Part shown: one piece after another, positions 1-42,015 of the stretch
Layout: each line of letters opens with the position of its first letter
Numbering within the stretch: the first letter of the stretch is position 1
Virus record (IMG/VR): IMGVR_UViG_3300044625_000495
Coordinates: 1-42,015 of that record
Reading direction: 5' to 3' (one strand)
DNA length: 42,015 bases
From: a virus
The notes under the pieces: generated by a model
Seen by the model: the letters and a program-made list of their open reading frames with translations, nothing else
What the model was told of the DNA's origin: nothing
The model's database searches: none
Translations under genes and position numbers: made by a program

Positions 1-202
1 GGCCCCTGTTTGCAGCACGGGCATTCCACCACCGGGCCAGTTGTCTCCAAGGTGAATTGCCGCGCTGCTGCTGGCGCTCATGTGCAATTGTCCGCTTAAT
101 GCGGTAGTGCCCGATTTCCAAATAAAGTAATTGTTAGCCGCCGAAAACAGAATGTAGGCATAAACACGAAAACGCTTGCCGGGAATTCCCGTCAAAACCA
201 CA
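1..202. repeat. Terminal overlap, left copy
   Basis: These 202 bases match 41814-42015 except for G at 76 against A at 41889. The difference falls in the third position of a serine codon (AGC or AGT on the minus strand), so it is silent. The gene crossing the join stays open when the copies are merged. This is what an assembler leaves at the ends of a circular or circularly permuted genome. A true direct terminal repeat is less likely because the repeat lies wholly inside a gene, but the sequence alone cannot exclude it. Confidence 0.9.
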
Positions 203-243
203 TAGTTGCCCGAAGTGTTAGCATCAATAATTGCCGTTTTCAT
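1..243 (-). CDS. Small virion-associated protein, 106 aa, 5' part of a gene crossing the join
   Basis: The ATG is at 243-241 and the reading frame runs off the left edge. After circular joining it continues at 41813 and stops at 41736, giving 106 residues. The ATG overlaps the stop of the upstream 71-aa gene in an ATGA arrangement, which supports translational coupling. The protein is rich in small residues and glycine with a beta-like pattern, and includes DNWPGGGMPVLQTGAGEDL. It lies between capsid genes and head-completion genes, so a minor head or neck component is plausible. I do not recognise the family. Confidence 0.75.
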   Translation of the reverse strand, partial: MKTAIIDANTSGNYVVLTGIPGKRFRVYAYILFSAANNYFIWKSGTTALSGQLHMSASSSAAIHLGDNWPGGGMPVLQTGA

Positions 244-455
244 GGACGTATCCTTGAGATTCGCTGGTACGGCCCAGCGAGAGTTTGTTGCGTCTGTTGC
301 AGCTTTGTAATCTGCTCAGTCAGCATGGATAAATAGGATGCCCAAGAGATTGACTGACCGTTGACAGAATAGTCCGGCTTAGGATTTGCCGTAATGTCCC
401 TGATCTGCGCGGCGATCTGATTGATGGCCTCGCCAAGATCGTCAACGGCTGCCAT
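240..455 (-). CDS. Small conserved-looking phage protein, 71 aa
   Basis: Starts at ATG 455 behind an AAAGGTG ribosome site. The stop overlaps the next ATG by four bases. The sequence is predicted largely helical: an N-terminal amphipathic helix (DDLGEAINQIAAQIRDI), then PDYSVNGQSISWASYLSML, then a glutamine-rich helix. Small proteins of this kind sit next to capsid genes in other phages, and I associate the GQSxSWxxY segment with planctomycete-type phage regions, from memory only. A head or connector accessory role is possible. It overlaps the upstream 66-aa gene by 14 bases. Confidence 0.7.
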   Translation of the reverse strand: MAAVDDLGEAINQIAAQIRDITANPKPDYSVNGQSISWASYLSMLTEQITKLQQTQQTLAGPYQRISRIRP

Positions 456-642
456 TGGTCACCTTTTCCACAACTATTTCACGGGACGGGCACAGGTCAA
501 ACTTGTCCCTGTATTTGTTAGCAGCGTCTTCCTCGTTCCACGCTTCAAGCGTCACTTTTGGAAGGTACATGAACGAGGCACGATAAACGGACTGAGCCTG
601 CTCAACAGAGTCAGGCTCAAACGCTTGTTGTTTGCGCGACAT
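442..642 (-). CDS. Small hypothetical protein, 66 aa, downstream of the capsid gene
   Basis: ATG at 642 follows an AGGAGGCGACT ribosome site, among the strongest in the window. The protein is soluble and charged, with a central VTLEAWNEEDAANKYRDKF segment and no membrane helix or metal motif. It follows the major capsid gene by 12 bases and its end overlaps the next gene, so it belongs to the head operon. I do not recognise a family. A role in head assembly or completion is inferred from position only. Confidence 0.7.
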   Translation of the reverse strand: MSRKQQAFEPDSVEQAQSVYRASFMYLPKVTLEAWNEEDAANKYRDKFDLCPSREIVVEKVTNGSR

Positions 643-654
643 AGTCGCCTCCTA

Positions 655-2007
655 TCAAACCTTGTTACGAACAATATGCCATGGGGACCAGACCGATGGA
701 ATACCACGCTCGTTGGCAAAGTAACTGGCCACAATGCCCCGATCCAGCATTTCATACTGGTTAGGAGCAGACTGAGCAACACTAAGTGGATAGTTCTGCA
801 TGTAGCGGAATGACTTTCCGCTTTCAAGCATCCACCAATATTCATCGGCATCACTTTGGCTAAGAGCAAGGCCACCATCAGCAGCAGACGCCGTGCAAAC
901 CTGCTCAAGCAGAGGACTTGACAGGATCTGGAATTGGCCCGAGTAAGGGTTGCTTCCGGTAACACTAATGTTGAGCGGATTGCTACCCGTCTGAGTCGGC
1001 GATCCCGTTCCGGTCCTGCGCTCCGTGCTAGTGGCTTGCAGGATAAGGTTTGCGGTCGCTACCTTAGCAGGATTGACAAGGATCGTATTAGGCATAGTCA
1101 GGATGCGCTTGCCGGTGCCGGGGTCCTGCATGCGGGCGAACTTCAACATGTCAGCCTGAATAGCTGTCCAGTCGTTTAGCGGGTTCGAGAAGTCGTTGAA
1201 ATACCCAAGGGCGCCCAGCGAAGTCGAGTAGGTGTTGTACGCCGTGCCGTTGTAGTTGAAACTGTTGGTAGCTCCTACTACGAGTCCGAGAATTTCAAGC
1301 TCACGACGATACGCAAGCTCTTCGCCAACCGATCCGGCAACGTTCATCAGGTCGCCGGTCAAATCGTAAAAAATGGTCTCTTTGTAGACGTCAACAGCAA
1401 GTGCGTTTTCACGGGTTTCTGGTGTCTGCACCCATCGCTCGTTAAACTGAGCTCTGGTGTGCGCTTCACCAGGCAAACGCTTCTTGCCACGGTCGCCCAG
1501 ACGATTGACCCCGATAATCTTCTGACCGTTGAGCTTAGTCGGCTCTGCGGGGCAAAGTGCATCGCCGATAAACGCTGGGTTCTTAAACGCTTCCAAAATC
1601 TTTACTTCTACCAAACCGCCAACAACGGAGGTAAAAGTATTGATGTTTAAGAACGCAGTTGGATCAACACCAACGCCCGTCGACTCAATCAGGGCCCTGC
1701 TGCCACCGGCTGCTTCGACTAGCGAACGAGCCGTAGTGTAGCGACCCAGTTCGCGGCTGTCAGGGTTAAATAGATTCTTCCAAGTCGGCCCCACGATGGC
1801 TTCGCAAAGCTCCGCAAGGCTAAAATCTTCAGCGCGCAGGTGACGATCCTTAAGGATGCGATTGCCAGCAAAGTCCTTGTAATCGTTGCCGTCTTTGTCG
1901 CACAATCCAAGACCATTCTTCATTTCGGTCAAGAAACGAAGGCGGCCGTTAGATTGCTTTGATCGAGACTCAAACAGGTCGCGAAGCTTAATCGTGTTAA
2001 CACTCAT
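655..2007 (-). CDS. Major capsid protein, HK97-fold type, 450 aa
   Basis: Builds the icosahedral head. Length, place directly after the protease-scaffold and decoration genes, and the overall pattern fit an HK97-fold capsid protein: a charged N-terminal region of about 100 residues, then LNINTFTSVVGGLVEVKILE, then a mixed alpha/beta core, with a C-terminal ANERGIPSVWSPWHIVRN. ATG at 2007 follows AAAGGGGAATAGA. Residues 96-99 (LVE then A) and 106-109 (LIE then S) resemble the LxE cleavage sites of T4-type prohead proteases, so the first 98-108 residues could be a delta domain removed on maturation. The cleavage is inference; the capsid call rests on context and pattern. Confidence 0.8.
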   Translation of the reverse strand: MSVNTIKLRDLFESRSKQSNGRLRFLTEMKNGLGLCDKDGNDYKDFAGNRILKDRHLRAEDFSLAELCEAIVGPTWKNLFNPDSRELGRYTTARSLVEAAGGSRALIESTGVGVDPTAFLNINTFTSVVGGLVEVKILEAFKNPAFIGDALCPAEPTKLNGQKIIGVNRLGDRGKKRLPGEAHTRAQFNERWVQTPETRENALAVDVYKETIFYDLTGDLMNVAGSVGEELAYRRELEILGLVVGATNSFNYNGTAYNTYSTSLGALGYFNDFSNPLNDWTAIQADMLKFARMQDPGTGKRILTMPNTILVNPAKVATANLILQATSTERRTGTGSPTQTGSNPLNISVTGSNPYSGQFQILSSPLLEQVCTASAADGGLALSQSDADEYWWMLESGKSFRYMQNYPLSVAQSAPNQYEMLDRGIVASYFANERGIPSVWSPWHIVRNKV

Positions 2008-2027
2008 TCTATTCCCCTTTCGTTAAG

Positions 2028-2843
2028 TTAGGATCCGATGGTGGCGTACCATGCGGTGCCATCACAGAAAAAGATTCCGGTCTTGGTTGCCGCCACCGAT
2101 CCGATGGTTGTTGCACCTGCGTTTTTCACGGTGAATGCGTGAGTTGCGGCCGCATTGTTTACCACGTAGAACACCAAGCCCTTGGATGATGCGACGGCTG
2201 GGAGCGTCACAACACGGGTGCCAGTTGGGACACCGACTTGAATGGAGGCGGAAGCCACGGTCAATGTGGTATCGGCAGCAGCGGCCAAAGTGCCGGGCCC
2301 TGCAACCTGACCGCTACCAACCTGTCGTGCGTTTGGATTAGCAAAACTAACTTGGTTCTTGCCGAGCAAGCGCACCCGGACAAGAGTCGTTGCAGTCGAA
2401 TACTTATTAACAACGTAACCGATTGCAAGGTTTGGCTGTGATACCGCCACCACGGATTGGTCTGCAATGTCACCCACGGCCCCTGTAGCAGCGGAAAGCA
2501 CGCCAACTAGGTCTCCGCACTCAAACGTGGCCGAGGCGCAGGTAGCCTCGTATACGACGTCTGTGCCGATCAGGATCCCAGTGATTGGAAAGTCGGGATA
2601 CCCAGTAGTTGTCTGCGCGGCAATACGGCCTTGTTGTGCAACGCCCACAAATGATGCGGCAATAGTTGCCTGATCAATTGCGGCCGTGCCCGAGCCGGTT
2701 GCCGCGCTAAGTGGCACGGCTGCTGTACCGTTCCAGTAGAGCAGGTCGCCGATGCTAATCTGAGTCGAAGCGGGAACATTCAAAACAGTAGTCGTAACGC
2801 CCGATGGCAGAACAAACCGAGAACCACCAAAAGTGCTGCCCAT
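2028..2843 (-). CDS. Probable head decoration (cement) protein, 271 aa
   Basis: Lies between the protease-scaffold gene and the capsid gene, the usual place for a decoration protein. It is rich in Ala, Gly, Thr and Val with short beta strands and almost no helix. An N-terminal block (ISIGDLLYWNGTAAVPLS and a GVAQQGRIAAQTT segment) resembles DUF2190-like decoration proteins. The C-terminal 80 residues look like a separate beta domain (GLVFYVVNNAAATHAFTVKN, then IGSVAATKTGIFFCDGTAWY), a type common in phage surface proteins. ATG at 2843 follows TAAGGAGTAAATA. The protein probably binds the outside of the capsid; this is inference from pattern and position. Confidence 0.65.
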   Translation of the reverse strand: MGSTFGGSRFVLPSGVTTTVLNVPASTQISIGDLLYWNGTAAVPLSAATGSGTAAIDQATIAASFVGVAQQGRIAAQTTTGYPDFPITGILIGTDVVYEATCASATFECGDLVGVLSAATGAVGDIADQSVVAVSQPNLAIGYVVNKYSTATTLVRVRLLGKNQVSFANPNARQVGSGQVAGPGTLAAAADTTLTVASASIQVGVPTGTRVVTLPAVASSKGLVFYVVNNAAATHAFTVKNAGATTIGSVAATKTGIFFCDGTAWYATIGS

Positions 2844-2853
2844 TATTTACTCC

Positions 2854-5244
2854 TTAGGATCTGAGCCAGTTGAATACGTTGTCGCCAGTGTGAACTTTGC
2901 TTTCCGTCATTGGCATCATGCTACCAGACGACTTTGGTTTGCGCGCCTTAGACGCCAGTTTGATGCGCAAAATACAACGCCTTTGCGCTGCCTCAGTCAA
3001 TGGTTTCAAGTCCTTCAATAAGCCTTCAGTAAGCACAACCCCATTGGTTTTGCAAAACTGCTGTAATCGTCTCTTGCTTTCCATGGCCATTTTGTCCTCG
3101 TCGTCTGAGTACTCTTCTTCGGTGTAGTCGTCTTCTGCCTCGATTGCCAACTCGTCTTCGGTTTCGTCTACAGGCATATCGTCGGATTCTTTAATTACTT
3201 TGCCCCTACGATCAATTTTAACGACTCGATATTCTACACCTCCGCCTCTTAACGACGGATGCAGCATTTTGGTCCCCCTATCCGCTACAGCTTGAGCAGC
3301 AGCTTTAGTTGGATATTCGGGGCCGCCTTGCTTATTAAATTTTCCATCTTCCCATTGCTGAATAACATAAGAGCTGCCGTCTCCCGAAGAACCATCACCT
3401 TCAGTCATCTCTTCTTCAGAAGGATCTTCCACGGGCATATCGTCAGCTTCGGTCATCATCTCGTCTTCAGACTCATCTTCTGATTCTTTTATAGCACTTG
3501 CAGCTAGCAATTGAGCGTCTAAGCTACTTAGCTCTTTTATAATTTTGTCGGTTGTGCTACTTATTGTTTTGATTGCTTGCTTGGTCTTAGCACCATCTTC
3601 ATCGGCATCGACATCTTTAAGCATTTTCATAAGCTTGTGAAGAGCTAGACTACTTTGGTTGATAAAGTCCCTTGCCTCTTGCTTGTCTGGTAAGCTGATC
3701 GCCTCAGTCATCTCTTCTTCTGAAGGGTCTTCTACAGGCATATCGTCCGCCTCGGTCATCATTTCATCTTCGTCTACGTCTTCGGCTTCTCTCATCTTAG
3801 ATTCAGAAAACGCGTCGTTGTTAATATATTTGCTTGGGTCTAAGTTTGCCAAATCGGACAATGTAGAATTGACTGGAACAGAAGTTAATGCGTCACGATA
3901 ATGACCAAAAGTTGCGGCCGTTCTGGGGCCAGAATGATTTTGATTCGCTCCCATAAGCCATTTGTTAATTTCGGAGATAGCTGCTTGAGCAGTCTTAGCA
4001 AGCGTTTTAACCTTGCCCATTTTAGACGCATCGTAAACGTTTTTCCTGATCCAATCTAATTGCTTATCATCAAAGTTTGTAGCCTCAGTTATCTCTTTGT
4101 CTTCGTCGTCCATGTCTTCTCCTTCCACAAATTCGTCGTCAGGCATAATTCCCTCTCCTGCCCAAGTAGGATCGGTTTCCATAGTGTGAATTTGCATGGC
4201 TAGCGTGTCTAACGCTCCACTAGCTGCATACAACACTCTATTTAATTCTGCCGTTATTTTTGCCCCTAACGATCCTTTTATTTTTTGTCTAACAGTTGCG
4301 CCCTGCGCCTTTGCGGTCTTTATAGCTTCCTTGGCTTTACTTACGTTAGATGTAATTTCCTTCATGATGGGGCCTAATATGCCCCCTGAAGCCTCAGTCA
4401 TCTCTTTGTCTTCGTCGTCAGGCGTGTCGGATTCTCCAAGTAGATGATCGCCGTATCTTGGCCTTGGCTTTCTATTCTTATTCTTTTTCTTAGAGTCTTC
4501 CCAAGCGAAGAAATCTTTTACTGTCTTAGCAGGAAACTTTGCACGAAGGATGTCTCCAATTAATGCTTGTTTTCCTCCCATTTCAGCAGCCGTATACTTC
4601 GATTTAATATAGCCGCCAGTGTTGTCAACATGATGTTTTAGAACTTTGGCAGTCGGCCATTTAAGTAACTCATCTAGATATCTTTTAATTTCACTGTTTT
4701 CAAAATCCGTTTCTTCTTTAATAGATCTATTGTTAGCTTTCATGCGTGTGCGCGCCTCTCGTAGTGACTTTGTTGTGGCTGGGTCCGCTACTAAATCAAC
4801 GTGTCGAACTTCCACGATTGAGTTTACCACAAAACAGCCATCGTCGTCTTCTTGACCATCGCCCTGCGCATTGTGGGATAGTCCAAACGTGTCGTTCATG
4901 TCGTTGCGTTCTGCTGCCTCGCAGATACGTTCAGCCATCGGGTGCGACTTGAGGAACATTAGGTCGCCGTAAAGCCCTTCGCCTTCGACGTACTTGACAT
5001 TGATCAGTTTGCCAAAACGATCTTCTGCGTTGCGAACGTCGCCCGACTCAGCTGGGTGATTGATGTTTACCTTGATGCCTTCATACAGGCTCTTGGCTTT
5101 TCGCACCGCTTCTGGCATATACTTGCGGTTGTTGTCGCTAACAAGTCCTAGAATTTTGACGCCACGAATAATGCCCTCGTCTCGATCCACTTCCATGGCG
5201 GCGGACGATGTGACTGCCTCGATTGTGCGAATGGTTCTTGCCAT
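2854..5244 (-). CDS. Prohead protease fused to a repeat-bearing scaffold, 796 aa
   Basis: Residues 1-165 look like a prohead maturation protease. His63 (INHPAES) and Ser123 (GLSHNAQG) are the best catalytic candidates, and VRHVDLVADPATT is typical of the family's end. Residues 165-796 are an acidic, helical scaffold-like region cut into modules by nine short sites of the form (M/I/L)TE followed by A, G or S, with E at 284, 387, 498, 514, 599, 615, 740, 751 and 781. The sites at 498/514 and 599/615 lie in an almost identical duplicated block (MMTEADDMPVEDPSEEEMTE). T4 prohead protease cuts after (L/I)xE, so these may be self-cleavage points. A weak promoter candidate (TTGACA at 5275-5280, TACAAA at 5251-5256) precedes it. 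Confidence 0.75.
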   Translation of the reverse strand: MARTIRTIEAVTSSAAMEVDRDEGIIRGVKILGLVSDNNRKYMPEAVRKAKSLYEGIKVNINHPAESGDVRNAEDRFGKLINVKYVEGEGLYGDLMFLKSHPMAERICEAAERNDMNDTFGLSHNAQGDGQEDDDGCFVVNSIVEVRHVDLVADPATTKSLREARTRMKANNRSIKEETDFENSEIKRYLDELLKWPTAKVLKHHVDNTGGYIKSKYTAAEMGGKQALIGDILRAKFPAKTVKDFFAWEDSKKKNKNRKPRPRYGDHLLGESDTPDDEDKEMTEASGGILGPIMKEITSNVSKAKEAIKTAKAQGATVRQKIKGSLGAKITAELNRVLYAASGALDTLAMQIHTMETDPTWAGEGIMPDDEFVEGEDMDDEDKEITEATNFDDKQLDWIRKNVYDASKMGKVKTLAKTAQAAISEINKWLMGANQNHSGPRTAATFGHYRDALTSVPVNSTLSDLANLDPSKYINNDAFSESKMREAEDVDEDEMMTEADDMPVEDPSEEEMTEAISLPDKQEARDFINQSSLALHKLMKMLKDVDADEDGAKTKQAIKTISSTTDKIIKELSSLDAQLLAASAIKESEDESEDEMMTEADDMPVEDPSEEEMTEGDGSSGDGSSYVIQQWEDGKFNKQGGPEYPTKAAAQAVADRGTKMLHPSLRGGGVEYRVVKIDRRGKVIKESDDMPVDETEDELAIEAEDDYTEEEYSDDEDKMAMESKRRLQQFCKTNGVVLTEGLLKDLKPLTEAAQRRCILRIKLASKARKPKSSGSMMPMTESKVHTGDNVFNWLRS
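3170..3790 (-). repeat. Repeated acidic linker segments in the scaffold gene
   Basis: Within the protease-scaffold gene a block coding for DEMMTEADDMPVEDPSEEEMTE occurs at about 3709-3771 and again at about 3406-3468, with a related MPVDETEDEL block near 3150-3180. The two best copies are close to identical at protein level and very similar in DNA. This points to recent internal duplication of linker plus module. Boundaries are approximate. Confidence 0.7.
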
Positions 5245-5276
5245 ATGTACTTTGTACCTCTAGCGCAATAGCTGTG

Positions 5277-6656
5277 TCAACTTCTGCGCCTGTTTTTGCC
5301 CCGTCTAGCCTTCATCTTGGCCCGCACTAGGTCTGCGAACCGTGCTCCGGCTGACGGCCTGCGCGGCTTCTTTTTAGGCTCTGCACGGCGACCTATTACA
5401 GGCTCCGTTGGAAGATAGCCGTATGTGGTAATTTGACGGTGCAACTCTGATCGGTCAGCAATAATGTCGCTGACACGTTGGATTCTGTCGACTCTACGTC
5501 GTGGTGTCTCTGCTACTATTTCGTTGTGAGGCAACAGTGTTCCAGTTTGTGGGTCAACCATTGATGCCCACCTGAGTGGTTCTCCGGGTTGCAGCTTTTG
5601 ACGTGCTGCGGCCATGCGGCGCGCCCCTACTGCCCAACGCCTCTCTGCCTCGCTTGCATGATCAAACCATCGGTCGTATGTTCGTGGATCAGGGATGACT
5701 GACCCAGCAACGTCGGCAAATAATGCTTTGAGTGCGGGATCATCTTCTACCGCTTTAGACGGCTGCATGACGGCGGACAGTGTGCATCGGCAATTGTAGG
5801 CAACGGATCCATCTTCCTCAATTGGTGGTCGTGGCATTTGAAGCATAGACGGCTGTCCGGGTTCTGGATTGCGATAGTAGATTGTTCCGTGTCGAGCCGC
5901 ATGATGTGGACGCACTCTCCAGTCCAGAATTGCGTGAATCTGGTAACCGATGACAAGTGGCCCAAGGTTCTCGTACATGGCTAGAGTCGCTTCAGTTGAC
6001 GCTCTTAGTGACTCCGTCCTTGCAATTCTTCGGGCTGATGTCATGACGTTGTCAACTATCGGAGCTAACTGAGCAGTCAACTGTTGAACAGATTGCCCTT
6101 GCAGCAATGCCAGCGACACCTGTGCGGCTAAGACAGCAGGTGGCGCCAGTTGCGATTGAGAAGCGAATCTCTGCTCCCAACTAGCGCCATGAGTCGGAGA
6201 ATAAACGATGCGGTTGACGTCTTCCTCGTCATCGTTTGGCAAGAGTATGGCCTCGATCTGCGCCCGTTCAGCAGGAGTGGCGCGCCGAGCCTCAGTCACC
6301 GGAACTATTGTCCTGTTGGATAAGTTTGCTCGGTTGCCAGCGAGTGCAAGATTAATGTACTCAACGGGGACCGATCCGACTAAGTCCTTTGCCGTCTGGA
6401 TGCGGGATTGCTTAACAATACGTCTAAGAGTGTCACCGGTGCCTGCGATTGCGGCCGTGTTAATTTCTACTAACAATGCCGCTAACAAGTGCTGCGTATT
6501 GAGATTAATTGGTCGCTCAGCTAACAGGGCTTGTATCCTCTTCCATATGCCCCGGATCTTCTTGTCAATTATGTCTGCTCTCTCGTCAGACTTTACGAGC
6601 GTGTCTACGCGCAGGATGCCTTGTCGAGCCGCTATGCGTGACGAGACGTAATTCAT
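5277..6656 (-). CDS. MuF-type minor head / head morphogenesis protein, 459 aa
   Basis: Minor head protein of the Mu gpF/SPP1 gp7 type, expected inside the procapsid near the portal. The recognisable block runs from about residue 207 to 297: ARRIARTESLRASTEAT, then ILDWRVRPHHAARHG, then GSVAYNCRCTLSAV, the usual conserved core with its terminal paired cysteines (C289, C291). It is followed by about 160 residues of basic, proline-rich sequence. ATG at 6656 overlaps the portal stop (TAATG). Portal then MuF then protease is the standard order in many siphoviruses. Confidence 0.85.
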   Translation of the reverse strand: MNYVSSRIAARQGILRVDTLVKSDERADIIDKKIRGIWKRIQALLAERPINLNTQHLLAALLVEINTAAIAGTGDTLRRIVKQSRIQTAKDLVGSVPVEYINLALAGNRANLSNRTIVPVTEARRATPAERAQIEAILLPNDDEEDVNRIVYSPTHGASWEQRFASQSQLAPPAVLAAQVSLALLQGQSVQQLTAQLAPIVDNVMTSARRIARTESLRASTEATLAMYENLGPLVIGYQIHAILDWRVRPHHAARHGTIYYRNPEPGQPSMLQMPRPPIEEDGSVAYNCRCTLSAVMQPSKAVEDDPALKALFADVAGSVIPDPRTYDRWFDHASEAERRWAVGARRMAAARQKLQPGEPLRWASMVDPQTGTLLPHNEIVAETPRRRVDRIQRVSDIIADRSELHRQITTYGYLPTEPVIGRRAEPKKKPRRPSAGARFADLVRAKMKARRGKNRRRS

Positions 6657-8305
6657 TACAGGCGATCCCTGATTGTAAAGTCGCTTGTTTCCTCAGTCTG
6701 TTCTGGCGGTTCGTTGTTACCCGGTGCGACCGGCTGCTGTTCTGGAGCAGGGGCGCTTGGGCCTGCATCGTCTGACTGATTTACGCCACCGGTGTTGCCC
6801 AGTTGCTCAGCGTATTCCTGCTGGTTAGTCAACTCAGTGTCCCAATCTAATCCTAACTCTTGCGCGACTGTTTGACGGGACTTGATGCCAAGTGTCACAT
6901 ACGTCTGGTTGGCATTAGCTGTTCCCGCTGTGTCTTGCACTTCCAACTGTGGAGCGGTTGCCACAATGTCAATGTATTTCATGGTCGCCTGAGGAAGCTT
7001 TCCTGCATCAATGGCGTTTTGAATTACCGCACGAATTACCCGTAGGAAAGTTCGCTCATATAGTTTTTGTAGCCGTTTGCAGTGGCGCAGGAATGGCGAC
7101 TCTGCGGTCATGCTGGAAGCATAATTGTTGTTTGAAGCGTCTGCGCTAACTAGCCACTCTGGAGCGTTGTGTCGGTTCCCTGCTGATCTTAGCAACGCTT
7201 GCATAATGTCAAGATGCCCTTGTGAATTAGCGGCCGCTGGTGGTGGCACATAATTCATTCCTTTTGGAATGTCCATAAACGTGCCGGACTTGATCTGCTG
7301 AAAGTCTGTGCCCTTCTGCGTGACCGGACTGTATTGAGTGTAGTCTGAGGAAGAGTTAATGAACGTATCAACCTGTCCGACCGACGAGGCATCGTGCTGC
7401 CGCACACCAGCGATTGCAGCTTGAACGGCTGCGCCTTCTCCTAGGTTGGTTCGCAACTTTGTAGCGACTGCAAAGGCGTCTAGAGTGTCATAGGAAAAGT
7501 CACTGAGTCCACGCTTGATATTGCGTTTGACGTTTACCTTCATATGGATCATTTCGTCGGCTGGCACTTCCTCTGCTGACATTGGATTGCTCGACCCATC
7601 TTCGCCAGCAGAGGCAACATATGCGACTGAGTAGCCCAGAATGTTGCACACATCGTCAGGATCAGTCTTGATGCCGTAGGAGAAGTCGTACAGCGAGCCT
7701 CCGGGCGGCATGAATACCTGCTCAGGCTCTACTACTCGCACCATCGTGGAGCCGTCTTCCTGCGCAAACAACCGTAGGAAGAATTCCCCGTCTTCTCTGG
7801 ATCGAGTAAATAACTCCTGCTCCATCTCTGACCATGCGTTCTCTTCAATAAATTTGTCAATTGTGTCTTGGATGCGAATCATGATGTTCTCAGGGACATT
7901 ACGGTTTGGCTTTTCTACCACGTCGTATTGGTATCCAGAACCGATGACGTATGAGCAGAGTCCATTGACCAGTCCCTGAGCGTTGGGGCTCATAGTCGTA
8001 ATTAGACGCGCCTGAGCACGAATCAATGACAGTTGCTGCTCTGAGTACCAGAATGGAAAGTTTCCACCATACCGACGATCGGTAGGCTGAGTGATTGGGT
8101 AGGCCATCTGACCGCCATCTTTGTAGCGTGCCAGCAGGTCCACGTAGGACGACAACCAATAGTCTGAGTCGGCATACGATTCAGCAAGTTTGACCTTGCG
8201 CTGCAAGTGATTGATGCGGATTTGTTCTTCAAGGTTCTCGCGGATTTGTCGTGGCGATTGTTGCTGCGGCCGGTTGCCGAAGAGTCGCTCAAACCATGTG
8301 GTCAT
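6656..8305 (-). CDS. Portal protein, lambda gpB-like family, 549 aa
   Basis: Forms the dodecameric ring at one capsid vertex through which DNA enters and to which the tail attaches. Evidence is the N-terminus (WFERLFGNRPQQQSP), the early GYQYDVVEKPNRN region, an EPEQVFMPPGG segment, and LIRAQARLITTMSPNAQGLV, as in lambda-family portals, plus the position between the large terminase and MuF genes. ATG at 8305 follows AGGAGGGTTGGAGT and overlaps the terminase stop (ATGA). The last 60 residues are Pro/Gln/Glu-rich, probably a disordered tail inside the head. The length is close to that of lambda gpB. Confidence 0.88.
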   Translation of the reverse strand: MTTWFERLFGNRPQQQSPRQIRENLEEQIRINHLQRKVKLAESYADSDYWLSSYVDLLARYKDGGQMAYPITQPTDRRYGGNFPFWYSEQQLSLIRAQARLITTMSPNAQGLVNGLCSYVIGSGYQYDVVEKPNRNVPENIMIRIQDTIDKFIEENAWSEMEQELFTRSREDGEFFLRLFAQEDGSTMVRVVEPEQVFMPPGGSLYDFSYGIKTDPDDVCNILGYSVAYVASAGEDGSSNPMSAEEVPADEMIHMKVNVKRNIKRGLSDFSYDTLDAFAVATKLRTNLGEGAAVQAAIAGVRQHDASSVGQVDTFINSSSDYTQYSPVTQKGTDFQQIKSGTFMDIPKGMNYVPPPAAANSQGHLDIMQALLRSAGNRHNAPEWLVSADASNNNYASSMTAESPFLRHCKRLQKLYERTFLRVIRAVIQNAIDAGKLPQATMKYIDIVATAPQLEVQDTAGTANANQTYVTLGIKSRQTVAQELGLDWDTELTNQQEYAEQLGNTGGVNQSDDAGPSAPAPEQQPVAPGNNEPPEQTEETSDFTIRDRL

Positions 8306-9543
8306 ACTCCAACCCTCCTGACGATTCTTGAATGACGGCCGTTGTATAAATCGATCATAACACGCAGTGCCATTTCAAGCGAATCAGGACCATCGTCATG
8401 CTTGCCCGTAGGAAAGTCACGCAATTGCGAGACAAGTAGTTTAGTGCCAATGCTATTAGATTTAAACCGGATCGTTCGCTGTGCCAGATATGGCCCAAGG
8501 CGACGAATGCGAACCTGCTTGGACACCGTATTGACAAGCTGCACAACGGGGCAAGGCATACCAGCGACTTTAGCTCGTTCCTGTATTTGAACAGCTAGCA
8601 ACTGTTGAAACTGGTTTGACTCTACGGCAACACCATCGGCCCGGAACTTTCCTTGTGTTTCCAATACAACGCTAACAATTTCCTCAGTGTTTCTGCGCTC
8701 TAGGTTTGCCTCGCAATAGAGTATCCCGTCTGCATCTCTTCCTAACTTGACGATAGCTGAATAGTCGCCGGACTTGCCGTCAGAACCTTTTGATGGATCC
8801 ACGCCAAGTGTCTTAATGACAATCGTGGACGGCCACTCGTCAAACCAGATATCGTCGCTAAAGTACTCTGATGGCCACTCGCTGCCGTCCGGGTCTACAA
8901 ACATTCCGCTCAGCTCTTGTTCTGCAAACTTTCCTACATACTCGCCTTCTAGATTGCGAACAAAATCTGGGCTAAGGAAAGGATTGTTATATGTGCTTGA
9001 GTGGTACAGAGCGTTGCCCGGACGGCTCTTGCCAAACGTTTCGTATGTCCAGTGGCCCTGTCCCTTGGGCGTAAACGTGGCCGATAACCAACCAGCACCA
9101 GACTGCTCTCTCAATCCACCGATTGCAATCAGATAGGCATCGTGGTGCATGATGGACGCCTCGTCCATCCATACGCCTGACAGGTTAGGGCCTCTCAATC
9201 GTTCCGGAGTATCTGCGGACCGAAACAGTATTTCGGACCCTCCGGGCATAGTCATAGACGGTGGATTGAGCCTAGCTTTACTAGGGTCGTAACAGTGCAG
9301 CTTAATAGCAAGTTGCTTGAATGATCGGATTGTAACGTCGGATAACACGTTGTAAGTCGGAGCGATTACCATGTACAGGCGATTGCGCCCTGATGGACTG
9401 GTAGACCGCCTGATCATGTCGTACGCGCCGATAAACGTTTTTCCTGCGCCACGTCCTCCCACAAATCCTCTATACGGTTTTTGACAGGCTGCAAAATCAG
9501 CTTGCGTCTGGTGTAGCTGCATCTGTACGCGCTTGATGCGCAT
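8302..9543 (-). CDS. Terminase large subunit, 413 aa
   Basis: DNA packaging motor with ATPase and nuclease domains. With ATG 9543 as start (SD GGAGGAG seven bases upstream), Walker A is GGRGAGKT at residues 29-36 and Walker B ends in D127-E128 (GVWMDEAS), followed by a coupling-type ATFTPKG at 155-161. The nuclease domain shows acidic residues D249 (LGVDPSKG), D260, E308 (VAVESNQF) and D383/D384/D387 (KHDDGPDS), as in RNase H-fold terminase nucleases. The gene start overlaps the small terminase end by 47 bases. An upstream TTG at 9546 is less likely as start. Confidence 0.93.
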   Translation of the reverse strand: MRIKRVQMQLHQTQADFAACQKPYRGFVGGRGAGKTFIGAYDMIRRSTSPSGRNRLYMVIAPTYNVLSDVTIRSFKQLAIKLHCYDPSKARLNPPSMTMPGGSEILFRSADTPERLRGPNLSGVWMDEASIMHHDAYLIAIGGLREQSGAGWLSATFTPKGQGHWTYETFGKSRPGNALYHSSTYNNPFLSPDFVRNLEGEYVGKFAEQELSGMFVDPDGSEWPSEYFSDDIWFDEWPSTIVIKTLGVDPSKGSDGKSGDYSAIVKLGRDADGILYCEANLERRNTEEIVSVVLETQGKFRADGVAVESNQFQQLLAVQIQERAKVAGMPCPVVQLVNTVSKQVRIRRLGPYLAQRTIRFKSNSIGTKLLVSQLRDFPTGKHDDGPDSLEMALRVMIDLYNGRHSRIVRRVGV

Positions 9544-9877
9544 CAACGATCTCCTCCGCTATTTCAACCTGAATCGATTCTACCTGCCTAATCTCTTGAC
9601 GCTCGATGTATCCACGGGACTTGCCCTGAGTCTTTAAAGTAAAGCAGACGGCCCAAGCCTCTCCGGACAGCACGGACCGATTTAACGCCGACTCGGCATT
9701 GTCAACCATGGACTCCCGAGCGTCATGCAAAATCTGCTGCAAATACAAACTCTTTGAGATGCGAACACTAACCCCAGTACGCTCCATCTTAAGGTGCCTT
9801 GCCGCAAGCGAGACGTTGCCCATAGCTTTGACCAATGCCGCGGCAATAGTCTTGTCAGCTACTTTGCTCCTGCCCAC
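9497..9877 (-). CDS. Terminase small subunit, 126 aa
   Basis: DNA-recognition subunit of the packaging motor. Starts with GTG at 9877 right behind a strong AAGGAGGGG ribosome site. The N-terminal 45 residues form a helix-turn-helix (AAALVKAMGNVSLAARHLKM, then TGVSVRISKS), the central part is helical, and the C-terminus is acidic (VEIAEEIVDAHQ). Position immediately upstream of the large subunit, length, and the HTH support the call. It probably binds the pac or cos site, which I could not locate. Confidence 0.8.
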   Translation of the reverse strand: MGRSKVADKTIAAALVKAMGNVSLAARHLKMERTGVSVRISKSLYLQQILHDARESMVDNAESALNRSVLSGEAWAVCFTLKTQGKSRGYIERQEIRQVESIQVEIAEEIVDAHQARTDAATPDAS

Positions 9878-9915
9878 AACCCCTCCTTCTTTTAGGTGTT
9901 TAAACCTGTGCGGAT
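9878..9915. other. Short gap upstream of the terminase genes
   Basis: This 38-base gap between the cupin gene and the small terminase contains the palindrome GTTTAAAC within a short imperfect inverted repeat (about 9893-9906) and the terminase ribosome site. No convincing promoter or cos-like site is visible. Confidence 0.4.
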
Positions 9916-10638
9916 TTAGTCGCGCCTAATCTCGCCAGTAGTCCTAATTGAATCGATTTGATTAGCTGAGATACCGTTGACGATTGTCCTGTTGATCATT
10001 GGATGATCGTCGTCACTAGGTCCTGTGTCTGAGTCAGGATGCCACGCTATTACGTCCATCGTGCTATCCTGCGTAAAGAACGCATGCGGCGCATTCTCCG
10101 GCAACAGCCACAACATGCCCGGACTAAGTTCAAACGACCCGTCCGGAGTTTTGCATATTCCACTACCTCGCGCAATGACTCCGATGCGAACGCTTGGATG
10201 CGTGTGCATGGTCTGAGAGATGTTTTTAGGAAAGTGCAGGAAGTTCAAGCAAGGATCGCCCAGTCTAGGCGGAGAGATTAACAATGTGTCTGAGCAGCTA
10301 TCAATGTACCTAAGCCGCCCCTTTTCCTCAATGGGACCACCAAGCGAGAATATGCCACGATAATTGTGCCGAACGATTATCAGTGCGGCGTTCTCATCGC
10401 TATAGGGCGACGACATAATCTGCATTGGAGCAGGTATACAAAAGTACATTCCAGCAGCGATAGAGTAATGACTGTAGTTAGCCACAATTACGCACGGCTT
10501 GTTGGCATATCCGTAGATTGTGTCGCCTGAAGAACTGTTTGAATATCCGTCTGACGACTTTACCATGGTCGCCGTAGTAGGATACCTGTAGTTCGTCAGG
10601 TCCAAATTGCCGCTAACGTAACCAATACTTACACTCAT
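9916..10638 (-). CDS. Cupin-domain protein, 240 aa
   Basis: The second half is a cupin beta-barrel: HTHPSVRIGVIARGSG with H145 and H147 as likely metal ligands, then FELSPGMLWLLPENAPHAF with H185. The first 110 residues have a similar beta pattern with no obvious metal site, so the protein may be a bicupin with one degenerate half. The usual glutamate of cupin motif 1 is not seen. ATG 10638 overlaps the stop of the IbrB-like gene (ATGA). Cotranscription with the two ParB-like genes and the PAPS-reductase-like gene suggests a shared role. Substrate unknown. Confidence 0.7.
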   Translation of the reverse strand: MSVSIGYVSGNLDLTNYRYPTTATMVKSSDGYSNSSSGDTIYGYANKPCVIVANYSHYSIAAGMYFCIPAPMQIMSSPYSDENAALIIVRHNYRGIFSLGGPIEEKGRLRYIDSCSDTLLISPPRLGDPCLNFLHFPKNISQTMHTHPSVRIGVIARGSGICKTPDGSFELSPGMLWLLPENAPHAFFTQDSTMDVIAWHPDSDTGPSDDDHPMINRTIVNGISANQIDSIRTTGEIRRD

Positions 10639-11150
10639 TCTGGCACCCACCCCTTATTGAAATCTCCGTGACTTCTGGTCACTTTCTCAGGCAACCCAGC
10701 TTTCTCGGCCAAGCGTTCGACTTCCTCCTCTTCCATCTGGAGCAGGAATTGGACGTCGTCTTTCTTGATGCCAGCTTCTAATAATGCTTTTACGATATCA
10801 GCCATAGGTAAGACGTGATGCTCGCCTCTAGCCCTATTGTGGCGAATTGTGGACATCATCCTGTGGTGCAAATTGCCCTTGATGCGAACAATAGGCACCA
10901 TGCCGCCAGTAAGTGTTTTGACTTCATCGTTGTTAGACGCTCTCCACCTATGCTCTCCGTCTACGATGACAGGCTTTGAACCGGTGCCGTCATCAAACAC
11001 TACGATAGGCTGAGTCCAACCATCTTGCAGAATAGAAACTTTGAGCAGCCTGTGTTCTGGTGGCGGCTGCTTATTAGGATTGTAATCGTTCGGCCTGATT
11101 GAATCTCGAGGCACCCATTCCACATGACTGATCGGCATATCGCTTCTCAT
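10635..11150 (-). CDS. ParB-like protein, IbrB-like, 171 aa
   Basis: ParB/sulfiredoxin-fold N-terminal domain with the signature VIVDGEHRWRA at residues 61-71. After it comes MMSTIRHNRARGEHHVLPMA and an acidic helix MEEEEVERL, a layout I recognise from IbrB-type proteins paired with IbrA. Starts at ATG 11150, ten bases after the IbrA-like stop, behind AAAGGTG. In E. coli IbrA and IbrB act together as regulators of eib genes; whether this pair does anything similar is unknown. ParB-fold domains of this kind can have NTP-binding or nuclease activity. The name is not assigned because identity was not tested. Confidence 0.7.
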   Translation of the reverse strand: MRSDMPISHVEWVPRDSIRPNDYNPNKQPPPEHRLLKVSILQDGWTQPIVVFDDGTGSKPVIVDGEHRWRASNNDEVKTLTGGMVPIVRIKGNLHHRMMSTIRHNRARGEHHVLPMADIVKALLEAGIKKDDVQFLLQMEEEEVERLAEKAGLPEKVTRSHGDFNKGWVPE

Positions 11151-11159
11151 GCTGCACCT

Positions 11160-12323
11160 TTACTGCTTTATGTTGTTCTTCATTCTATAAGCCAAGGCTT
11201 TGTTGGCGATCTTTTGAGTGATCCTATTAAACTTGTCGCCGCCAACTCTTGCTACTACGCATATGTCTCTCCAGCAAAAACCAGACACTGGATGAGGATC
11301 TTTATCAGGAATTGGATCGTTGCCTGAACGACTTCTATGCGCGCCCATCAAGGCGGAAATAGATCTTGCCACTTCAGGTTTAGACTCTTTTGTTAGTTTA
11401 TTTAGCAATTCAAACGTTAATTGTTTCCAAGTAGATCCTTCAGGAAGATCATCTGATTGACCGCATCCATACAAGTCCGTATTGGCGTATCGTGCAGCCG
11501 TAGCGGCTCCGGCAACCCTGTCAACCATCTTGCCCCATAGTTCTGGCCAGCAGGTCTTAAACTTATGCAACCCACGAATAGGCTGCTCTCCAAATGGTGG
11601 GGCACATCTTTGCTGCATCAAAGACAGTCCGGATTTCTCCATGACGTCGTAGGCTTTGTTGTAGTCCCACCCCATTATCATCGGGGCGCGCCACACGTCT
11701 TCTGATGCCCAGTCATAAACTGGATACGCCTTAGTTATCCACTTAGCATCGGCTGACGGCGTTAGAAATTCCATGTGCTTAGGAATCTTTTTTGATTTAG
11801 ACGCTATTGCCCTGTAGCGTGTCATTGACTCTTGGCACCTGATGCCCATTACGCAGCAGATAGTTCCATTCTCAGGACCGTAAAATAACGGAACGCTGTC
11901 GGCTATGCCAAGTCCGCGCTTAAAGTTTGGGATCGTAGTAATAGCTTTGCTAGGCAATTCTCTAACCCAGCGATGTTTGTCCTCAGGCGCCCATGTGTAC
12001 CAGTATGGTTCTTTTTCACTGCAAGCGTTTCTATGCTGTATAGGCACACAAAACCATTTGAATGACACCTCGGGCCAATTAGAAACTCTTTCCATGTACT
12101 CTACGGTTTCGGGCGGGATCGCTTCCTCGTCGTATGTAAACACTTCGAGCGGAAGCTTGTTTTTCTTTTTGGCGGCCTCTAATGCTATTTGCAAGCAAGC
12201 CGTTGAATCTTTCCCACCAGAGAAAGAAACGATTACTTTGTCAAACTTGTCAAAGCACACTTCCATTCGCTGAACGGCTAAGTCGTAGCATGACTGGTCG
12301 GTATACTCTCGTTTTCTAGCCAT
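11160..12323 (-). CDS. PAPS-reductase-like PP-loop protein, IbrA-like (DUF3440 type), 387 aa
   Basis: Adenine nucleotide alpha hydrolase fold with a PP-loop SGGKDS at residues 35-40 and a GIRCQES motif at 160-166. The long C-terminal region (KAYPVYDWASEDVW, then RCAPPFGEQPIRGLHKFKTCWPELW) is typical of the IbrA/DUF3440 group rather than of CysH. ATG 12323 lies within the end of the upstream ParB-like gene (overlap 8 bases) behind CGGAG; a longer version to 12359 is possible but would overlap more. It probably adenylates or activates a substrate rather than reducing PAPS. The neighbours (ParB-like on both sides, then a cupin) suggest a nucleic acid or regulatory function. Confidence 0.8.
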   Translation of the reverse strand: MARKREYTDQSCYDLAVQRMEVCFDKFDKVIVSFSGGKDSTACLQIALEAAKKKNKLPLEVFTYDEEAIPPETVEYMERVSNWPEVSFKWFCVPIQHRNACSEKEPYWYTWAPEDKHRWVRELPSKAITTIPNFKRGLGIADSVPLFYGPENGTICCVMGIRCQESMTRYRAIASKSKKIPKHMEFLTPSADAKWITKAYPVYDWASEDVWRAPMIMGWDYNKAYDVMEKSGLSLMQQRCAPPFGEQPIRGLHKFKTCWPELWGKMVDRVAGAATAARYANTDLYGCGQSDDLPEGSTWKQLTFELLNKLTKESKPEVARSISALMGAHRSRSGNDPIPDKDPHPVSGFCWRDICVVARVGGDKFNRITQKIANKALAYRMKNNIKQ

Positions 12324-12948
12324 TTTTAATCTCCGCCCGTATTGTCTTCCAGTCTTCAACTAGCGCGCTAAGAGCCTCACCACTAGATTCTGTTTTGAAT
12401 ACTTTTTTCGCCAGTTTCAAAGCTTCTCGCACGTCGTGTTCCTGACCAGCAGTCAATGGTATCGTAAACTGTGAATAATCATCTGACGGCAAGTCTTCGT
12501 CCGGTTGTTCTTCAGTGTTCTTTCCCATCTCTTTCATCTGCTCGCGCAAATGCTTTTCATGCAAAGCGGTTAACATGCCAGCGAGGGCTTCGCTTTCGGT
12601 ATGCACGTCACGAAGCAGATCGTCAAGAATCTGATGATTAGCTTCGGCCATCGCTGACATAGGGTCAAGGCTTGCCAATAGTTTGCTGGCTTCTTCCTCA
12701 GTTACGTCTAAAACTAGGACCGGAACCTTTGTATCTGGTGTGGTTTCCGCTCGTAGGTGTCCATCTATTAGTTTTAAACCAGCCGGTGTTTCATAGGCAA
12801 TTAAAGCGTCGGCATAACCAATCTCAGCAAGTATGCCTTGCAAAGCATCCCGTTGTTTTTTTGGATGGGTACGCCAGTTCTTTTCGTTCGGGATTAGGTC
12901 CCCGGCTTTTACTCGAACTAGCTGCTTGACGCGATCCCTAATTTTCAT
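12316..12948 (-). CDS. ParB-like N-terminal domain protein, 210 aa
   Basis: N-terminal ParB-type domain with LIDGHLRAE at residues 60-68 and the preceding RVKAGDLIPNEKNWRTHP. This is a second, different ParB-like protein; the two share fold motifs but not close sequence. The C-terminal half is helical and acidic (EQPDEDLPSDDYSQF, then a VREALKLAKKVF helix). ATG 12948 follows CAGGAGAACAGC. It heads the ParB, IbrA-like, IbrB-like, cupin run. Its proline and aspartate-rich hinge and C-terminal helix may bind partners or DNA; function is not known. Confidence 0.72.
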   Translation of the reverse strand: MKIRDRVKQLVRVKAGDLIPNEKNWRTHPKKQRDALQGILAEIGYADALIAYETPAGLKLIDGHLRAETTPDTKVPVLVLDVTEEEASKLLASLDPMSAMAEANHQILDDLLRDVHTESEALAGMLTALHEKHLREQMKEMGKNTEEQPDEDLPSDDYSQFTIPLTAGQEHDVREALKLAKKVFKTESSGEALSALVEDWKTIRAEIKNG

Positions 12949-12977
12949 GCTGTTCTCCTGACTGAATTCCTGCGCAT

Positions 12978-13451
12978 CTATTCTATAGCTTTTAATGTAG
13001 CGCTTTCAATAGATTGGATCTCTTCGGCACTCATGCGCTTGACCACTACTGTCATATACGAGTTTCCATCGCATGGCACGAATAGCTGAGTAATTTTTCT
13101 AATTACTTTGGTGTTGTCGTTCGCAATTATCTTGAGCTTTTGAAGCATGTCCAAAGTAGGCTTGAGCGTGTTGTCCAGATCTCTTGCATAGGACCAACTA
13201 CTGCCGCCATGGATTATCAACTCAATTGACAGAAGTCCGTCAACTCTTCCAATGGTTGGAGCGATTAGAAAAGAACACTCGGTCAACCAAGTCGCATAGC
13301 TTTTAGATGTGACCAGTCTAGGACGTTTAGAGGCACCCAGTTTAGGCTTAGGTGCAAACAGTGTCGTCATTTTGTTTGCGCTTGTGGGTATAGAAACATT
13401 GATTATTACCCGATCAACTAGCGGACGTGTCTTGATCGGGAACTTCTTCAT
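12978..13451 (-). CDS. RusA-family Holliday junction resolvase, 157 aa
   Basis: Endonuclease that resolves branched DNA made during phage replication and recombination, clearing it for packaging. The N-terminal strand VIINVSIPTSANK matches the family's opening, and ARDLDNTLKPTLDMLQKLKI followed by ANDNTKV carries the acidic active-site residues (D91, D93, D101, D112). Length is near the family's usual 120-150. ATG 13451 is chosen because the first strand needs it. It overlaps the GNAT-like gene by 38 bases and has no strong ribosome site, so it may be translationally coupled. Confidence 0.85.
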   Translation of the reverse strand: MKKFPIKTRPLVDRVIINVSIPTSANKMTTLFAPKPKLGASKRPRLVTSKSYATWLTECSFLIAPTIGRVDGLLSIELIIHGGSSWSYARDLDNTLKPTLDMLQKLKIIANDNTKVIRKITQLFVPCDGNSYMTVVVKRMSAEEIQSIESATLKAIE

Positions 13452-13881
13452 TATGGTTCTGCCGCATGAATTCGATAGCGTCACCAGAATGATAATAGTC
13501 TTTTACTATTCCGACCGCCACCCATCCGTGCCTGCTCATCCAATACTGAGTGGAAACAAAACGCTCAGGAACAAAACATTGAATTGCATATTCCCTATTG
13601 TCGCCTATTAGCGCATTGTGAATATACGTCCCTAAGTGTGGAATATTCCTGCCTTCAAATGTTACACATAGTCGATCGAGTCTATAAATGTCTTTTCTTA
13701 GAGTTAAGAAACCGTAAGCGAACAGCTTATTGTCGTAGTCAAACCATAAATCAAAACACTTGTTTGACTTAAAAAACTTGTCAACCTCTCGTCCTGTCAA
13801 AGCGTCCGGTCCAAACTCAGACGCTTCGTGCTCAAGGATAGCCGCTTTGACTTGCGACTTAGTCATTCTTTTGTCAGTCAC
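13414..13881 (-). CDS. GNAT-like acetyltransferase, 155 aa
   Basis: Resembles a GNAT N-acetyltransferase: a strand with LDRLCVTFEGR, a helix after PHLGTYIHNAL, then a core FVPERFVSTQYWMSRHGWVA with VGIVKDYYHSGDAIEFM, which matches the family's closing beta-bulge pattern. The usual acetyl-CoA pyrophosphate loop (Q/RxxGxG/A) is not clear, so it may bind poorly or be diverged. GTG 13881 is chosen because AAGGAG lies six bases upstream; an ATG exists at 13866. Its start overlaps the primase end. The target is unknown. Confidence 0.55.
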   Translation of the reverse strand: MTDKRMTKSQVKAAILEHEASEFGPDALTGREVDKFFKSNKCFDLWFDYDNKLFAYGFLTLRKDIYRLDRLCVTFEGRNIPHLGTYIHNALIGDNREYAIQCFVPERFVSTQYWMSRHGWVAVGIVKDYYHSGDAIEFMRQNHNEEVPDQDTSAS

Positions 13882-16006
13882 TAGCGTCTCCTTCTTCGTC
13901 CTCAGACGCCGAAACTTGAAGCGTCCAATACTTTCGATTGTTAATAGTGCTCTCGGTAATCAATCCAGAGCTTGCCCTCATAGCTCGATACAATCGGTCA
14001 ATGGAGATGTCAATAACATGTGCCGCGTCAATTATCGGCTTGACCTGACTGATTCCGTCCTGCTCGGTCAAATGATTAGTAAGCCAAGCTAAGTCATTAT
14101 CAATGTATGAAGGCCTTCCGGGCCGTCTCCTGTTGGTTCCCGGTTCGTCAGTCTCGCTGTTGTTGCTAGTTAAAACTAAATACTCGTTGCCTGAATCCAT
14201 CATGGTGACTTGCAATGGCAATGGCTTCTTAGAGTTCGTCTTGTCAACCCAAAGTTTTCGCTTGTCCGGTTCTGCCTCTGAATCAGGGCAATCTAGTTTA
14301 ATTACTTGGCGGCACGCTCCAACGATGCGACGGCCAAGTGCTTCGCCTCCTTTGTTAAGGTGCGTGACCAGAATGATGGAAGTGTTACAGCGTGTGGCAA
14401 TCTCTGCAAGAGGCTTAAAAAACAGCTTTGCCTCTTCGGGTCTCGTTGTGTTTCGGTCCGTTGCGCTGCCGCAAGTGTCTACAAAAACAAATGCTGGTTG
14501 AATACGTCTGATGCGTCTCTCAAGGTTTGCAAGGTCTTCCGGCGTGTCAAGGTTGGTTCCTGCGTAGGGGTTTGATCTGCGCGAGTTAAGTACGATTGCC
14601 TCGGGCATAAAGTCAAACTCTTTAGGCAAGGCTCCTAGCTCTGACCACTGACTGTCCGCAGCAATCCAGATTGCTCGACTTCCTGCTGGTAGAGTTGCAG
14701 GAGTGCCGTCCGGCCATGGTAAGCCAAGATAGACCCTTCGCAATAGGTCCGCGCACAATCTGGTTTTGCCTACTCCGGGTTCGCTGGCTAGTGCGGTAAT
14801 AGTGCCCCTTTGAATCCAGTTAGGCCATGTCCATTGCACTTCGGCTTGTAATGCCAGTAGGTCAGCGGCAGTAGCGTCAGGGTCTTCGTCTGTGTCTGGT
14901 ACGTCCGTAGCTATCCTTTCTGGACCCGTGTACACGTCTTCCCGTGCTGCGACCGGTGTAGACTGATTGCTCGCTACAGAGGAATTAGGCCTAAGCAGAT
15001 TGCCAAAGTTGGTCGCAACTTTTCTAGCGTCTTTGACTTTGTGAATTAGTTCACGGTCAGACCATGGTGGCGAGCACTTAGCATTCCAGTCAGACAGGGC
15101 AAGAATGGCGTCCGATTCGCTTAAGTTGAATCCTTCTACTGCGACCATGGCTGCATGAAACGCCCTGTTGTGACCACCCTGTCCTGAGATTGATGGTGGC
15201 ACTTTGGCAAGGTAAGCTTGACAACGTCCTATAGCTGTAGAATTGTTGCTGTTACGCTGACGGTCTAGATTGGCAAGCATACTATCCTGATGCTGCCACG
15301 CCGCGAGAATGGTTTCTAGTGCGGCATTGTTTCCAAAGACGGACGCTTCGCTTTTCTGAGCGGCGGTAGTTACCCATGCCAAACGGTGTGGACGCTCATC
15401 GGTTGCGCCACCTTTCCTAGCATGAGTGCCGTACAGTTTCCATATGCGAGAAGCGTTAAAAGTTCGCACGTCTACTTTCGCGCCGGGCGTTGAACACCGC
15501 TGGTCTAGTCCCGCTAACAAAGACTTGACTCTTTCCCGTGTCGCCTCGTCGTTTGGTAACAAAACCGGATAGCATAAATGCCAACCGTTTCCTGAACTGG
15601 CAACTATAGGGTTAGACCATCCTGATGCGGTCATAGTAGCTTGCACTGACGATAAAACTCTCCAAGCCTCCGCACGCTCCGCATCTGTCGCCGACACATT
15701 AGCTGGACGGGTGGGGTCGACGTCTATTAAAATCCACCGTCGCATTAATACGTCGGCATCCGTGGCGCAAGTCCTAGCTGGACTAATGCGATTAGTCGGC
15801 GTCAAGCTAATCGGTTGCGGTAGGAAATATACCCCACGGCTTGTTTGCATGTCCGCTGCGGCAGCGGCCATCGTGCGTATGTGATCGTAGTCAAACACGC
15901 CGGAGAAGCTGCCTCCGTCCGTAAACGCTCGCAGCTCTGTTATTGTGTCAGGCTCTATAAATAGCTTCAAGTAGGACTCTATCGTGCTAACTCTGTCCTG
16001 TGTCAT
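13874..16006 (-). CDS. AEP primase fused to RecA-like helicase, replication protein, 710 aa
   Basis: Probable replication initiator combining priming and unwinding. Residues 90-210 show an archaeo-eukaryotic primase core: WILIDVDPTRP with D95 and D97, SSGNGWHLCYP at 137-147, and RIWKLYGTHARKG at 187-199. A primase C-terminal-like helical region follows (about 270-335). The second half is a hexameric RecA-like ATPase: Walker A SEPGVGKTR at 408-416, Walker B FVFVDT at 506-511, and ILVTHLNKGG at 545-554. A winged-helix-like end lies at about 630-695. The start ATG overlaps the sigma stop (ATGA). No phage polymerase is present, so host polymerase is probably recruited. Confidence 0.88.
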   Translation of the reverse strand: MTQDRVSTIESYLKLFIEPDTITELRAFTDGGSFSGVFDYDHIRTMAAAAADMQTSRGVYFLPQPISLTPTNRISPARTCATDADVLMRRWILIDVDPTRPANVSATDAERAEAWRVLSSVQATMTASGWSNPIVASSGNGWHLCYPVLLPNDEATRERVKSLLAGLDQRCSTPGAKVDVRTFNASRIWKLYGTHARKGGATDERPHRLAWVTTAAQKSEASVFGNNAALETILAAWQHQDSMLANLDRQRNSNNSTAIGRCQAYLAKVPPSISGQGGHNRAFHAAMVAVEGFNLSESDAILALSDWNAKCSPPWSDRELIHKVKDARKVATNFGNLLRPNSSVASNQSTPVAAREDVYTGPERIATDVPDTDEDPDATAADLLALQAEVQWTWPNWIQRGTITALASEPGVGKTRLCADLLRRVYLGLPWPDGTPATLPAGSRAIWIAADSQWSELGALPKEFDFMPEAIVLNSRRSNPYAGTNLDTPEDLANLERRIRRIQPAFVFVDTCGSATDRNTTRPEEAKLFFKPLAEIATRCNTSIILVTHLNKGGEALGRRIVGACRQVIKLDCPDSEAEPDKRKLWVDKTNSKKPLPLQVTMMDSGNEYLVLTSNNSETDEPGTNRRRPGRPSYIDNDLAWLTNHLTEQDGISQVKPIIDAAHVIDISIDRLYRAMRASSGLITESTINNRKYWTLQVSASEDEEGDASD

Positions 16007-16488
16007 GTGCGTTCTCCAATGTATCGCCTAATGAAGTTCAACCCCAAACGTAGCCTGTTTGACGACGTGCTGTATCCTGAGCTACCAAGTAGGCTCCTTA
16101 GTGGTATATCAGATAGCTTTAATCTTACAAGGTTCGCTTGGTCGTCAGGCAATAAACTAATCGCTTCGTGAACCTTTTCTCGCATCTCTTCTTTGACGGC
16201 AAACTCTTCTGGCAGCAGGTCGCCCGAGTAATGATCCGTCTCGTCGGTATAAATAGAAACCGTGGGCGTGCACCGTTTAAGAGCTTGAGTGCGGTAGATA
16301 TATTCGACTCGCATTCGCGCTACGACGCACGTTACCCACGTCGAAAATTTTGATTTGGACTCGTCGTACAAGTGGAGCTTTTGCAGTACGCGCAGGAGAG
16401 TTTCCTGCACCCAGTCCTCAATTTCCATCGAGGCGATCGGGTATCTGTTAGCGGCCCAGCGGGTCAGGTTTATCTGGTCCTCAGTCAT
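16003..16488 (-). CDS. ECF-like RNA polymerase sigma factor, 161 aa
   Basis: Region 2 spans about residues 15-67 (ASMEIEDWVQETLLRVL, KLHLYDESKSKFSTWVTCVV and ARMRVEYIYR), and region 4 about 105-158 (AISLLPDDQANLVRLKLSD, then a helix-turn-helix ending NFIRRYI). Region 3 is missing, as in group 4 (ECF) sigma factors. ATG 16488 follows GGAGGTGACGC and overlaps the previous stop (ATGA). It could redirect host RNA polymerase to the middle or late genes, which lack obvious TTGACA-type promoters here. The recognised promoter is unknown. Confidence 0.8.
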   Translation of the reverse strand: MTEDQINLTRWAANRYPIASMEIEDWVQETLLRVLQKLHLYDESKSKFSTWVTCVVARMRVEYIYRTQALKRCTPTVSIYTDETDHYSGDLLPEEFAVKEEMREKVHEAISLLPDDQANLVRLKLSDIPLRSLLGSSGYSTSSNRLRLGLNFIRRYIGERT

Positions 16489-16745
16489 GCGTCACCTCCG
16501 CACTGACAGGTCCAAATGCTTCCTAGGTCCTCATACCTACGGAGCGAAACCAAATGCCGCTGAGAGGAATATTTGGGCATGCAAGAGACAATCCTAACGT
16601 ACTTCATCTCTTTCCGCCGTCGTGCATTTAAAGCGATTGTCTTTGCCTCGGACATCGTTTTGCACTGGACGACAAACTTGTTGATCTTTCCTGATGCGTG
16701 GCCCCAGCCACTCATAAATCCGTCCGTCATCGTAACGTAAAACAT
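16485..16745 (-). CDS. Conserved phage hypothetical protein, 86 aa
   Basis: Starts at ATG 16745 behind an AAGGAGGG ribosome site. The pattern MFYVTMTDGFMSGWGHASGK, then NKFVVQCKTMSEAKTIALNA, then YVRIVSCMPKYSSQ is one I have seen in many phages of unrelated hosts, always without function. Two closely spaced cysteines near the C-terminus (WTCQCGGDA) could be exposed. It lies between the helicase and sigma genes and shares an ATGA overlap with sigma. An alternative start at 16787 gives 14 more residues but has no ribosome site. Confidence 0.78.
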   Translation of the reverse strand: MFYVTMTDGFMSGWGHASGKINKFVVQCKTMSEAKTIALNARRRKEMKYVRIVSCMPKYSSQRHLVSLRRYEDLGSIWTCQCGGDA

Positions 16746-16774
16746 ATCGAACCCTCCTTGTGTAATTAAGACAC

Positions 16775-18292
16775 TCACACGCCGCAATCAGTTGCCATTG
16801 AGGCCATGCTTCCAAGCCACTCTTCGTTAGAGTCGCACCCGTGGTCGCCGACGATCATTAGCTCATCAGTGGAGCGAGTCATGGCGATGTACGCTAGATT
16901 GACTTCTTGGATGCAAGCCTGACGGGACTTGCGATATCGGCCCAGTTTCTCAGGGGCCAGTATAGCCACACGGCTTGCCTGTGAGCCCTTTGCGCGATGG
17001 ATAGATGAGAGCACGACTTGACTTGATTCGTCTACTGCATCGCCAAATAGAGCGTCTAAAGAGACATGCAGGGCGTCAAGGCTATCCACGTTGTTGATCA
17101 TAACAGTAAGGCAATCGCACTGGTCAGTGTGCTTTTGCATCATGGCATCGGTTGCTTCGTTAGCGGCAAGTTTTTCTGCTTGATTGTTACGGTATCTGTC
17201 AAGCTTTCCAGCAAGGTCATTGAGGTTAGCAGGCTTCAACCGCTTGATCAGGTTGTACAGACCGGCTCCGATGTCACGACCACGAATTTTAGCTGAGCGA
17301 CCAGAGGCGATCAGGCGATAAGCCATGCCCATGAGTGGGGCGTTGTTGCGGCATATGACCAAGTCGCCCGGCTCAAGCGTGTTGGTAGCACGCTCTGCTC
17401 CCACTTTGACTACAGAGCCGATCGGGGCGTTCGGGCGATCTTGAATAGTTGGGACAAGTATACGAGCTAGGTCAAGGTGGCTGCTTGGGCACCTCCAGCA
17501 TACCGTCAATGGCAAGCTGACTGAGTCCAACTGTCTGGTCATATTGTGAAATGAGTCCGTGTCTGCGCCAGCAAAGCCCATGATGGCTTGTCTAGGATCC
17601 CCAACGTGCATCACCCGTGGGGCAAGACGACCGATCAACTGCTGCTGCGCGGGATTAAAATCCTGAGCCTCGTCGGCTATAATCAGTTCCGATTGATACC
17701 TCGTCAGGTTTAGATAGTGGGGAAGCACAATCATGTCGGTAAAATCCATGGTGCGTTTGCAGTTGATGCCCTCGCGCACAGCGGCTTTGGCCATCGGTAT
17801 CATCATCTGAGCGGCTTCGTCGTTTTCTGGTGCCTCCCACCCCATGCCAGCGAGAGCGTCGCACATCCTGTTAAGATCTGCCTGAGTGGGACTGAGTGGA
17901 ATAAGCTGGTTGCGCCATGCTTCGATGACCGACAGGACCGGGGTAAACTCTTCCCGGATGCGACGGGTTTTGCTGTCCAGTATCCCCGGGTTCTGCTTGG
18001 CTACGATGTCTCGGTACTTGTCCTGTACCACCTGACGGCGGCCGCTAGACTGTACCAGACGACACCCGATAGAGTGGAGCGTAGATGCTGTGCCCGCGCC
18101 ATTAAGTCGGTGATTGATCTCGTCAGCGATGTGACGATTAAAAGCTGTAAACTGGACTGAGCCAGTAGCTTCTTGAGCAGACCCTACCGCCGTGTGAGTC
18201 TTTCCTGTTCCAGCAAGAGCGTTGACTGCGATGTTCTCATCGCTGCTCTTGATTGCGTCATAAATTGCGATCTGTTCGATAGTAGCTGACAT
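16775..18292 (-). CDS. UvrD/PcrA-like superfamily 1 helicase, 505 aa
   Basis: Superfamily 1A DNA helicase. Motif I is NALAGTGKT at residues 24-32, motif II is IADEAQDF at 205-212, motif III is GDPRQAIMGFAGAD near 231-244, and the C-terminal motifs are LSSIHRAKGSQ and LAYIAMTRSTDEL. At 505 residues it is shorter than UvrD, lacking much of the 1B/2B insertions, as in other phage helicases. It has its own early-type promoter (18344-18372) with a long hairpin in the leader. It probably works in replication or recombination with the RecT-like and SSB-like proteins. Confidence 0.88.
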   Translation of the reverse strand: MSATIEQIAIYDAIKSSDENIAVNALAGTGKTHTAVGSAQEATGSVQFTAFNRHIADEINHRLNGAGTASTLHSIGCRLVQSSGRRQVVQDKYRDIVAKQNPGILDSKTRRIREEFTPVLSVIEAWRNQLIPLSPTQADLNRMCDALAGMGWEAPENDEAAQMMIPMAKAAVREGINCKRTMDFTDMIVLPHYLNLTRYQSELIIADEAQDFNPAQQQLIGRLAPRVMHVGDPRQAIMGFAGADTDSFHNMTRQLDSVSLPLTVCWRCPSSHLDLARILVPTIQDRPNAPIGSVVKVGAERATNTLEPGDLVICRNNAPLMGMAYRLIASGRSAKIRGRDIGAGLYNLIKRLKPANLNDLAGKLDRYRNNQAEKLAANEATDAMMQKHTDQCDCLTVMINNVDSLDALHVSLDALFGDAVDESSQVVLSSIHRAKGSQASRVAILAPEKLGRYRKSRQACIQEVNLAYIAMTRSTDELMIVGDHGCDSNEEWLGSMASMATDCGV

Positions 18293-18309
18293 GGTCGAAA
18301 CCTCCGTGT

Positions 18310-18340
18310 GGCACCGAGCAACTTTGTGCTGCTCGATGCC
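18310..18340 (-). promoter_or_regulatory. 11-bp hairpin at the start of the helicase mRNA
   Basis: In the minus-strand RNA, bases 18340-18330 pair with 18320-18310 over 11 bp (one G-U pair) around a 9-base loop. The predicted transcription start is at 18337, so the mRNA would begin inside the stem. The ribosome site ACGGAGG follows directly. Confidence 0.75.
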
Positions 18341-18343
18341 ATT

Positions 18344-18372
18344 AATATAAAAACTGTCACTAGGGGCGTCAA
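18344..18372 (-). promoter_or_regulatory. Promoter for the helicase gene
   Basis: -35 TTGACG (18367-18372), 17-base spacer, -10 TATATT (18344-18349). The predicted start is near 18337. It shares the TATATTAA core with the promoters at 22792, 23559 and 24151. Confidence 0.8.
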
Positions 18373-18381
18373 GGTGTTTTT

Positions 18382-19044
18382 TTATAGATTTTGATTTGGC
18401 ATAGATGCTGGCAATTCAAGCGTCAATGCGCTCGTTGCTCGTTCTTCCATCAAGAAGGTGCTTTCGGTTTCAACGGCTGCTGGCTCCGTTGTCGCTGCAA
18501 ACCTACGGTTCATTTCTTTCCACAGCGCGCGAACCTTTCGTTTGGCTTGGATCATGTTCCTGCTCTCGTTGAGCACGGTCATATAATCGCTGTCTAGAAA
18601 ACATTCGTATAGGTTCCTAGAGCTATCTTCCGCATCTTGAAAGCGACCGAAAGTAAAGCGTTTGAGAGATTGAACGTCCTCGTCAGTCCAGACGACGTTT
18701 GCTGAAGTAGCTCGGCGTCGCTCGCAAGTTGGATTAGTAGCTTCGACAACTGGGTCATTAGCTGTTGGTGATATTTCTACATTTAGTTCGTCACGGCAAA
18801 CTTTAGGCAAGGTCGCAACAAAGTCGGTAGCGATTGAGCGGAAGTAGCTTAGGCTTTCATTATAAGGAAGACTGTTTACAATCGCTTGCAGTGCGCGAGC
18901 GACTCGCATCCTAGCAACATTGTCAGGCTTAAACTGGCGCAAATTCTGGTCTGCGCGTCGATAAGTCATCGTGTCTTCGACTGCGCGAAGATCAGCGATT
19001 ACTGTTTGGAAGTGCTGCGTAACCATATTAATCGTGTCGTTCAT
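18382..19044 (-). CDS. Hypothetical protein, 220 aa
   Basis: ATG 19044 follows the common CAAGGAGCGTAAG ribosome site and a promoter with a leader hairpin. The N-terminal half is helical (TVIADLRAVEDTMTYRRADQ), followed by a linker and a second helical block (WTDEDVQSLKRFTFGRFQDA). The ARKVRALWKEMNRRF-like end of that block could be DNA-binding. The C-terminus is low in complexity. I do not recognise a family. Being early and next to the helicase, it may act in host takeover or replication. Confidence 0.75.
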   Translation of the reverse strand: MNDTINMVTQHFQTVIADLRAVEDTMTYRRADQNLRQFKPDNVARMRVARALQAIVNSLPYNESLSYFRSIATDFVATLPKVCRDELNVEISPTANDPVVEATNPTCERRRATSANVVWTDEDVQSLKRFTFGRFQDAEDSSRNLYECFLDSDYMTVLNESRNMIQAKRKVRALWKEMNRRFAATTEPAAVETESTFLMEERATSALTLELPASMPNQNL

Positions 19045-19064
19045 CTTACGCTCCTTGTGGTGTT

Positions 19065-19082
19065 CGGGGCTTTCGTTCCCCG
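19065..19082 (-). promoter_or_regulatory. Leader hairpin of the 220-aa gene
   Basis: CGGGG (19082-19078 on the minus strand) pairs with CCCCG (19069-19065) around an 8-base loop, beginning two bases after the predicted transcription start. Confidence 0.7.
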
Positions 19083-19090
19083 CTCTATAT

Positions 19091-19118
19091 ATATTAAGCT
19101 CCGACTGTTAGACGTCAA
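19091..19118 (-). promoter_or_regulatory. Early promoter for the 220-aa gene
   Basis: -35 TTGACG (19113-19118) and -10 TAATAT (19091-19096) with a 16-base spacer; an overlapping AATATA gives 17. The predicted start is near 19084. Confidence 0.7.
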
Positions 19119-19120
19119 GC

Positions 19121-19468
19121 TTATTTTTTAAGTTTATTTTCCAGAGCATCGACTCGCTCGCACAACGCCTTGTGCATCTTTATAATCTCTTTCAAATTAC
19201 CGCTCCAGTAGTCGTGCATCTGCCTGCTGATCCTTAGTTCCTTTAAACGGTTCAAGCGTTTTGCTTGCAATATCCTGCGCGCTTTCCGGGCGCCAACACC
19301 GTGAATAATTTTAGGCACCATGGCACGGACAACGTTGTGACGCCACTGCATAGTGGCGCCACTCCTGTTTGGTTTTTTGAGGAGCTTTGCTGCTACCCAC
19401 TTGAGAATCGTTTGAGGATTAGTTCCGATCAGTTCGGCTATCTCGCTCGTTGATACCCACGTTTTCAT
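19121..19468 (-). CDS. Helix-turn-helix protein with C-terminal coiled coil, 115 aa
   Basis: The N-terminal 28 residues form an excisionase/MerR-type helix-turn-helix (STSEIAELIGTNPQTILKWV). A basic region (KPNRSGATMQWRHNVVR, then ARKARRILQAKRLNRLK) follows, and the end is a helical coiled coil (IIKMHKALCERVDALENKLK). It is probably a small DNA-binding regulator. ATG 19468 overlaps the stop of the previous gene. No integrase is present, so an excisionase role is unlikely and regulation is preferred. Confidence 0.7.
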   Translation of the reverse strand: MKTWVSTSEIAELIGTNPQTILKWVAAKLLKKPNRSGATMQWRHNVVRAMVPKIIHGVGARKARRILQAKRLNRLKELRISRQMHDYWSGNLKEIIKMHKALCERVDALENKLKK

Positions 19469-19671
19469 GAGCCAGTAGTCCTATCGGATTCCAGTACGCT
19501 CCTACGATGAACAGAGATGCTCAGCGGGGCGTCAATAATGACTTTTACCTGATTGCTGTGTAATGGGTGCGGAATGATTCGAACCGTAAATGTCTGAGTC
19601 TCATCATGCGCCGCAACCTTAAAAACCAAGTCGTCCTCGTCTTTGTCTGGACGGATAGAAAGTACTAGCAC
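19465..19671 (-). CDS. Small hypothetical protein, 68 aa, GTG start
   Basis: GTG 19671 is chosen because AAGGAGCGTCAA lies directly upstream and because a start further upstream would overlap the 53-aa membrane gene. The product looks like a small beta protein (LVLSIRPDKDEDDLVFKVAA, then FTVRIIPHPL, then VKVIIDAPLSISVHRR). The pattern suggests a single sheet or a barrel half. Function unknown. It shares an ATGA overlap with the HTH gene. Confidence 0.6.
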   Translation of the reverse strand: MLVLSIRPDKDEDDLVFKVAAHDETQTFTVRIIPHPLHSNQVKVIIDAPLSISVHRRSVLESDRTTGS

Positions 19672-19685
19672 TTGACGCTCCTTTG

Positions 19686-19847
19686 CTACTGCGATTCGAA
19701 AACTTTCTGCACCAGCCAAACAGACCAGTACAGGGCGAAACCTAACGACAACACCAACAGCCCGCAAAAGAACGCCCAAGCGAACGTAACCGGCATCGTT
19801 GTAAAAACCGGATCAGGCCAATCTCTGTCATCGTCGTACGGCATCAT
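19686..19847 (-). CDS. Small inner-membrane protein, 53 aa
   Basis: Starts at ATG 19847, overlapping the previous stop (TAATG), with GAGGT upstream. An acidic N-terminus (MMPYDDDRDWPDP) is followed by a hydrophobic span of about 25 residues (VTFAWAFFCGLLVLSLGFAL, YWSVW) and a short end. One membrane helix is clear. It lies in an early-type operon beside a secreted protein, so it might alter the envelope or exclude other phages. It could alternatively be a small holin-like protein, but the lysis genes are elsewhere. Confidence 0.65.
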   Translation of the reverse strand: MMPYDDDRDWPDPVFTTMPVTFAWAFFCGLLVLSLGFALYWSVWLVQKVFESQ

Positions 19848-20116
19848 TATCGGTACCTCACGCATGCGTACCAACCGTTGCGTCCTCGCACTACTGACTG
19901 CTCCACAATTTGTCGCTGGCCGTAGTAGCAGCAGTTGCGAAGGGCTTGACCCGCCGAGCTAGAGGAGAAGCCTACACCCTCATACCTGTACGATCCACCA
20001 CGATGCGCCATGCGGCACTGGGCAGCAGATTGACAAGCGGACTCATGCGCGGACAAACCACCAGCCGCTTGGGCGACTGATCCGAACAATAGACAAGCAA
20101 TCAAAGATCGAATCAT
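19847..20116 (-). CDS. Small secreted Cys-containing protein, 89 aa
   Basis: The N-terminal 20 residues form a signal peptide (MIRSLIACLLFGSVAQAAGG, with an AQA cleavage site near residue 17). The mature part of about 72 residues has several cysteines and the segments EGVGFSSSSAGQALRNCCYY and VVRGRNGWYACVRYR. I associate this pattern with small exported proteins of Planctomycetes, from memory only. ATG 20116 follows AGGAGTTTCTT. The end overlaps the membrane-protein start. Secretion from an early phage gene is unusual and suggests a role in the periplasm or cell surface. Confidence 0.7.
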   Translation of the reverse strand: MIRSLIACLLFGSVAQAAGGLSAHESACQSAAQCRMAHRGGSYRYEGVGFSSSSAGQALRNCCYYGQRQIVEQSVVRGRNGWYACVRYR

Positions 20117-20285
20117 AAGAAACTCCTACTCCTCATAATTGAGGATCACACCAGCCGGGAGACGATCCCGACCGCCACCAGAGTGGCGAACCCCATTGGT
20201 GCGAATCGTGGGTGCGAGGGCTGTTCCCACAATCACGGCGGATACCTCAGACGGGCATGAGTAGCCGTCCCCTCGCCTTCCGTGG
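20117..20285 (-). other. Gap with a possible 36-codon ORF
   Basis: This 169-base gap between the SSB-like stop and the secreted-protein start has no strong gene. A minus-strand reading frame from GTG 20236 to TAG 20126 (36 residues, GAGG upstream) is open, but nothing in its product is recognisable. No promoter or terminator hairpin stands out. Confidence 0.3.
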
Positions 20286-20738
20286 TTAGAACGGCAATGG
20301 TCCCTCAGTAGGCATGTCCGAGTTGCCAGCAAGTCCAAGAATTTTTAAGTTGTGATACGTCTTGGAGCCGTCAACTTTAGACGTCTTCTGAGCACGAAAC
20401 CTGATGCCCTTGACGTTCGCCAGTGCTTTAGGCAGTTCGTGCGAAAAGAGCCTATTGTTTGCAACCGTCCACGTATTAGTAGGGAAGCCTAAAAGAAACA
20501 GATCGGAACCCAGTGAATTCGCATTAGCCTGAGTCCTTAAAAACGTCGTGGCTTCTACTCTGTGGGCGTTCTCCACGTCATAGGTCCAACGGACGATGTC
20601 GTCATCTGAACGAGGCGTCTTGGTCAATTCTGCAGACTGAATCGTAAACACCCATACGCCGTCGGTCAACGACTCTAGACCCGGCAAAAAGCTTGACGTC
20701 CGCGGAATAAAACCTTGGTCAAAATGCTCAAGACTCAT
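20286..20738 (-). CDS. Probable single-stranded DNA-binding protein, 150 aa
   Basis: Located directly after the RecT-like gene (ATGA overlap), the usual place for a phage SSB. It is a beta-rich protein (GVWVFTIQSAEL, DDIVRWTYDVENAHRVEATT, RFRAQKTSKVDGSKTYHNL) consistent with an OB-fold of the DUF669 or gp2.5-like kind. The last residues, EGPLPF, resemble the acidic hydrophobic tip (DDIPF) by which SSBs bind partners. That tip and the neighbours are the basis. The fold is inference. Confidence 0.6.
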   Translation of the reverse strand: MSLEHFDQGFIPRTSSFLPGLESLTDGVWVFTIQSAELTKTPRSDDDIVRWTYDVENAHRVEATTFLRTQANANSLGSDLFLLGFPTNTWTVANNRLFSHELPKALANVKGIRFRAQKTSKVDGSKTYHNLKILGLAGNSDMPTEGPLPF

Positions 20739-21538
20739 GCTGCACCTCCTTCTGGTTTCGCTGCTTCGTTTTCGCTAATCATGGTCATCATATGAGCAAT
20801 GACCTCCTCTGCATCTTTCTCAGTCAGTTCGTGTGTGCGAGACACGCCGTATGAATCTAGCACGACTTTCCACGCATCTGCGTCAAGCCCGGACCGCTTG
20901 AATAAGTCCGAGATCTTAAGGATAGTTGCCGATGCCAGCCTCTGCTGGACGGGAGCAGACTCGGCAACAGGGGCGACGTTTGATAGCACCTGAGCCGTCA
21001 AGTCGATCGGAATGTCCCTCGCTTCCTCTCGCGTAATCAGTCCGCGCAGGACATCTGGAAAGGCGTCGCGCAGACAAAATCCCCGTGCTCGCATCTGTAG
21101 CATTCGCTGAGGATACTGAGTCCACGGTCCGGTCTTGCCCCACAACCCAGCCCGCTTGGCATCGGCAACCGAGAATGTTGTCTTAGAACACTCGGGATCG
21201 CCCTTTCGCTTGGCGGTACAAGTAGCGACCATCTTGTCGCCTTCTCCGGTTATCTCCTCCGTCACAAATTGACATATGGAAGACGACCGGACAAGTGCGA
21301 GTGCCGTGTCTCCGTAAACCGATGGCCGACCATTGATGACAGCAATAGCTTGGAGCGACTGCATTGGCCCGAGTCCAATCTCTGCTCCATGCTGGATTGC
21401 CAGCAAACAGGACTCAGGCTTCTGCCGAAACTCTTTTGGAGCAAACTCGCTGCTCGCCACCATGGCCGCAAACCGCATCGCCTCTTCAAGGCTGTTGATC
21501 TGCAAGCCGGTGTTTGGAAACCTAGGAACCAGATTCAT
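20735..21538 (-). CDS. RecT-family single-strand annealing protein, 267 aa
   Basis: Recombinase that anneals complementary strands. The N-terminal EFRQKPESCLLAIQHGAEIG and LGPMQSLQAIAVINGRPSVY, followed by GDTALALVRSS, a TFSVADAKRAGLW segment, and WTQYPQRMLQMRARGFCLRD with AFPDVLRGL, are the RecT family signature. Length is as expected. ATG 21538 follows GAGGAGAACGAGC; a longer TTG start at 21553 is less likely. No RecE-type exonuclease was found beside it, though one of the unknown genes might act. It works with the SSB-like protein and the RusA resolvase. Confidence 0.88.
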   Translation of the reverse strand: MNLVPRFPNTGLQINSLEEAMRFAAMVASSEFAPKEFRQKPESCLLAIQHGAEIGLGPMQSLQAIAVINGRPSVYGDTALALVRSSSICQFVTEEITGEGDKMVATCTAKRKGDPECSKTTFSVADAKRAGLWGKTGPWTQYPQRMLQMRARGFCLRDAFPDVLRGLITREEARDIPIDLTAQVLSNVAPVAESAPVQQRLASATILKISDLFKRSGLDADAWKVVLDSYGVSRTHELTEKDAEEVIAHMMTMISENEAAKPEGGAA

Positions 21539-21549
21539 GCTCGTTCTCC

Positions 21550-21669
21550 TCAACGTGTTATTCGTACAGTTGCAGTTCCGTGTTCATGCTGGTAAGTCAC
21601 CGAGACTTCCGTTCGCATGGACTGACACCCCGCAACAGATGTCAGTACTAACAGAATAGTCCACTTCAT
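21550..21669 (-). CDS. Tiny lipoprotein, 39 aa
   Basis: ATG 21669 overlaps the stop of the upstream gene (ATGA). The sequence is MKWTILLVLTSVAGC followed by 24 residues, with the lipobox VAGC placing the lipidated cysteine at residue 15. The mature part is charged and beta-like (EVSVTYQHEHGTATVRITR). A short lipoprotein in an early operon resembles in arrangement the superinfection-exclusion lipoproteins of phages such as T5 (Llp), though there is no sequence likeness to claim. It is not next to the lysis genes, so an Rz1 role is unlikely. Confidence 0.65.
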   Translation of the reverse strand: MKWTILLVLTSVAGCQSMRTEVSVTYQHEHGTATVRITR

Positions 21670-22130
21670 ACAGTAGGCCAGTCTGACTGAGATTGTTTTT
21701 GAGATTCTTCGTAACGATCTAGGTGAGCCCAGCGAACTTTCTTTAGAATCAGGTCTACATCTAGGCACATGCTGCGATTGCACATGCGACCGGTGTATTC
21801 TCCGATAGTAACGTTTTCGTAGTCACACCACCTGACTAACGTTTCGAGGGCAAACATTAGCTCGTTTGCAGACCAATATCCTACCTCTCTTAGCGAGGAC
21901 GGCAGGAGTATTGGATGGATCAAGTTTGACCAGATTCTACGCCTGCTTGCATCGCACCACATAGCGGTAATCTCTTTGTCACTAAATCGCTCTAGGTGCT
22001 GCTTTAAAGATCGCAACCCGTCAATCGGAATGTGGTCTTTAAGCGGAAAATCCAAGTATGAATATTTGCTGCGAAGGACGTCTACGGCCTGCGCGACCTC
22101 CTCCGGTCTGCATGTGATTGGATCAGTCAT
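21666..22130 (-). CDS. Hypothetical protein, 154 aa
   Basis: ATG 22130 overlaps the previous stop by 8 bases. The protein is soluble and mainly helical, with IDGLRSLKQHLERFSDKEIT, then IWSNLIHPILLPSS, then VGYWSANELMFALETLVRWC. It has four cysteines, three of them within the last 60 residues (RWCDYENV, RMCNRSMCLD). No motif known to me is present. It lies in the early operon between the 102-aa gene and the lipoprotein. Function is unknown. Confidence 0.75.
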   Translation of the reverse strand: MTDPITCRPEEVAQAVDVLRSKYSYLDFPLKDHIPIDGLRSLKQHLERFSDKEITAMWCDASRRRIWSNLIHPILLPSSLREVGYWSANELMFALETLVRWCDYENVTIGEYTGRMCNRSMCLDVDLILKKVRWAHLDRYEESQKQSQSDWPTV

Positions 22131-22431
22131 TTTGGCTGGCCTCCTGAGTCATGCGCAGGTGCTTGTGAGCCAAAACGGTGGCTGTAGCCATCGTTGTTAG
22201 CGCAAGGATCTGGTGGAGCTTGTCAACAATTGACTCGGGATCACCTTGAAGACGGACGACTACATCTAAGTCCGTCAACTTGATGCGAATTGCATCTAAG
22301 TGTCCGCGCAGAGCGTGCGCCGTATCGCACATGCTCTCATTGCAGAATTGGTCAATTGCGGCCTGCTGCACGTCTCGCCAGCAAGTGTCCGGTCCGATAA
22401 CCTTGACTGTTTTTTGATATGGGAAACTCAT
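22123..22431 (-). CDS. Hypothetical protein, 102 aa
   Basis: ATG 22431 is chosen because CAAGGAGG lies upstream; a start further upstream at 22500 has no ribosome site. Predicted largely helical: CWRDVQQAAIDQFCNESMCD, then RGHLDAIRIKLTDLDVVVRL, then VDKLHQILALTTMATATVL. A hairpin and a direct repeat lie just upstream (22476-22510). No family recognised. Confidence 0.7.
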   Translation of the reverse strand: MSFPYQKTVKVIGPDTCWRDVQQAAIDQFCNESMCDTAHALRGHLDAIRIKLTDLDVVVRLQGDPESIVDKLHQILALTTMATATVLAHKHLRMTQEASQND

Positions 22432-22475
22432 AACAACCTCCTTGATAAACTGACCAAAAGGTGGCCAGCCGATCT

Positions 22476-22510
22476 CGCTCAGCCGTAGCTGAGCGGTCAC
22501 GGGCGGTCAC
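22476..22510. promoter_or_regulatory. Hairpin and 10-base-spaced direct repeat
   Basis: An 8-bp perfect inverted repeat (CGCTCAGC, loop CGTA, GCTGAGCG) at 22476-22495 is followed by two copies of GCGGTCAC at 22493-22500 and 22503-22510, ten bases apart. The repeats lie on one DNA face, as in operators. The pair precedes the 102-aa gene and may be an operator or a terminator with weak U-tract. Confidence 0.45.
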
Positions 22511-22519
22511 CAGTTGTTA

Positions 22520-22741
22520 TTAGGCTCTAGCACCGTCTGCGTAGTGGCAAGGAACAGACTTGATTGAGTCGATGACTTGACGCTCGCTGCGCTCCGTCGT
22601 TTCGGTGGCCTCGATGCTGCCCGCGCGTAGGAAAGTGGTGTCCTTTGCGGACATCTGGATTGAGCACTCGCCCGCTGCGTTGCCACGCAGGGCGTTCATT
22701 AGAGCCTGTCGGTCGATCGTGCCTAGTGGTCGGAAGTCCAT
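22520..22741 (-). CDS. Hypothetical protein, 73 aa
   Basis: ATG 22741 follows CAAGGAGCGTTTGAC and an early promoter with a hairpin leader (22766-22820). The product is small and soluble, with polar segments and two cysteines. I recognise no family. Early expression from its own promoter suggests a host-takeover role. Confidence 0.72.
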   Translation of the reverse strand: MDFRPLGTIDRQALMNALRGNAAGECSIQMSAKDTTFLRAGSIEATETTERSERQVIDSIKSVPCHYADGARA

Positions 22742-22765
22742 GTCAAACGCTCCTTGTAAAAACTC

Positions 22766-22785
22766 GTCAGACCGTTGTGGCTGAC
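22766..22785 (-). promoter_or_regulatory. Leader hairpin of the 73-aa gene
   Basis: GTCAG (22785-22781) pairs with CTGAC (22770-22766) around a 10-base loop. The first base of the stem is the predicted transcription start. Confidence 0.7.
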
Positions 22786-22791
22786 ACTCTT

Positions 22792-22820
22792 AATATATAA
22801 TCGTCCGGGTAGAAAGTCAA
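22792..22820 (-). promoter_or_regulatory. Early promoter for the 73-aa gene
   Basis: -35 TTGACT (22815-22820), 17-base spacer, -10 TATATT (22792-22797), followed by AAGAGTGTCAG. The same block, TATATTAAGAGTGTCAG, occurs at the 23508 gene. Confidence 0.82.
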
Positions 22821-22829
22821 TCAATCTTT

Positions 22830-23069
22830 TTAAGTATTTTGATTTTTTAACCAGCCGTTCCACTCAGCTACGCGCCTGTTCGCGATCTCAGTCCGAGCAG
22901 CGTTTCGCACTTTTACCAGTTTGCTGCACGCCCAATGTTCTAGCAGGGACTTGTCGGCCTGCGCGTAGCGTGGGCTATCGTGGATTGTGACGTAACCGTC
23001 GTTGTCTATTTCAACGCCTGATGGCGCCATGCGACCAAAGTTGCTGATGTGATATGTGGTCGTTTTCAT
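22830..23069 (-). CDS. Hypothetical protein, 79 aa
   Basis: ATG 23069 lies behind CAAGGAGTGTTGAC; an alternative start further upstream has no ribosome site. The product, with ISNFGRMAPSGVEIDNDGYV and RNAARTEIANRRVAEWNGWL, is soluble. It follows a structured leader (23085-23181) with no strong promoter, so it may be controlled through that RNA. Function unknown. Confidence 0.75.
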   Translation of the reverse strand: MKTTTYHISNFGRMAPSGVEIDNDGYVTIHDSPRYAQADKSLLEHWACSKLVKVRNAARTEIANRRVAEWNGWLKNQNT

Positions 23070-23084
23070 GTCAACACTCCTTGT

Positions 23085-23181
23085 AAAAAACACCGAGTGG
23101 GGGCAGCCGTACAAAGAATTCGTGCCCAACTTCCCCCCGCCAGCAACGAGCTGGCAGAAGACGGCATCCCCACCCAGTGTG
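23085..23181 (-). promoter_or_regulatory. Structured leader RNA with a long stem and inner hairpin
   Basis: In the minus-strand RNA, bases 23180-23161 pair with 23110-23090 with about 17 Watson-Crick or G-U pairs, one bulge and one mismatch. Inside is a perfect 6-bp hairpin (GCCAGC, loop TCGTT, GCTGGC, 23155-23139). A T6 run follows the 3' arm at 23090-23085, so the fold may act as a terminator. It lies 15 bases from the ribosome site of the 79-aa gene. It could be an attenuator, a leader or a small RNA. Pairing was done by eye. Confidence 0.55.
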
Positions 23182-23253
23182 TCGGTTGCGTTTTAATGCT
23201 CCCGGACGGGTGGCGGTCCCCGTTTCGACCTCTGCCGAGGCCTCGTCAGCGGG
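23182..23253. other. GC-rich gap upstream of the structured leader
   Basis: No gene is visible. There is a short inverted repeat (GGCCTC and GAGGTC, 23229-23244) and other GC-rich stretches. A promoter of the early type is not seen; the minus strand has only a CATTAA or TTAAAA -10-like stretch near 23190 with no matching -35. Confidence 0.4.
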
Positions 23254-23508
23254 TTAGGTTTCTTCGTAGACCGTTGCGTCAACCGACTTGTCGTAGTGTC
23301 GTGTTTGAGTCCAGTTGCGGCCTTCTAACGCTGCCTCAATTTTGTTTGGTTTGTCCCGTGGCAGGACTACAACCACAAGATTGCCGTAGTCGTAGATTGG
23401 CAAACGATCTGAATTTAAACTTGGCTGGTATTCAGATAGCTCGGCAAAATCAATACCCAGAACTTCGGCCGCAATTAGTTTGCGCGACTTGCGTTTCGTA
23501 TTGCTCAT
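23254..23508 (-). CDS. Hypothetical protein, 84 aa
   Basis: ATG 23508 is behind CAAGGAGTGTTAAA and an early promoter. The N-terminus is basic (NTKRKSRKL), the rest acidic or mixed with a short hydrophobic run (LVVVVLPRDKP). No family recognised. It has its own early promoter and a 7-bp leader hairpin. Confidence 0.72.
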   Translation of the reverse strand: MSNTKRKSRKLIAAEVLGIDFAELSEYQPSLNSDRLPIYDYGNLVVVVLPRDKPNKIEAALEGRNWTQTRHYDKSVDATVYEET

Positions 23509-23529
23509 TTTAACACTCCTTGTAAAGTC

Positions 23530-23554
23530 GTGTCAGGCTAAGTTGCGCTGACAC
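23530..23554 (-). promoter_or_regulatory. Leader hairpin of the 84-aa gene
   Basis: GTGTCAG (23554-23548) pairs with CTGACAC (23536-23530) over 7 bp around an 11-base loop. It begins at or within two bases of the predicted start. Confidence 0.75.
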
Positions 23555-23558
23555 TCTT

Positions 23559-23587
23559 AATATATAGAGGCCAAGTTAGGATTGCAA
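23559..23587 (-). promoter_or_regulatory. Early promoter for the 84-aa gene
   Basis: -35 TTGCAA (23582-23587), 17-base spacer, -10 TATATT (23559-23564), followed by AAGAGTGTCAG as at 22792. Predicted start near 23552. Confidence 0.75.
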
Positions 23588-23600
23588 GAGTCATTAAAAA

Positions 23601-23834
23601 TTATTTTTGATTGCAAGCTAAGTGCTCGTACATGTGTTCGCACATGGTAACGTGCCACTCGTTACGACAAAGCATTTTCATCTCTGACTCATCAGTTCCG
23701 TTTACAATAAACCCAAAAGTTTTCTTGCCCGGAAAAAACACTACGCGACCTTTCAGCAGCACCCCATCGCTCGGAGTTCCGTACATTCCTACAATGCTAA
23801 GGACCTGCATATGATGACACTTTTTAATTAGCAT
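23601..23834 (-). CDS. Hypothetical protein, 77 aa
   Basis: ATG 23834 follows CTAACAAGGAGTGTGTC. It trails the 82-aa gene by 22 bases and lacks its own promoter, so it is cotranscribed with it. The protein has several cysteine and histidine residues, including MLIKKCHHMQ and TMCEHMYEHLACNQK near the ends, which could bind a metal, but no known zinc-finger pattern is clear. Function unknown. Confidence 0.72.
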   Translation of the reverse strand: MLIKKCHHMQVLSIVGMYGTPSDGVLLKGRVVFFPGKKTFGFIVNGTDESEMKMLCRNEWHVTMCEHMYEHLACNQK

Positions 23835-23856
23835 GACACACTCCTTGTTAGAAAAA

Positions 23857-24105
23857 TCAAACCTTTCTAATCGTCAAACTAAAGCCATCAATAAAAAACG
23901 GCTGTTGGCGTGTAATTAAGCCGCACTCAGTGTTCATAACGTACTCGATTTGAATCATCTGCTTGACACTGGTTTTTTGAGTTTTTCCGGGCTTTTTAAA
24001 CTTTCCTACCGAAATCACTTTGGCGCTTACAATGCGCTCACTGCCTTGGCAGTTGATTGATACGTCGTTTCCTACTACCAAGTCGCCTGCGTTCAAAGCT
24101 TTCAT
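23857..24105 (-). CDS. Hypothetical protein, 82 aa, possible small beta protein
   Basis: ATG 24105 follows CTAACAAGGAGTGTAAG and an early promoter. The opening (LNAGDLVVGNDVSINCQGSE) and later strands (IVSAKVISVGKFKKPG, MIQIEYVMNTECGLI) suggest a small beta-barrel of the SH3 or KOW kind. Such small basic barrels often bind nucleic acid or modify host enzymes. The family is not identified. Confidence 0.72.
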   Translation of the reverse strand: MKALNAGDLVVGNDVSINCQGSERIVSAKVISVGKFKKPGKTQKTSVKQMIQIEYVMNTECGLITRQQPFFIDGFSLTIRKV

Positions 24106-24150
24106 CTTACACTCCTTGTTAGGTTCCGTCAGTCGTTTGCTTACACTTTT

Positions 24151-24179
24151 AATATAATACGAAACGGGCTGGGTGTCAA
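24151..24179 (-). promoter_or_regulatory. Early promoter for the 82-aa gene
   Basis: -35 TTGACA (24174-24179), 17-base spacer, -10 TATATT (24151-24156). The downstream AAAAGTGTAAG resembles the other early promoters, but no clear hairpin follows. Confidence 0.85.
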
Positions 24180-24436
24180 CTAGTCTTTTCTATATTTTCA
24201 AAAACTTTTTCTACTACCGACCAATACTGGTGCCCTGCTGTTCTGGCTCTACGCCTTAGGCAGTCCGAGTCAGGAATCTCTTTCAACCATGTGCGCGCTT
24301 CCAATCCCGAGTGGACATATTCCGGTGGCAACAATTCGTCGCCTGAGGCATCTAGCCACTCGCACATCCAAAGCTTCTGCGCCTTGTCAAACCAGATCCT
24401 TTTTAGGATCTGGTTATGCCACTTAAAACACGCCAT
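24176..24436 (-). CDS. Hypothetical protein, 86 aa
   Basis: ATG 24436 lies two bases after the stop of the 78-aa gene, so the two are an operon with a weak ribosome site (GGGGCAG). The product has a tryptophan-rich opening (MACFKWHNQILKRIWF, KLWMCEWLDASG) and ends ENIEKTS. Its end overlaps the -35 of the next promoter by four bases. No family recognised. Confidence 0.68.
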   Translation of the reverse strand: MACFKWHNQILKRIWFDKAQKLWMCEWLDASGDELLPPEYVHSGLEARTWLKEIPDSDCLRRRARTAGHQYWSVVEKVFENIEKTS

Positions 24437-24438
24437 GT

Positions 24439-24675
24439 TTACTGCCCCATCATTTGAAGGTGGGCCTCGGCCTGCTCCTGAGTCAGCACGATGTCGGTTT
24501 TCAACCGATGAGTCGTTGACAGCAGAATGTACGCGTGCTGCCGTCTGGCTGGGTTAAAACAGTATTGTAGTCTGACACCCGACCGAGCACGAAACGGCTC
24601 CTCAGTGCCGCCACAGCCGGGGACCCAGTGGTCCATGTTGTTAGCTACAGCCAAATTGTATTCCAAAGTATTCAT
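24439..24675 (-). CDS. Hypothetical protein, 78 aa, first early gene
   Basis: ATG 24675 follows CTAACAAGGAGTGTGAC and the strongest promoter seen here. It is the first gene to be transcribed leftward from the divergent region. The product has a GCGGTEEPFRARSGVRLQYC segment and a C-terminal helix (LTQEQAEAHLQMM). No family recognised. First-expressed phage genes commonly act on host functions. Confidence 0.75.
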   Translation of the reverse strand: MNTLEYNLAVANNMDHWVPGCGGTEEPFRARSGVRLQYCFNPARRQHAYILLSTTHRLKTDIVLTQEQAEAHLQMMGQ

Positions 24676-24690
24676 GTCACACTCCTTGTT

Positions 24691-24710
24691 AGGATCAGTC
24701 TCTCTGTCCC
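24691..24710 (-). promoter_or_regulatory. Leader hairpin of the first early gene
   Basis: GGGACAG (24710-24704) pairs with CTG plus TCCT (24698-24691, one bulged A) around an AGAGA loop. The stem starts one base after the predicted transcription start (24711). Confidence 0.6.
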
Positions 24711-24717
24711 CTGTATA

Positions 24718-24746
24718 TATATAGTGTCGGACGTTTAAGGTGTCAA
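24718..24746 (-). promoter_or_regulatory. Leading early promoter
   Basis: -35 TTGACA (24741-24746), 17-base spacer, -10 TATATA (24718-24723). It is a full sigma70-type consensus match at the -35 and spacing, and it opens the leftward early region. Predicted start at 24711. Confidence 0.88.
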
Positions 24747-24826
24747 CTTTATTTCTAGAAGTTTTTTAGCGTGCAAAAACCGAAACACCATAAACTATAT
24801 AAGGGAGCAGTTTGAAGGGGAGAATT
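24747..24826 (+). promoter_or_regulatory. Divergent control region of the plus-strand regulator
   Basis: Between the leading leftward promoter and ATG 24827. A TATATA at 24796-24801 could be a -10 for the regulator, but the expected -35 is poor, so the promoter would be weak or need activation. The ribosome site is AAGGGGAGAATT. No clean operator palindrome was found. Confidence 0.45.
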
Positions 24827-25243
24827 ATGTCCGAGTCAAATAAAGTGCCGATGTTTTGCCTGATTCCGAAAAATCTTCGGCAGGGTCTAAAAATCCTTTC
24901 GGCAAATAGCGGATCAGGAATTGGACAGCATGTGTCCGATGCGATTGAGCGACACCTAGAATTGTTCGGTGTTGACGCATCAAAAATGAAAGGCGCGTAC
25001 GTTCCAGCGAAACGTGGTAGAAAACCAGCCCTGCTTAACAAAGCCTTAGACTTGATTTGCCAATCGTTGACAACCGGGTCAAAACGCTTTCCAGAGATTG
25101 TGGCTGAGGCGACTGAGCATTGGACTGGTGGGAACATTCGCATATTGCGCAAAGGATTAAAACAATTGATAAGCGAGGGCAAAGTGTCTTTAGTGGACAG
25201 CGAGGCATCAGTCAAAGATCGCATGTACCGACTAATTAAATAA
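24827..25243 (+). CDS. Probable DNA-binding regulator, 138 aa, the only plus-strand gene
   Basis: ATG 24827 follows AAGGGGAGAATT. Three parts are visible: an N-terminal ribbon-helix-helix-like segment (about 8-45: VPMFCLIPKNLRQGLKIL, then GIGQHVSDAIERHLELFG), an AT-hook-like AKRGRKP at 61-67, and a C-terminal winged-helix-like half (about 68-138, KRFPEIVAEATEHWTGGN, then IRILRKGLKQLISEGKVSLV). It is divergent from the leftward promoter, so it may control early transcription. The family is inferred from pattern. Confidence 0.72.
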   Translation: MSESNKVPMFCLIPKNLRQGLKILSANSGSGIGQHVSDAIERHLELFGVDASKMKGAYVPAKRGRKPALLNKALDLICQSLTTGSKRFPEIVAEATEHWTGGNIRILRKGLKQLISEGKVSLVDSEASVKDRMYRLIK

Positions 25244-25245
25244 TT

Positions 25246-25279
25246 CACACCCCTATCGGTCGGGGTGTGTTAATTATTT
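25246..25279 (+). terminator. Intrinsic terminator after the plus-strand regulator
   Basis: A perfect 8-bp stem (CACACCCC at 25246-25253 and GGGGTGTG at 25262-25269) with an 8-base loop (TATCGGTC), followed by TTAATTATTT. The AT-rich tract is on both sides, so the hairpin may also stop leftward transcripts from the lysis end. Confidence 0.85.
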
Positions 25280-25435
25280 ATAGACTCTATCGCCTGGGCC
25301 ATTAATTAAAAGAAAATAACCCCCACCTAGGCTTTTTGAATAAATGGAATTAATTGAGGTTTCGTTTAGCGTCTTCAGGATGCCACAAACTGACTTCTGA
25401 GGCGTATCGTCTGGCCAACTCTTGGATCTTGCCAT
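25274..25435 (-). CDS. Small hypothetical protein, 53 aa
   Basis: A start at ATG 25435 gives 53 residues (MARSKSWPDDTPQKSVCGIL onward). A GTG at 25471 would add 12 residues. No ribosome site is clear at either, so the call is weak. It lies after the HNH endonuclease and ends against the terminator hairpin. It may be a real last gene of the late operon or a chance open frame. Confidence 0.4.
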   Translation of the reverse strand: MARSKSWPDDTPQKSVCGILKTLNETSINSIYSKSLGGGYFLLINGPGDRVYK

Positions 25436-25479
25436 CGGTGCCCGGTGGATGCGGACAAGGTTTAAGAGCACGAACTGGG

Positions 25480-25842
25480 TCAGGTTCGCGACTGATCTTG
25501 GATAGTTCCTGATCGGTTGGTTTTTTCAGGACCTAACACCTCTTGACACCGTTTGAGAAAATAACGAGCGTCGGCGATTACTTCGGGATTTGTCTGATCC
25601 CAGTGTTGCAGATGGCCGATAAACCAGTGGCAATCTCTGCACAGGGCAATCAGATTAGACGGCTCTAGCTCTAACTCTGGATGCTTGTGAAAAGCTTTGA
25701 TATGGTGGCACTCCAGATCTTTGTTGACCCCACAAGCTTGACACGATTGGCCTGCCATAAACCTTTTTCGCACCGTAGGCCATCGTGGACTTCTTGGAGT
25801 AGTCGCCCACGATGGGAACAGCGCCGTAATGAATTTCATCAT
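25480..25842 (-). CDS. HNH endonuclease, 120 aa
   Basis: Zinc-bound HNH nuclease: CxxC at C34 and C37, LECHHIKAFH with H46 and H47, PSNLIALCRDCHWFIGHL with N63, C68, C71, H72 and H77. The four cysteines bind structural zinc, and H46/H47, N63 and H72 or H77 form the active-site motif. HNH proteins near the packaging genes assist terminase in many phages; this one is at the far end of the late region from the terminase, but only the early region lies between. ATG 25842 overlaps the previous stop (ATGA). Confidence 0.88.
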   Translation of the reverse strand: MMKFITALFPSWATTPRSPRWPTVRKRFMAGQSCQACGVNKDLECHHIKAFHKHPELELEPSNLIALCRDCHWFIGHLQHWDQTNPEVIADARYFLKRCQEVLGPEKTNRSGTIQDQSRT

Positions 25843-26141
25843 GCCGCGTAACGAGCCAGCAACTTGAGCATAATTGTCACGACCAGTCCCCACGGGAATA
25901 GGCCTTGGGTTACTTGAGATGCTGGTCCTTGCAGCAATGCCTGTTCAATCACCTCGACATCTGAATCGCCTGTAGCGCCCGTAATCGCTGGGCCAGATCC
26001 GATAGTTTTGGACAACGCGTAACCAGCGACGTTCCAGCAGGCGTGAACCGCTTCTGGTGTTCCGGCAACTTTGCCGCGTGTCAAGTCTAGAGCCATAATC
26101 AAAGCTTCTTGCGGAAACTCAGTCGGATACGGTGTGAACAT
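25839..26141 (-). CDS. Hypothetical protein with hydrophobic C-terminus, 100 aa
   Basis: ATG 26141 shares a base with the peptidase stop (TGATG) and follows GGAGGATCTG. A Gly/Ala-containing body (KTIGSGPAITGATGDSDVEV) is followed by a hydrophobic end of about 25 residues (QGLFPWGLVVTIMLKLLARY). One membrane helix is likely, with the N-terminus outside or inside unknown. Next to the peptidase, it could be a holin, antiholin or spanin-like part. I do not recognise the family. Confidence 0.65.
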   Translation of the reverse strand: MFTPYPTEFPQEALIMALDLTRGKVAGTPEAVHACWNVAGYALSKTIGSGPAITGATGDSDVEVIEQALLQGPASQVTQGLFPWGLVVTIMLKLLARYAA

Positions 26142-27025
26142 CAGATCCTCCAATCTAGTCGTGCTGGAAAACCCTCGACCGTGGAAAACGCCCACGAATC
26201 GCCTTGCGCTAGCATATTGTCAACCACGCTGGCGTCGGCCCAGAATCCGCAATCCGGATCGTCTGGCATATTCTTAGGGCCAGTGTGCGCTGCCGGTCCC
26301 CAAGAGTTCACGATAAATCCGCCTTGTCGTGGAGCAAGCTGATAACCAATCAGCGCCATGCAATGGTGCCATATTCCAGAAGCAGCAGCAAACCCGTCTT
26401 TGTCTCGAGTCGTCTTAAATCCACGATTGCTGCATATCGCTATACCGTAACCAGATGCTAGGCATTTTTTTGCCGACTCCCAACTTTTTACGAGCGTTAC
26501 CGTTTTGACTAATCGTTTTCTGCATTCGGGTTCAAGATCGTCTGGTATACCGGTGTTGCCCCAGTTTCTGCATCTTTCTGTTGAATATTGATTAAGATCA
26601 TACGAACCATAAGTACCACGCGGGATCACACCGTATTGCTGCACACACTTTGCGGCCCAAGCTCCAATAGATCCATCGTGCCCACTTAGTTTCTTTTTCC
26701 CAATCTCTACACGACTGCCACCGTAGATTTGTTCTTGCACTAGATGCGGAACGTCTCCTTGGCTTTTAATTTGGCTTGCTAGGGTAGCCTGAATAGCGGA
26801 CGCAGTGCCAAAACTAACGCACGACCCTACGGTTCCCTGATTGTACGATGGCCAAGGTTTGCCGGTCACTTGCTGATAAGTTTGCCACAACCCTACCCGC
26901 TCAGGAATGTCTTCTTCATACACGCCGTTTGCCAGCGTGCCATCGAAAAACGGCACCGGGATCTCGGCCAGCACCACGTCAACTTCTTCTGGGAATGGAA
27001 ACCATCCTTCTGGATACAAGCTCAT
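26141..27025 (-). CDS. Papain-like (C1-type) cysteine peptidase, 294 aa
   Basis: Papain-family fold with the full active site: Q63 and C69 in YNQGTVGSCVSF (spacing identical to papain Q19-C25), H221 in IWHHCMALIGY, and N240 in FIVNSWG. No signal peptide is seen. ATG 27025 follows GGAGGTACTACG and overlaps the previous stop (ATGA). It lies in the probable lysis region and may be the endolysin-like enzyme, or a virion or host-protein protease. Cysteine peptidases of this family are unusual in phages of familiar hosts, where CHAP or amidase domains are common. The role is inference; the fold is secure. Confidence 0.85.
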   Translation of the reverse strand: MSLYPEGWFPFPEEVDVVLAEIPVPFFDGTLANGVYEEDIPERVGLWQTYQQVTGKPWPSYNQGTVGSCVSFGTASAIQATLASQIKSQGDVPHLVQEQIYGGSRVEIGKKKLSGHDGSIGAWAAKCVQQYGVIPRGTYGSYDLNQYSTERCRNWGNTGIPDDLEPECRKRLVKTVTLVKSWESAKKCLASGYGIAICSNRGFKTTRDKDGFAAASGIWHHCMALIGYQLAPRQGGFIVNSWGPAAHTGPKNMPDDPDCGFWADASVVDNMLAQGDSWAFSTVEGFPARLDWRI

Positions 27026-27660
27026 CGTAGTACCTCCAGTGCAGCAATTACTCTGTTAATAATTGCTGCGGCTTTGAGTCGGATGTCTGCTGTAAACGGT
27101 GCGCTAGGATCGTTGCCTAATGTGGCCCATTCGTCCGATATCCTGTCCCTGATAGTAACCAGCCGTGAGTCGCCAACACGCGCCCTGCGCAAAGCAATCA
27201 GCGAAGCATTAAACGCGCCTACGTCAAGAATCTTTGGATCTGATGTTAATGCTAGCCCAGCTTTGTATGCTTGGACTAAACCTTCCTTTGACGCCAACTT
27301 CTCTGGTTCGTCTAAAGCACCCCAGATTGCCGAAATTGACGTCGCTAGAGGGTCGGTAGGATTGACCGGAGAAGGCGTCAATCCTACAGTAATGTCGCAT
27401 ATAGCCGGGTCGCTTGGGACGTCTCCAGAGGCCGTATATGCGACTAGACGATACCTTCCCGGTTCCATAGCGGAAAAGATTGCTTGCTTAGAGCTCTCCA
27501 TGATTATCAGGTCTGCGTCAGCAGGCGACGACAAAAACCAGCGAACTGTCTTCGCATCGGTCTTGGCCACGATTTGAATCAGACGGCCCGGTTTTGCCTG
27601 TATAGACGGAGGCAAACTAATGGACGGGGCCTGCGCAAACACTAACAGCAGGATCAACAT
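27022..27660 (-). CDS. Secreted protein of unknown function, 212 aa
   Basis: A short signal peptide (MLILLLVFAQAPS) precedes an Ig-like beta region (IQIVAKTDAKTVRWFLSSPA, then GRYRLVAYTASGDVPSDP) and a long helical C-terminal half (KEGLVQAYKAGLALTSDP, then LKAAAIINRVIAALEVL). The pattern resembles exported proteins I associate with Planctomycetes, from memory. ATG 27660 follows AGGAGCCCTAC, and the end overlaps the peptidase gene. It may be the outer part of a lysis or tail-tip set. Confidence 0.7.
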   Translation of the reverse strand: MLILLLVFAQAPSISLPPSIQAKPGRLIQIVAKTDAKTVRWFLSSPADADLIIMESSKQAIFSAMEPGRYRLVAYTASGDVPSDPAICDITVGLTPSPVNPTDPLATSISAIWGALDEPEKLASKEGLVQAYKAGLALTSDPKILDVGAFNASLIALRRARVGDSRLVTIRDRISDEWATLGNDPSAPFTADIRLKAAAIINRVIAALEVLR

Positions 27661-27669
27661 GTAGGGCTC

Positions 27670-27915
27670 CTATTCTTGACGAGGGCATTTGATCATTCCA
27701 GAAACACGCTCTAACTCTGATGCTAGTGTTTTTTGAGTGTCAGCAATAGCGGATAGTGTCGATTCGAGCGAGGAAAGAAAAGCGAAGTGCCTATCCCTCA
27801 GTGGTACAATGACCTCTTTTGCAACCCACGCTGTTCCTTGCCATATGCCGTATCCAACGGCGACAAGCGTCCCGGTTGGAAGTCCGATATCACGAATAAT
27901 GGCAATAGGGTCCAT
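27670..27915 (-). CDS. Small membrane protein, holin candidate, 81 aa
   Basis: ATG 27915 follows AGGAAAGGTAATATC. A hydrophobic stretch (IGLPTGTLVAVGYGIWQGTA, then WVAKEVIVPL) gives one membrane helix near the N-terminus, and the rest is an amphipathic coiled coil (FAFLSSLESTLSAIADTQKT, LASELERVSGMI). The layout of one helix and a coiled coil fits small holins or hemolysin XhlA-like proteins. Together with the secreted protein and peptidase downstream it could form a lysis set. The holin role is inference. Confidence 0.6.
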   Translation of the reverse strand: MDPIAIIRDIGLPTGTLVAVGYGIWQGTAWVAKEVIVPLRDRHFAFLSSLESTLSAIADTQKTLASELERVSGMIKCPRQE

Positions 27916-27928
27916 GATATTACCTTTC

Positions 27929-29446
27929 CTAAGACGACGAATAATCGTCGCACTTCCAACAGTTACGATCCACGGTGTTCCCGCTAACTCTACATTTACC
28001 ATGTAGGCTACATTTACGCAAAACGCCCCCTCCACCACACCCACAAGATGCTTGGGTTTCTAGCGGTTCGCCTAAATAAACACAGGGGTTGGTCTGGACG
28101 AGGCGCATCTTTTCAACCATTGCCCTTGCAACCGTTCGCTCCATCTTAGCCGGTGCCGATTCCGATTGGACGGCTCTATCTACAGCGGGCATTCCTTCCG
28201 ATGGAATAGGCACGCACTCAGCAAGCACGCCAGAGGGGAACTCCATGCCGTACACGACCACTTTGGGCGATCCAGAAACGGAGGGAAAACTTGCGCGCCT
28301 AACGTAGTGCCCAGTGTCAGCAAGTATTGTTGCGTCCACGTTGTAGGATGTGTCAACGGTCCATGGATTACCAGCACCCGAAACTCTAATGGCAAGGCAA
28401 GGATTGCCTTTGTTTACCGATTTTAAAACGACCTCATATCCAGCGGCTATTCCGAACTGTATTTGCTGCTTGTCACCGTTGACTGGGTCTTCTCCTGAGC
28501 AGCCGCAATTTAGTAGCTCGGCTATTGGTGGATACGCTGGCGATGGAGTCAAACTTGCGGCTGCAACTGGCGAGACCGTTCGTGAATTGGTGCCATTAAA
28601 GCATCGATAGTCTAGAGGTTTATTCGTGCCCATTTGTATCCATTGAGCTGGCCAAGCGTTTGCCGTTATTGGCTCCACCAACACGGACATACACGAATAC
28701 GTTCGATACCCGGTGTCTAGTGAGCAGTCGGCTGGGGTAACGTTGTCAGCCATTCCGTTGCAACCCAGCTTAAACGGAATTAGCACTACACTCATGGTCG
28801 CTGAGTGAATGTCTGTTTGGCAATAGGTTCCGCTTGGAACTACTGCAACTGAGGAAGAGTTTGTCATAGTCCAATTAATGTTACGGGCGAGTGGATCCGC
28901 TCCCGGTGCCAGATACCGCACTAGGTTTTGCGACCACGTTGCGCAGGTGACGTATACGTTTGATCCGTCTGGTGGTGGTGGGCTAAATTCAGCGTTTGGT
29001 ACAAGCCTTTCCATGGTCACAGATACGGTCACACTGGCGTCTAATTCTACAGTCATGACGGCTTGAAATCGAAACGACATGCCGTACTGAGGTGGCCCCG
29101 AAATTAGTACTGACGAGAAAAACGATCGACCTTGCCACACTCCTTCAGGGGGTGGGTTGCCGGGAATACAGGCGAGCGGCAAAACAATTTGGCCCGGAAT
29201 GTATAGAGACGAATGCACACCTGCTGATGGGCACAGCGGGTCGTCAGTGTAAAAGTTCATTGTTAGCACACCCATTTGCATCGGCCAACCGATAGCCGTG
29301 CAAGCAAGCGAGCAATCAAACGTGACTGGAGTGCTGTATGTCGGAGCGATCGCGCATATGTCCTGCGCGACTTGAAACCGTTTAATGAACTGAATGGCTT
29401 GACCGTTTAGAATAAACGTGCCCTTAGCAGCAGTCATTGTTGGCAT
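27929..29446 (-). CDS. Structural protein with Cys-rich C-terminus, 505 aa
   Basis: ATG 29446 shares a base with the previous stop. The N-terminal 440 residues are beta-rich with several cysteines (for example CAIAPTYSTPVTFDCSLACT). The last 50 residues carry a cysteine cluster (CVYLGEPLETQASCGCGGGG, KCSLHGKC, then NCWKCDDY) that looks like a metal-binding tail. I associate this Cys pattern with proteins of Planctomycetes phage-like regions. Its place among distal tail genes suggests a tail-tip or fibre protein. Disulphides would need an oxidising location, which fits a virion surface. Confidence 0.65.
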   Translation of the reverse strand: MPTMTAAKGTFILNGQAIQFIKRFQVAQDICAIAPTYSTPVTFDCSLACTAIGWPMQMGVLTMNFYTDDPLCPSAGVHSSLYIPGQIVLPLACIPGNPPPEGVWQGRSFFSSVLISGPPQYGMSFRFQAVMTVELDASVTVSVTMERLVPNAEFSPPPPDGSNVYVTCATWSQNLVRYLAPGADPLARNINWTMTNSSSVAVVPSGTYCQTDIHSATMSVVLIPFKLGCNGMADNVTPADCSLDTGYRTYSCMSVLVEPITANAWPAQWIQMGTNKPLDYRCFNGTNSRTVSPVAAASLTPSPAYPPIAELLNCGCSGEDPVNGDKQQIQFGIAAGYEVVLKSVNKGNPCLAIRVSGAGNPWTVDTSYNVDATILADTGHYVRRASFPSVSGSPKVVVYGMEFPSGVLAECVPIPSEGMPAVDRAVQSESAPAKMERTVARAMVEKMRLVQTNPCVYLGEPLETQASCGCGGGGVLRKCSLHGKCRVSGNTVDRNCWKCDDYSSS

Positions 29447-30531
29447 CAGGCACCTACGGCGAATTTGAGTCCAGACAACGCAATGTACTGCAACTTGCTT
29501 GCAAGATGTGTTGGGTTGTTGGCATTGTCAAGTAGTTGGAATGTAACCGGAATCATTAATGACGCCGTAGGTCCAACTGAGGCGTTGAAAAACAGGTACG
29601 GGTCAAACGGTGAGTTGCCATCTCCTCGTATGCGGGTGTAAGTCCAATAACGAACACGGGCAATACGAGGCGACTTGAACGACCCAGCAGTCGTTGGGTT
29701 AGCGGTCATGTAAATCCAGACTTCAAAGCTGAGCAACTGTTTGAAAGGGCTTAGTTTCGGAATTGGAAGCGTTACTTGATCGACAGCATCGTCTGGTGGG
29801 TAGCGTGGATCTTTGACCGCAGCCAAATTCCAAAATATCATAAACGCAAGTCCGTCAAACGTGCCCTGAGATGTGCCTGAAGAATTGTACGCTGTTATCG
29901 GGGTGCAAAACGGCATCCAATTTTGATGTATTGTTGTGACACCTGTTCTGTCGACCGCATTGAGAGGATCTGTAGTTTTCCTTGCATCCTCCCAGTACGT
30001 TGTCCCATTCATCGGCTCTAATACGCCACGATTAGTGTAGCACCAGCCTCCGGGCATAAGGTTTCCCAGCCAGTCTTGACCCCACGTTGTGTCTGTAGCG
30101 TCTACCCAGTTTACAGAATTAAGGTTCTCAAACGGAGAAACTGTCTGGTCCCGTTTTGTAAGGCGAATATATGTTAGCGGAGACTTGAATCGTGGACCGT
30201 AAAACTTGACCGTGTAAGCAGGTTGACTTGGATACGGGGCAATAGTGACTGCGTCCCAAGTTGATACGTCAGCCAAGTCAAACTTGAGCGATGAAGAGAT
30301 TGAGACACCGCTATTGTCTAACCCATAAGAAACTGCGTCCATAGAGTCTGCTGCTGTAGAATACTTAGGAATCATTACATTGCCGCAGTATCCAGACTGA
30401 TCGTCAACAGGCATTGTTGCCTCTCGACTCTGGATCAGAACGTGCATTGAGACGGAAGGAAACGCACTACCAGCCGTCACTTTGCGGTAACAGTCTGCAG
30501 GCACTATTGCGTTAGCCGTAAATCCATTCAC
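29446..30531 (-). CDS. Probable tail structural protein, 361 aa
   Basis: Starts with MNGFTANAIVPADCYRKV (ATG 30531) and ends ALSGLKFAVGA. It is beta-rich, aromatic and Asn/Thr-rich, with VSTWDAVTIAPYPSQPAY and a LPIPKLSPFKQLLSFEVWIY segment, fitting a virion surface protein. The start overlaps the previous stop (ATGA). No known domain is seen. Position between other distal structural genes makes a tail-tip role likely. Confidence 0.65.
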   Translation of the reverse strand: MNGFTANAIVPADCYRKVTAGSAFPSVSMHVLIQSREATMPVDDQSGYCGNVMIPKYSTAADSMDAVSYGLDNSGVSISSSLKFDLADVSTWDAVTIAPYPSQPAYTVKFYGPRFKSPLTYIRLTKRDQTVSPFENLNSVNWVDATDTTWGQDWLGNLMPGGWCYTNRGVLEPMNGTTYWEDARKTTDPLNAVDRTGVTTIHQNWMPFCTPITAYNSSGTSQGTFDGLAFMIFWNLAAVKDPRYPPDDAVDQVTLPIPKLSPFKQLLSFEVWIYMTANPTTAGSFKSPRIARVRYWTYTRIRGDGNSPFDPYLFFNASVGPTASLMIPVTFQLLDNANNPTHLASKLQYIALSGLKFAVGA

Positions 30532-30980
30532 ATGCTCACCGAGTTAAAATCAATCCTCAGGACTTGCCCACCATTTTGGAGCGTGCCACCAAGGACGAAA
30601 TTGTACACGCCGCCAACAAACGAGCAGCCGTTGCCTGTAGAGTCGGGCGTCCATATTCCGGGGCCGGGGCTTCCAATGCTGCCAACAATCGCCCCTGTTG
30701 GCTCAGTGCAAAGCGATAGCGTGATGTTAACGTAAAAGTTGATACCAACGGCATTGTATAGATATACCGCCCCGCACAAATTGTTGCGTAGCAAAGTAAA
30801 CGCAGTTGTTGTAGTCGGCTCTCCGCCGCACAGAAACGTGGGAGTAGATGTACACCGGTATGTGCCAGATAACGAGGCTGGAGGGTTAGCCCAGCCGCAA
30901 CACGGCCAAGGTTTTGGCAACGCTGTCTCACCTTGAGAACCCGGAAAATTGTAGCATGTAAACGGTATCGTAGTCGGCAT
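30528..30980 (-). CDS. Cys-rich small structural protein, 150 aa
   Basis: ATG 30980 to 30528. The protein has ten cysteines in 150 residues (for example FTCYNFPGSQG, WPCCGWANPP, GTYRCTSTPTFLCGGEPTTT), no signal peptide, and beta-type sequence ending LRIDFNSVSM. High cysteine suggests disulphide bonds in the virion. It overlaps the 361-aa start (ATGA). Family unknown. Confidence 0.65.
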   Translation of the reverse strand: MPTTIPFTCYNFPGSQGETALPKPWPCCGWANPPASLSGTYRCTSTPTFLCGGEPTTTTAFTLLRNNLCGAVYLYNAVGINFYVNITLSLCTEPTGAIVGSIGSPGPGIWTPDSTGNGCSFVGGVYNFVLGGTLQNGGQVLRIDFNSVSM

Positions 30981-30983
30981 AGG

Positions 30984-31409
30984 TCACCCGTAAGTTACGT
31001 AAAGAATATTGCCGACGCACTGGACACTACTGACCGCTCCTCCGCTTCCTCCACCTCCAACAGCAAATTCGTACATCGCCACTACTGATCCACCCGCCCC
31101 TAACGAAGTGGTATCTGCGATGATGCGTTTGTACAGGACCACGATAGTGTTTGTCGCCACGCTAGACGAGCCATTGATTTCAGAGGCGTATGCGGCCGTA
31201 GACGTACCAGTGCGCCCTCCAGTGACAACCTCGTAGCCTGAGCCGTCAAGTAATGCGCGCACTTCTGACCATGTGTAGAATGTAATAGCCCCAATTGTAA
31301 AGGAGCCATTAATTTTGGCGTGGATTTTTTCGTCTGGAACGTAACGAACGGAGTATCCACCGGGGATTGTGTTGACAATTGTCTTTGGATCGGCGGATAC
31401 AAGTCTCAT
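30984..31409 (-). CDS. Hypothetical structural protein, 141 aa
   Basis: ATG 31409 lies just after the previous stop, with weak GGAT upstream; longer starts would overlap the 358-aa gene substantially. The N-terminus (VSADPKTIVNTIPGGYSVRY) and a GAITFYTWSEVRALL segment are followed by a Gly/Ala/Ser-rich end with a GGGGSGGAVSSV linker. It is probably a small virion or tail-tip part. No family recognised. Confidence 0.6.
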   Translation of the reverse strand: MRLVSADPKTIVNTIPGGYSVRYVPDEKIHAKINGSFTIGAITFYTWSEVRALLDGSGYEVVTGGRTGTSTAAYASEINGSSSVATNTIVVLYKRIIADTTSLGAGGSVVAMYEFAVGGGGSGGAVSSVQCVGNILYVTYG

Positions 31410-31410
31410 G

Positions 31411-32487
31411 TTATTGATCCGGGTTGGCAAAAAGGAGCGAAAACGGAAACGCTGGGTACGTTGGCTTTCCCGTGTTTTGGTTAACGGCATAGTACCATTT
31501 GGCCGTCTGAGGATTAAACAGTAGGTTGTGGCCGTATGCCACATCGTTGCCGGTTGCGGCAGCATAAGCGATGGCTGGAGGTTCATCTCGCTCTAGCATT
31601 TGAAACGTGATGTCGCACAGCTTTTGCTGAGACGGTATATATCCACCACCCGCCGTCTCAATCCATTGAGGAAATATTGGAGTGTAAACTCTGTCTACCG
31701 CCGCTCCTAGCATCAGGAGCGATCCAGCTTTGTGATTATTCCAGTCAAAGATGTTGACGTGACCAGTGGCCCGCGCAATAAACGAGTTAGGGCTTGTAAT
31801 AAACGTATACGGCACCTCGTAAAACTTGTATTCAATCTGAGCTGACCGGATTAGCATACGGAGCTGTCCGCCAGCTACGGCTTTGTCTTGCAACGTAACT
31901 GTTGGTGGAGGTGTCGGGTTAGAATCCATCTTCCAGATCATCTGACCGTTTTCTGCGGTCAGAAACTCACTGGACGGTATGCGTCTGTATTCGGTGTATC
32001 GTCGAAATTCTTCAGCGTATTCCTTGATCTCGACGGCACCCGCTTCGGTAGTCCAAGTTTCGGTAAACGTCTTGATTGAAGAGTCGGGCAAAACGGCATA
32101 CGGCCTAGCAGTAAAATCTAACGAAAGTTCGTAGCGTTTGTATCGTGCGTAGTAAGTCAAAGGCGGTGCTTCAGACTGCGTGTCAAAAAAAACGTCTTCC
32201 TCAGTCGCATCAATCTTGCTGTCAAATTCTACGCCCTCAATATTGCTAATACGCTCACAGAACAACCATTGCCAGTGCGGATGCGCGACTGGAAGTTTGC
32301 GCTGAATTCCGGCTAGCAAAGGAATTGTTGACCCCATTGCCTCCTTGATTGCGGACTCTAGTTTGTCTTCTGTAACAATTAGTTTCATCGAGGCCCGTGC
32401 GCCTTCGCTCAGGCTAAATCCTGAGTTGCTAACAGATCGGCTGGCGATCCTCTCTGTGGCGGCATTGATGTTGTCTAGTGGTGGCAT
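31411..32487 (-). CDS. Probable distal tail / tail-tip protein, 358 aa
   Basis: ATG 32487, the first gene after the tape measure, where a distal tail protein usually sits. An N-terminal helical part (GARASMKLIVTEDKLESAIK) is followed by beta regions (VFFDTQSEAPPLTYYARYKR, WELSLDF-like and IPSQQKLCDITFQMLERDEP). The end, NPQTAKWYYAVNQNTGKPTY, is aromatic. I do not recognise a family name. A tail role is inferred from position. Confidence 0.65.
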   Translation of the reverse strand: MPPLDNINAATERIASRSVSNSGFSLSEGARASMKLIVTEDKLESAIKEAMGSTIPLLAGIQRKLPVAHPHWQWLFCERISNIEGVEFDSKIDATEEDVFFDTQSEAPPLTYYARYKRYELSLDFTARPYAVLPDSSIKTFTETWTTEAGAVEIKEYAEEFRRYTEYRRIPSSEFLTAENGQMIWKMDSNPTPPPTVTLQDKAVAGGQLRMLIRSAQIEYKFYEVPYTFITSPNSFIARATGHVNIFDWNNHKAGSLLMLGAAVDRVYTPIFPQWIETAGGGYIPSQQKLCDITFQMLERDEPPAIAYAAATGNDVAYGHNLLFNPQTAKWYYAVNQNTGKPTYPAFPFSLLFANPDQ

Positions 32488-32491
32488 GTTG

Positions 32492-34861
32492 TTACCTTGC
32501 GACTGCTGGTGCAGGAAGAGCTGGAGCTACTGGAGCAGGAGCCGCTACGGCTTGCTGCACTTCCATTGCGGCCTTCATGCCAGCTTGAACGCCTTGGAGG
32601 ATTATGTTCGGAAGATTAGCCACGTTGTCTACGGCTTTCTTGTTTTGCTGTTCCTTCATTTGAGCTTGACTGCTAGTGGCTGTAAATGCTTTTAAGATCG
32701 TGTCGCGTGACAGGTCGGCGATAGACTTGAAGGCTGGATTTTGTGCGGCCGCAAGGCCCTGTGCGGAGCCTTTGCCAGCCTGAGCCTGTATCATGCGATC
32801 CATCTCAGCGTCTAGCCCTCCCAGTGAGTCGGCTAAATCTTTCATCGCTGGGCCGAGATCAGAAGGCTTAACTCCAGCTTTTGCTTTGGTTTCCAAAGTA
32901 GCCGCCGCAATATCTGCTTTGTTCTTAGCTTCCGTGTACTTGGTATCTTTTGACGCCTCATCTGCCGGAACTGCCTTTAAGAATTCTGCACGCTTGTTTA
33001 ACAATGGTTCGTTAAACAGTTTGTTTTGTAGCTTTCCAAGTGCCTCAAGTTCGCCCATTTTCTTTTTGATCTCAGGGCTTTCCTCTCCTAATCCCTGTTT
33101 TTTTAACGCATCAATTTCTTTCATCATTGGAACCTTGATGTCCCACTCAATTCTTACGGCCTCGTCTCTCCGATCAAACGTGCCACCAAGCATGCCTTTT
33201 TGTGGGGCCATTGCCGTTGCCGCACGCTTAAGTGTCTCAGACAGTGGGTCGGCTTTCATCGTGGCTTTTTCTTGTTTTTGTCTTTGAAATTGAAGATCCA
33301 TTTGCATACGATTCATGTACATTTCAAGCAGCGGTATCATATTCTTAATAGCTTCGGCAAACTTGTCTATATTCATCAGCAGGAAATTGCCGATTGAATT
33401 AGCAAGTTTCAAAAACACCGGCTCTAGTTTTTGCAAGATTGGTCGGAGCGTGTCGGCAAACTTGCGAATAACACCGGTAACAATTTTGACTACTGGGAGC
33501 AGGGCTTCGCCAAACACGGCCATCAGGTCGCGCATTGCCAAGTCAAACTCAATCATCGCTCCGGGGTTAAACGTTTCGATAGCTTCACGAATGCGGCTCA
33601 TCAGGTCGGGAATGGCCCCCATCGGATTGATCAGCAGGTCAGCGATGGTAGACTTGACGTTCTTAAAAGCGTCTTGGATCGCAACCTGAGGGGCTTTCAT
33701 GGACTTGGCAATTGTGGCCACGTTGCCAAAGATTGACGCAAACACCTCAGCGATCATCTCGATCTGTATGGCGACGATCTCCATTGGTGTTCCAATAGAT
33801 TCGATCACCTCTGCAATTGCATCTACGATCATGCCGAAACCGTTAACGATGGCGATGACCGGCTTCAAGATTGACGTAAGCAGCTTGAGCAAGCTTCCAA
33901 ACACTTTAAGCACGCCTACTATAGGGGCCAGTGCGACACTGAGCAGCACTTTAAACGCCTCTGCAATTGGACGGACCGCATCGGAAAGTGCGTCAAATAC
34001 GTCTTCTACTGGCTCAAGTGCGATTGCTACAGATTCGGCAGCAATAGCAAGCAGTTTTGCTTCTACGCCAATTGTGTTAAATATGCCCGATAGAGTTGTC
34101 AACGCTGTTTTTAACTCGGCTCCAATGCCTGCAAAAACGTCGCCAAACTGGTCCATCACGTTTTTAATAGGATCAGCTTTTGATTCCTCTTTAGGGGCCT
34201 CTGTTTTTTCCTCTGTGGGAGCAGCGGTTACAGGAACAGTCGGTAGCACGGGTTGCGGCAGTTGCGGCGCTACAGCGGCCTCTGGTAGCACTGGAGCGGC
34301 AATAGGAGCGGGTGGCTCTGGTTTCGGTCCGATGCCAAGGGCGTAGTCTAGGTCTGGATTGTATCGTGGATCCACTTTTGGCTGAGGCAACGGTACAGAA
34401 GGAGGCTGGGTTTTCTGCTTTTCGGATTCCTGAGCGTCCCTAAAATCTTCCTGTGCCTTAGCCAGCTCTTTTAGCGTGTCTGCGTAAGCATTAGCCGCCT
34501 TATTTGCCTCGCCGGTCGCCTCCATTGCCCTTGCCAAACCATCAAACGTGGGGTTAGCGGCCTCAGTGCTGATGACCTTTGACTCTTTGGCACTGGCGTT
34601 GTCACGTGCCTCCATGGCAGCTTTGACTTTGTCCAGAACCTTATCGAGTCTATTGATTGCCTCCTGAGTCTTGGGTCCAAGAACCTCCGGGGCCTTTTGG
34701 TTTCCACCCGTAGCCCCGCTTGACTCAGCGGCACCCTCTATCGCTCTGGAAACCGCATTGAGCTGTTGTTGGTATTTATCCAGTGCCGTGATTAATGGCT
34801 TTAGCCCACCTGATGCGGGTGGGCTTCCTCCGGCGGCAGATATGTCAACCCCTCCCGCCAT
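32492..34861 (-). CDS. Tail tape measure protein, 789 aa
   Basis: Sets tail length and is ejected with DNA. The features fit: 789 residues, Ala-rich with long helices, a Pro/Ala-rich linker (EPPAPIAAPVLPEAAVAPQL), then a hydrophobic middle of about 150 residues (SVALAPIVGVLKVFGSLLKL, PVIAIVNGFGMIVDAIAEVI) that could span a membrane. Tail length scales at roughly 0.15 nm per residue, giving a tail of about 118 nm. ATG 34861 overlaps the 78-aa gene by 17 bases. The length and lack of sheath genes indicate a siphovirus. Confidence 0.85.
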   Translation of the reverse strand: MAGGVDISAAGGSPPASGGLKPLITALDKYQQQLNAVSRAIEGAAESSGATGGNQKAPEVLGPKTQEAINRLDKVLDKVKAAMEARDNASAKESKVISTEAANPTFDGLARAMEATGEANKAANAYADTLKELAKAQEDFRDAQESEKQKTQPPSVPLPQPKVDPRYNPDLDYALGIGPKPEPPAPIAAPVLPEAAVAPQLPQPVLPTVPVTAAPTEEKTEAPKEESKADPIKNVMDQFGDVFAGIGAELKTALTTLSGIFNTIGVEAKLLAIAAESVAIALEPVEDVFDALSDAVRPIAEAFKVLLSVALAPIVGVLKVFGSLLKLLTSILKPVIAIVNGFGMIVDAIAEVIESIGTPMEIVAIQIEMIAEVFASIFGNVATIAKSMKAPQVAIQDAFKNVKSTIADLLINPMGAIPDLMSRIREAIETFNPGAMIEFDLAMRDLMAVFGEALLPVVKIVTGVIRKFADTLRPILQKLEPVFLKLANSIGNFLLMNIDKFAEAIKNMIPLLEMYMNRMQMDLQFQRQKQEKATMKADPLSETLKRAATAMAPQKGMLGGTFDRRDEAVRIEWDIKVPMMKEIDALKKQGLGEESPEIKKKMGELEALGKLQNKLFNEPLLNKRAEFLKAVPADEASKDTKYTEAKNKADIAAATLETKAKAGVKPSDLGPAMKDLADSLGGLDAEMDRMIQAQAGKGSAQGLAAAQNPAFKSIADLSRDTILKAFTATSSQAQMKEQQNKKAVDNVANLPNIILQGVQAGMKAAMEVQQAVAAPAPVAPALPAPAVAR

Positions 34862-35081
34862 GTTTTGCTCTCCAAGAATTTTCCAGTTCTTCTAGTCTAA
34901 TTCCTAACGCAAGACCCATATTGATAAACTGACACTTTTCATCGACTAGATGCGTCTCGCGCTGGCTTGGTCCAAACGAGCCGGGTATCGGTTTGGCCCT
35001 TCCATTCTCGTCTCTGTCCTTGCCGTAAATCCTCCAGATCTGATAATCAGTCAGGTCGCCAATCTGGTCAATACTCAGCAA
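34845..35081 (-). CDS. Small protein between chaperone and tape measure, gpT-like position, 78 aa
   Basis: The frame is open from TTG 35081, with a TAG stop a few codons upstream at about 35108, so the start is TTG or a nearby rare codon. The product (LSIDQIGDLTDYQIWRIYGK, then NMGLALGIRLEELENSWRAK) is helical and sits where the frameshift product of the tail chaperone normally lies. It ends inside the tape-measure start. Ribosome site is weak. It probably works with the 151-aa protein in tail assembly. Confidence 0.6.
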   Translation of the reverse strand: MLSIDQIGDLTDYQIWRIYGKDRDENGRAKPIPGSFGPSQRETHLVDEKCQFINMGLALGIRLEELENSWRAKHGGRG

Positions 35082-35125
35082 ATACGGCTCGTCTGTCAGG
35101 CTAGCAAATATGGCCAGCGGATTGA

Positions 35126-35581
35126 TTACGCGGATGCCTCGTCGCCCGGAAGAGGGTCCGCATTCCTCCGGGCTTTGGGGAAAGATTCTGAAAACACCTG
35201 TCCGATAATTTGCCCGACTTCTTCGGCGTGCTCCATCAGCATAGAGCTTGCGTCCTCAGCCGGAATGTTTGCCAGCACTCGCAACAAAGCCTCAAGCCCG
35301 GAGCTTGAGGTCAGGAAGGTGCGGCAGATTACACCGCCAAACGAAAACGCACCAGAGCTGATTCTGTCCATGTAGGCACCGTATGCGAGTCGGTACTCCT
35401 CGTCGCTCATGTCCTGTTTGCTGACGGCCAGTTCGTTTCTTACTCGATCTTGGATAATGCGCTCCAAGGCCGACTTTGACTTTTGAGTCAGCAAGTTAAA
35501 CTTGTACTGCTTGCCACCGATCGTCGCAAGGATTGGAGACGATTGACCGCCTAGACTTTGACTGACTGTCCCACCGCTCAT
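35126..35581 (-). CDS. Tail assembly chaperone, gpG-like, 151 aa
   Basis: ATG 35581 follows GAGGTGTGT. The protein has a beta opening (SPILATIGGKQYKFNLLTQK), then helices (SALERIIQDRVRNELAVSKQ, GLEALLRVLANIP). Its position directly upstream of the small protein and tape measure is that of the lambda gpG chaperone. It probably holds the tape measure unfolded while the tube polymerises. Evidence is mainly position and length. Confidence 0.62.
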   Translation of the reverse strand: MSGGTVSQSLGGQSSPILATIGGKQYKFNLLTQKSKSALERIIQDRVRNELAVSKQDMSDEEYRLAYGAYMDRISSGAFSFGGVICRTFLTSSSGLEALLRVLANIPAEDASSMLMEHAEEVGQIIGQVFSESFPKARRNADPLPGDEASA

Positions 35582-35588
35582 ACACACC

Positions 35589-36041
35589 TCAGAACATAAA
35601 TGGTTCGGTATTCATATCCGTGCTAGTCGCATCAGTAAAGTTGCCGATGCATACTGCACTAATGGTACATTGTACGACGCCCTTGACATCAGTCGTCAGG
35701 TCCATTTTGTCGATCAACACCTGTAGCTGGTACGGAGGACATATTGTTTCTGTCTCATCAAGGTACAGAAACACTCTGATAATGTGACCGGGCATGATGG
35801 AATATCCGACTGAGTTGCCCAGACCAATCACGTCCGTGCGAGTCGGGTACGGCCCACGCATGGTCACAGTTGCAGTACGCATGCCGACTACGCCCCTGTA
35901 CGTTCGAGAGTCGTAGTCGCTAATGTCCACACGTTCGCCATCGACGGAGAGAGTCCACTCCGTCATGTTACCAATCTGGGCCACGTTGCTATCCTCGGAA
36001 TAGATAACAACAGCGGCCCGTTTGCCGACGAAAAACGACAT
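35589..36041 (-). CDS. Tail tube-like protein, 150 aa, paralogue of the next gene
   Basis: Starts MSFFVGKRAAVVIYSE and continues with MTEWTLSVDGERVDISDY, a beta pattern found in major tail tube proteins. The neighbour at 36041-36409 starts MPFYSGKLGSI and has LTEWSADMKMEVVETTNF at the equivalent place, so the two are probably diverged duplicates. ATG 36041 shares a base with the previous stop (TAATG). One is probably the main tube protein and the other a variant or cap. I cannot tell which. Confidence 0.68.
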   Translation of the reverse strand: MSFFVGKRAAVVIYSEDSNVAQIGNMTEWTLSVDGERVDISDYDSRTYRGVVGMRTATVTMRGPYPTRTDVIGLGNSVGYSIMPGHIIRVFLYLDETETICPPYQLQVLIDKMDLTTDVKGVVQCTISAVCIGNFTDATSTDMNTEPFMF

Positions 36042-36409
36042 TATGGGGCAACCGTAAACGAGCCGTTAGAAGTCGCAGAGTAGCTAATTTTGGCAACGTC
36101 CTTGACGCTCTGATCAATCTTGATTGATGAGATGCGAGCTGTAACGGTAAAAGCTGGCGCGCCAGCAGCAGACGATGTTGACAGAATGAAGGCTGCGCTG
36201 TCGCCCGGAGACGCTCCTGCTGATCCGTCATACGGTCCGCTGGCTGAGATTTCAATCGACGCAATTCCAGCCTCGTTGGTTGCTACACCGCCAGAACCAA
36301 AATTGGTCGTTTCGACAACCTCCATCTTCATGTCGGCAGACCATTCTGTTAGCGGTTGCGTCGTGCCGCCAACAGAAATTGACCCTAGCTTGCCTGAGTA
36401 AAAAGGCAT
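36041..36409 (-). CDS. Tail tube-like protein, 122 aa, paralogue of the previous gene
   Basis: ATG 36409 follows AGGACAGTAAT. Sequence MPFYSGKLGSISVGGTTQPL is followed by TEWSADMKMEVVETTNFGSG and a GASPGDSAAFILSTSSAAGA loop, with beta strands and a VTARISSIKIDQSVKDVAKI end, as expected of a tube protein. It shares the M(S/P)F(F/Y)xGK opening and (L/M)TEW block with the 150-aa protein next to it. Confidence 0.65.
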   Translation of the reverse strand: MPFYSGKLGSISVGGTTQPLTEWSADMKMEVVETTNFGSGGVATNEAGIASIEISASGPYDGSAGASPGDSAAFILSTSSAAGAPAFTVTARISSIKIDQSVKDVAKISYSATSNGSFTVAP

Positions 36410-36410
36410 A

Positions 36411-36890
36411 TTACTGTCCTCCAATTAAGGCTAATTCATACGTCCCAGAAGCCGCACCACTTGCATTGGTGATTTTAATAGTTTTGGCTGAGCCCGAAAC
36501 TGTAAAGGCAGAGCCATCACCGACCAAAAAGAAACCGCCAGCTTTTACTGTTAGAGTCGGAGACGTGCCACCTAGAAACCACGTCAACCCGTTGGTGGCA
36601 CCGGGCGAGTAAATCATGTCCGTTGTCGTAGCTTTCATCATGATTGCAATAATGCCTGTTAGCGTCAACGATTGAGCAAGATAATCCGTTACGCCCTGCA
36701 AATCGATAGTGACGCTTGCTGATGCGGCAAGCGTTCCTGAGACGGCGTAGATGCGATTAAATGTGGTAGTACTGGGTGCCAAAGACGCCGTTATCTTGTC
36801 CGGTCCCTGTTTAGTTTTTACGAATGCGGTGTTGGTCTTGGATTGCGACCAGTTAATCTCTCCAACGACTCCACTAATGTCTACGCTCAT
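36411..36890 (-). CDS. Structural protein, possible tube or head-tail accessory, 159 aa
   Basis: ATG 36890 overlaps the tail completion stop (ATGA). The product is beta-rich and alternates small polar and hydrophobic residues (VSGTLAASASVTIDLQGVTD, then LTGIIAIMMKATTTDMIYSP) with an FFLVGDGSAFTVSGSAK segment. It lies between tail completion and tube genes. It may be another tube-like or tail terminator part. Family unknown. Confidence 0.6.
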   Translation of the reverse strand: MSVDISGVVGEINWSQSKTNTAFVKTKQGPDKITASLAPSTTTFNRIYAVSGTLAASASVTIDLQGVTDYLAQSLTLTGIIAIMMKATTTDMIYSPGATNGLTWFLGGTSPTLTVKAGGFFLVGDGSAFTVSGSAKTIKITNASGAASGTYELALIGGQ

Positions 36891-37321
36891 GTCGTGCGCT
36901 CCTCTAGGACTTGGTAGGTGACGCTCATGCCAGAAACATCGTAGTTCGATGTGTTACCGGTGACTGTTTCAAACGCTGGCTGCATGTCCAGTTCCATGCC
37001 GATGATATTCTCAATATCGGGCAACGTTGGCTGATACAGAGCCTGCCTGATCTGCTGCCTCAGCAGGAGCCAGTCGCGCACGTCCTGCTCGAATAAGCGA
37101 TTGCCTGCTTGAACTAGAGTTACTTGCACCGTGTACGAGTAAGCGACCTGTCGGCTAAATGTCTCAAGATCAATCTTTTCGGCTGCTGGCGAGATAATAA
37201 TCGTAGGAAGAGTGTCGGTTTCAAGATAGATGGCACGTTTGCGAACTTTGATGTGATTGTCACCCATAACGCCCACAAGGCGTTGTTTGATGCTCATCAG
37301 GATGTCCCAGTAAACACTCAC
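36887..37321 (-). CDS. Tail completion / terminator-like protein, 144 aa
   Basis: ATG 37321. The sequence begins SVYWDILMSIKQRLVGVMGD, with VAYSYTVQVTLVQAGN and RDWLLLRQQIRQALYQPTLP, a pattern of helix, strand, strand, helix like the tail terminator (lambda gpU-like) family. Its neighbours support a place at the head-tail junction. The end overlaps the next gene by ATGA. Confidence 0.62.
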   Translation of the reverse strand: MSVYWDILMSIKQRLVGVMGDNHIKVRKRAIYLETDTLPTIIISPAAEKIDLETFSRQVAYSYTVQVTLVQAGNRLFEQDVRDWLLLRQQIRQALYQPTLPDIENIIGMELDMQPAFETVTGNTSNYDVSGMSVTYQVLEERTT

Positions 37322-37938
37322 AATGCGTGCCCTGCGTCAGCCGTGGAACTGATCTCCCACATGTTTTGTACCACAGATTGTACTACCGAATCAATTCGGT
37401 ACCTGCGCCCATATGCATCAGTGATCAAGGCGTTGATCTCAGGCGCAGTAGGACACTCTTGAATCCACATGTTCCACTGAGTCGTTGTGCCGTATGCGGT
37501 CAACGCTCCAGCTCCTCCGGTGTCCAGATTAGCTGGCAGCCTAAACACCCGGAGAACGGTTGACGTGACGCCAGCAAGGTCGGTAATCGAGACGGTCTCA
37601 AGATTGTCAAACACTAAATGATCGCCAGCAGGAGTCCAAAAGCTGGACGGCACTACCCGTGAGGTTAGCACTGTAAATCCACCAGTGCGCGCCACCGTAG
37701 ACGCTCCGGTACTTTCCCAAACGTATGAAACCGAGCCAGCAGTTGCCGCCGTGTAATTAAGGGTGTAGCTGCCGACTGTAGGGTTGGTCAACTCAGGATT
37801 AGTGCCGTAGGCGTAGACGGTCGGCACTCCTGCCAGCGTAAACGTTAACGTCACCGTAGTAGGATCGACCAGAGCGTTTGCTGGATTGCGAAACGTGGCC
37901 GCAACTCGGATAGTGTCGCCGACGTAATAGGTAGACAT
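37318..37938 (-). CDS. Hypothetical Ig-like structural protein, 206 aa
   Basis: ATG 37938 shares a base with the adhesin stop (TGATG). The N-terminal 100 residues look like an Ig-type domain (YYVGDTIRVAATFRNPANAL, VGSYTLNYTAATAGSVSYVW); the C-terminal half (VLRVFRLPANLDTGGAGALT, then ALITDAYGRRYRIDSVVQSV) could be a second beta domain. It ends overlapping the tail completion gene. Probably a neck or tail protein of the adhesin module. Family unknown. Confidence 0.6.
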   Translation of the reverse strand: MSTYYVGDTIRVAATFRNPANALVDPTTVTLTFTLAGVPTVYAYGTNPELTNPTVGSYTLNYTAATAGSVSYVWESTGASTVARTGGFTVLTSRVVPSSFWTPAGDHLVFDNLETVSITDLAGVTSTVLRVFRLPANLDTGGAGALTAYGTTTQWNMWIQECPTAPEINALITDAYGRRYRIDSVVQSVVQNMWEISSTADAGHAL

Positions 37939-40418
37939 CAGGGCGCCTCCGAGTAGAGCGATGTGTAGTCGTGGCACGATCCATCGCTACCCAATCCAGA
38001 AGTCGATGATACTACAATCTCGCTTGTAGTGGCAGGAGCAATGATCGCTTCGGCTAGAACGATTACGCTTTCAACCGGCCCTGATTGAAGCGACGCATAC
38101 TCGTAACAATATCCGTCAGCCCCTAGCAACGACAAAGACGACGTTACAGATTCTGCCGTAGTAATAGGGGCAACGGTTGCCTCGTTTAATATAATTGCGC
38201 GAATTACAGGAGGAGGCGGCCCGACTAATGTTGACCCTAATCCAAGGAAAAAAAACTGGCCGTTGTCGACTCGGATTCTGCGAGTGCGATTTATAGTTGC
38301 AGAAACACCAGTTAGAAGGAATTGCCCAGTTGCCCCTAGCGCAACACGGCCGTAGTAGAGTCCAATTGTTTTTCCGGATTCTGTAAAACTTCCTGAATCC
38401 GGTGCGACTTTCCTCGAAGTAGTAATAGCAGCAGCGATTCTTGTTAGCGCAAACGATCTTGAGGAAACAAGTAGGTTAAAGTTGCGTATCAGAGTAGCCG
38501 CACTTCCGGCTAGCGCAAACGTGCCCCGTGCTGCCGCTATAGAACGCTCAACTCTCAAAACGGCTGGATACCCAACCAGACTAAAAGAGCCCGCCTCAGC
38601 AGGCGTATTGCGCAATAGAGCGGCATTGTTGCCGGTTAGCGTGAACGTTCCTTTGGCGCATACGACAAGGCGTTGAGTAGTTAGAGACGCCTCTACGCCT
38701 GTCAACGTAAACGGCCCAATAGTGGCCGTCAGGGCGCGTGTAGTTGCAAGTCGGGTGGATTGACCAGCAAGCAAGAATGTGCCTGCTGAGGACGAAACAA
38801 CATAGCTGCGAAGGAATTGACTTGCTACTCCCGTCAGGGCAAAGTGCCCAGTGGCTGCAAACAGTGTCTTAGATGTCGTGGCAACAAGATTGGCACTGTA
38901 TCCGGTCAGGCTGAATGATTGAGCGGTTGCCGTGATTGTGCGAGTCGATGCAAGTCGGTTGGCAATTCCAGCCAAAGAATAAGATTGGGCCGTAGCCGCC
39001 AAAGTGCGCGTAGATTTAAGTACCGCAGCAATTCCTGTCAGGGCAAAAGATTGGACCGTTGCCGTGATTGTGCGAGTGGCGGCTAAGCGGTTGTCGATGC
39101 CTGTCAAGGCAAACGTGCGTACCGCACCGGTGATAGTGCGAGCCGCTTTGAGATTTGCCGCTACGCCGGTCAGCGTAAACGACTGAGTCGTTGCCGTGAC
39201 AACACGGCCGACTTTTAGTCCTGCCGCTACCCCAGTCAGACTGAATGTGCCTTGTGCGGCCGTTACCTTGCGACCAATAGCCAGCCCGGCTGCTTTACCT
39301 GTCAGGTTGTAAGATCCGGCTGAGGCAATAAGAGTGTAACCAGCAACCGTTGATTTTGTTAGAGTCGCCGCAACGCCGGTAAAAAGAAAAGTTGCTCGAT
39401 CAGCCGCTAAAACATAATCTTCGCGAGTCCCGCAAATCGTTGTTGCGACAGAACCAAGCAAAGTTGAAGGTGCAGAATAAACGGTTGAAGTTGTGAAGCC
39501 AAAAACATCGCTCCAAGTGAAAGCGTATGGGGTTGTATTGGAAGGTTGAGAAACAAAAATAGCATTACTTAGCTTGTTAAAATCGACACCATTGCCACCA
39601 TTGGTAGGGGGATTTGGAGCCCCGGTTGGCATTGTTGTTGAGGTAGTCACGCCGGAACTTGTCCAAGGCCCGCCACGAATAGCATTCCCGGCAAAAACCG
39701 CAGAACTTTGACCAAAAGCCAAATCGTAAACCGTTAATGATATTGAAACGCCGATTGGATTGATTCTTGTCCCAAAGCCAGAGGACCAACGATAAGCAAA
39801 CGAATAAGGTGAGGTTGTATTGTGAACATACGCCAACTGGTTTCCATCGCGCGAAAACTTAACACGGACAGGATAGGCCAATGGCAAAAAAGCCGGATTT
39901 GAAACCTTGGTTCCAAATCCAGTTGAATTTGACCAAGCATAAGCATGAATGTACGGTGAAAGGCTCCTTGAACTGATCACCAAATATTGTTCATTGGGAG
40001 AAAAGCAAACAGATTGACCATTCCCGGAAAAGCCGGACGGATTAGCAAATTTTGTCCCAAATCCTGAAATTGTTATTGGGTAAACTGAAACATGAGTTGA
40101 GTTGTGAGCAACCGCCACAACCGCAGAATTCAAAGAAATATCAAGCCCTGAACTTGTTGGCAACGTTGCCGGATTTGAAAACTTAGCACCAAAACCACTG
40201 GAGGAAAACAAGTAGGCGTTGATGAACGGAGTTGATCCGTTCCCGCAAACAACAAAATCTTTGGCCGAGGAAAAAGCAATCTTTTGAACGTTGCCGGAAG
40301 AAGTTGCCGGATTAGCAAATTTGGAACCCCAACCGGCCGATGTTCCAAACCGGTTCCAGTTGTAGACGTTGATTCCGGGAACAGAATTGCTGCTGCCAAC
40401 GCCAACATAACCCGGCAT
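37938..40418 (-). CDS. Large adhesin: beta-propeller plus 18 repeats of about 22 residues, 826 aa
   Basis: N-terminal about 330 residues form a repeat region of the WD-like propeller kind, with units such as SGFGTKFANPSGFSGNGQSV, then CFSPNEQYLVISS, then PYIHAYAWS. Next come 18 tandem units (mostly 22 residues) with the form (S/T)FxLTGxxAxLxxxRxIxA. Two further copies of a 45-residue unit, each with E-A near its start and an xGxDGxCxxYxSL end, close the protein. This is a surface fibre or adhesin. It lies between head-completion and tail completion genes, not after the tape measure, so it may be a neck or head fibre. ATG 40418 shares a base with the previous stop (TAATG). Confidence 0.75.
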   Translation of the reverse strand: MPGYVGVGSSNSVPGINVYNWNRFGTSAGWGSKFANPATSSGNVQKIAFSSAKDFVVCGNGSTPFINAYLFSSSGFGAKFSNPATLPTSSGLDISLNSAVVAVAHNSTHVSVYPITISGFGTKFANPSGFSGNGQSVCFSPNEQYLVISSRSLSPYIHAYAWSNSTGFGTKVSNPAFLPLAYPVRVKFSRDGNQLAYVHNTTSPYSFAYRWSSGFGTRINPIGVSISLTVYDLAFGQSSAVFAGNAIRGGPWTSSGVTTSTTMPTGAPNPPTNGGNGVDFNKLSNAIFVSQPSNTTPYAFTWSDVFGFTTSTVYSAPSTLLGSVATTICGTREDYVLAADRATFLFTGVAATLTKSTVAGYTLIASAGSYNLTGKAAGLAIGRKVTAAQGTFSLTGVAAGLKVGRVVTATTQSFTLTGVAANLKAARTITGAVRTFALTGIDNRLAATRTITATVQSFALTGIAAVLKSTRTLAATAQSYSLAGIANRLASTRTITATAQSFSLTGYSANLVATTSKTLFAATGHFALTGVASQFLRSYVVSSSAGTFLLAGQSTRLATTRALTATIGPFTLTGVEASLTTQRLVVCAKGTFTLTGNNAALLRNTPAEAGSFSLVGYPAVLRVERSIAAARGTFALAGSAATLIRNFNLLVSSRSFALTRIAAAITTSRKVAPDSGSFTESGKTIGLYYGRVALGATGQFLLTGVSATINRTRRIRVDNGQFFFLGLGSTLVGPPPPVIRAIILNEATVAPITTAESVTSSLSLLGADGYCYEYASLQSGPVESVIVLAEAIIAPATTSEIVVSSTSGLGSDGSCHDYTSLYSEAP
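38222..39405 (-). repeat. Tandem 66-base repeats coding for 22-residue units
   Basis: About 18 degenerate units within the adhesin gene, each mostly 22 codons, sharing codons for (S/T)F-x-LTG and A-x-L. Units differ in DNA and protein. Unit 12 is shorter (20 residues), and units 1 and 8 are longer. Ends are approximate. Confidence 0.75.
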
Positions 40419-40840
40419 TACTTAGCCCGCTTCAGTTCGACAATGATTGCCCGAATTTTTGCAAGATTAGTTGCTTGCCCAACCAAGCTGGCTAACATAA
40501 GCGTTGTCTTTTTCAATTCAATTTTTTCAGTTCGTAACCGATTCCGCAGTTCATCACGGAACATAAGTTCAGCCGCCAAGTCTAAATCTTCATCATGCAG
40601 AACGTTCTTGGCTAGCTCTTCTCGCCCCATTCCACGGTATGGCAATAAATGACTTGGCCAAATCAAATCCGCCATGCCCGCTAACATTGTTTCAAAATTA
40701 AAAACGTTTAATTGATATTGGTAAACTTCGGTTTCTCGTGACAAAATAGCTTGGGCCAATGTCAATTCGTGATCCGATTGATCAATTGCGCCATTGGCTG
40801 AGTCAAAAACGTTGCCGTTCCCCATGTTAATCTCAGACAT
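40418..40840 (-). CDS. Helical accessory protein of the adhesin, 140 aa
   Basis: ATG 40840 follows AAGGACACACC. The product is helical and acidic (LTLAQAILSRETEVYQYQLN, MFRDELRNRLRTEKIELKKT, LVGQATNLAKIRAIIVELKR). It lies directly before the propeller adhesin, with TAATG overlap. Such small helical proteins next to a fibre may be a chaperone or its attachment. The segment 39440-40840 is visibly more A+T rich than its neighbours, so this gene may have moved with the propeller. Confidence 0.6.
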   Translation of the reverse strand: MSEINMGNGNVFDSANGAIDQSDHELTLAQAILSRETEVYQYQLNVFNFETMLAGMADLIWPSHLLPYRGMGREELAKNVLHDEDLDLAAELMFRDELRNRLRTEKIELKKTTLMLASLVGQATNLAKIRAIIVELKRAK

Positions 40841-40850
40841 TGGTGTGTCC

Positions 40851-41273
40851 TTATGCGATTGTTAGCACGCCGTTGGTAGCGTCAAAGTCGATGGTAAAGG
40901 TTTCGGTGTCGGCAAGCGTGATCGACGACCCGTAGTCGTAGTAGCCGATGACGGCCCCTGATGCGGTTGAATTGTAAAGGACAACATAGCGGAACGGCCC
41001 GATACCGCCAGACGTCGCCGTAAATACGGTGTCACCTAGCACAAGCTTGTACGTTCCAGAGGTCTGAGACGAACTGGTGATTGTAGGAGTATTTCCTCCT
41101 GCCGTGTAACCGTTCGCAGCTACGGGAGCCGGATAAACGGTTGTGTTCCAGACGGTATCGGTCGCTGCTGGTGCCGTGTTAGTCAGGGCAACTTTCAACA
41201 CGTCTGAGCCAAGATTGTGTACCTTCTCGGCCACGTTTTCGACAAAAATGTTGTACTTGTTAAACGTTGCCAT
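40851..41273 (-). CDS. Virion structural protein, common phage type, 140 aa
   Basis: ATG 41273. Starts MATFNKYNIFVENVAEKVHN, then LGSDVLKVALTNTAPAATDT, with a GPFRYVVLYNSTASGAVIGY segment and a FTIDFDATNGVLTIA end. This opening is one I recognise from small structural proteins of many phages, of unsettled name. It is beta-rich, fits a virion surface or neck part, and lies beside gp10-like and adhesin genes. Confidence 0.68.
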   Translation of the reverse strand: MATFNKYNIFVENVAEKVHNLGSDVLKVALTNTAPAATDTVWNTTVYPAPVAANGYTAGGNTPTITSSSQTSGTYKLVLGDTVFTATSGGIGPFRYVVLYNSTASGAVIGYYDYGSSITLADTETFTIDFDATNGVLTIA

Positions 41274-41274
41274 C

Positions 41275-41736
41275 TCATTCCCTCATAAGTTGCGCGGTAA
41301 CAAAACGTAAAGGCATTCCAGCAATTGCCTGCAACTGTGGCAGCATATTCCTGAGTGTATGCGAAAGGCCCAGTCGCTGGTAAACGACTTCCAAGTATGC
41401 GCCATACCATGCGCGCCTGCGAATTCCCACCTTGATGTGAGCTGTTCGCATGACTTCTTCAAGAGTCGTTTTCGGATCGATTGTAATTGCGTTGCGTAGC
41501 ATGCCGGTGTCTGCCCGTGGATACTCTCCGGGGCTCGAACGTCCTGTCACACGTCTGCCACCATTCCGCGTGCGGACGGCCACTACAGGCTTACTTAAAA
41601 GGACTTTATGGCGGTTGACTAACAGAACGGCAGCAGACAAGAATCTTGCCGCCTGCTCCTGAGTCAATCCGCCGTTAGTGCTGCCACCGGCAAGATCGGA
41701 AAGTGCTTGGGCAGCCCCGACTGAGATGTTGGCCAT
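41275..41736 (-). CDS. HK97 gp10-like head completion / neck protein, 153 aa
   Basis: ATG 41736 follows the 106-aa gene closely. RSSPGEYPRADTGMLRNAITID and KVGIRRRAWYGAYLEV fit the HK97 gp10-like head-tail joining family, in which the (P)G-x-x-T-G-x-L-R-x-S/A motif is typical. The length is usual. It sits after capsid genes, as expected. It joins head and tail. Confidence 0.72.
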   Translation of the reverse strand: MANISVGAAQALSDLAGGSTNGGLTQEQAARFLSAAVLLVNRHKVLLSKPVVAVRTRNGGRRVTGRSSPGEYPRADTGMLRNAITIDPKTTLEEVMRTAHIKVGIRRRAWYGAYLEVVYQRLGLSHTLRNMLPQLQAIAGMPLRFVTAQLMRE

Positions 41737-42015
41737 TATACCGACATCTCCTGATATGTAATGTGGCCCCCGACAACGTGAGAACTATTCAAATACAAAA
41801 TTAGATCTTCGCCGGCCCCTGTTTGCAGCACGGGCATTCCACCACCGGGCCAGTTGTCTCCAAGGTGAATTGCCGCGCTGCTGCTGGCACTCATGTGCAA
41901 TTGTCCGCTTAATGCGGTAGTGCCCGATTTCCAAATAAAGTAATTGTTAGCCGCCGAAAACAGAATGTAGGCATAAACACGAAAACGCTTGCCGGGAATT
42001 CCCGTCAAAACCACA
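41736..42015 (-). CDS. Small virion-associated protein, 106 aa, 3' part of the gene crossing the join
   Basis: This is the C-terminal part of the protein that begins at 243, repeated here because of the terminal overlap. Translation passes VLTGIPGKRFRVYAYI and ends with ITYQEMSV at 41736. The stop lies against the ATG of the gp10-like gene (41736), so the two are probably cotranslated. The function is unknown and the structural role is inferred only from position. Confidence 0.75.
   Translation of the reverse strand, partial: VVLTGIPGKRFRVYAYILFSAANNYFIWKSGTTALSGQLHMSASSSAAIHLGDNWPGGGMPVLQTGAGEDLILYLNSSHVVGGHITYQEMSV
41814..42015. repeat. Terminal overlap, right copy
   Basis: Right-hand copy of the 202-base overlap with bases 1-202, with one silent difference at 41889. 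Removing one copy gives a circular genome of about 41,813 bp. Confidence 0.9.

Follow-up and report, generated by a model that had tools for sequence, protein, structure and literature searches.

Almost every mRNA made from a predicted early promoter of this phage and its relatives is expected, judging from the leader sequences, to begin with a small hairpin, and selection for the structure of these 5' hairpins is well supported. The window is the whole stretch of viral DNA analyzed here (42,015 nucleotides, IMG/VR record IMGVR_UViG_3300044625_000495). An earlier sequence-only reading had placed six -35/-10 pairs on its minus strand, all of which were found exactly where it placed them (Table 1). 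We set +1 as the seventh base past each -10 element, and start sites are accordingly inferred from sequence. Promoter-like matches by themselves were not enriched in the region from 18000 to 25200 (9 found versus 6.7 expected); the window promoters gain weight because they lie just upstream of genes led by a Shine-Dalgarno (SD) site and are conserved in relatives.

When the window leaders were folded from +1 as far as the SD, five of the six promoters gave a stem-loop, as had been proposed, the first pair falling at +1 to +3 (combined Fisher P of ~1e-6 versus shuffles for the six leaders, with leader 24179 entered as P = 1; leaders are named by the higher promoter coordinate). The proposed stem lengths (5, 5, 7, 7, and 11 bp) needed correction to 5–10 bp inside the RNA. 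In the DNA, some stems extend to 2–5 bases before +1, and those of leaders 24746 and 22820 each contain one bulge. In leader 24179, which is without a hairpin, a single A.G mismatch breaks the stem; its syntenic relative in the related contig L036 (L036:2853) has a strong, intact 5' hairpin. An Rfam search of the leaders gave no match.

The SD repeat, (A)CAAGGAGYGT, is present in exactly seven copies, and allowing up to one mismatch gave nine sites versus 1.29 expected. Five of the six promoters have the repeat downstream, while leader 18372 carries CACGGAGG. The position of the hairpin is tied to the inferred start and not to the ribosome site, as the standard deviation of the first pair is 0.6 nt versus 3.4 nt for the hairpin-to-SD distance.

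Table 1. Predicted promoters, leader hairpins, SD repeats, and ribozyme candidate of the early region (window coordinates)
Feature	Position	Strand	Basis
Promoter TTGACA-17-TATATA	24718..24746	-	sequence match
5' hairpin from +2, one bulged A, loop AGAGA	24691..24710	-	-6.4 kcal/mol, P 0.036
Repeated SD ACAAGGAGTGT	24679..24689	-	repeat search
Promoter TTGACA-17-TATATT	24151..24179	-	sequence match
Degenerate stem GUaAG..CUgAC (leader 24179)	24128..24144	-	0.0 kcal/mol, unstable
Repeated SD ACAAGGAGTGT	24109..24119	-	repeat search
Repeated SD ACAAGGAGTGT, without own promoter or 5' hairpin	23838..23848	-	repeat search
Promoter TTGCAA-17-TATATT	23559..23587	-	sequence match
5' hairpin GTCAG..CTGAC from +1	23532..23552	-	-9.5 kcal/mol, P 0.001
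Repeated SD ACAAGGAGTGT	23513..23523	-	repeat search
Type I hammerhead ribozyme candidate	23199..23253	-	directly after stop of ORF 23254-23508
Repeated SD ACAAGGAGTGT, gene downstream of hammerhead candidate	23074..23084	-	repeat search
Promoter TTGACT-17-TATATT	22792..22820	-	sequence match
5' hairpin GTCAGCC-ACAAC-GGtCTGAC from +1	22766..22785	-	-9.2 kcal/mol, P 0.01
Repeated SD ACAAGGAGCGT	22747..22757	-	repeat search
Promoter TTGACG-16-TAATAT	19091..19118	-	sequence match
5' hairpin CGGGG-AACGAAAG-CCCCG from +3	19065..19082	-	-9.4 kcal/mol, P 0.013
Repeated SD ACAAGGAGCGT	19048..19058	-	repeat search
Promoter TTGACG-17-TATATT, upstream of UvrD-like helicase gene	18344..18372	-	sequence match
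5' hairpin ATCGAGCAGC-ACAAA-GTTGCTCGGT from +1 (leader 18372)	18313..18337	-	-14.4 kcal/mol, P 0.002

A lack of stems in related phages had been named beforehand as a refutation, and the hairpins passed this test. Among primase-related phage contigs, taken as the relatives and with promoters picked blind to folding, 23 of 25 leaders formed a hairpin whose first pair falls at +1 to +4 (4.9 expected), and in 21 blind leaders the first pair was at +1 or +2. A RecT-based locus set, mostly from unrelated phages, was used as a comparison. A strict comparison was precluded by the scarcity of TTGAC-type promoters in T4, PaMx25, and phiKX1, and a loosened promoter scan gave 23/29 in the family versus 6/38 in T4, T5, PaMx25, and other contigs. 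Scans of three relatives (L056, L058, and L059) showed no 5'-hairpin leaders. A stable hairpin is also absent from leader 24179 and from the L036 leader near 2000, hence individual genes can do without one. One or two bases stay unpaired at some predicted 5' ends, chiefly in the clade with an AAGGA loop (first pair at +2 or +3). In a DNA search of phage records, Komagataeibacter phages gave the only matches, which covered 150 bp in the RecT region. The leader DNA pattern of the AAGGA clade was found only in contigs already among the relatives and in no prokaryote genome, and a pattern search for the window's own leader type gave no match.

That the stems reflect selection for structure, as previously suggested, was borne out by the blind leaders of relatives, covariation, an asymmetry between G.U and A.C pairs, and syntenic leaders in which all pairs are kept. 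The 7-bp helix of the AAGGA clade is 90.5% paired, with 12 double-change cells; its covariation score was reached by 0 of 500 shuffles, and slid versions were at most 39% paired. Three syntenic leaders are common to the window and L036, and the helicase leader (18372 versus L036:7636) keeps 10 of 10 pairs through two double and three one-sided changes. Non-Watson-Crick pairs over 27 hairpins comprised 20 G.U versus 1 A.C (P = 2e-5), a count that is biased because the stems were found by RNA folding; this excess points to the RNA, not a palindrome in the DNA, as the target of selection. Hence, structure and not sequence is what matters, given covariation together with varied stems.

We propose, with moderate confidence, that the paired end of these early mRNAs blocks RppH/RNase E-type decay. 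Neither RppH nor RNase E can do without a single-stranded 5' end (PMC3997798). A host sigma70-type RNA polymerase would start early phage transcripts about seven bases past each -10 element, and the first 17–25 bases of RNA would immediately form a short hairpin whose 5' base would lie at the RNA end or within two bases of it and whose loop usually has 5 bases. Downstream would follow a short open stretch and then a free SD site. With the triphosphate end paired, an RppH-type pyrophosphohydrolase and an RNase E-type 5'-end-dependent endonuclease would have no single-stranded grip, and the shielded short early mRNAs would therefore live longer. Sequence analysis indicates that the hairpins exist, are fixed to the inferred start, conserve RNA structure amid sequence change, and leave the SD open, and several of these properties are those of a 5' stabilizer: no more than a few bases separate the hairpin from the RNA 5' end (its first pair is at +1 to +3, counted from the predicted start), pairing is kept while stems vary, and the ribosome site is left accessible. 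We infer the exact starts, the set of decay enzymes in the host, and any lengthening of half-life. The earlier interpretation was partly supported, and among its three proposed roles 5' protection is the best and a probable one.

Early phage transcripts with a hairpin close to their start are also known from lambda boxB, which has a pentaloop, and HK022 put. The 5' hairpins might bind a phage or host RNA-binding protein or RNA polymerase, as in boxB/put-like antitermination or translational regulation, with loops read and stems free. Pentaloops in 21 of 27 hairpins, a CAAATGA loop common to three relatives (L048, L008, and L014), and paralogous leaders within one genome that share a loop on different stems would fit such recognition. 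Loops are clade-specific, and in the AAGGA clade conservation of the AAGGA/AGGGA loop with an invariant CATG suggests an extra sequence-specific role. However, loops in the window and L036 vary (ACAAC, ACAAA, ACATT, GTTTT, AGAGA, AACGAAAG, and an 11-base loop), CGCTCTTTA-like boxA sites were not enriched beside the hairpins as in a nut site (7 versus 9.8 expected), and short units with their own promoters leave little scope for long-range antitermination. The proposed binding of a phage protein finds no support in the window phage, with its differing loops, and is possible in the AAGGA-loop clade; as a general explanation we consider it unlikely.

A role in translation, by insulating the SD from upstream pairing or by forming a ribosome standby site, is less probable again. 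A strong repeated SD does follow each hairpin by ~4–20 bases, but in almost all of 23 leaders removing the hairpin left the predicted unpaired probability of the SD unchanged, and tuning of translation by hiding the SD likewise finds no support. Moreover, the promoterless SD repeat has no hairpin, linking the hairpin to the start site and not to the SD.

A DNA-level role, with the inverted repeats serving as operators for a phage repressor or regulator, is very improbable. The repeats overlap the start, some in L036 reach upstream of +1, and promoter spacers in the L038 clade hold a separate GTYGCRAC motif that may be an operator. Nonetheless, stem sequences vary among promoters of one phage, covariation preserves pairing and not sequence, and where symmetry is broken the sense RNA has G.U and hardly ever A.C, on which ground the operator reading was rejected. 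Antisense folds in L036 are also weak relative to sense (-14.9/-6.2, -11.2/-3.2, and -11.4/-1.4), although the sense/antisense difference across all blind leaders reached only P = 0.07. Chance folding of GC-containing leaders picked post hoc, which the lack of promoter enrichment might favor, is a negligible prospect given the shuffle tests and is refuted by the blind scan and covariation. Two further candidates were rejected: an attenuator or terminator (no U-run in the AAGGA clade, and stems just ~20–25 bases from +1) and, in the AAGGA clade, leaderless AUG mini-ORFs (the AUG at +1 is invariant, but by eye its frame to the gene is not kept).

The sequence-only reading knew of no described phage set like this, which was too strong in view of T7 class III leaders and the SAS/ESAS motifs of cluster K mycobacteriophages. 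The class III leaders phi10, phi13, and phi17 start with hairpins (three of five T7 sites tested fold strongly at +1), which, as in the window, run from +1 and lie upstream of the SD. In phi10, an 8-bp stem carries the ACAAC pentaloop also seen in leader 22820 and its syntenic counterpart L036:3640, and this stem-loop raised mRNA levels in Cupriavidus (PMC6146998). Class III transcripts, however, depend on the phage's own RNA polymerase, encode late or structural proteins, and share a GGGAGA start, whereas the window phage has sigma70-like promoters, predicted early genes, and stems unrelated in sequence; its promoters are of the -35/-10 type and not the T7-type TAATACGACTCACTATAGGGAGA. Cluster K phages resemble the window phage in that some of their non-structural genes start with a repeated motif that contains an SD; roughly half of these motifs are preceded by an inverted repeat, whose arms vary between subclusters (PMC3203893). 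ESAS arms have a consensus sequence, and departures from it do not, according to the authors, support RNA pairing (PMC3203893); in the window phage and its relatives the opposite holds. In place of the 13-bp GGGATAGGAGCCC of cluster K translation starts, the repeat here is ACAAGGAGYGT. A base-paired 5' end is a known cause of stability in Escherichia coli ompA and papA and in T4 gene 32, the last as cited in PMC8948821. Those cases are individual genes of a host or phage whose half-lives were measured, while the set here is promoter-linked, spans a clade, and is known from sequence.

Unexpectedly, these early operons also carry candidate type I hammerhead ribozymes directly past stop codons. 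Cleavage of the candidate in Table 1 is predicted between 23205 and 23204. The hammerhead core (CUGANGA, GAAA, and UH with three stems) was found in the window and in relatives, compared with 0 matches in 1.3 Mb of other contigs and 1 in 7.1 million shuffled strand-bases. Rfam gathering scores were not reached by the window candidate (19.3 bits, Hammerhead_3) or by the best-scoring one (28.1 bits, RAGATH-1 in L058, gathering 56.3). It is a speculative and rather doubtful idea that all early mRNA 5' ends are hardened, primary ends by the +1 hairpin and internal ends by candidate hammerheads giving 5'-hydroxyl ends, which 5'-monophosphate-dependent decay would be unable to use. If true, early expression would be built around escape from host 5'-end RNA decay.

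Single 5' stem-loop stabilizers are known; what is new is that a clade places them at nearly all of its predicted early promoters. If such hairpins span a clade, their stems changing but their pairing kept, protection of the 5' end would be a phage strategy in general use and not a single-gene accident. The hairpins would also form a natural collection of 5' elements that can be moved to other genes, and would show clearly how RNA structure linked to promoters evolves.

The main genes of the window (42,015 bases, IMG/VR virus record) all lie on the minus strand, and the six promoters named by the sequence-only reading are present within a block of small unknown and DNA-metabolism genes. Their gene content and host-like promoters suggest an early class; the phage also encodes a sigma factor region 2 protein (Pfam Sigma70_r2, 1e-9), which likely serves a later one. 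When leaders (predicted mRNA from +1, taken as the 7th base after the -10, to the Shine-Dalgarno site, SD) were folded, the first hairpin pair fell at +1 to +3 in five of six. The proposed 5' hairpin therefore holds except in leader 24179, where a remnant, GUaAG..CUgAC, with one A.G mismatch resembles the GUCAG..CUGAC of neighbour 23587. Shuffle p values for single folding leaders were 0.001-0.036 (combined p = 1e-6, with 24179 counted in). The promoter motif alone was not above chance in the promoter region of the window, and relatives were therefore needed.

Features of the window and of related phage contigs (L numbers)
Feature	Location	Strand	Remark
Portal and head genes	low coordinates of window	minus	
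Tape measure	near 32.5-34.9 kb	minus	
Primase-helicase-like protein, sigma-region-2 protein, UvrD-like helicase, RecT	middle of window	minus	
Sigma factor region 2 protein	16003-16488	minus	
Predicted promoters (leaders named by second coordinate)	18344-18372, 19091-19118, 22792-22820, 23559-23587, 24151-24179, 24718-24746	minus	
SD repeat ACAAGGAGTGT, exact copies	23838-23848, 23074-23084	minus	genes without own promoter
Type I hammerhead candidate	23253-23199	minus	all core positions present; starts directly after stop codon
Terminator-like structure	23180-23085	minus	downstream of hammerhead
Type I hammerhead candidates, relatives	L036 3174-3228; L038 3916; L043 1744		
Type I hammerhead candidates, relatives	L056 5060, 5364; L058 1333, 1699, 2749; L060 2942, 3563		

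A helicase search yielded L002/L003 (81% identity), and primase searches yielded L036 (the same contig as L003), a clade at about 53% (L037-L042; L047, 48%) and, at 39-58%, the additional contigs L043-L045, L048 and L056-L064. Promoters were chosen blind to folding (TTGAC and TAnnnT separated by 16-18 bases, an SD and an ORF of at least 35 codons), and a hairpin was counted if it reached -5 kcal/mol or lower and began pairing at +1 to +4. The stems that the sequence-only reading proposed seeking in related phages were found in 23 of 25 distinct leaders of primase-related contigs against 4.9 expected (mean energy -9.3 versus -4.6), many of these leaders coming from one clade and hence not being 25 independent events. 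Unrelated contigs, L008 and L110 among them, showed a weaker excess (10/26 versus 4.8 expected). A looser scan gave 23/29 in the family, against T4 0/4, T5 1/10, PaMx25 0/1 and other contigs 5/23. The distant phage contig L110 carries AGGTACAAAATTTGTACCT-type stems at predicted +1 (positions 7639, 8729 and 13953), which suggests that the habit extends beyond the window's family.

The first hairpin pair is fixed at +1.6 (sd 0.6) and the distance to the SD is loose (sd 3.4). No hairpin accompanies the SD repeat at 23838-23848, which lacks a promoter. Predicted SD openness is the same after hairpin removal in nearly all leaders, which gives no support to a tuning of translation through a hidden SD. 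Together, these results tie the hairpin to the RNA 5' end and not to the ribosome site.

On the simplest reading, hairpins at +1 would protect the 5' ends of short-lived early mRNAs. RppH and RNase E need a single-stranded 5' end, which accounts for the stabilising effect of structures placed there (PMC3997798). T7 phi10 RNA starts with an 8-bp stem and the pentaloop ACAAC, a loop identical in leaders 22820 and L036:3640, and in Cupriavidus the phi10 stem-loop made mRNA more abundant and increased reporter expression 1.5- to 3-fold (PMC6146998). The main rival is a loop-binding partner that reads the hairpins, mainly because relatives with an AAGGA/AGGGA loop (L038, L039, L042 and related leaders; the AAGGA clade) conserve this loop and an upstream CATG. 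All transcripts of this clade are predicted to begin exactly at AUG, with CATG invariant from -1 to +3. The spacers of its promoters have GTYGCRAC in common, which may be an operator.

Selection for structure, as originally proposed, is borne out by covariation. In a gap-free alignment of 12 distinct AAGGA-clade leaders, the 7-bp helix was paired in 90.5% of cells (slid helices only 19-39%), with two-sided changes at 4 pairs and double changes in 12 cells, and its covariation score was reached by 0/500 shuffles. Three syntenic leaders are shared by the window and L036; in that of the helicase gene, ATCGAGCAGC-ACAAA-GTTGCTCGGT in the window corresponds to ATCGGGTGGC-GTTTT-GTCATTCGAT in L036, with 10/10 pairs kept, five changed and two of these changed on both sides. 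Were the inverted repeats DNA palindromes, G.T and A.C would be expected equally, but 27 fixed-arm hairpins held 164 Watson-Crick, 20 G.U, 1 A.C and 7 other pairs, a count in which the way of identifying the stems introduces some bias. On the sense strand, the three L036 leaders fold 8-10 kcal/mol better than on the antisense strand.

Protective 5' hairpins at single genes are already known, and cluster K mycobacteriophages likewise have sets of SD repeat and inverted repeat, although their arms do not support RNA pairing according to the authors (PMC3203893). The claim that no such phage set has been described is thus narrowed: in the open-licence literature, we found none with a covarying 5'-terminal hairpin at nearly every early promoter, a tentative sign that the clade-wide set is new.

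The same operons contain hammerhead candidates (Table), immediately after or overlapping stops of small early genes and conserved in the family, with Rfam scores below gathering (only 19.3 bits in the window; 23-28 bits to the RAGATH-1 hammerhead for the L058 copies). Under the same strict search, most relatives have between one and three, as a rule 0-4 bases from, or overlapping, a stop codon with the next gene shortly after. Other contigs, 1.3 Mb in total, gave no match, and a shuffled control of 7.1 million strand-bases gave one. The terminator-like structure, very stable, 13-bp-based and ending in U6, lies just before the next gene's SD and is retained in L036. Hammerheads flanking single genes have been described in prophages (PMC3088659). 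Any cleavage would produce 5'-hydroxyl ends, an outcome that may fit the theme of 5'-end protection.
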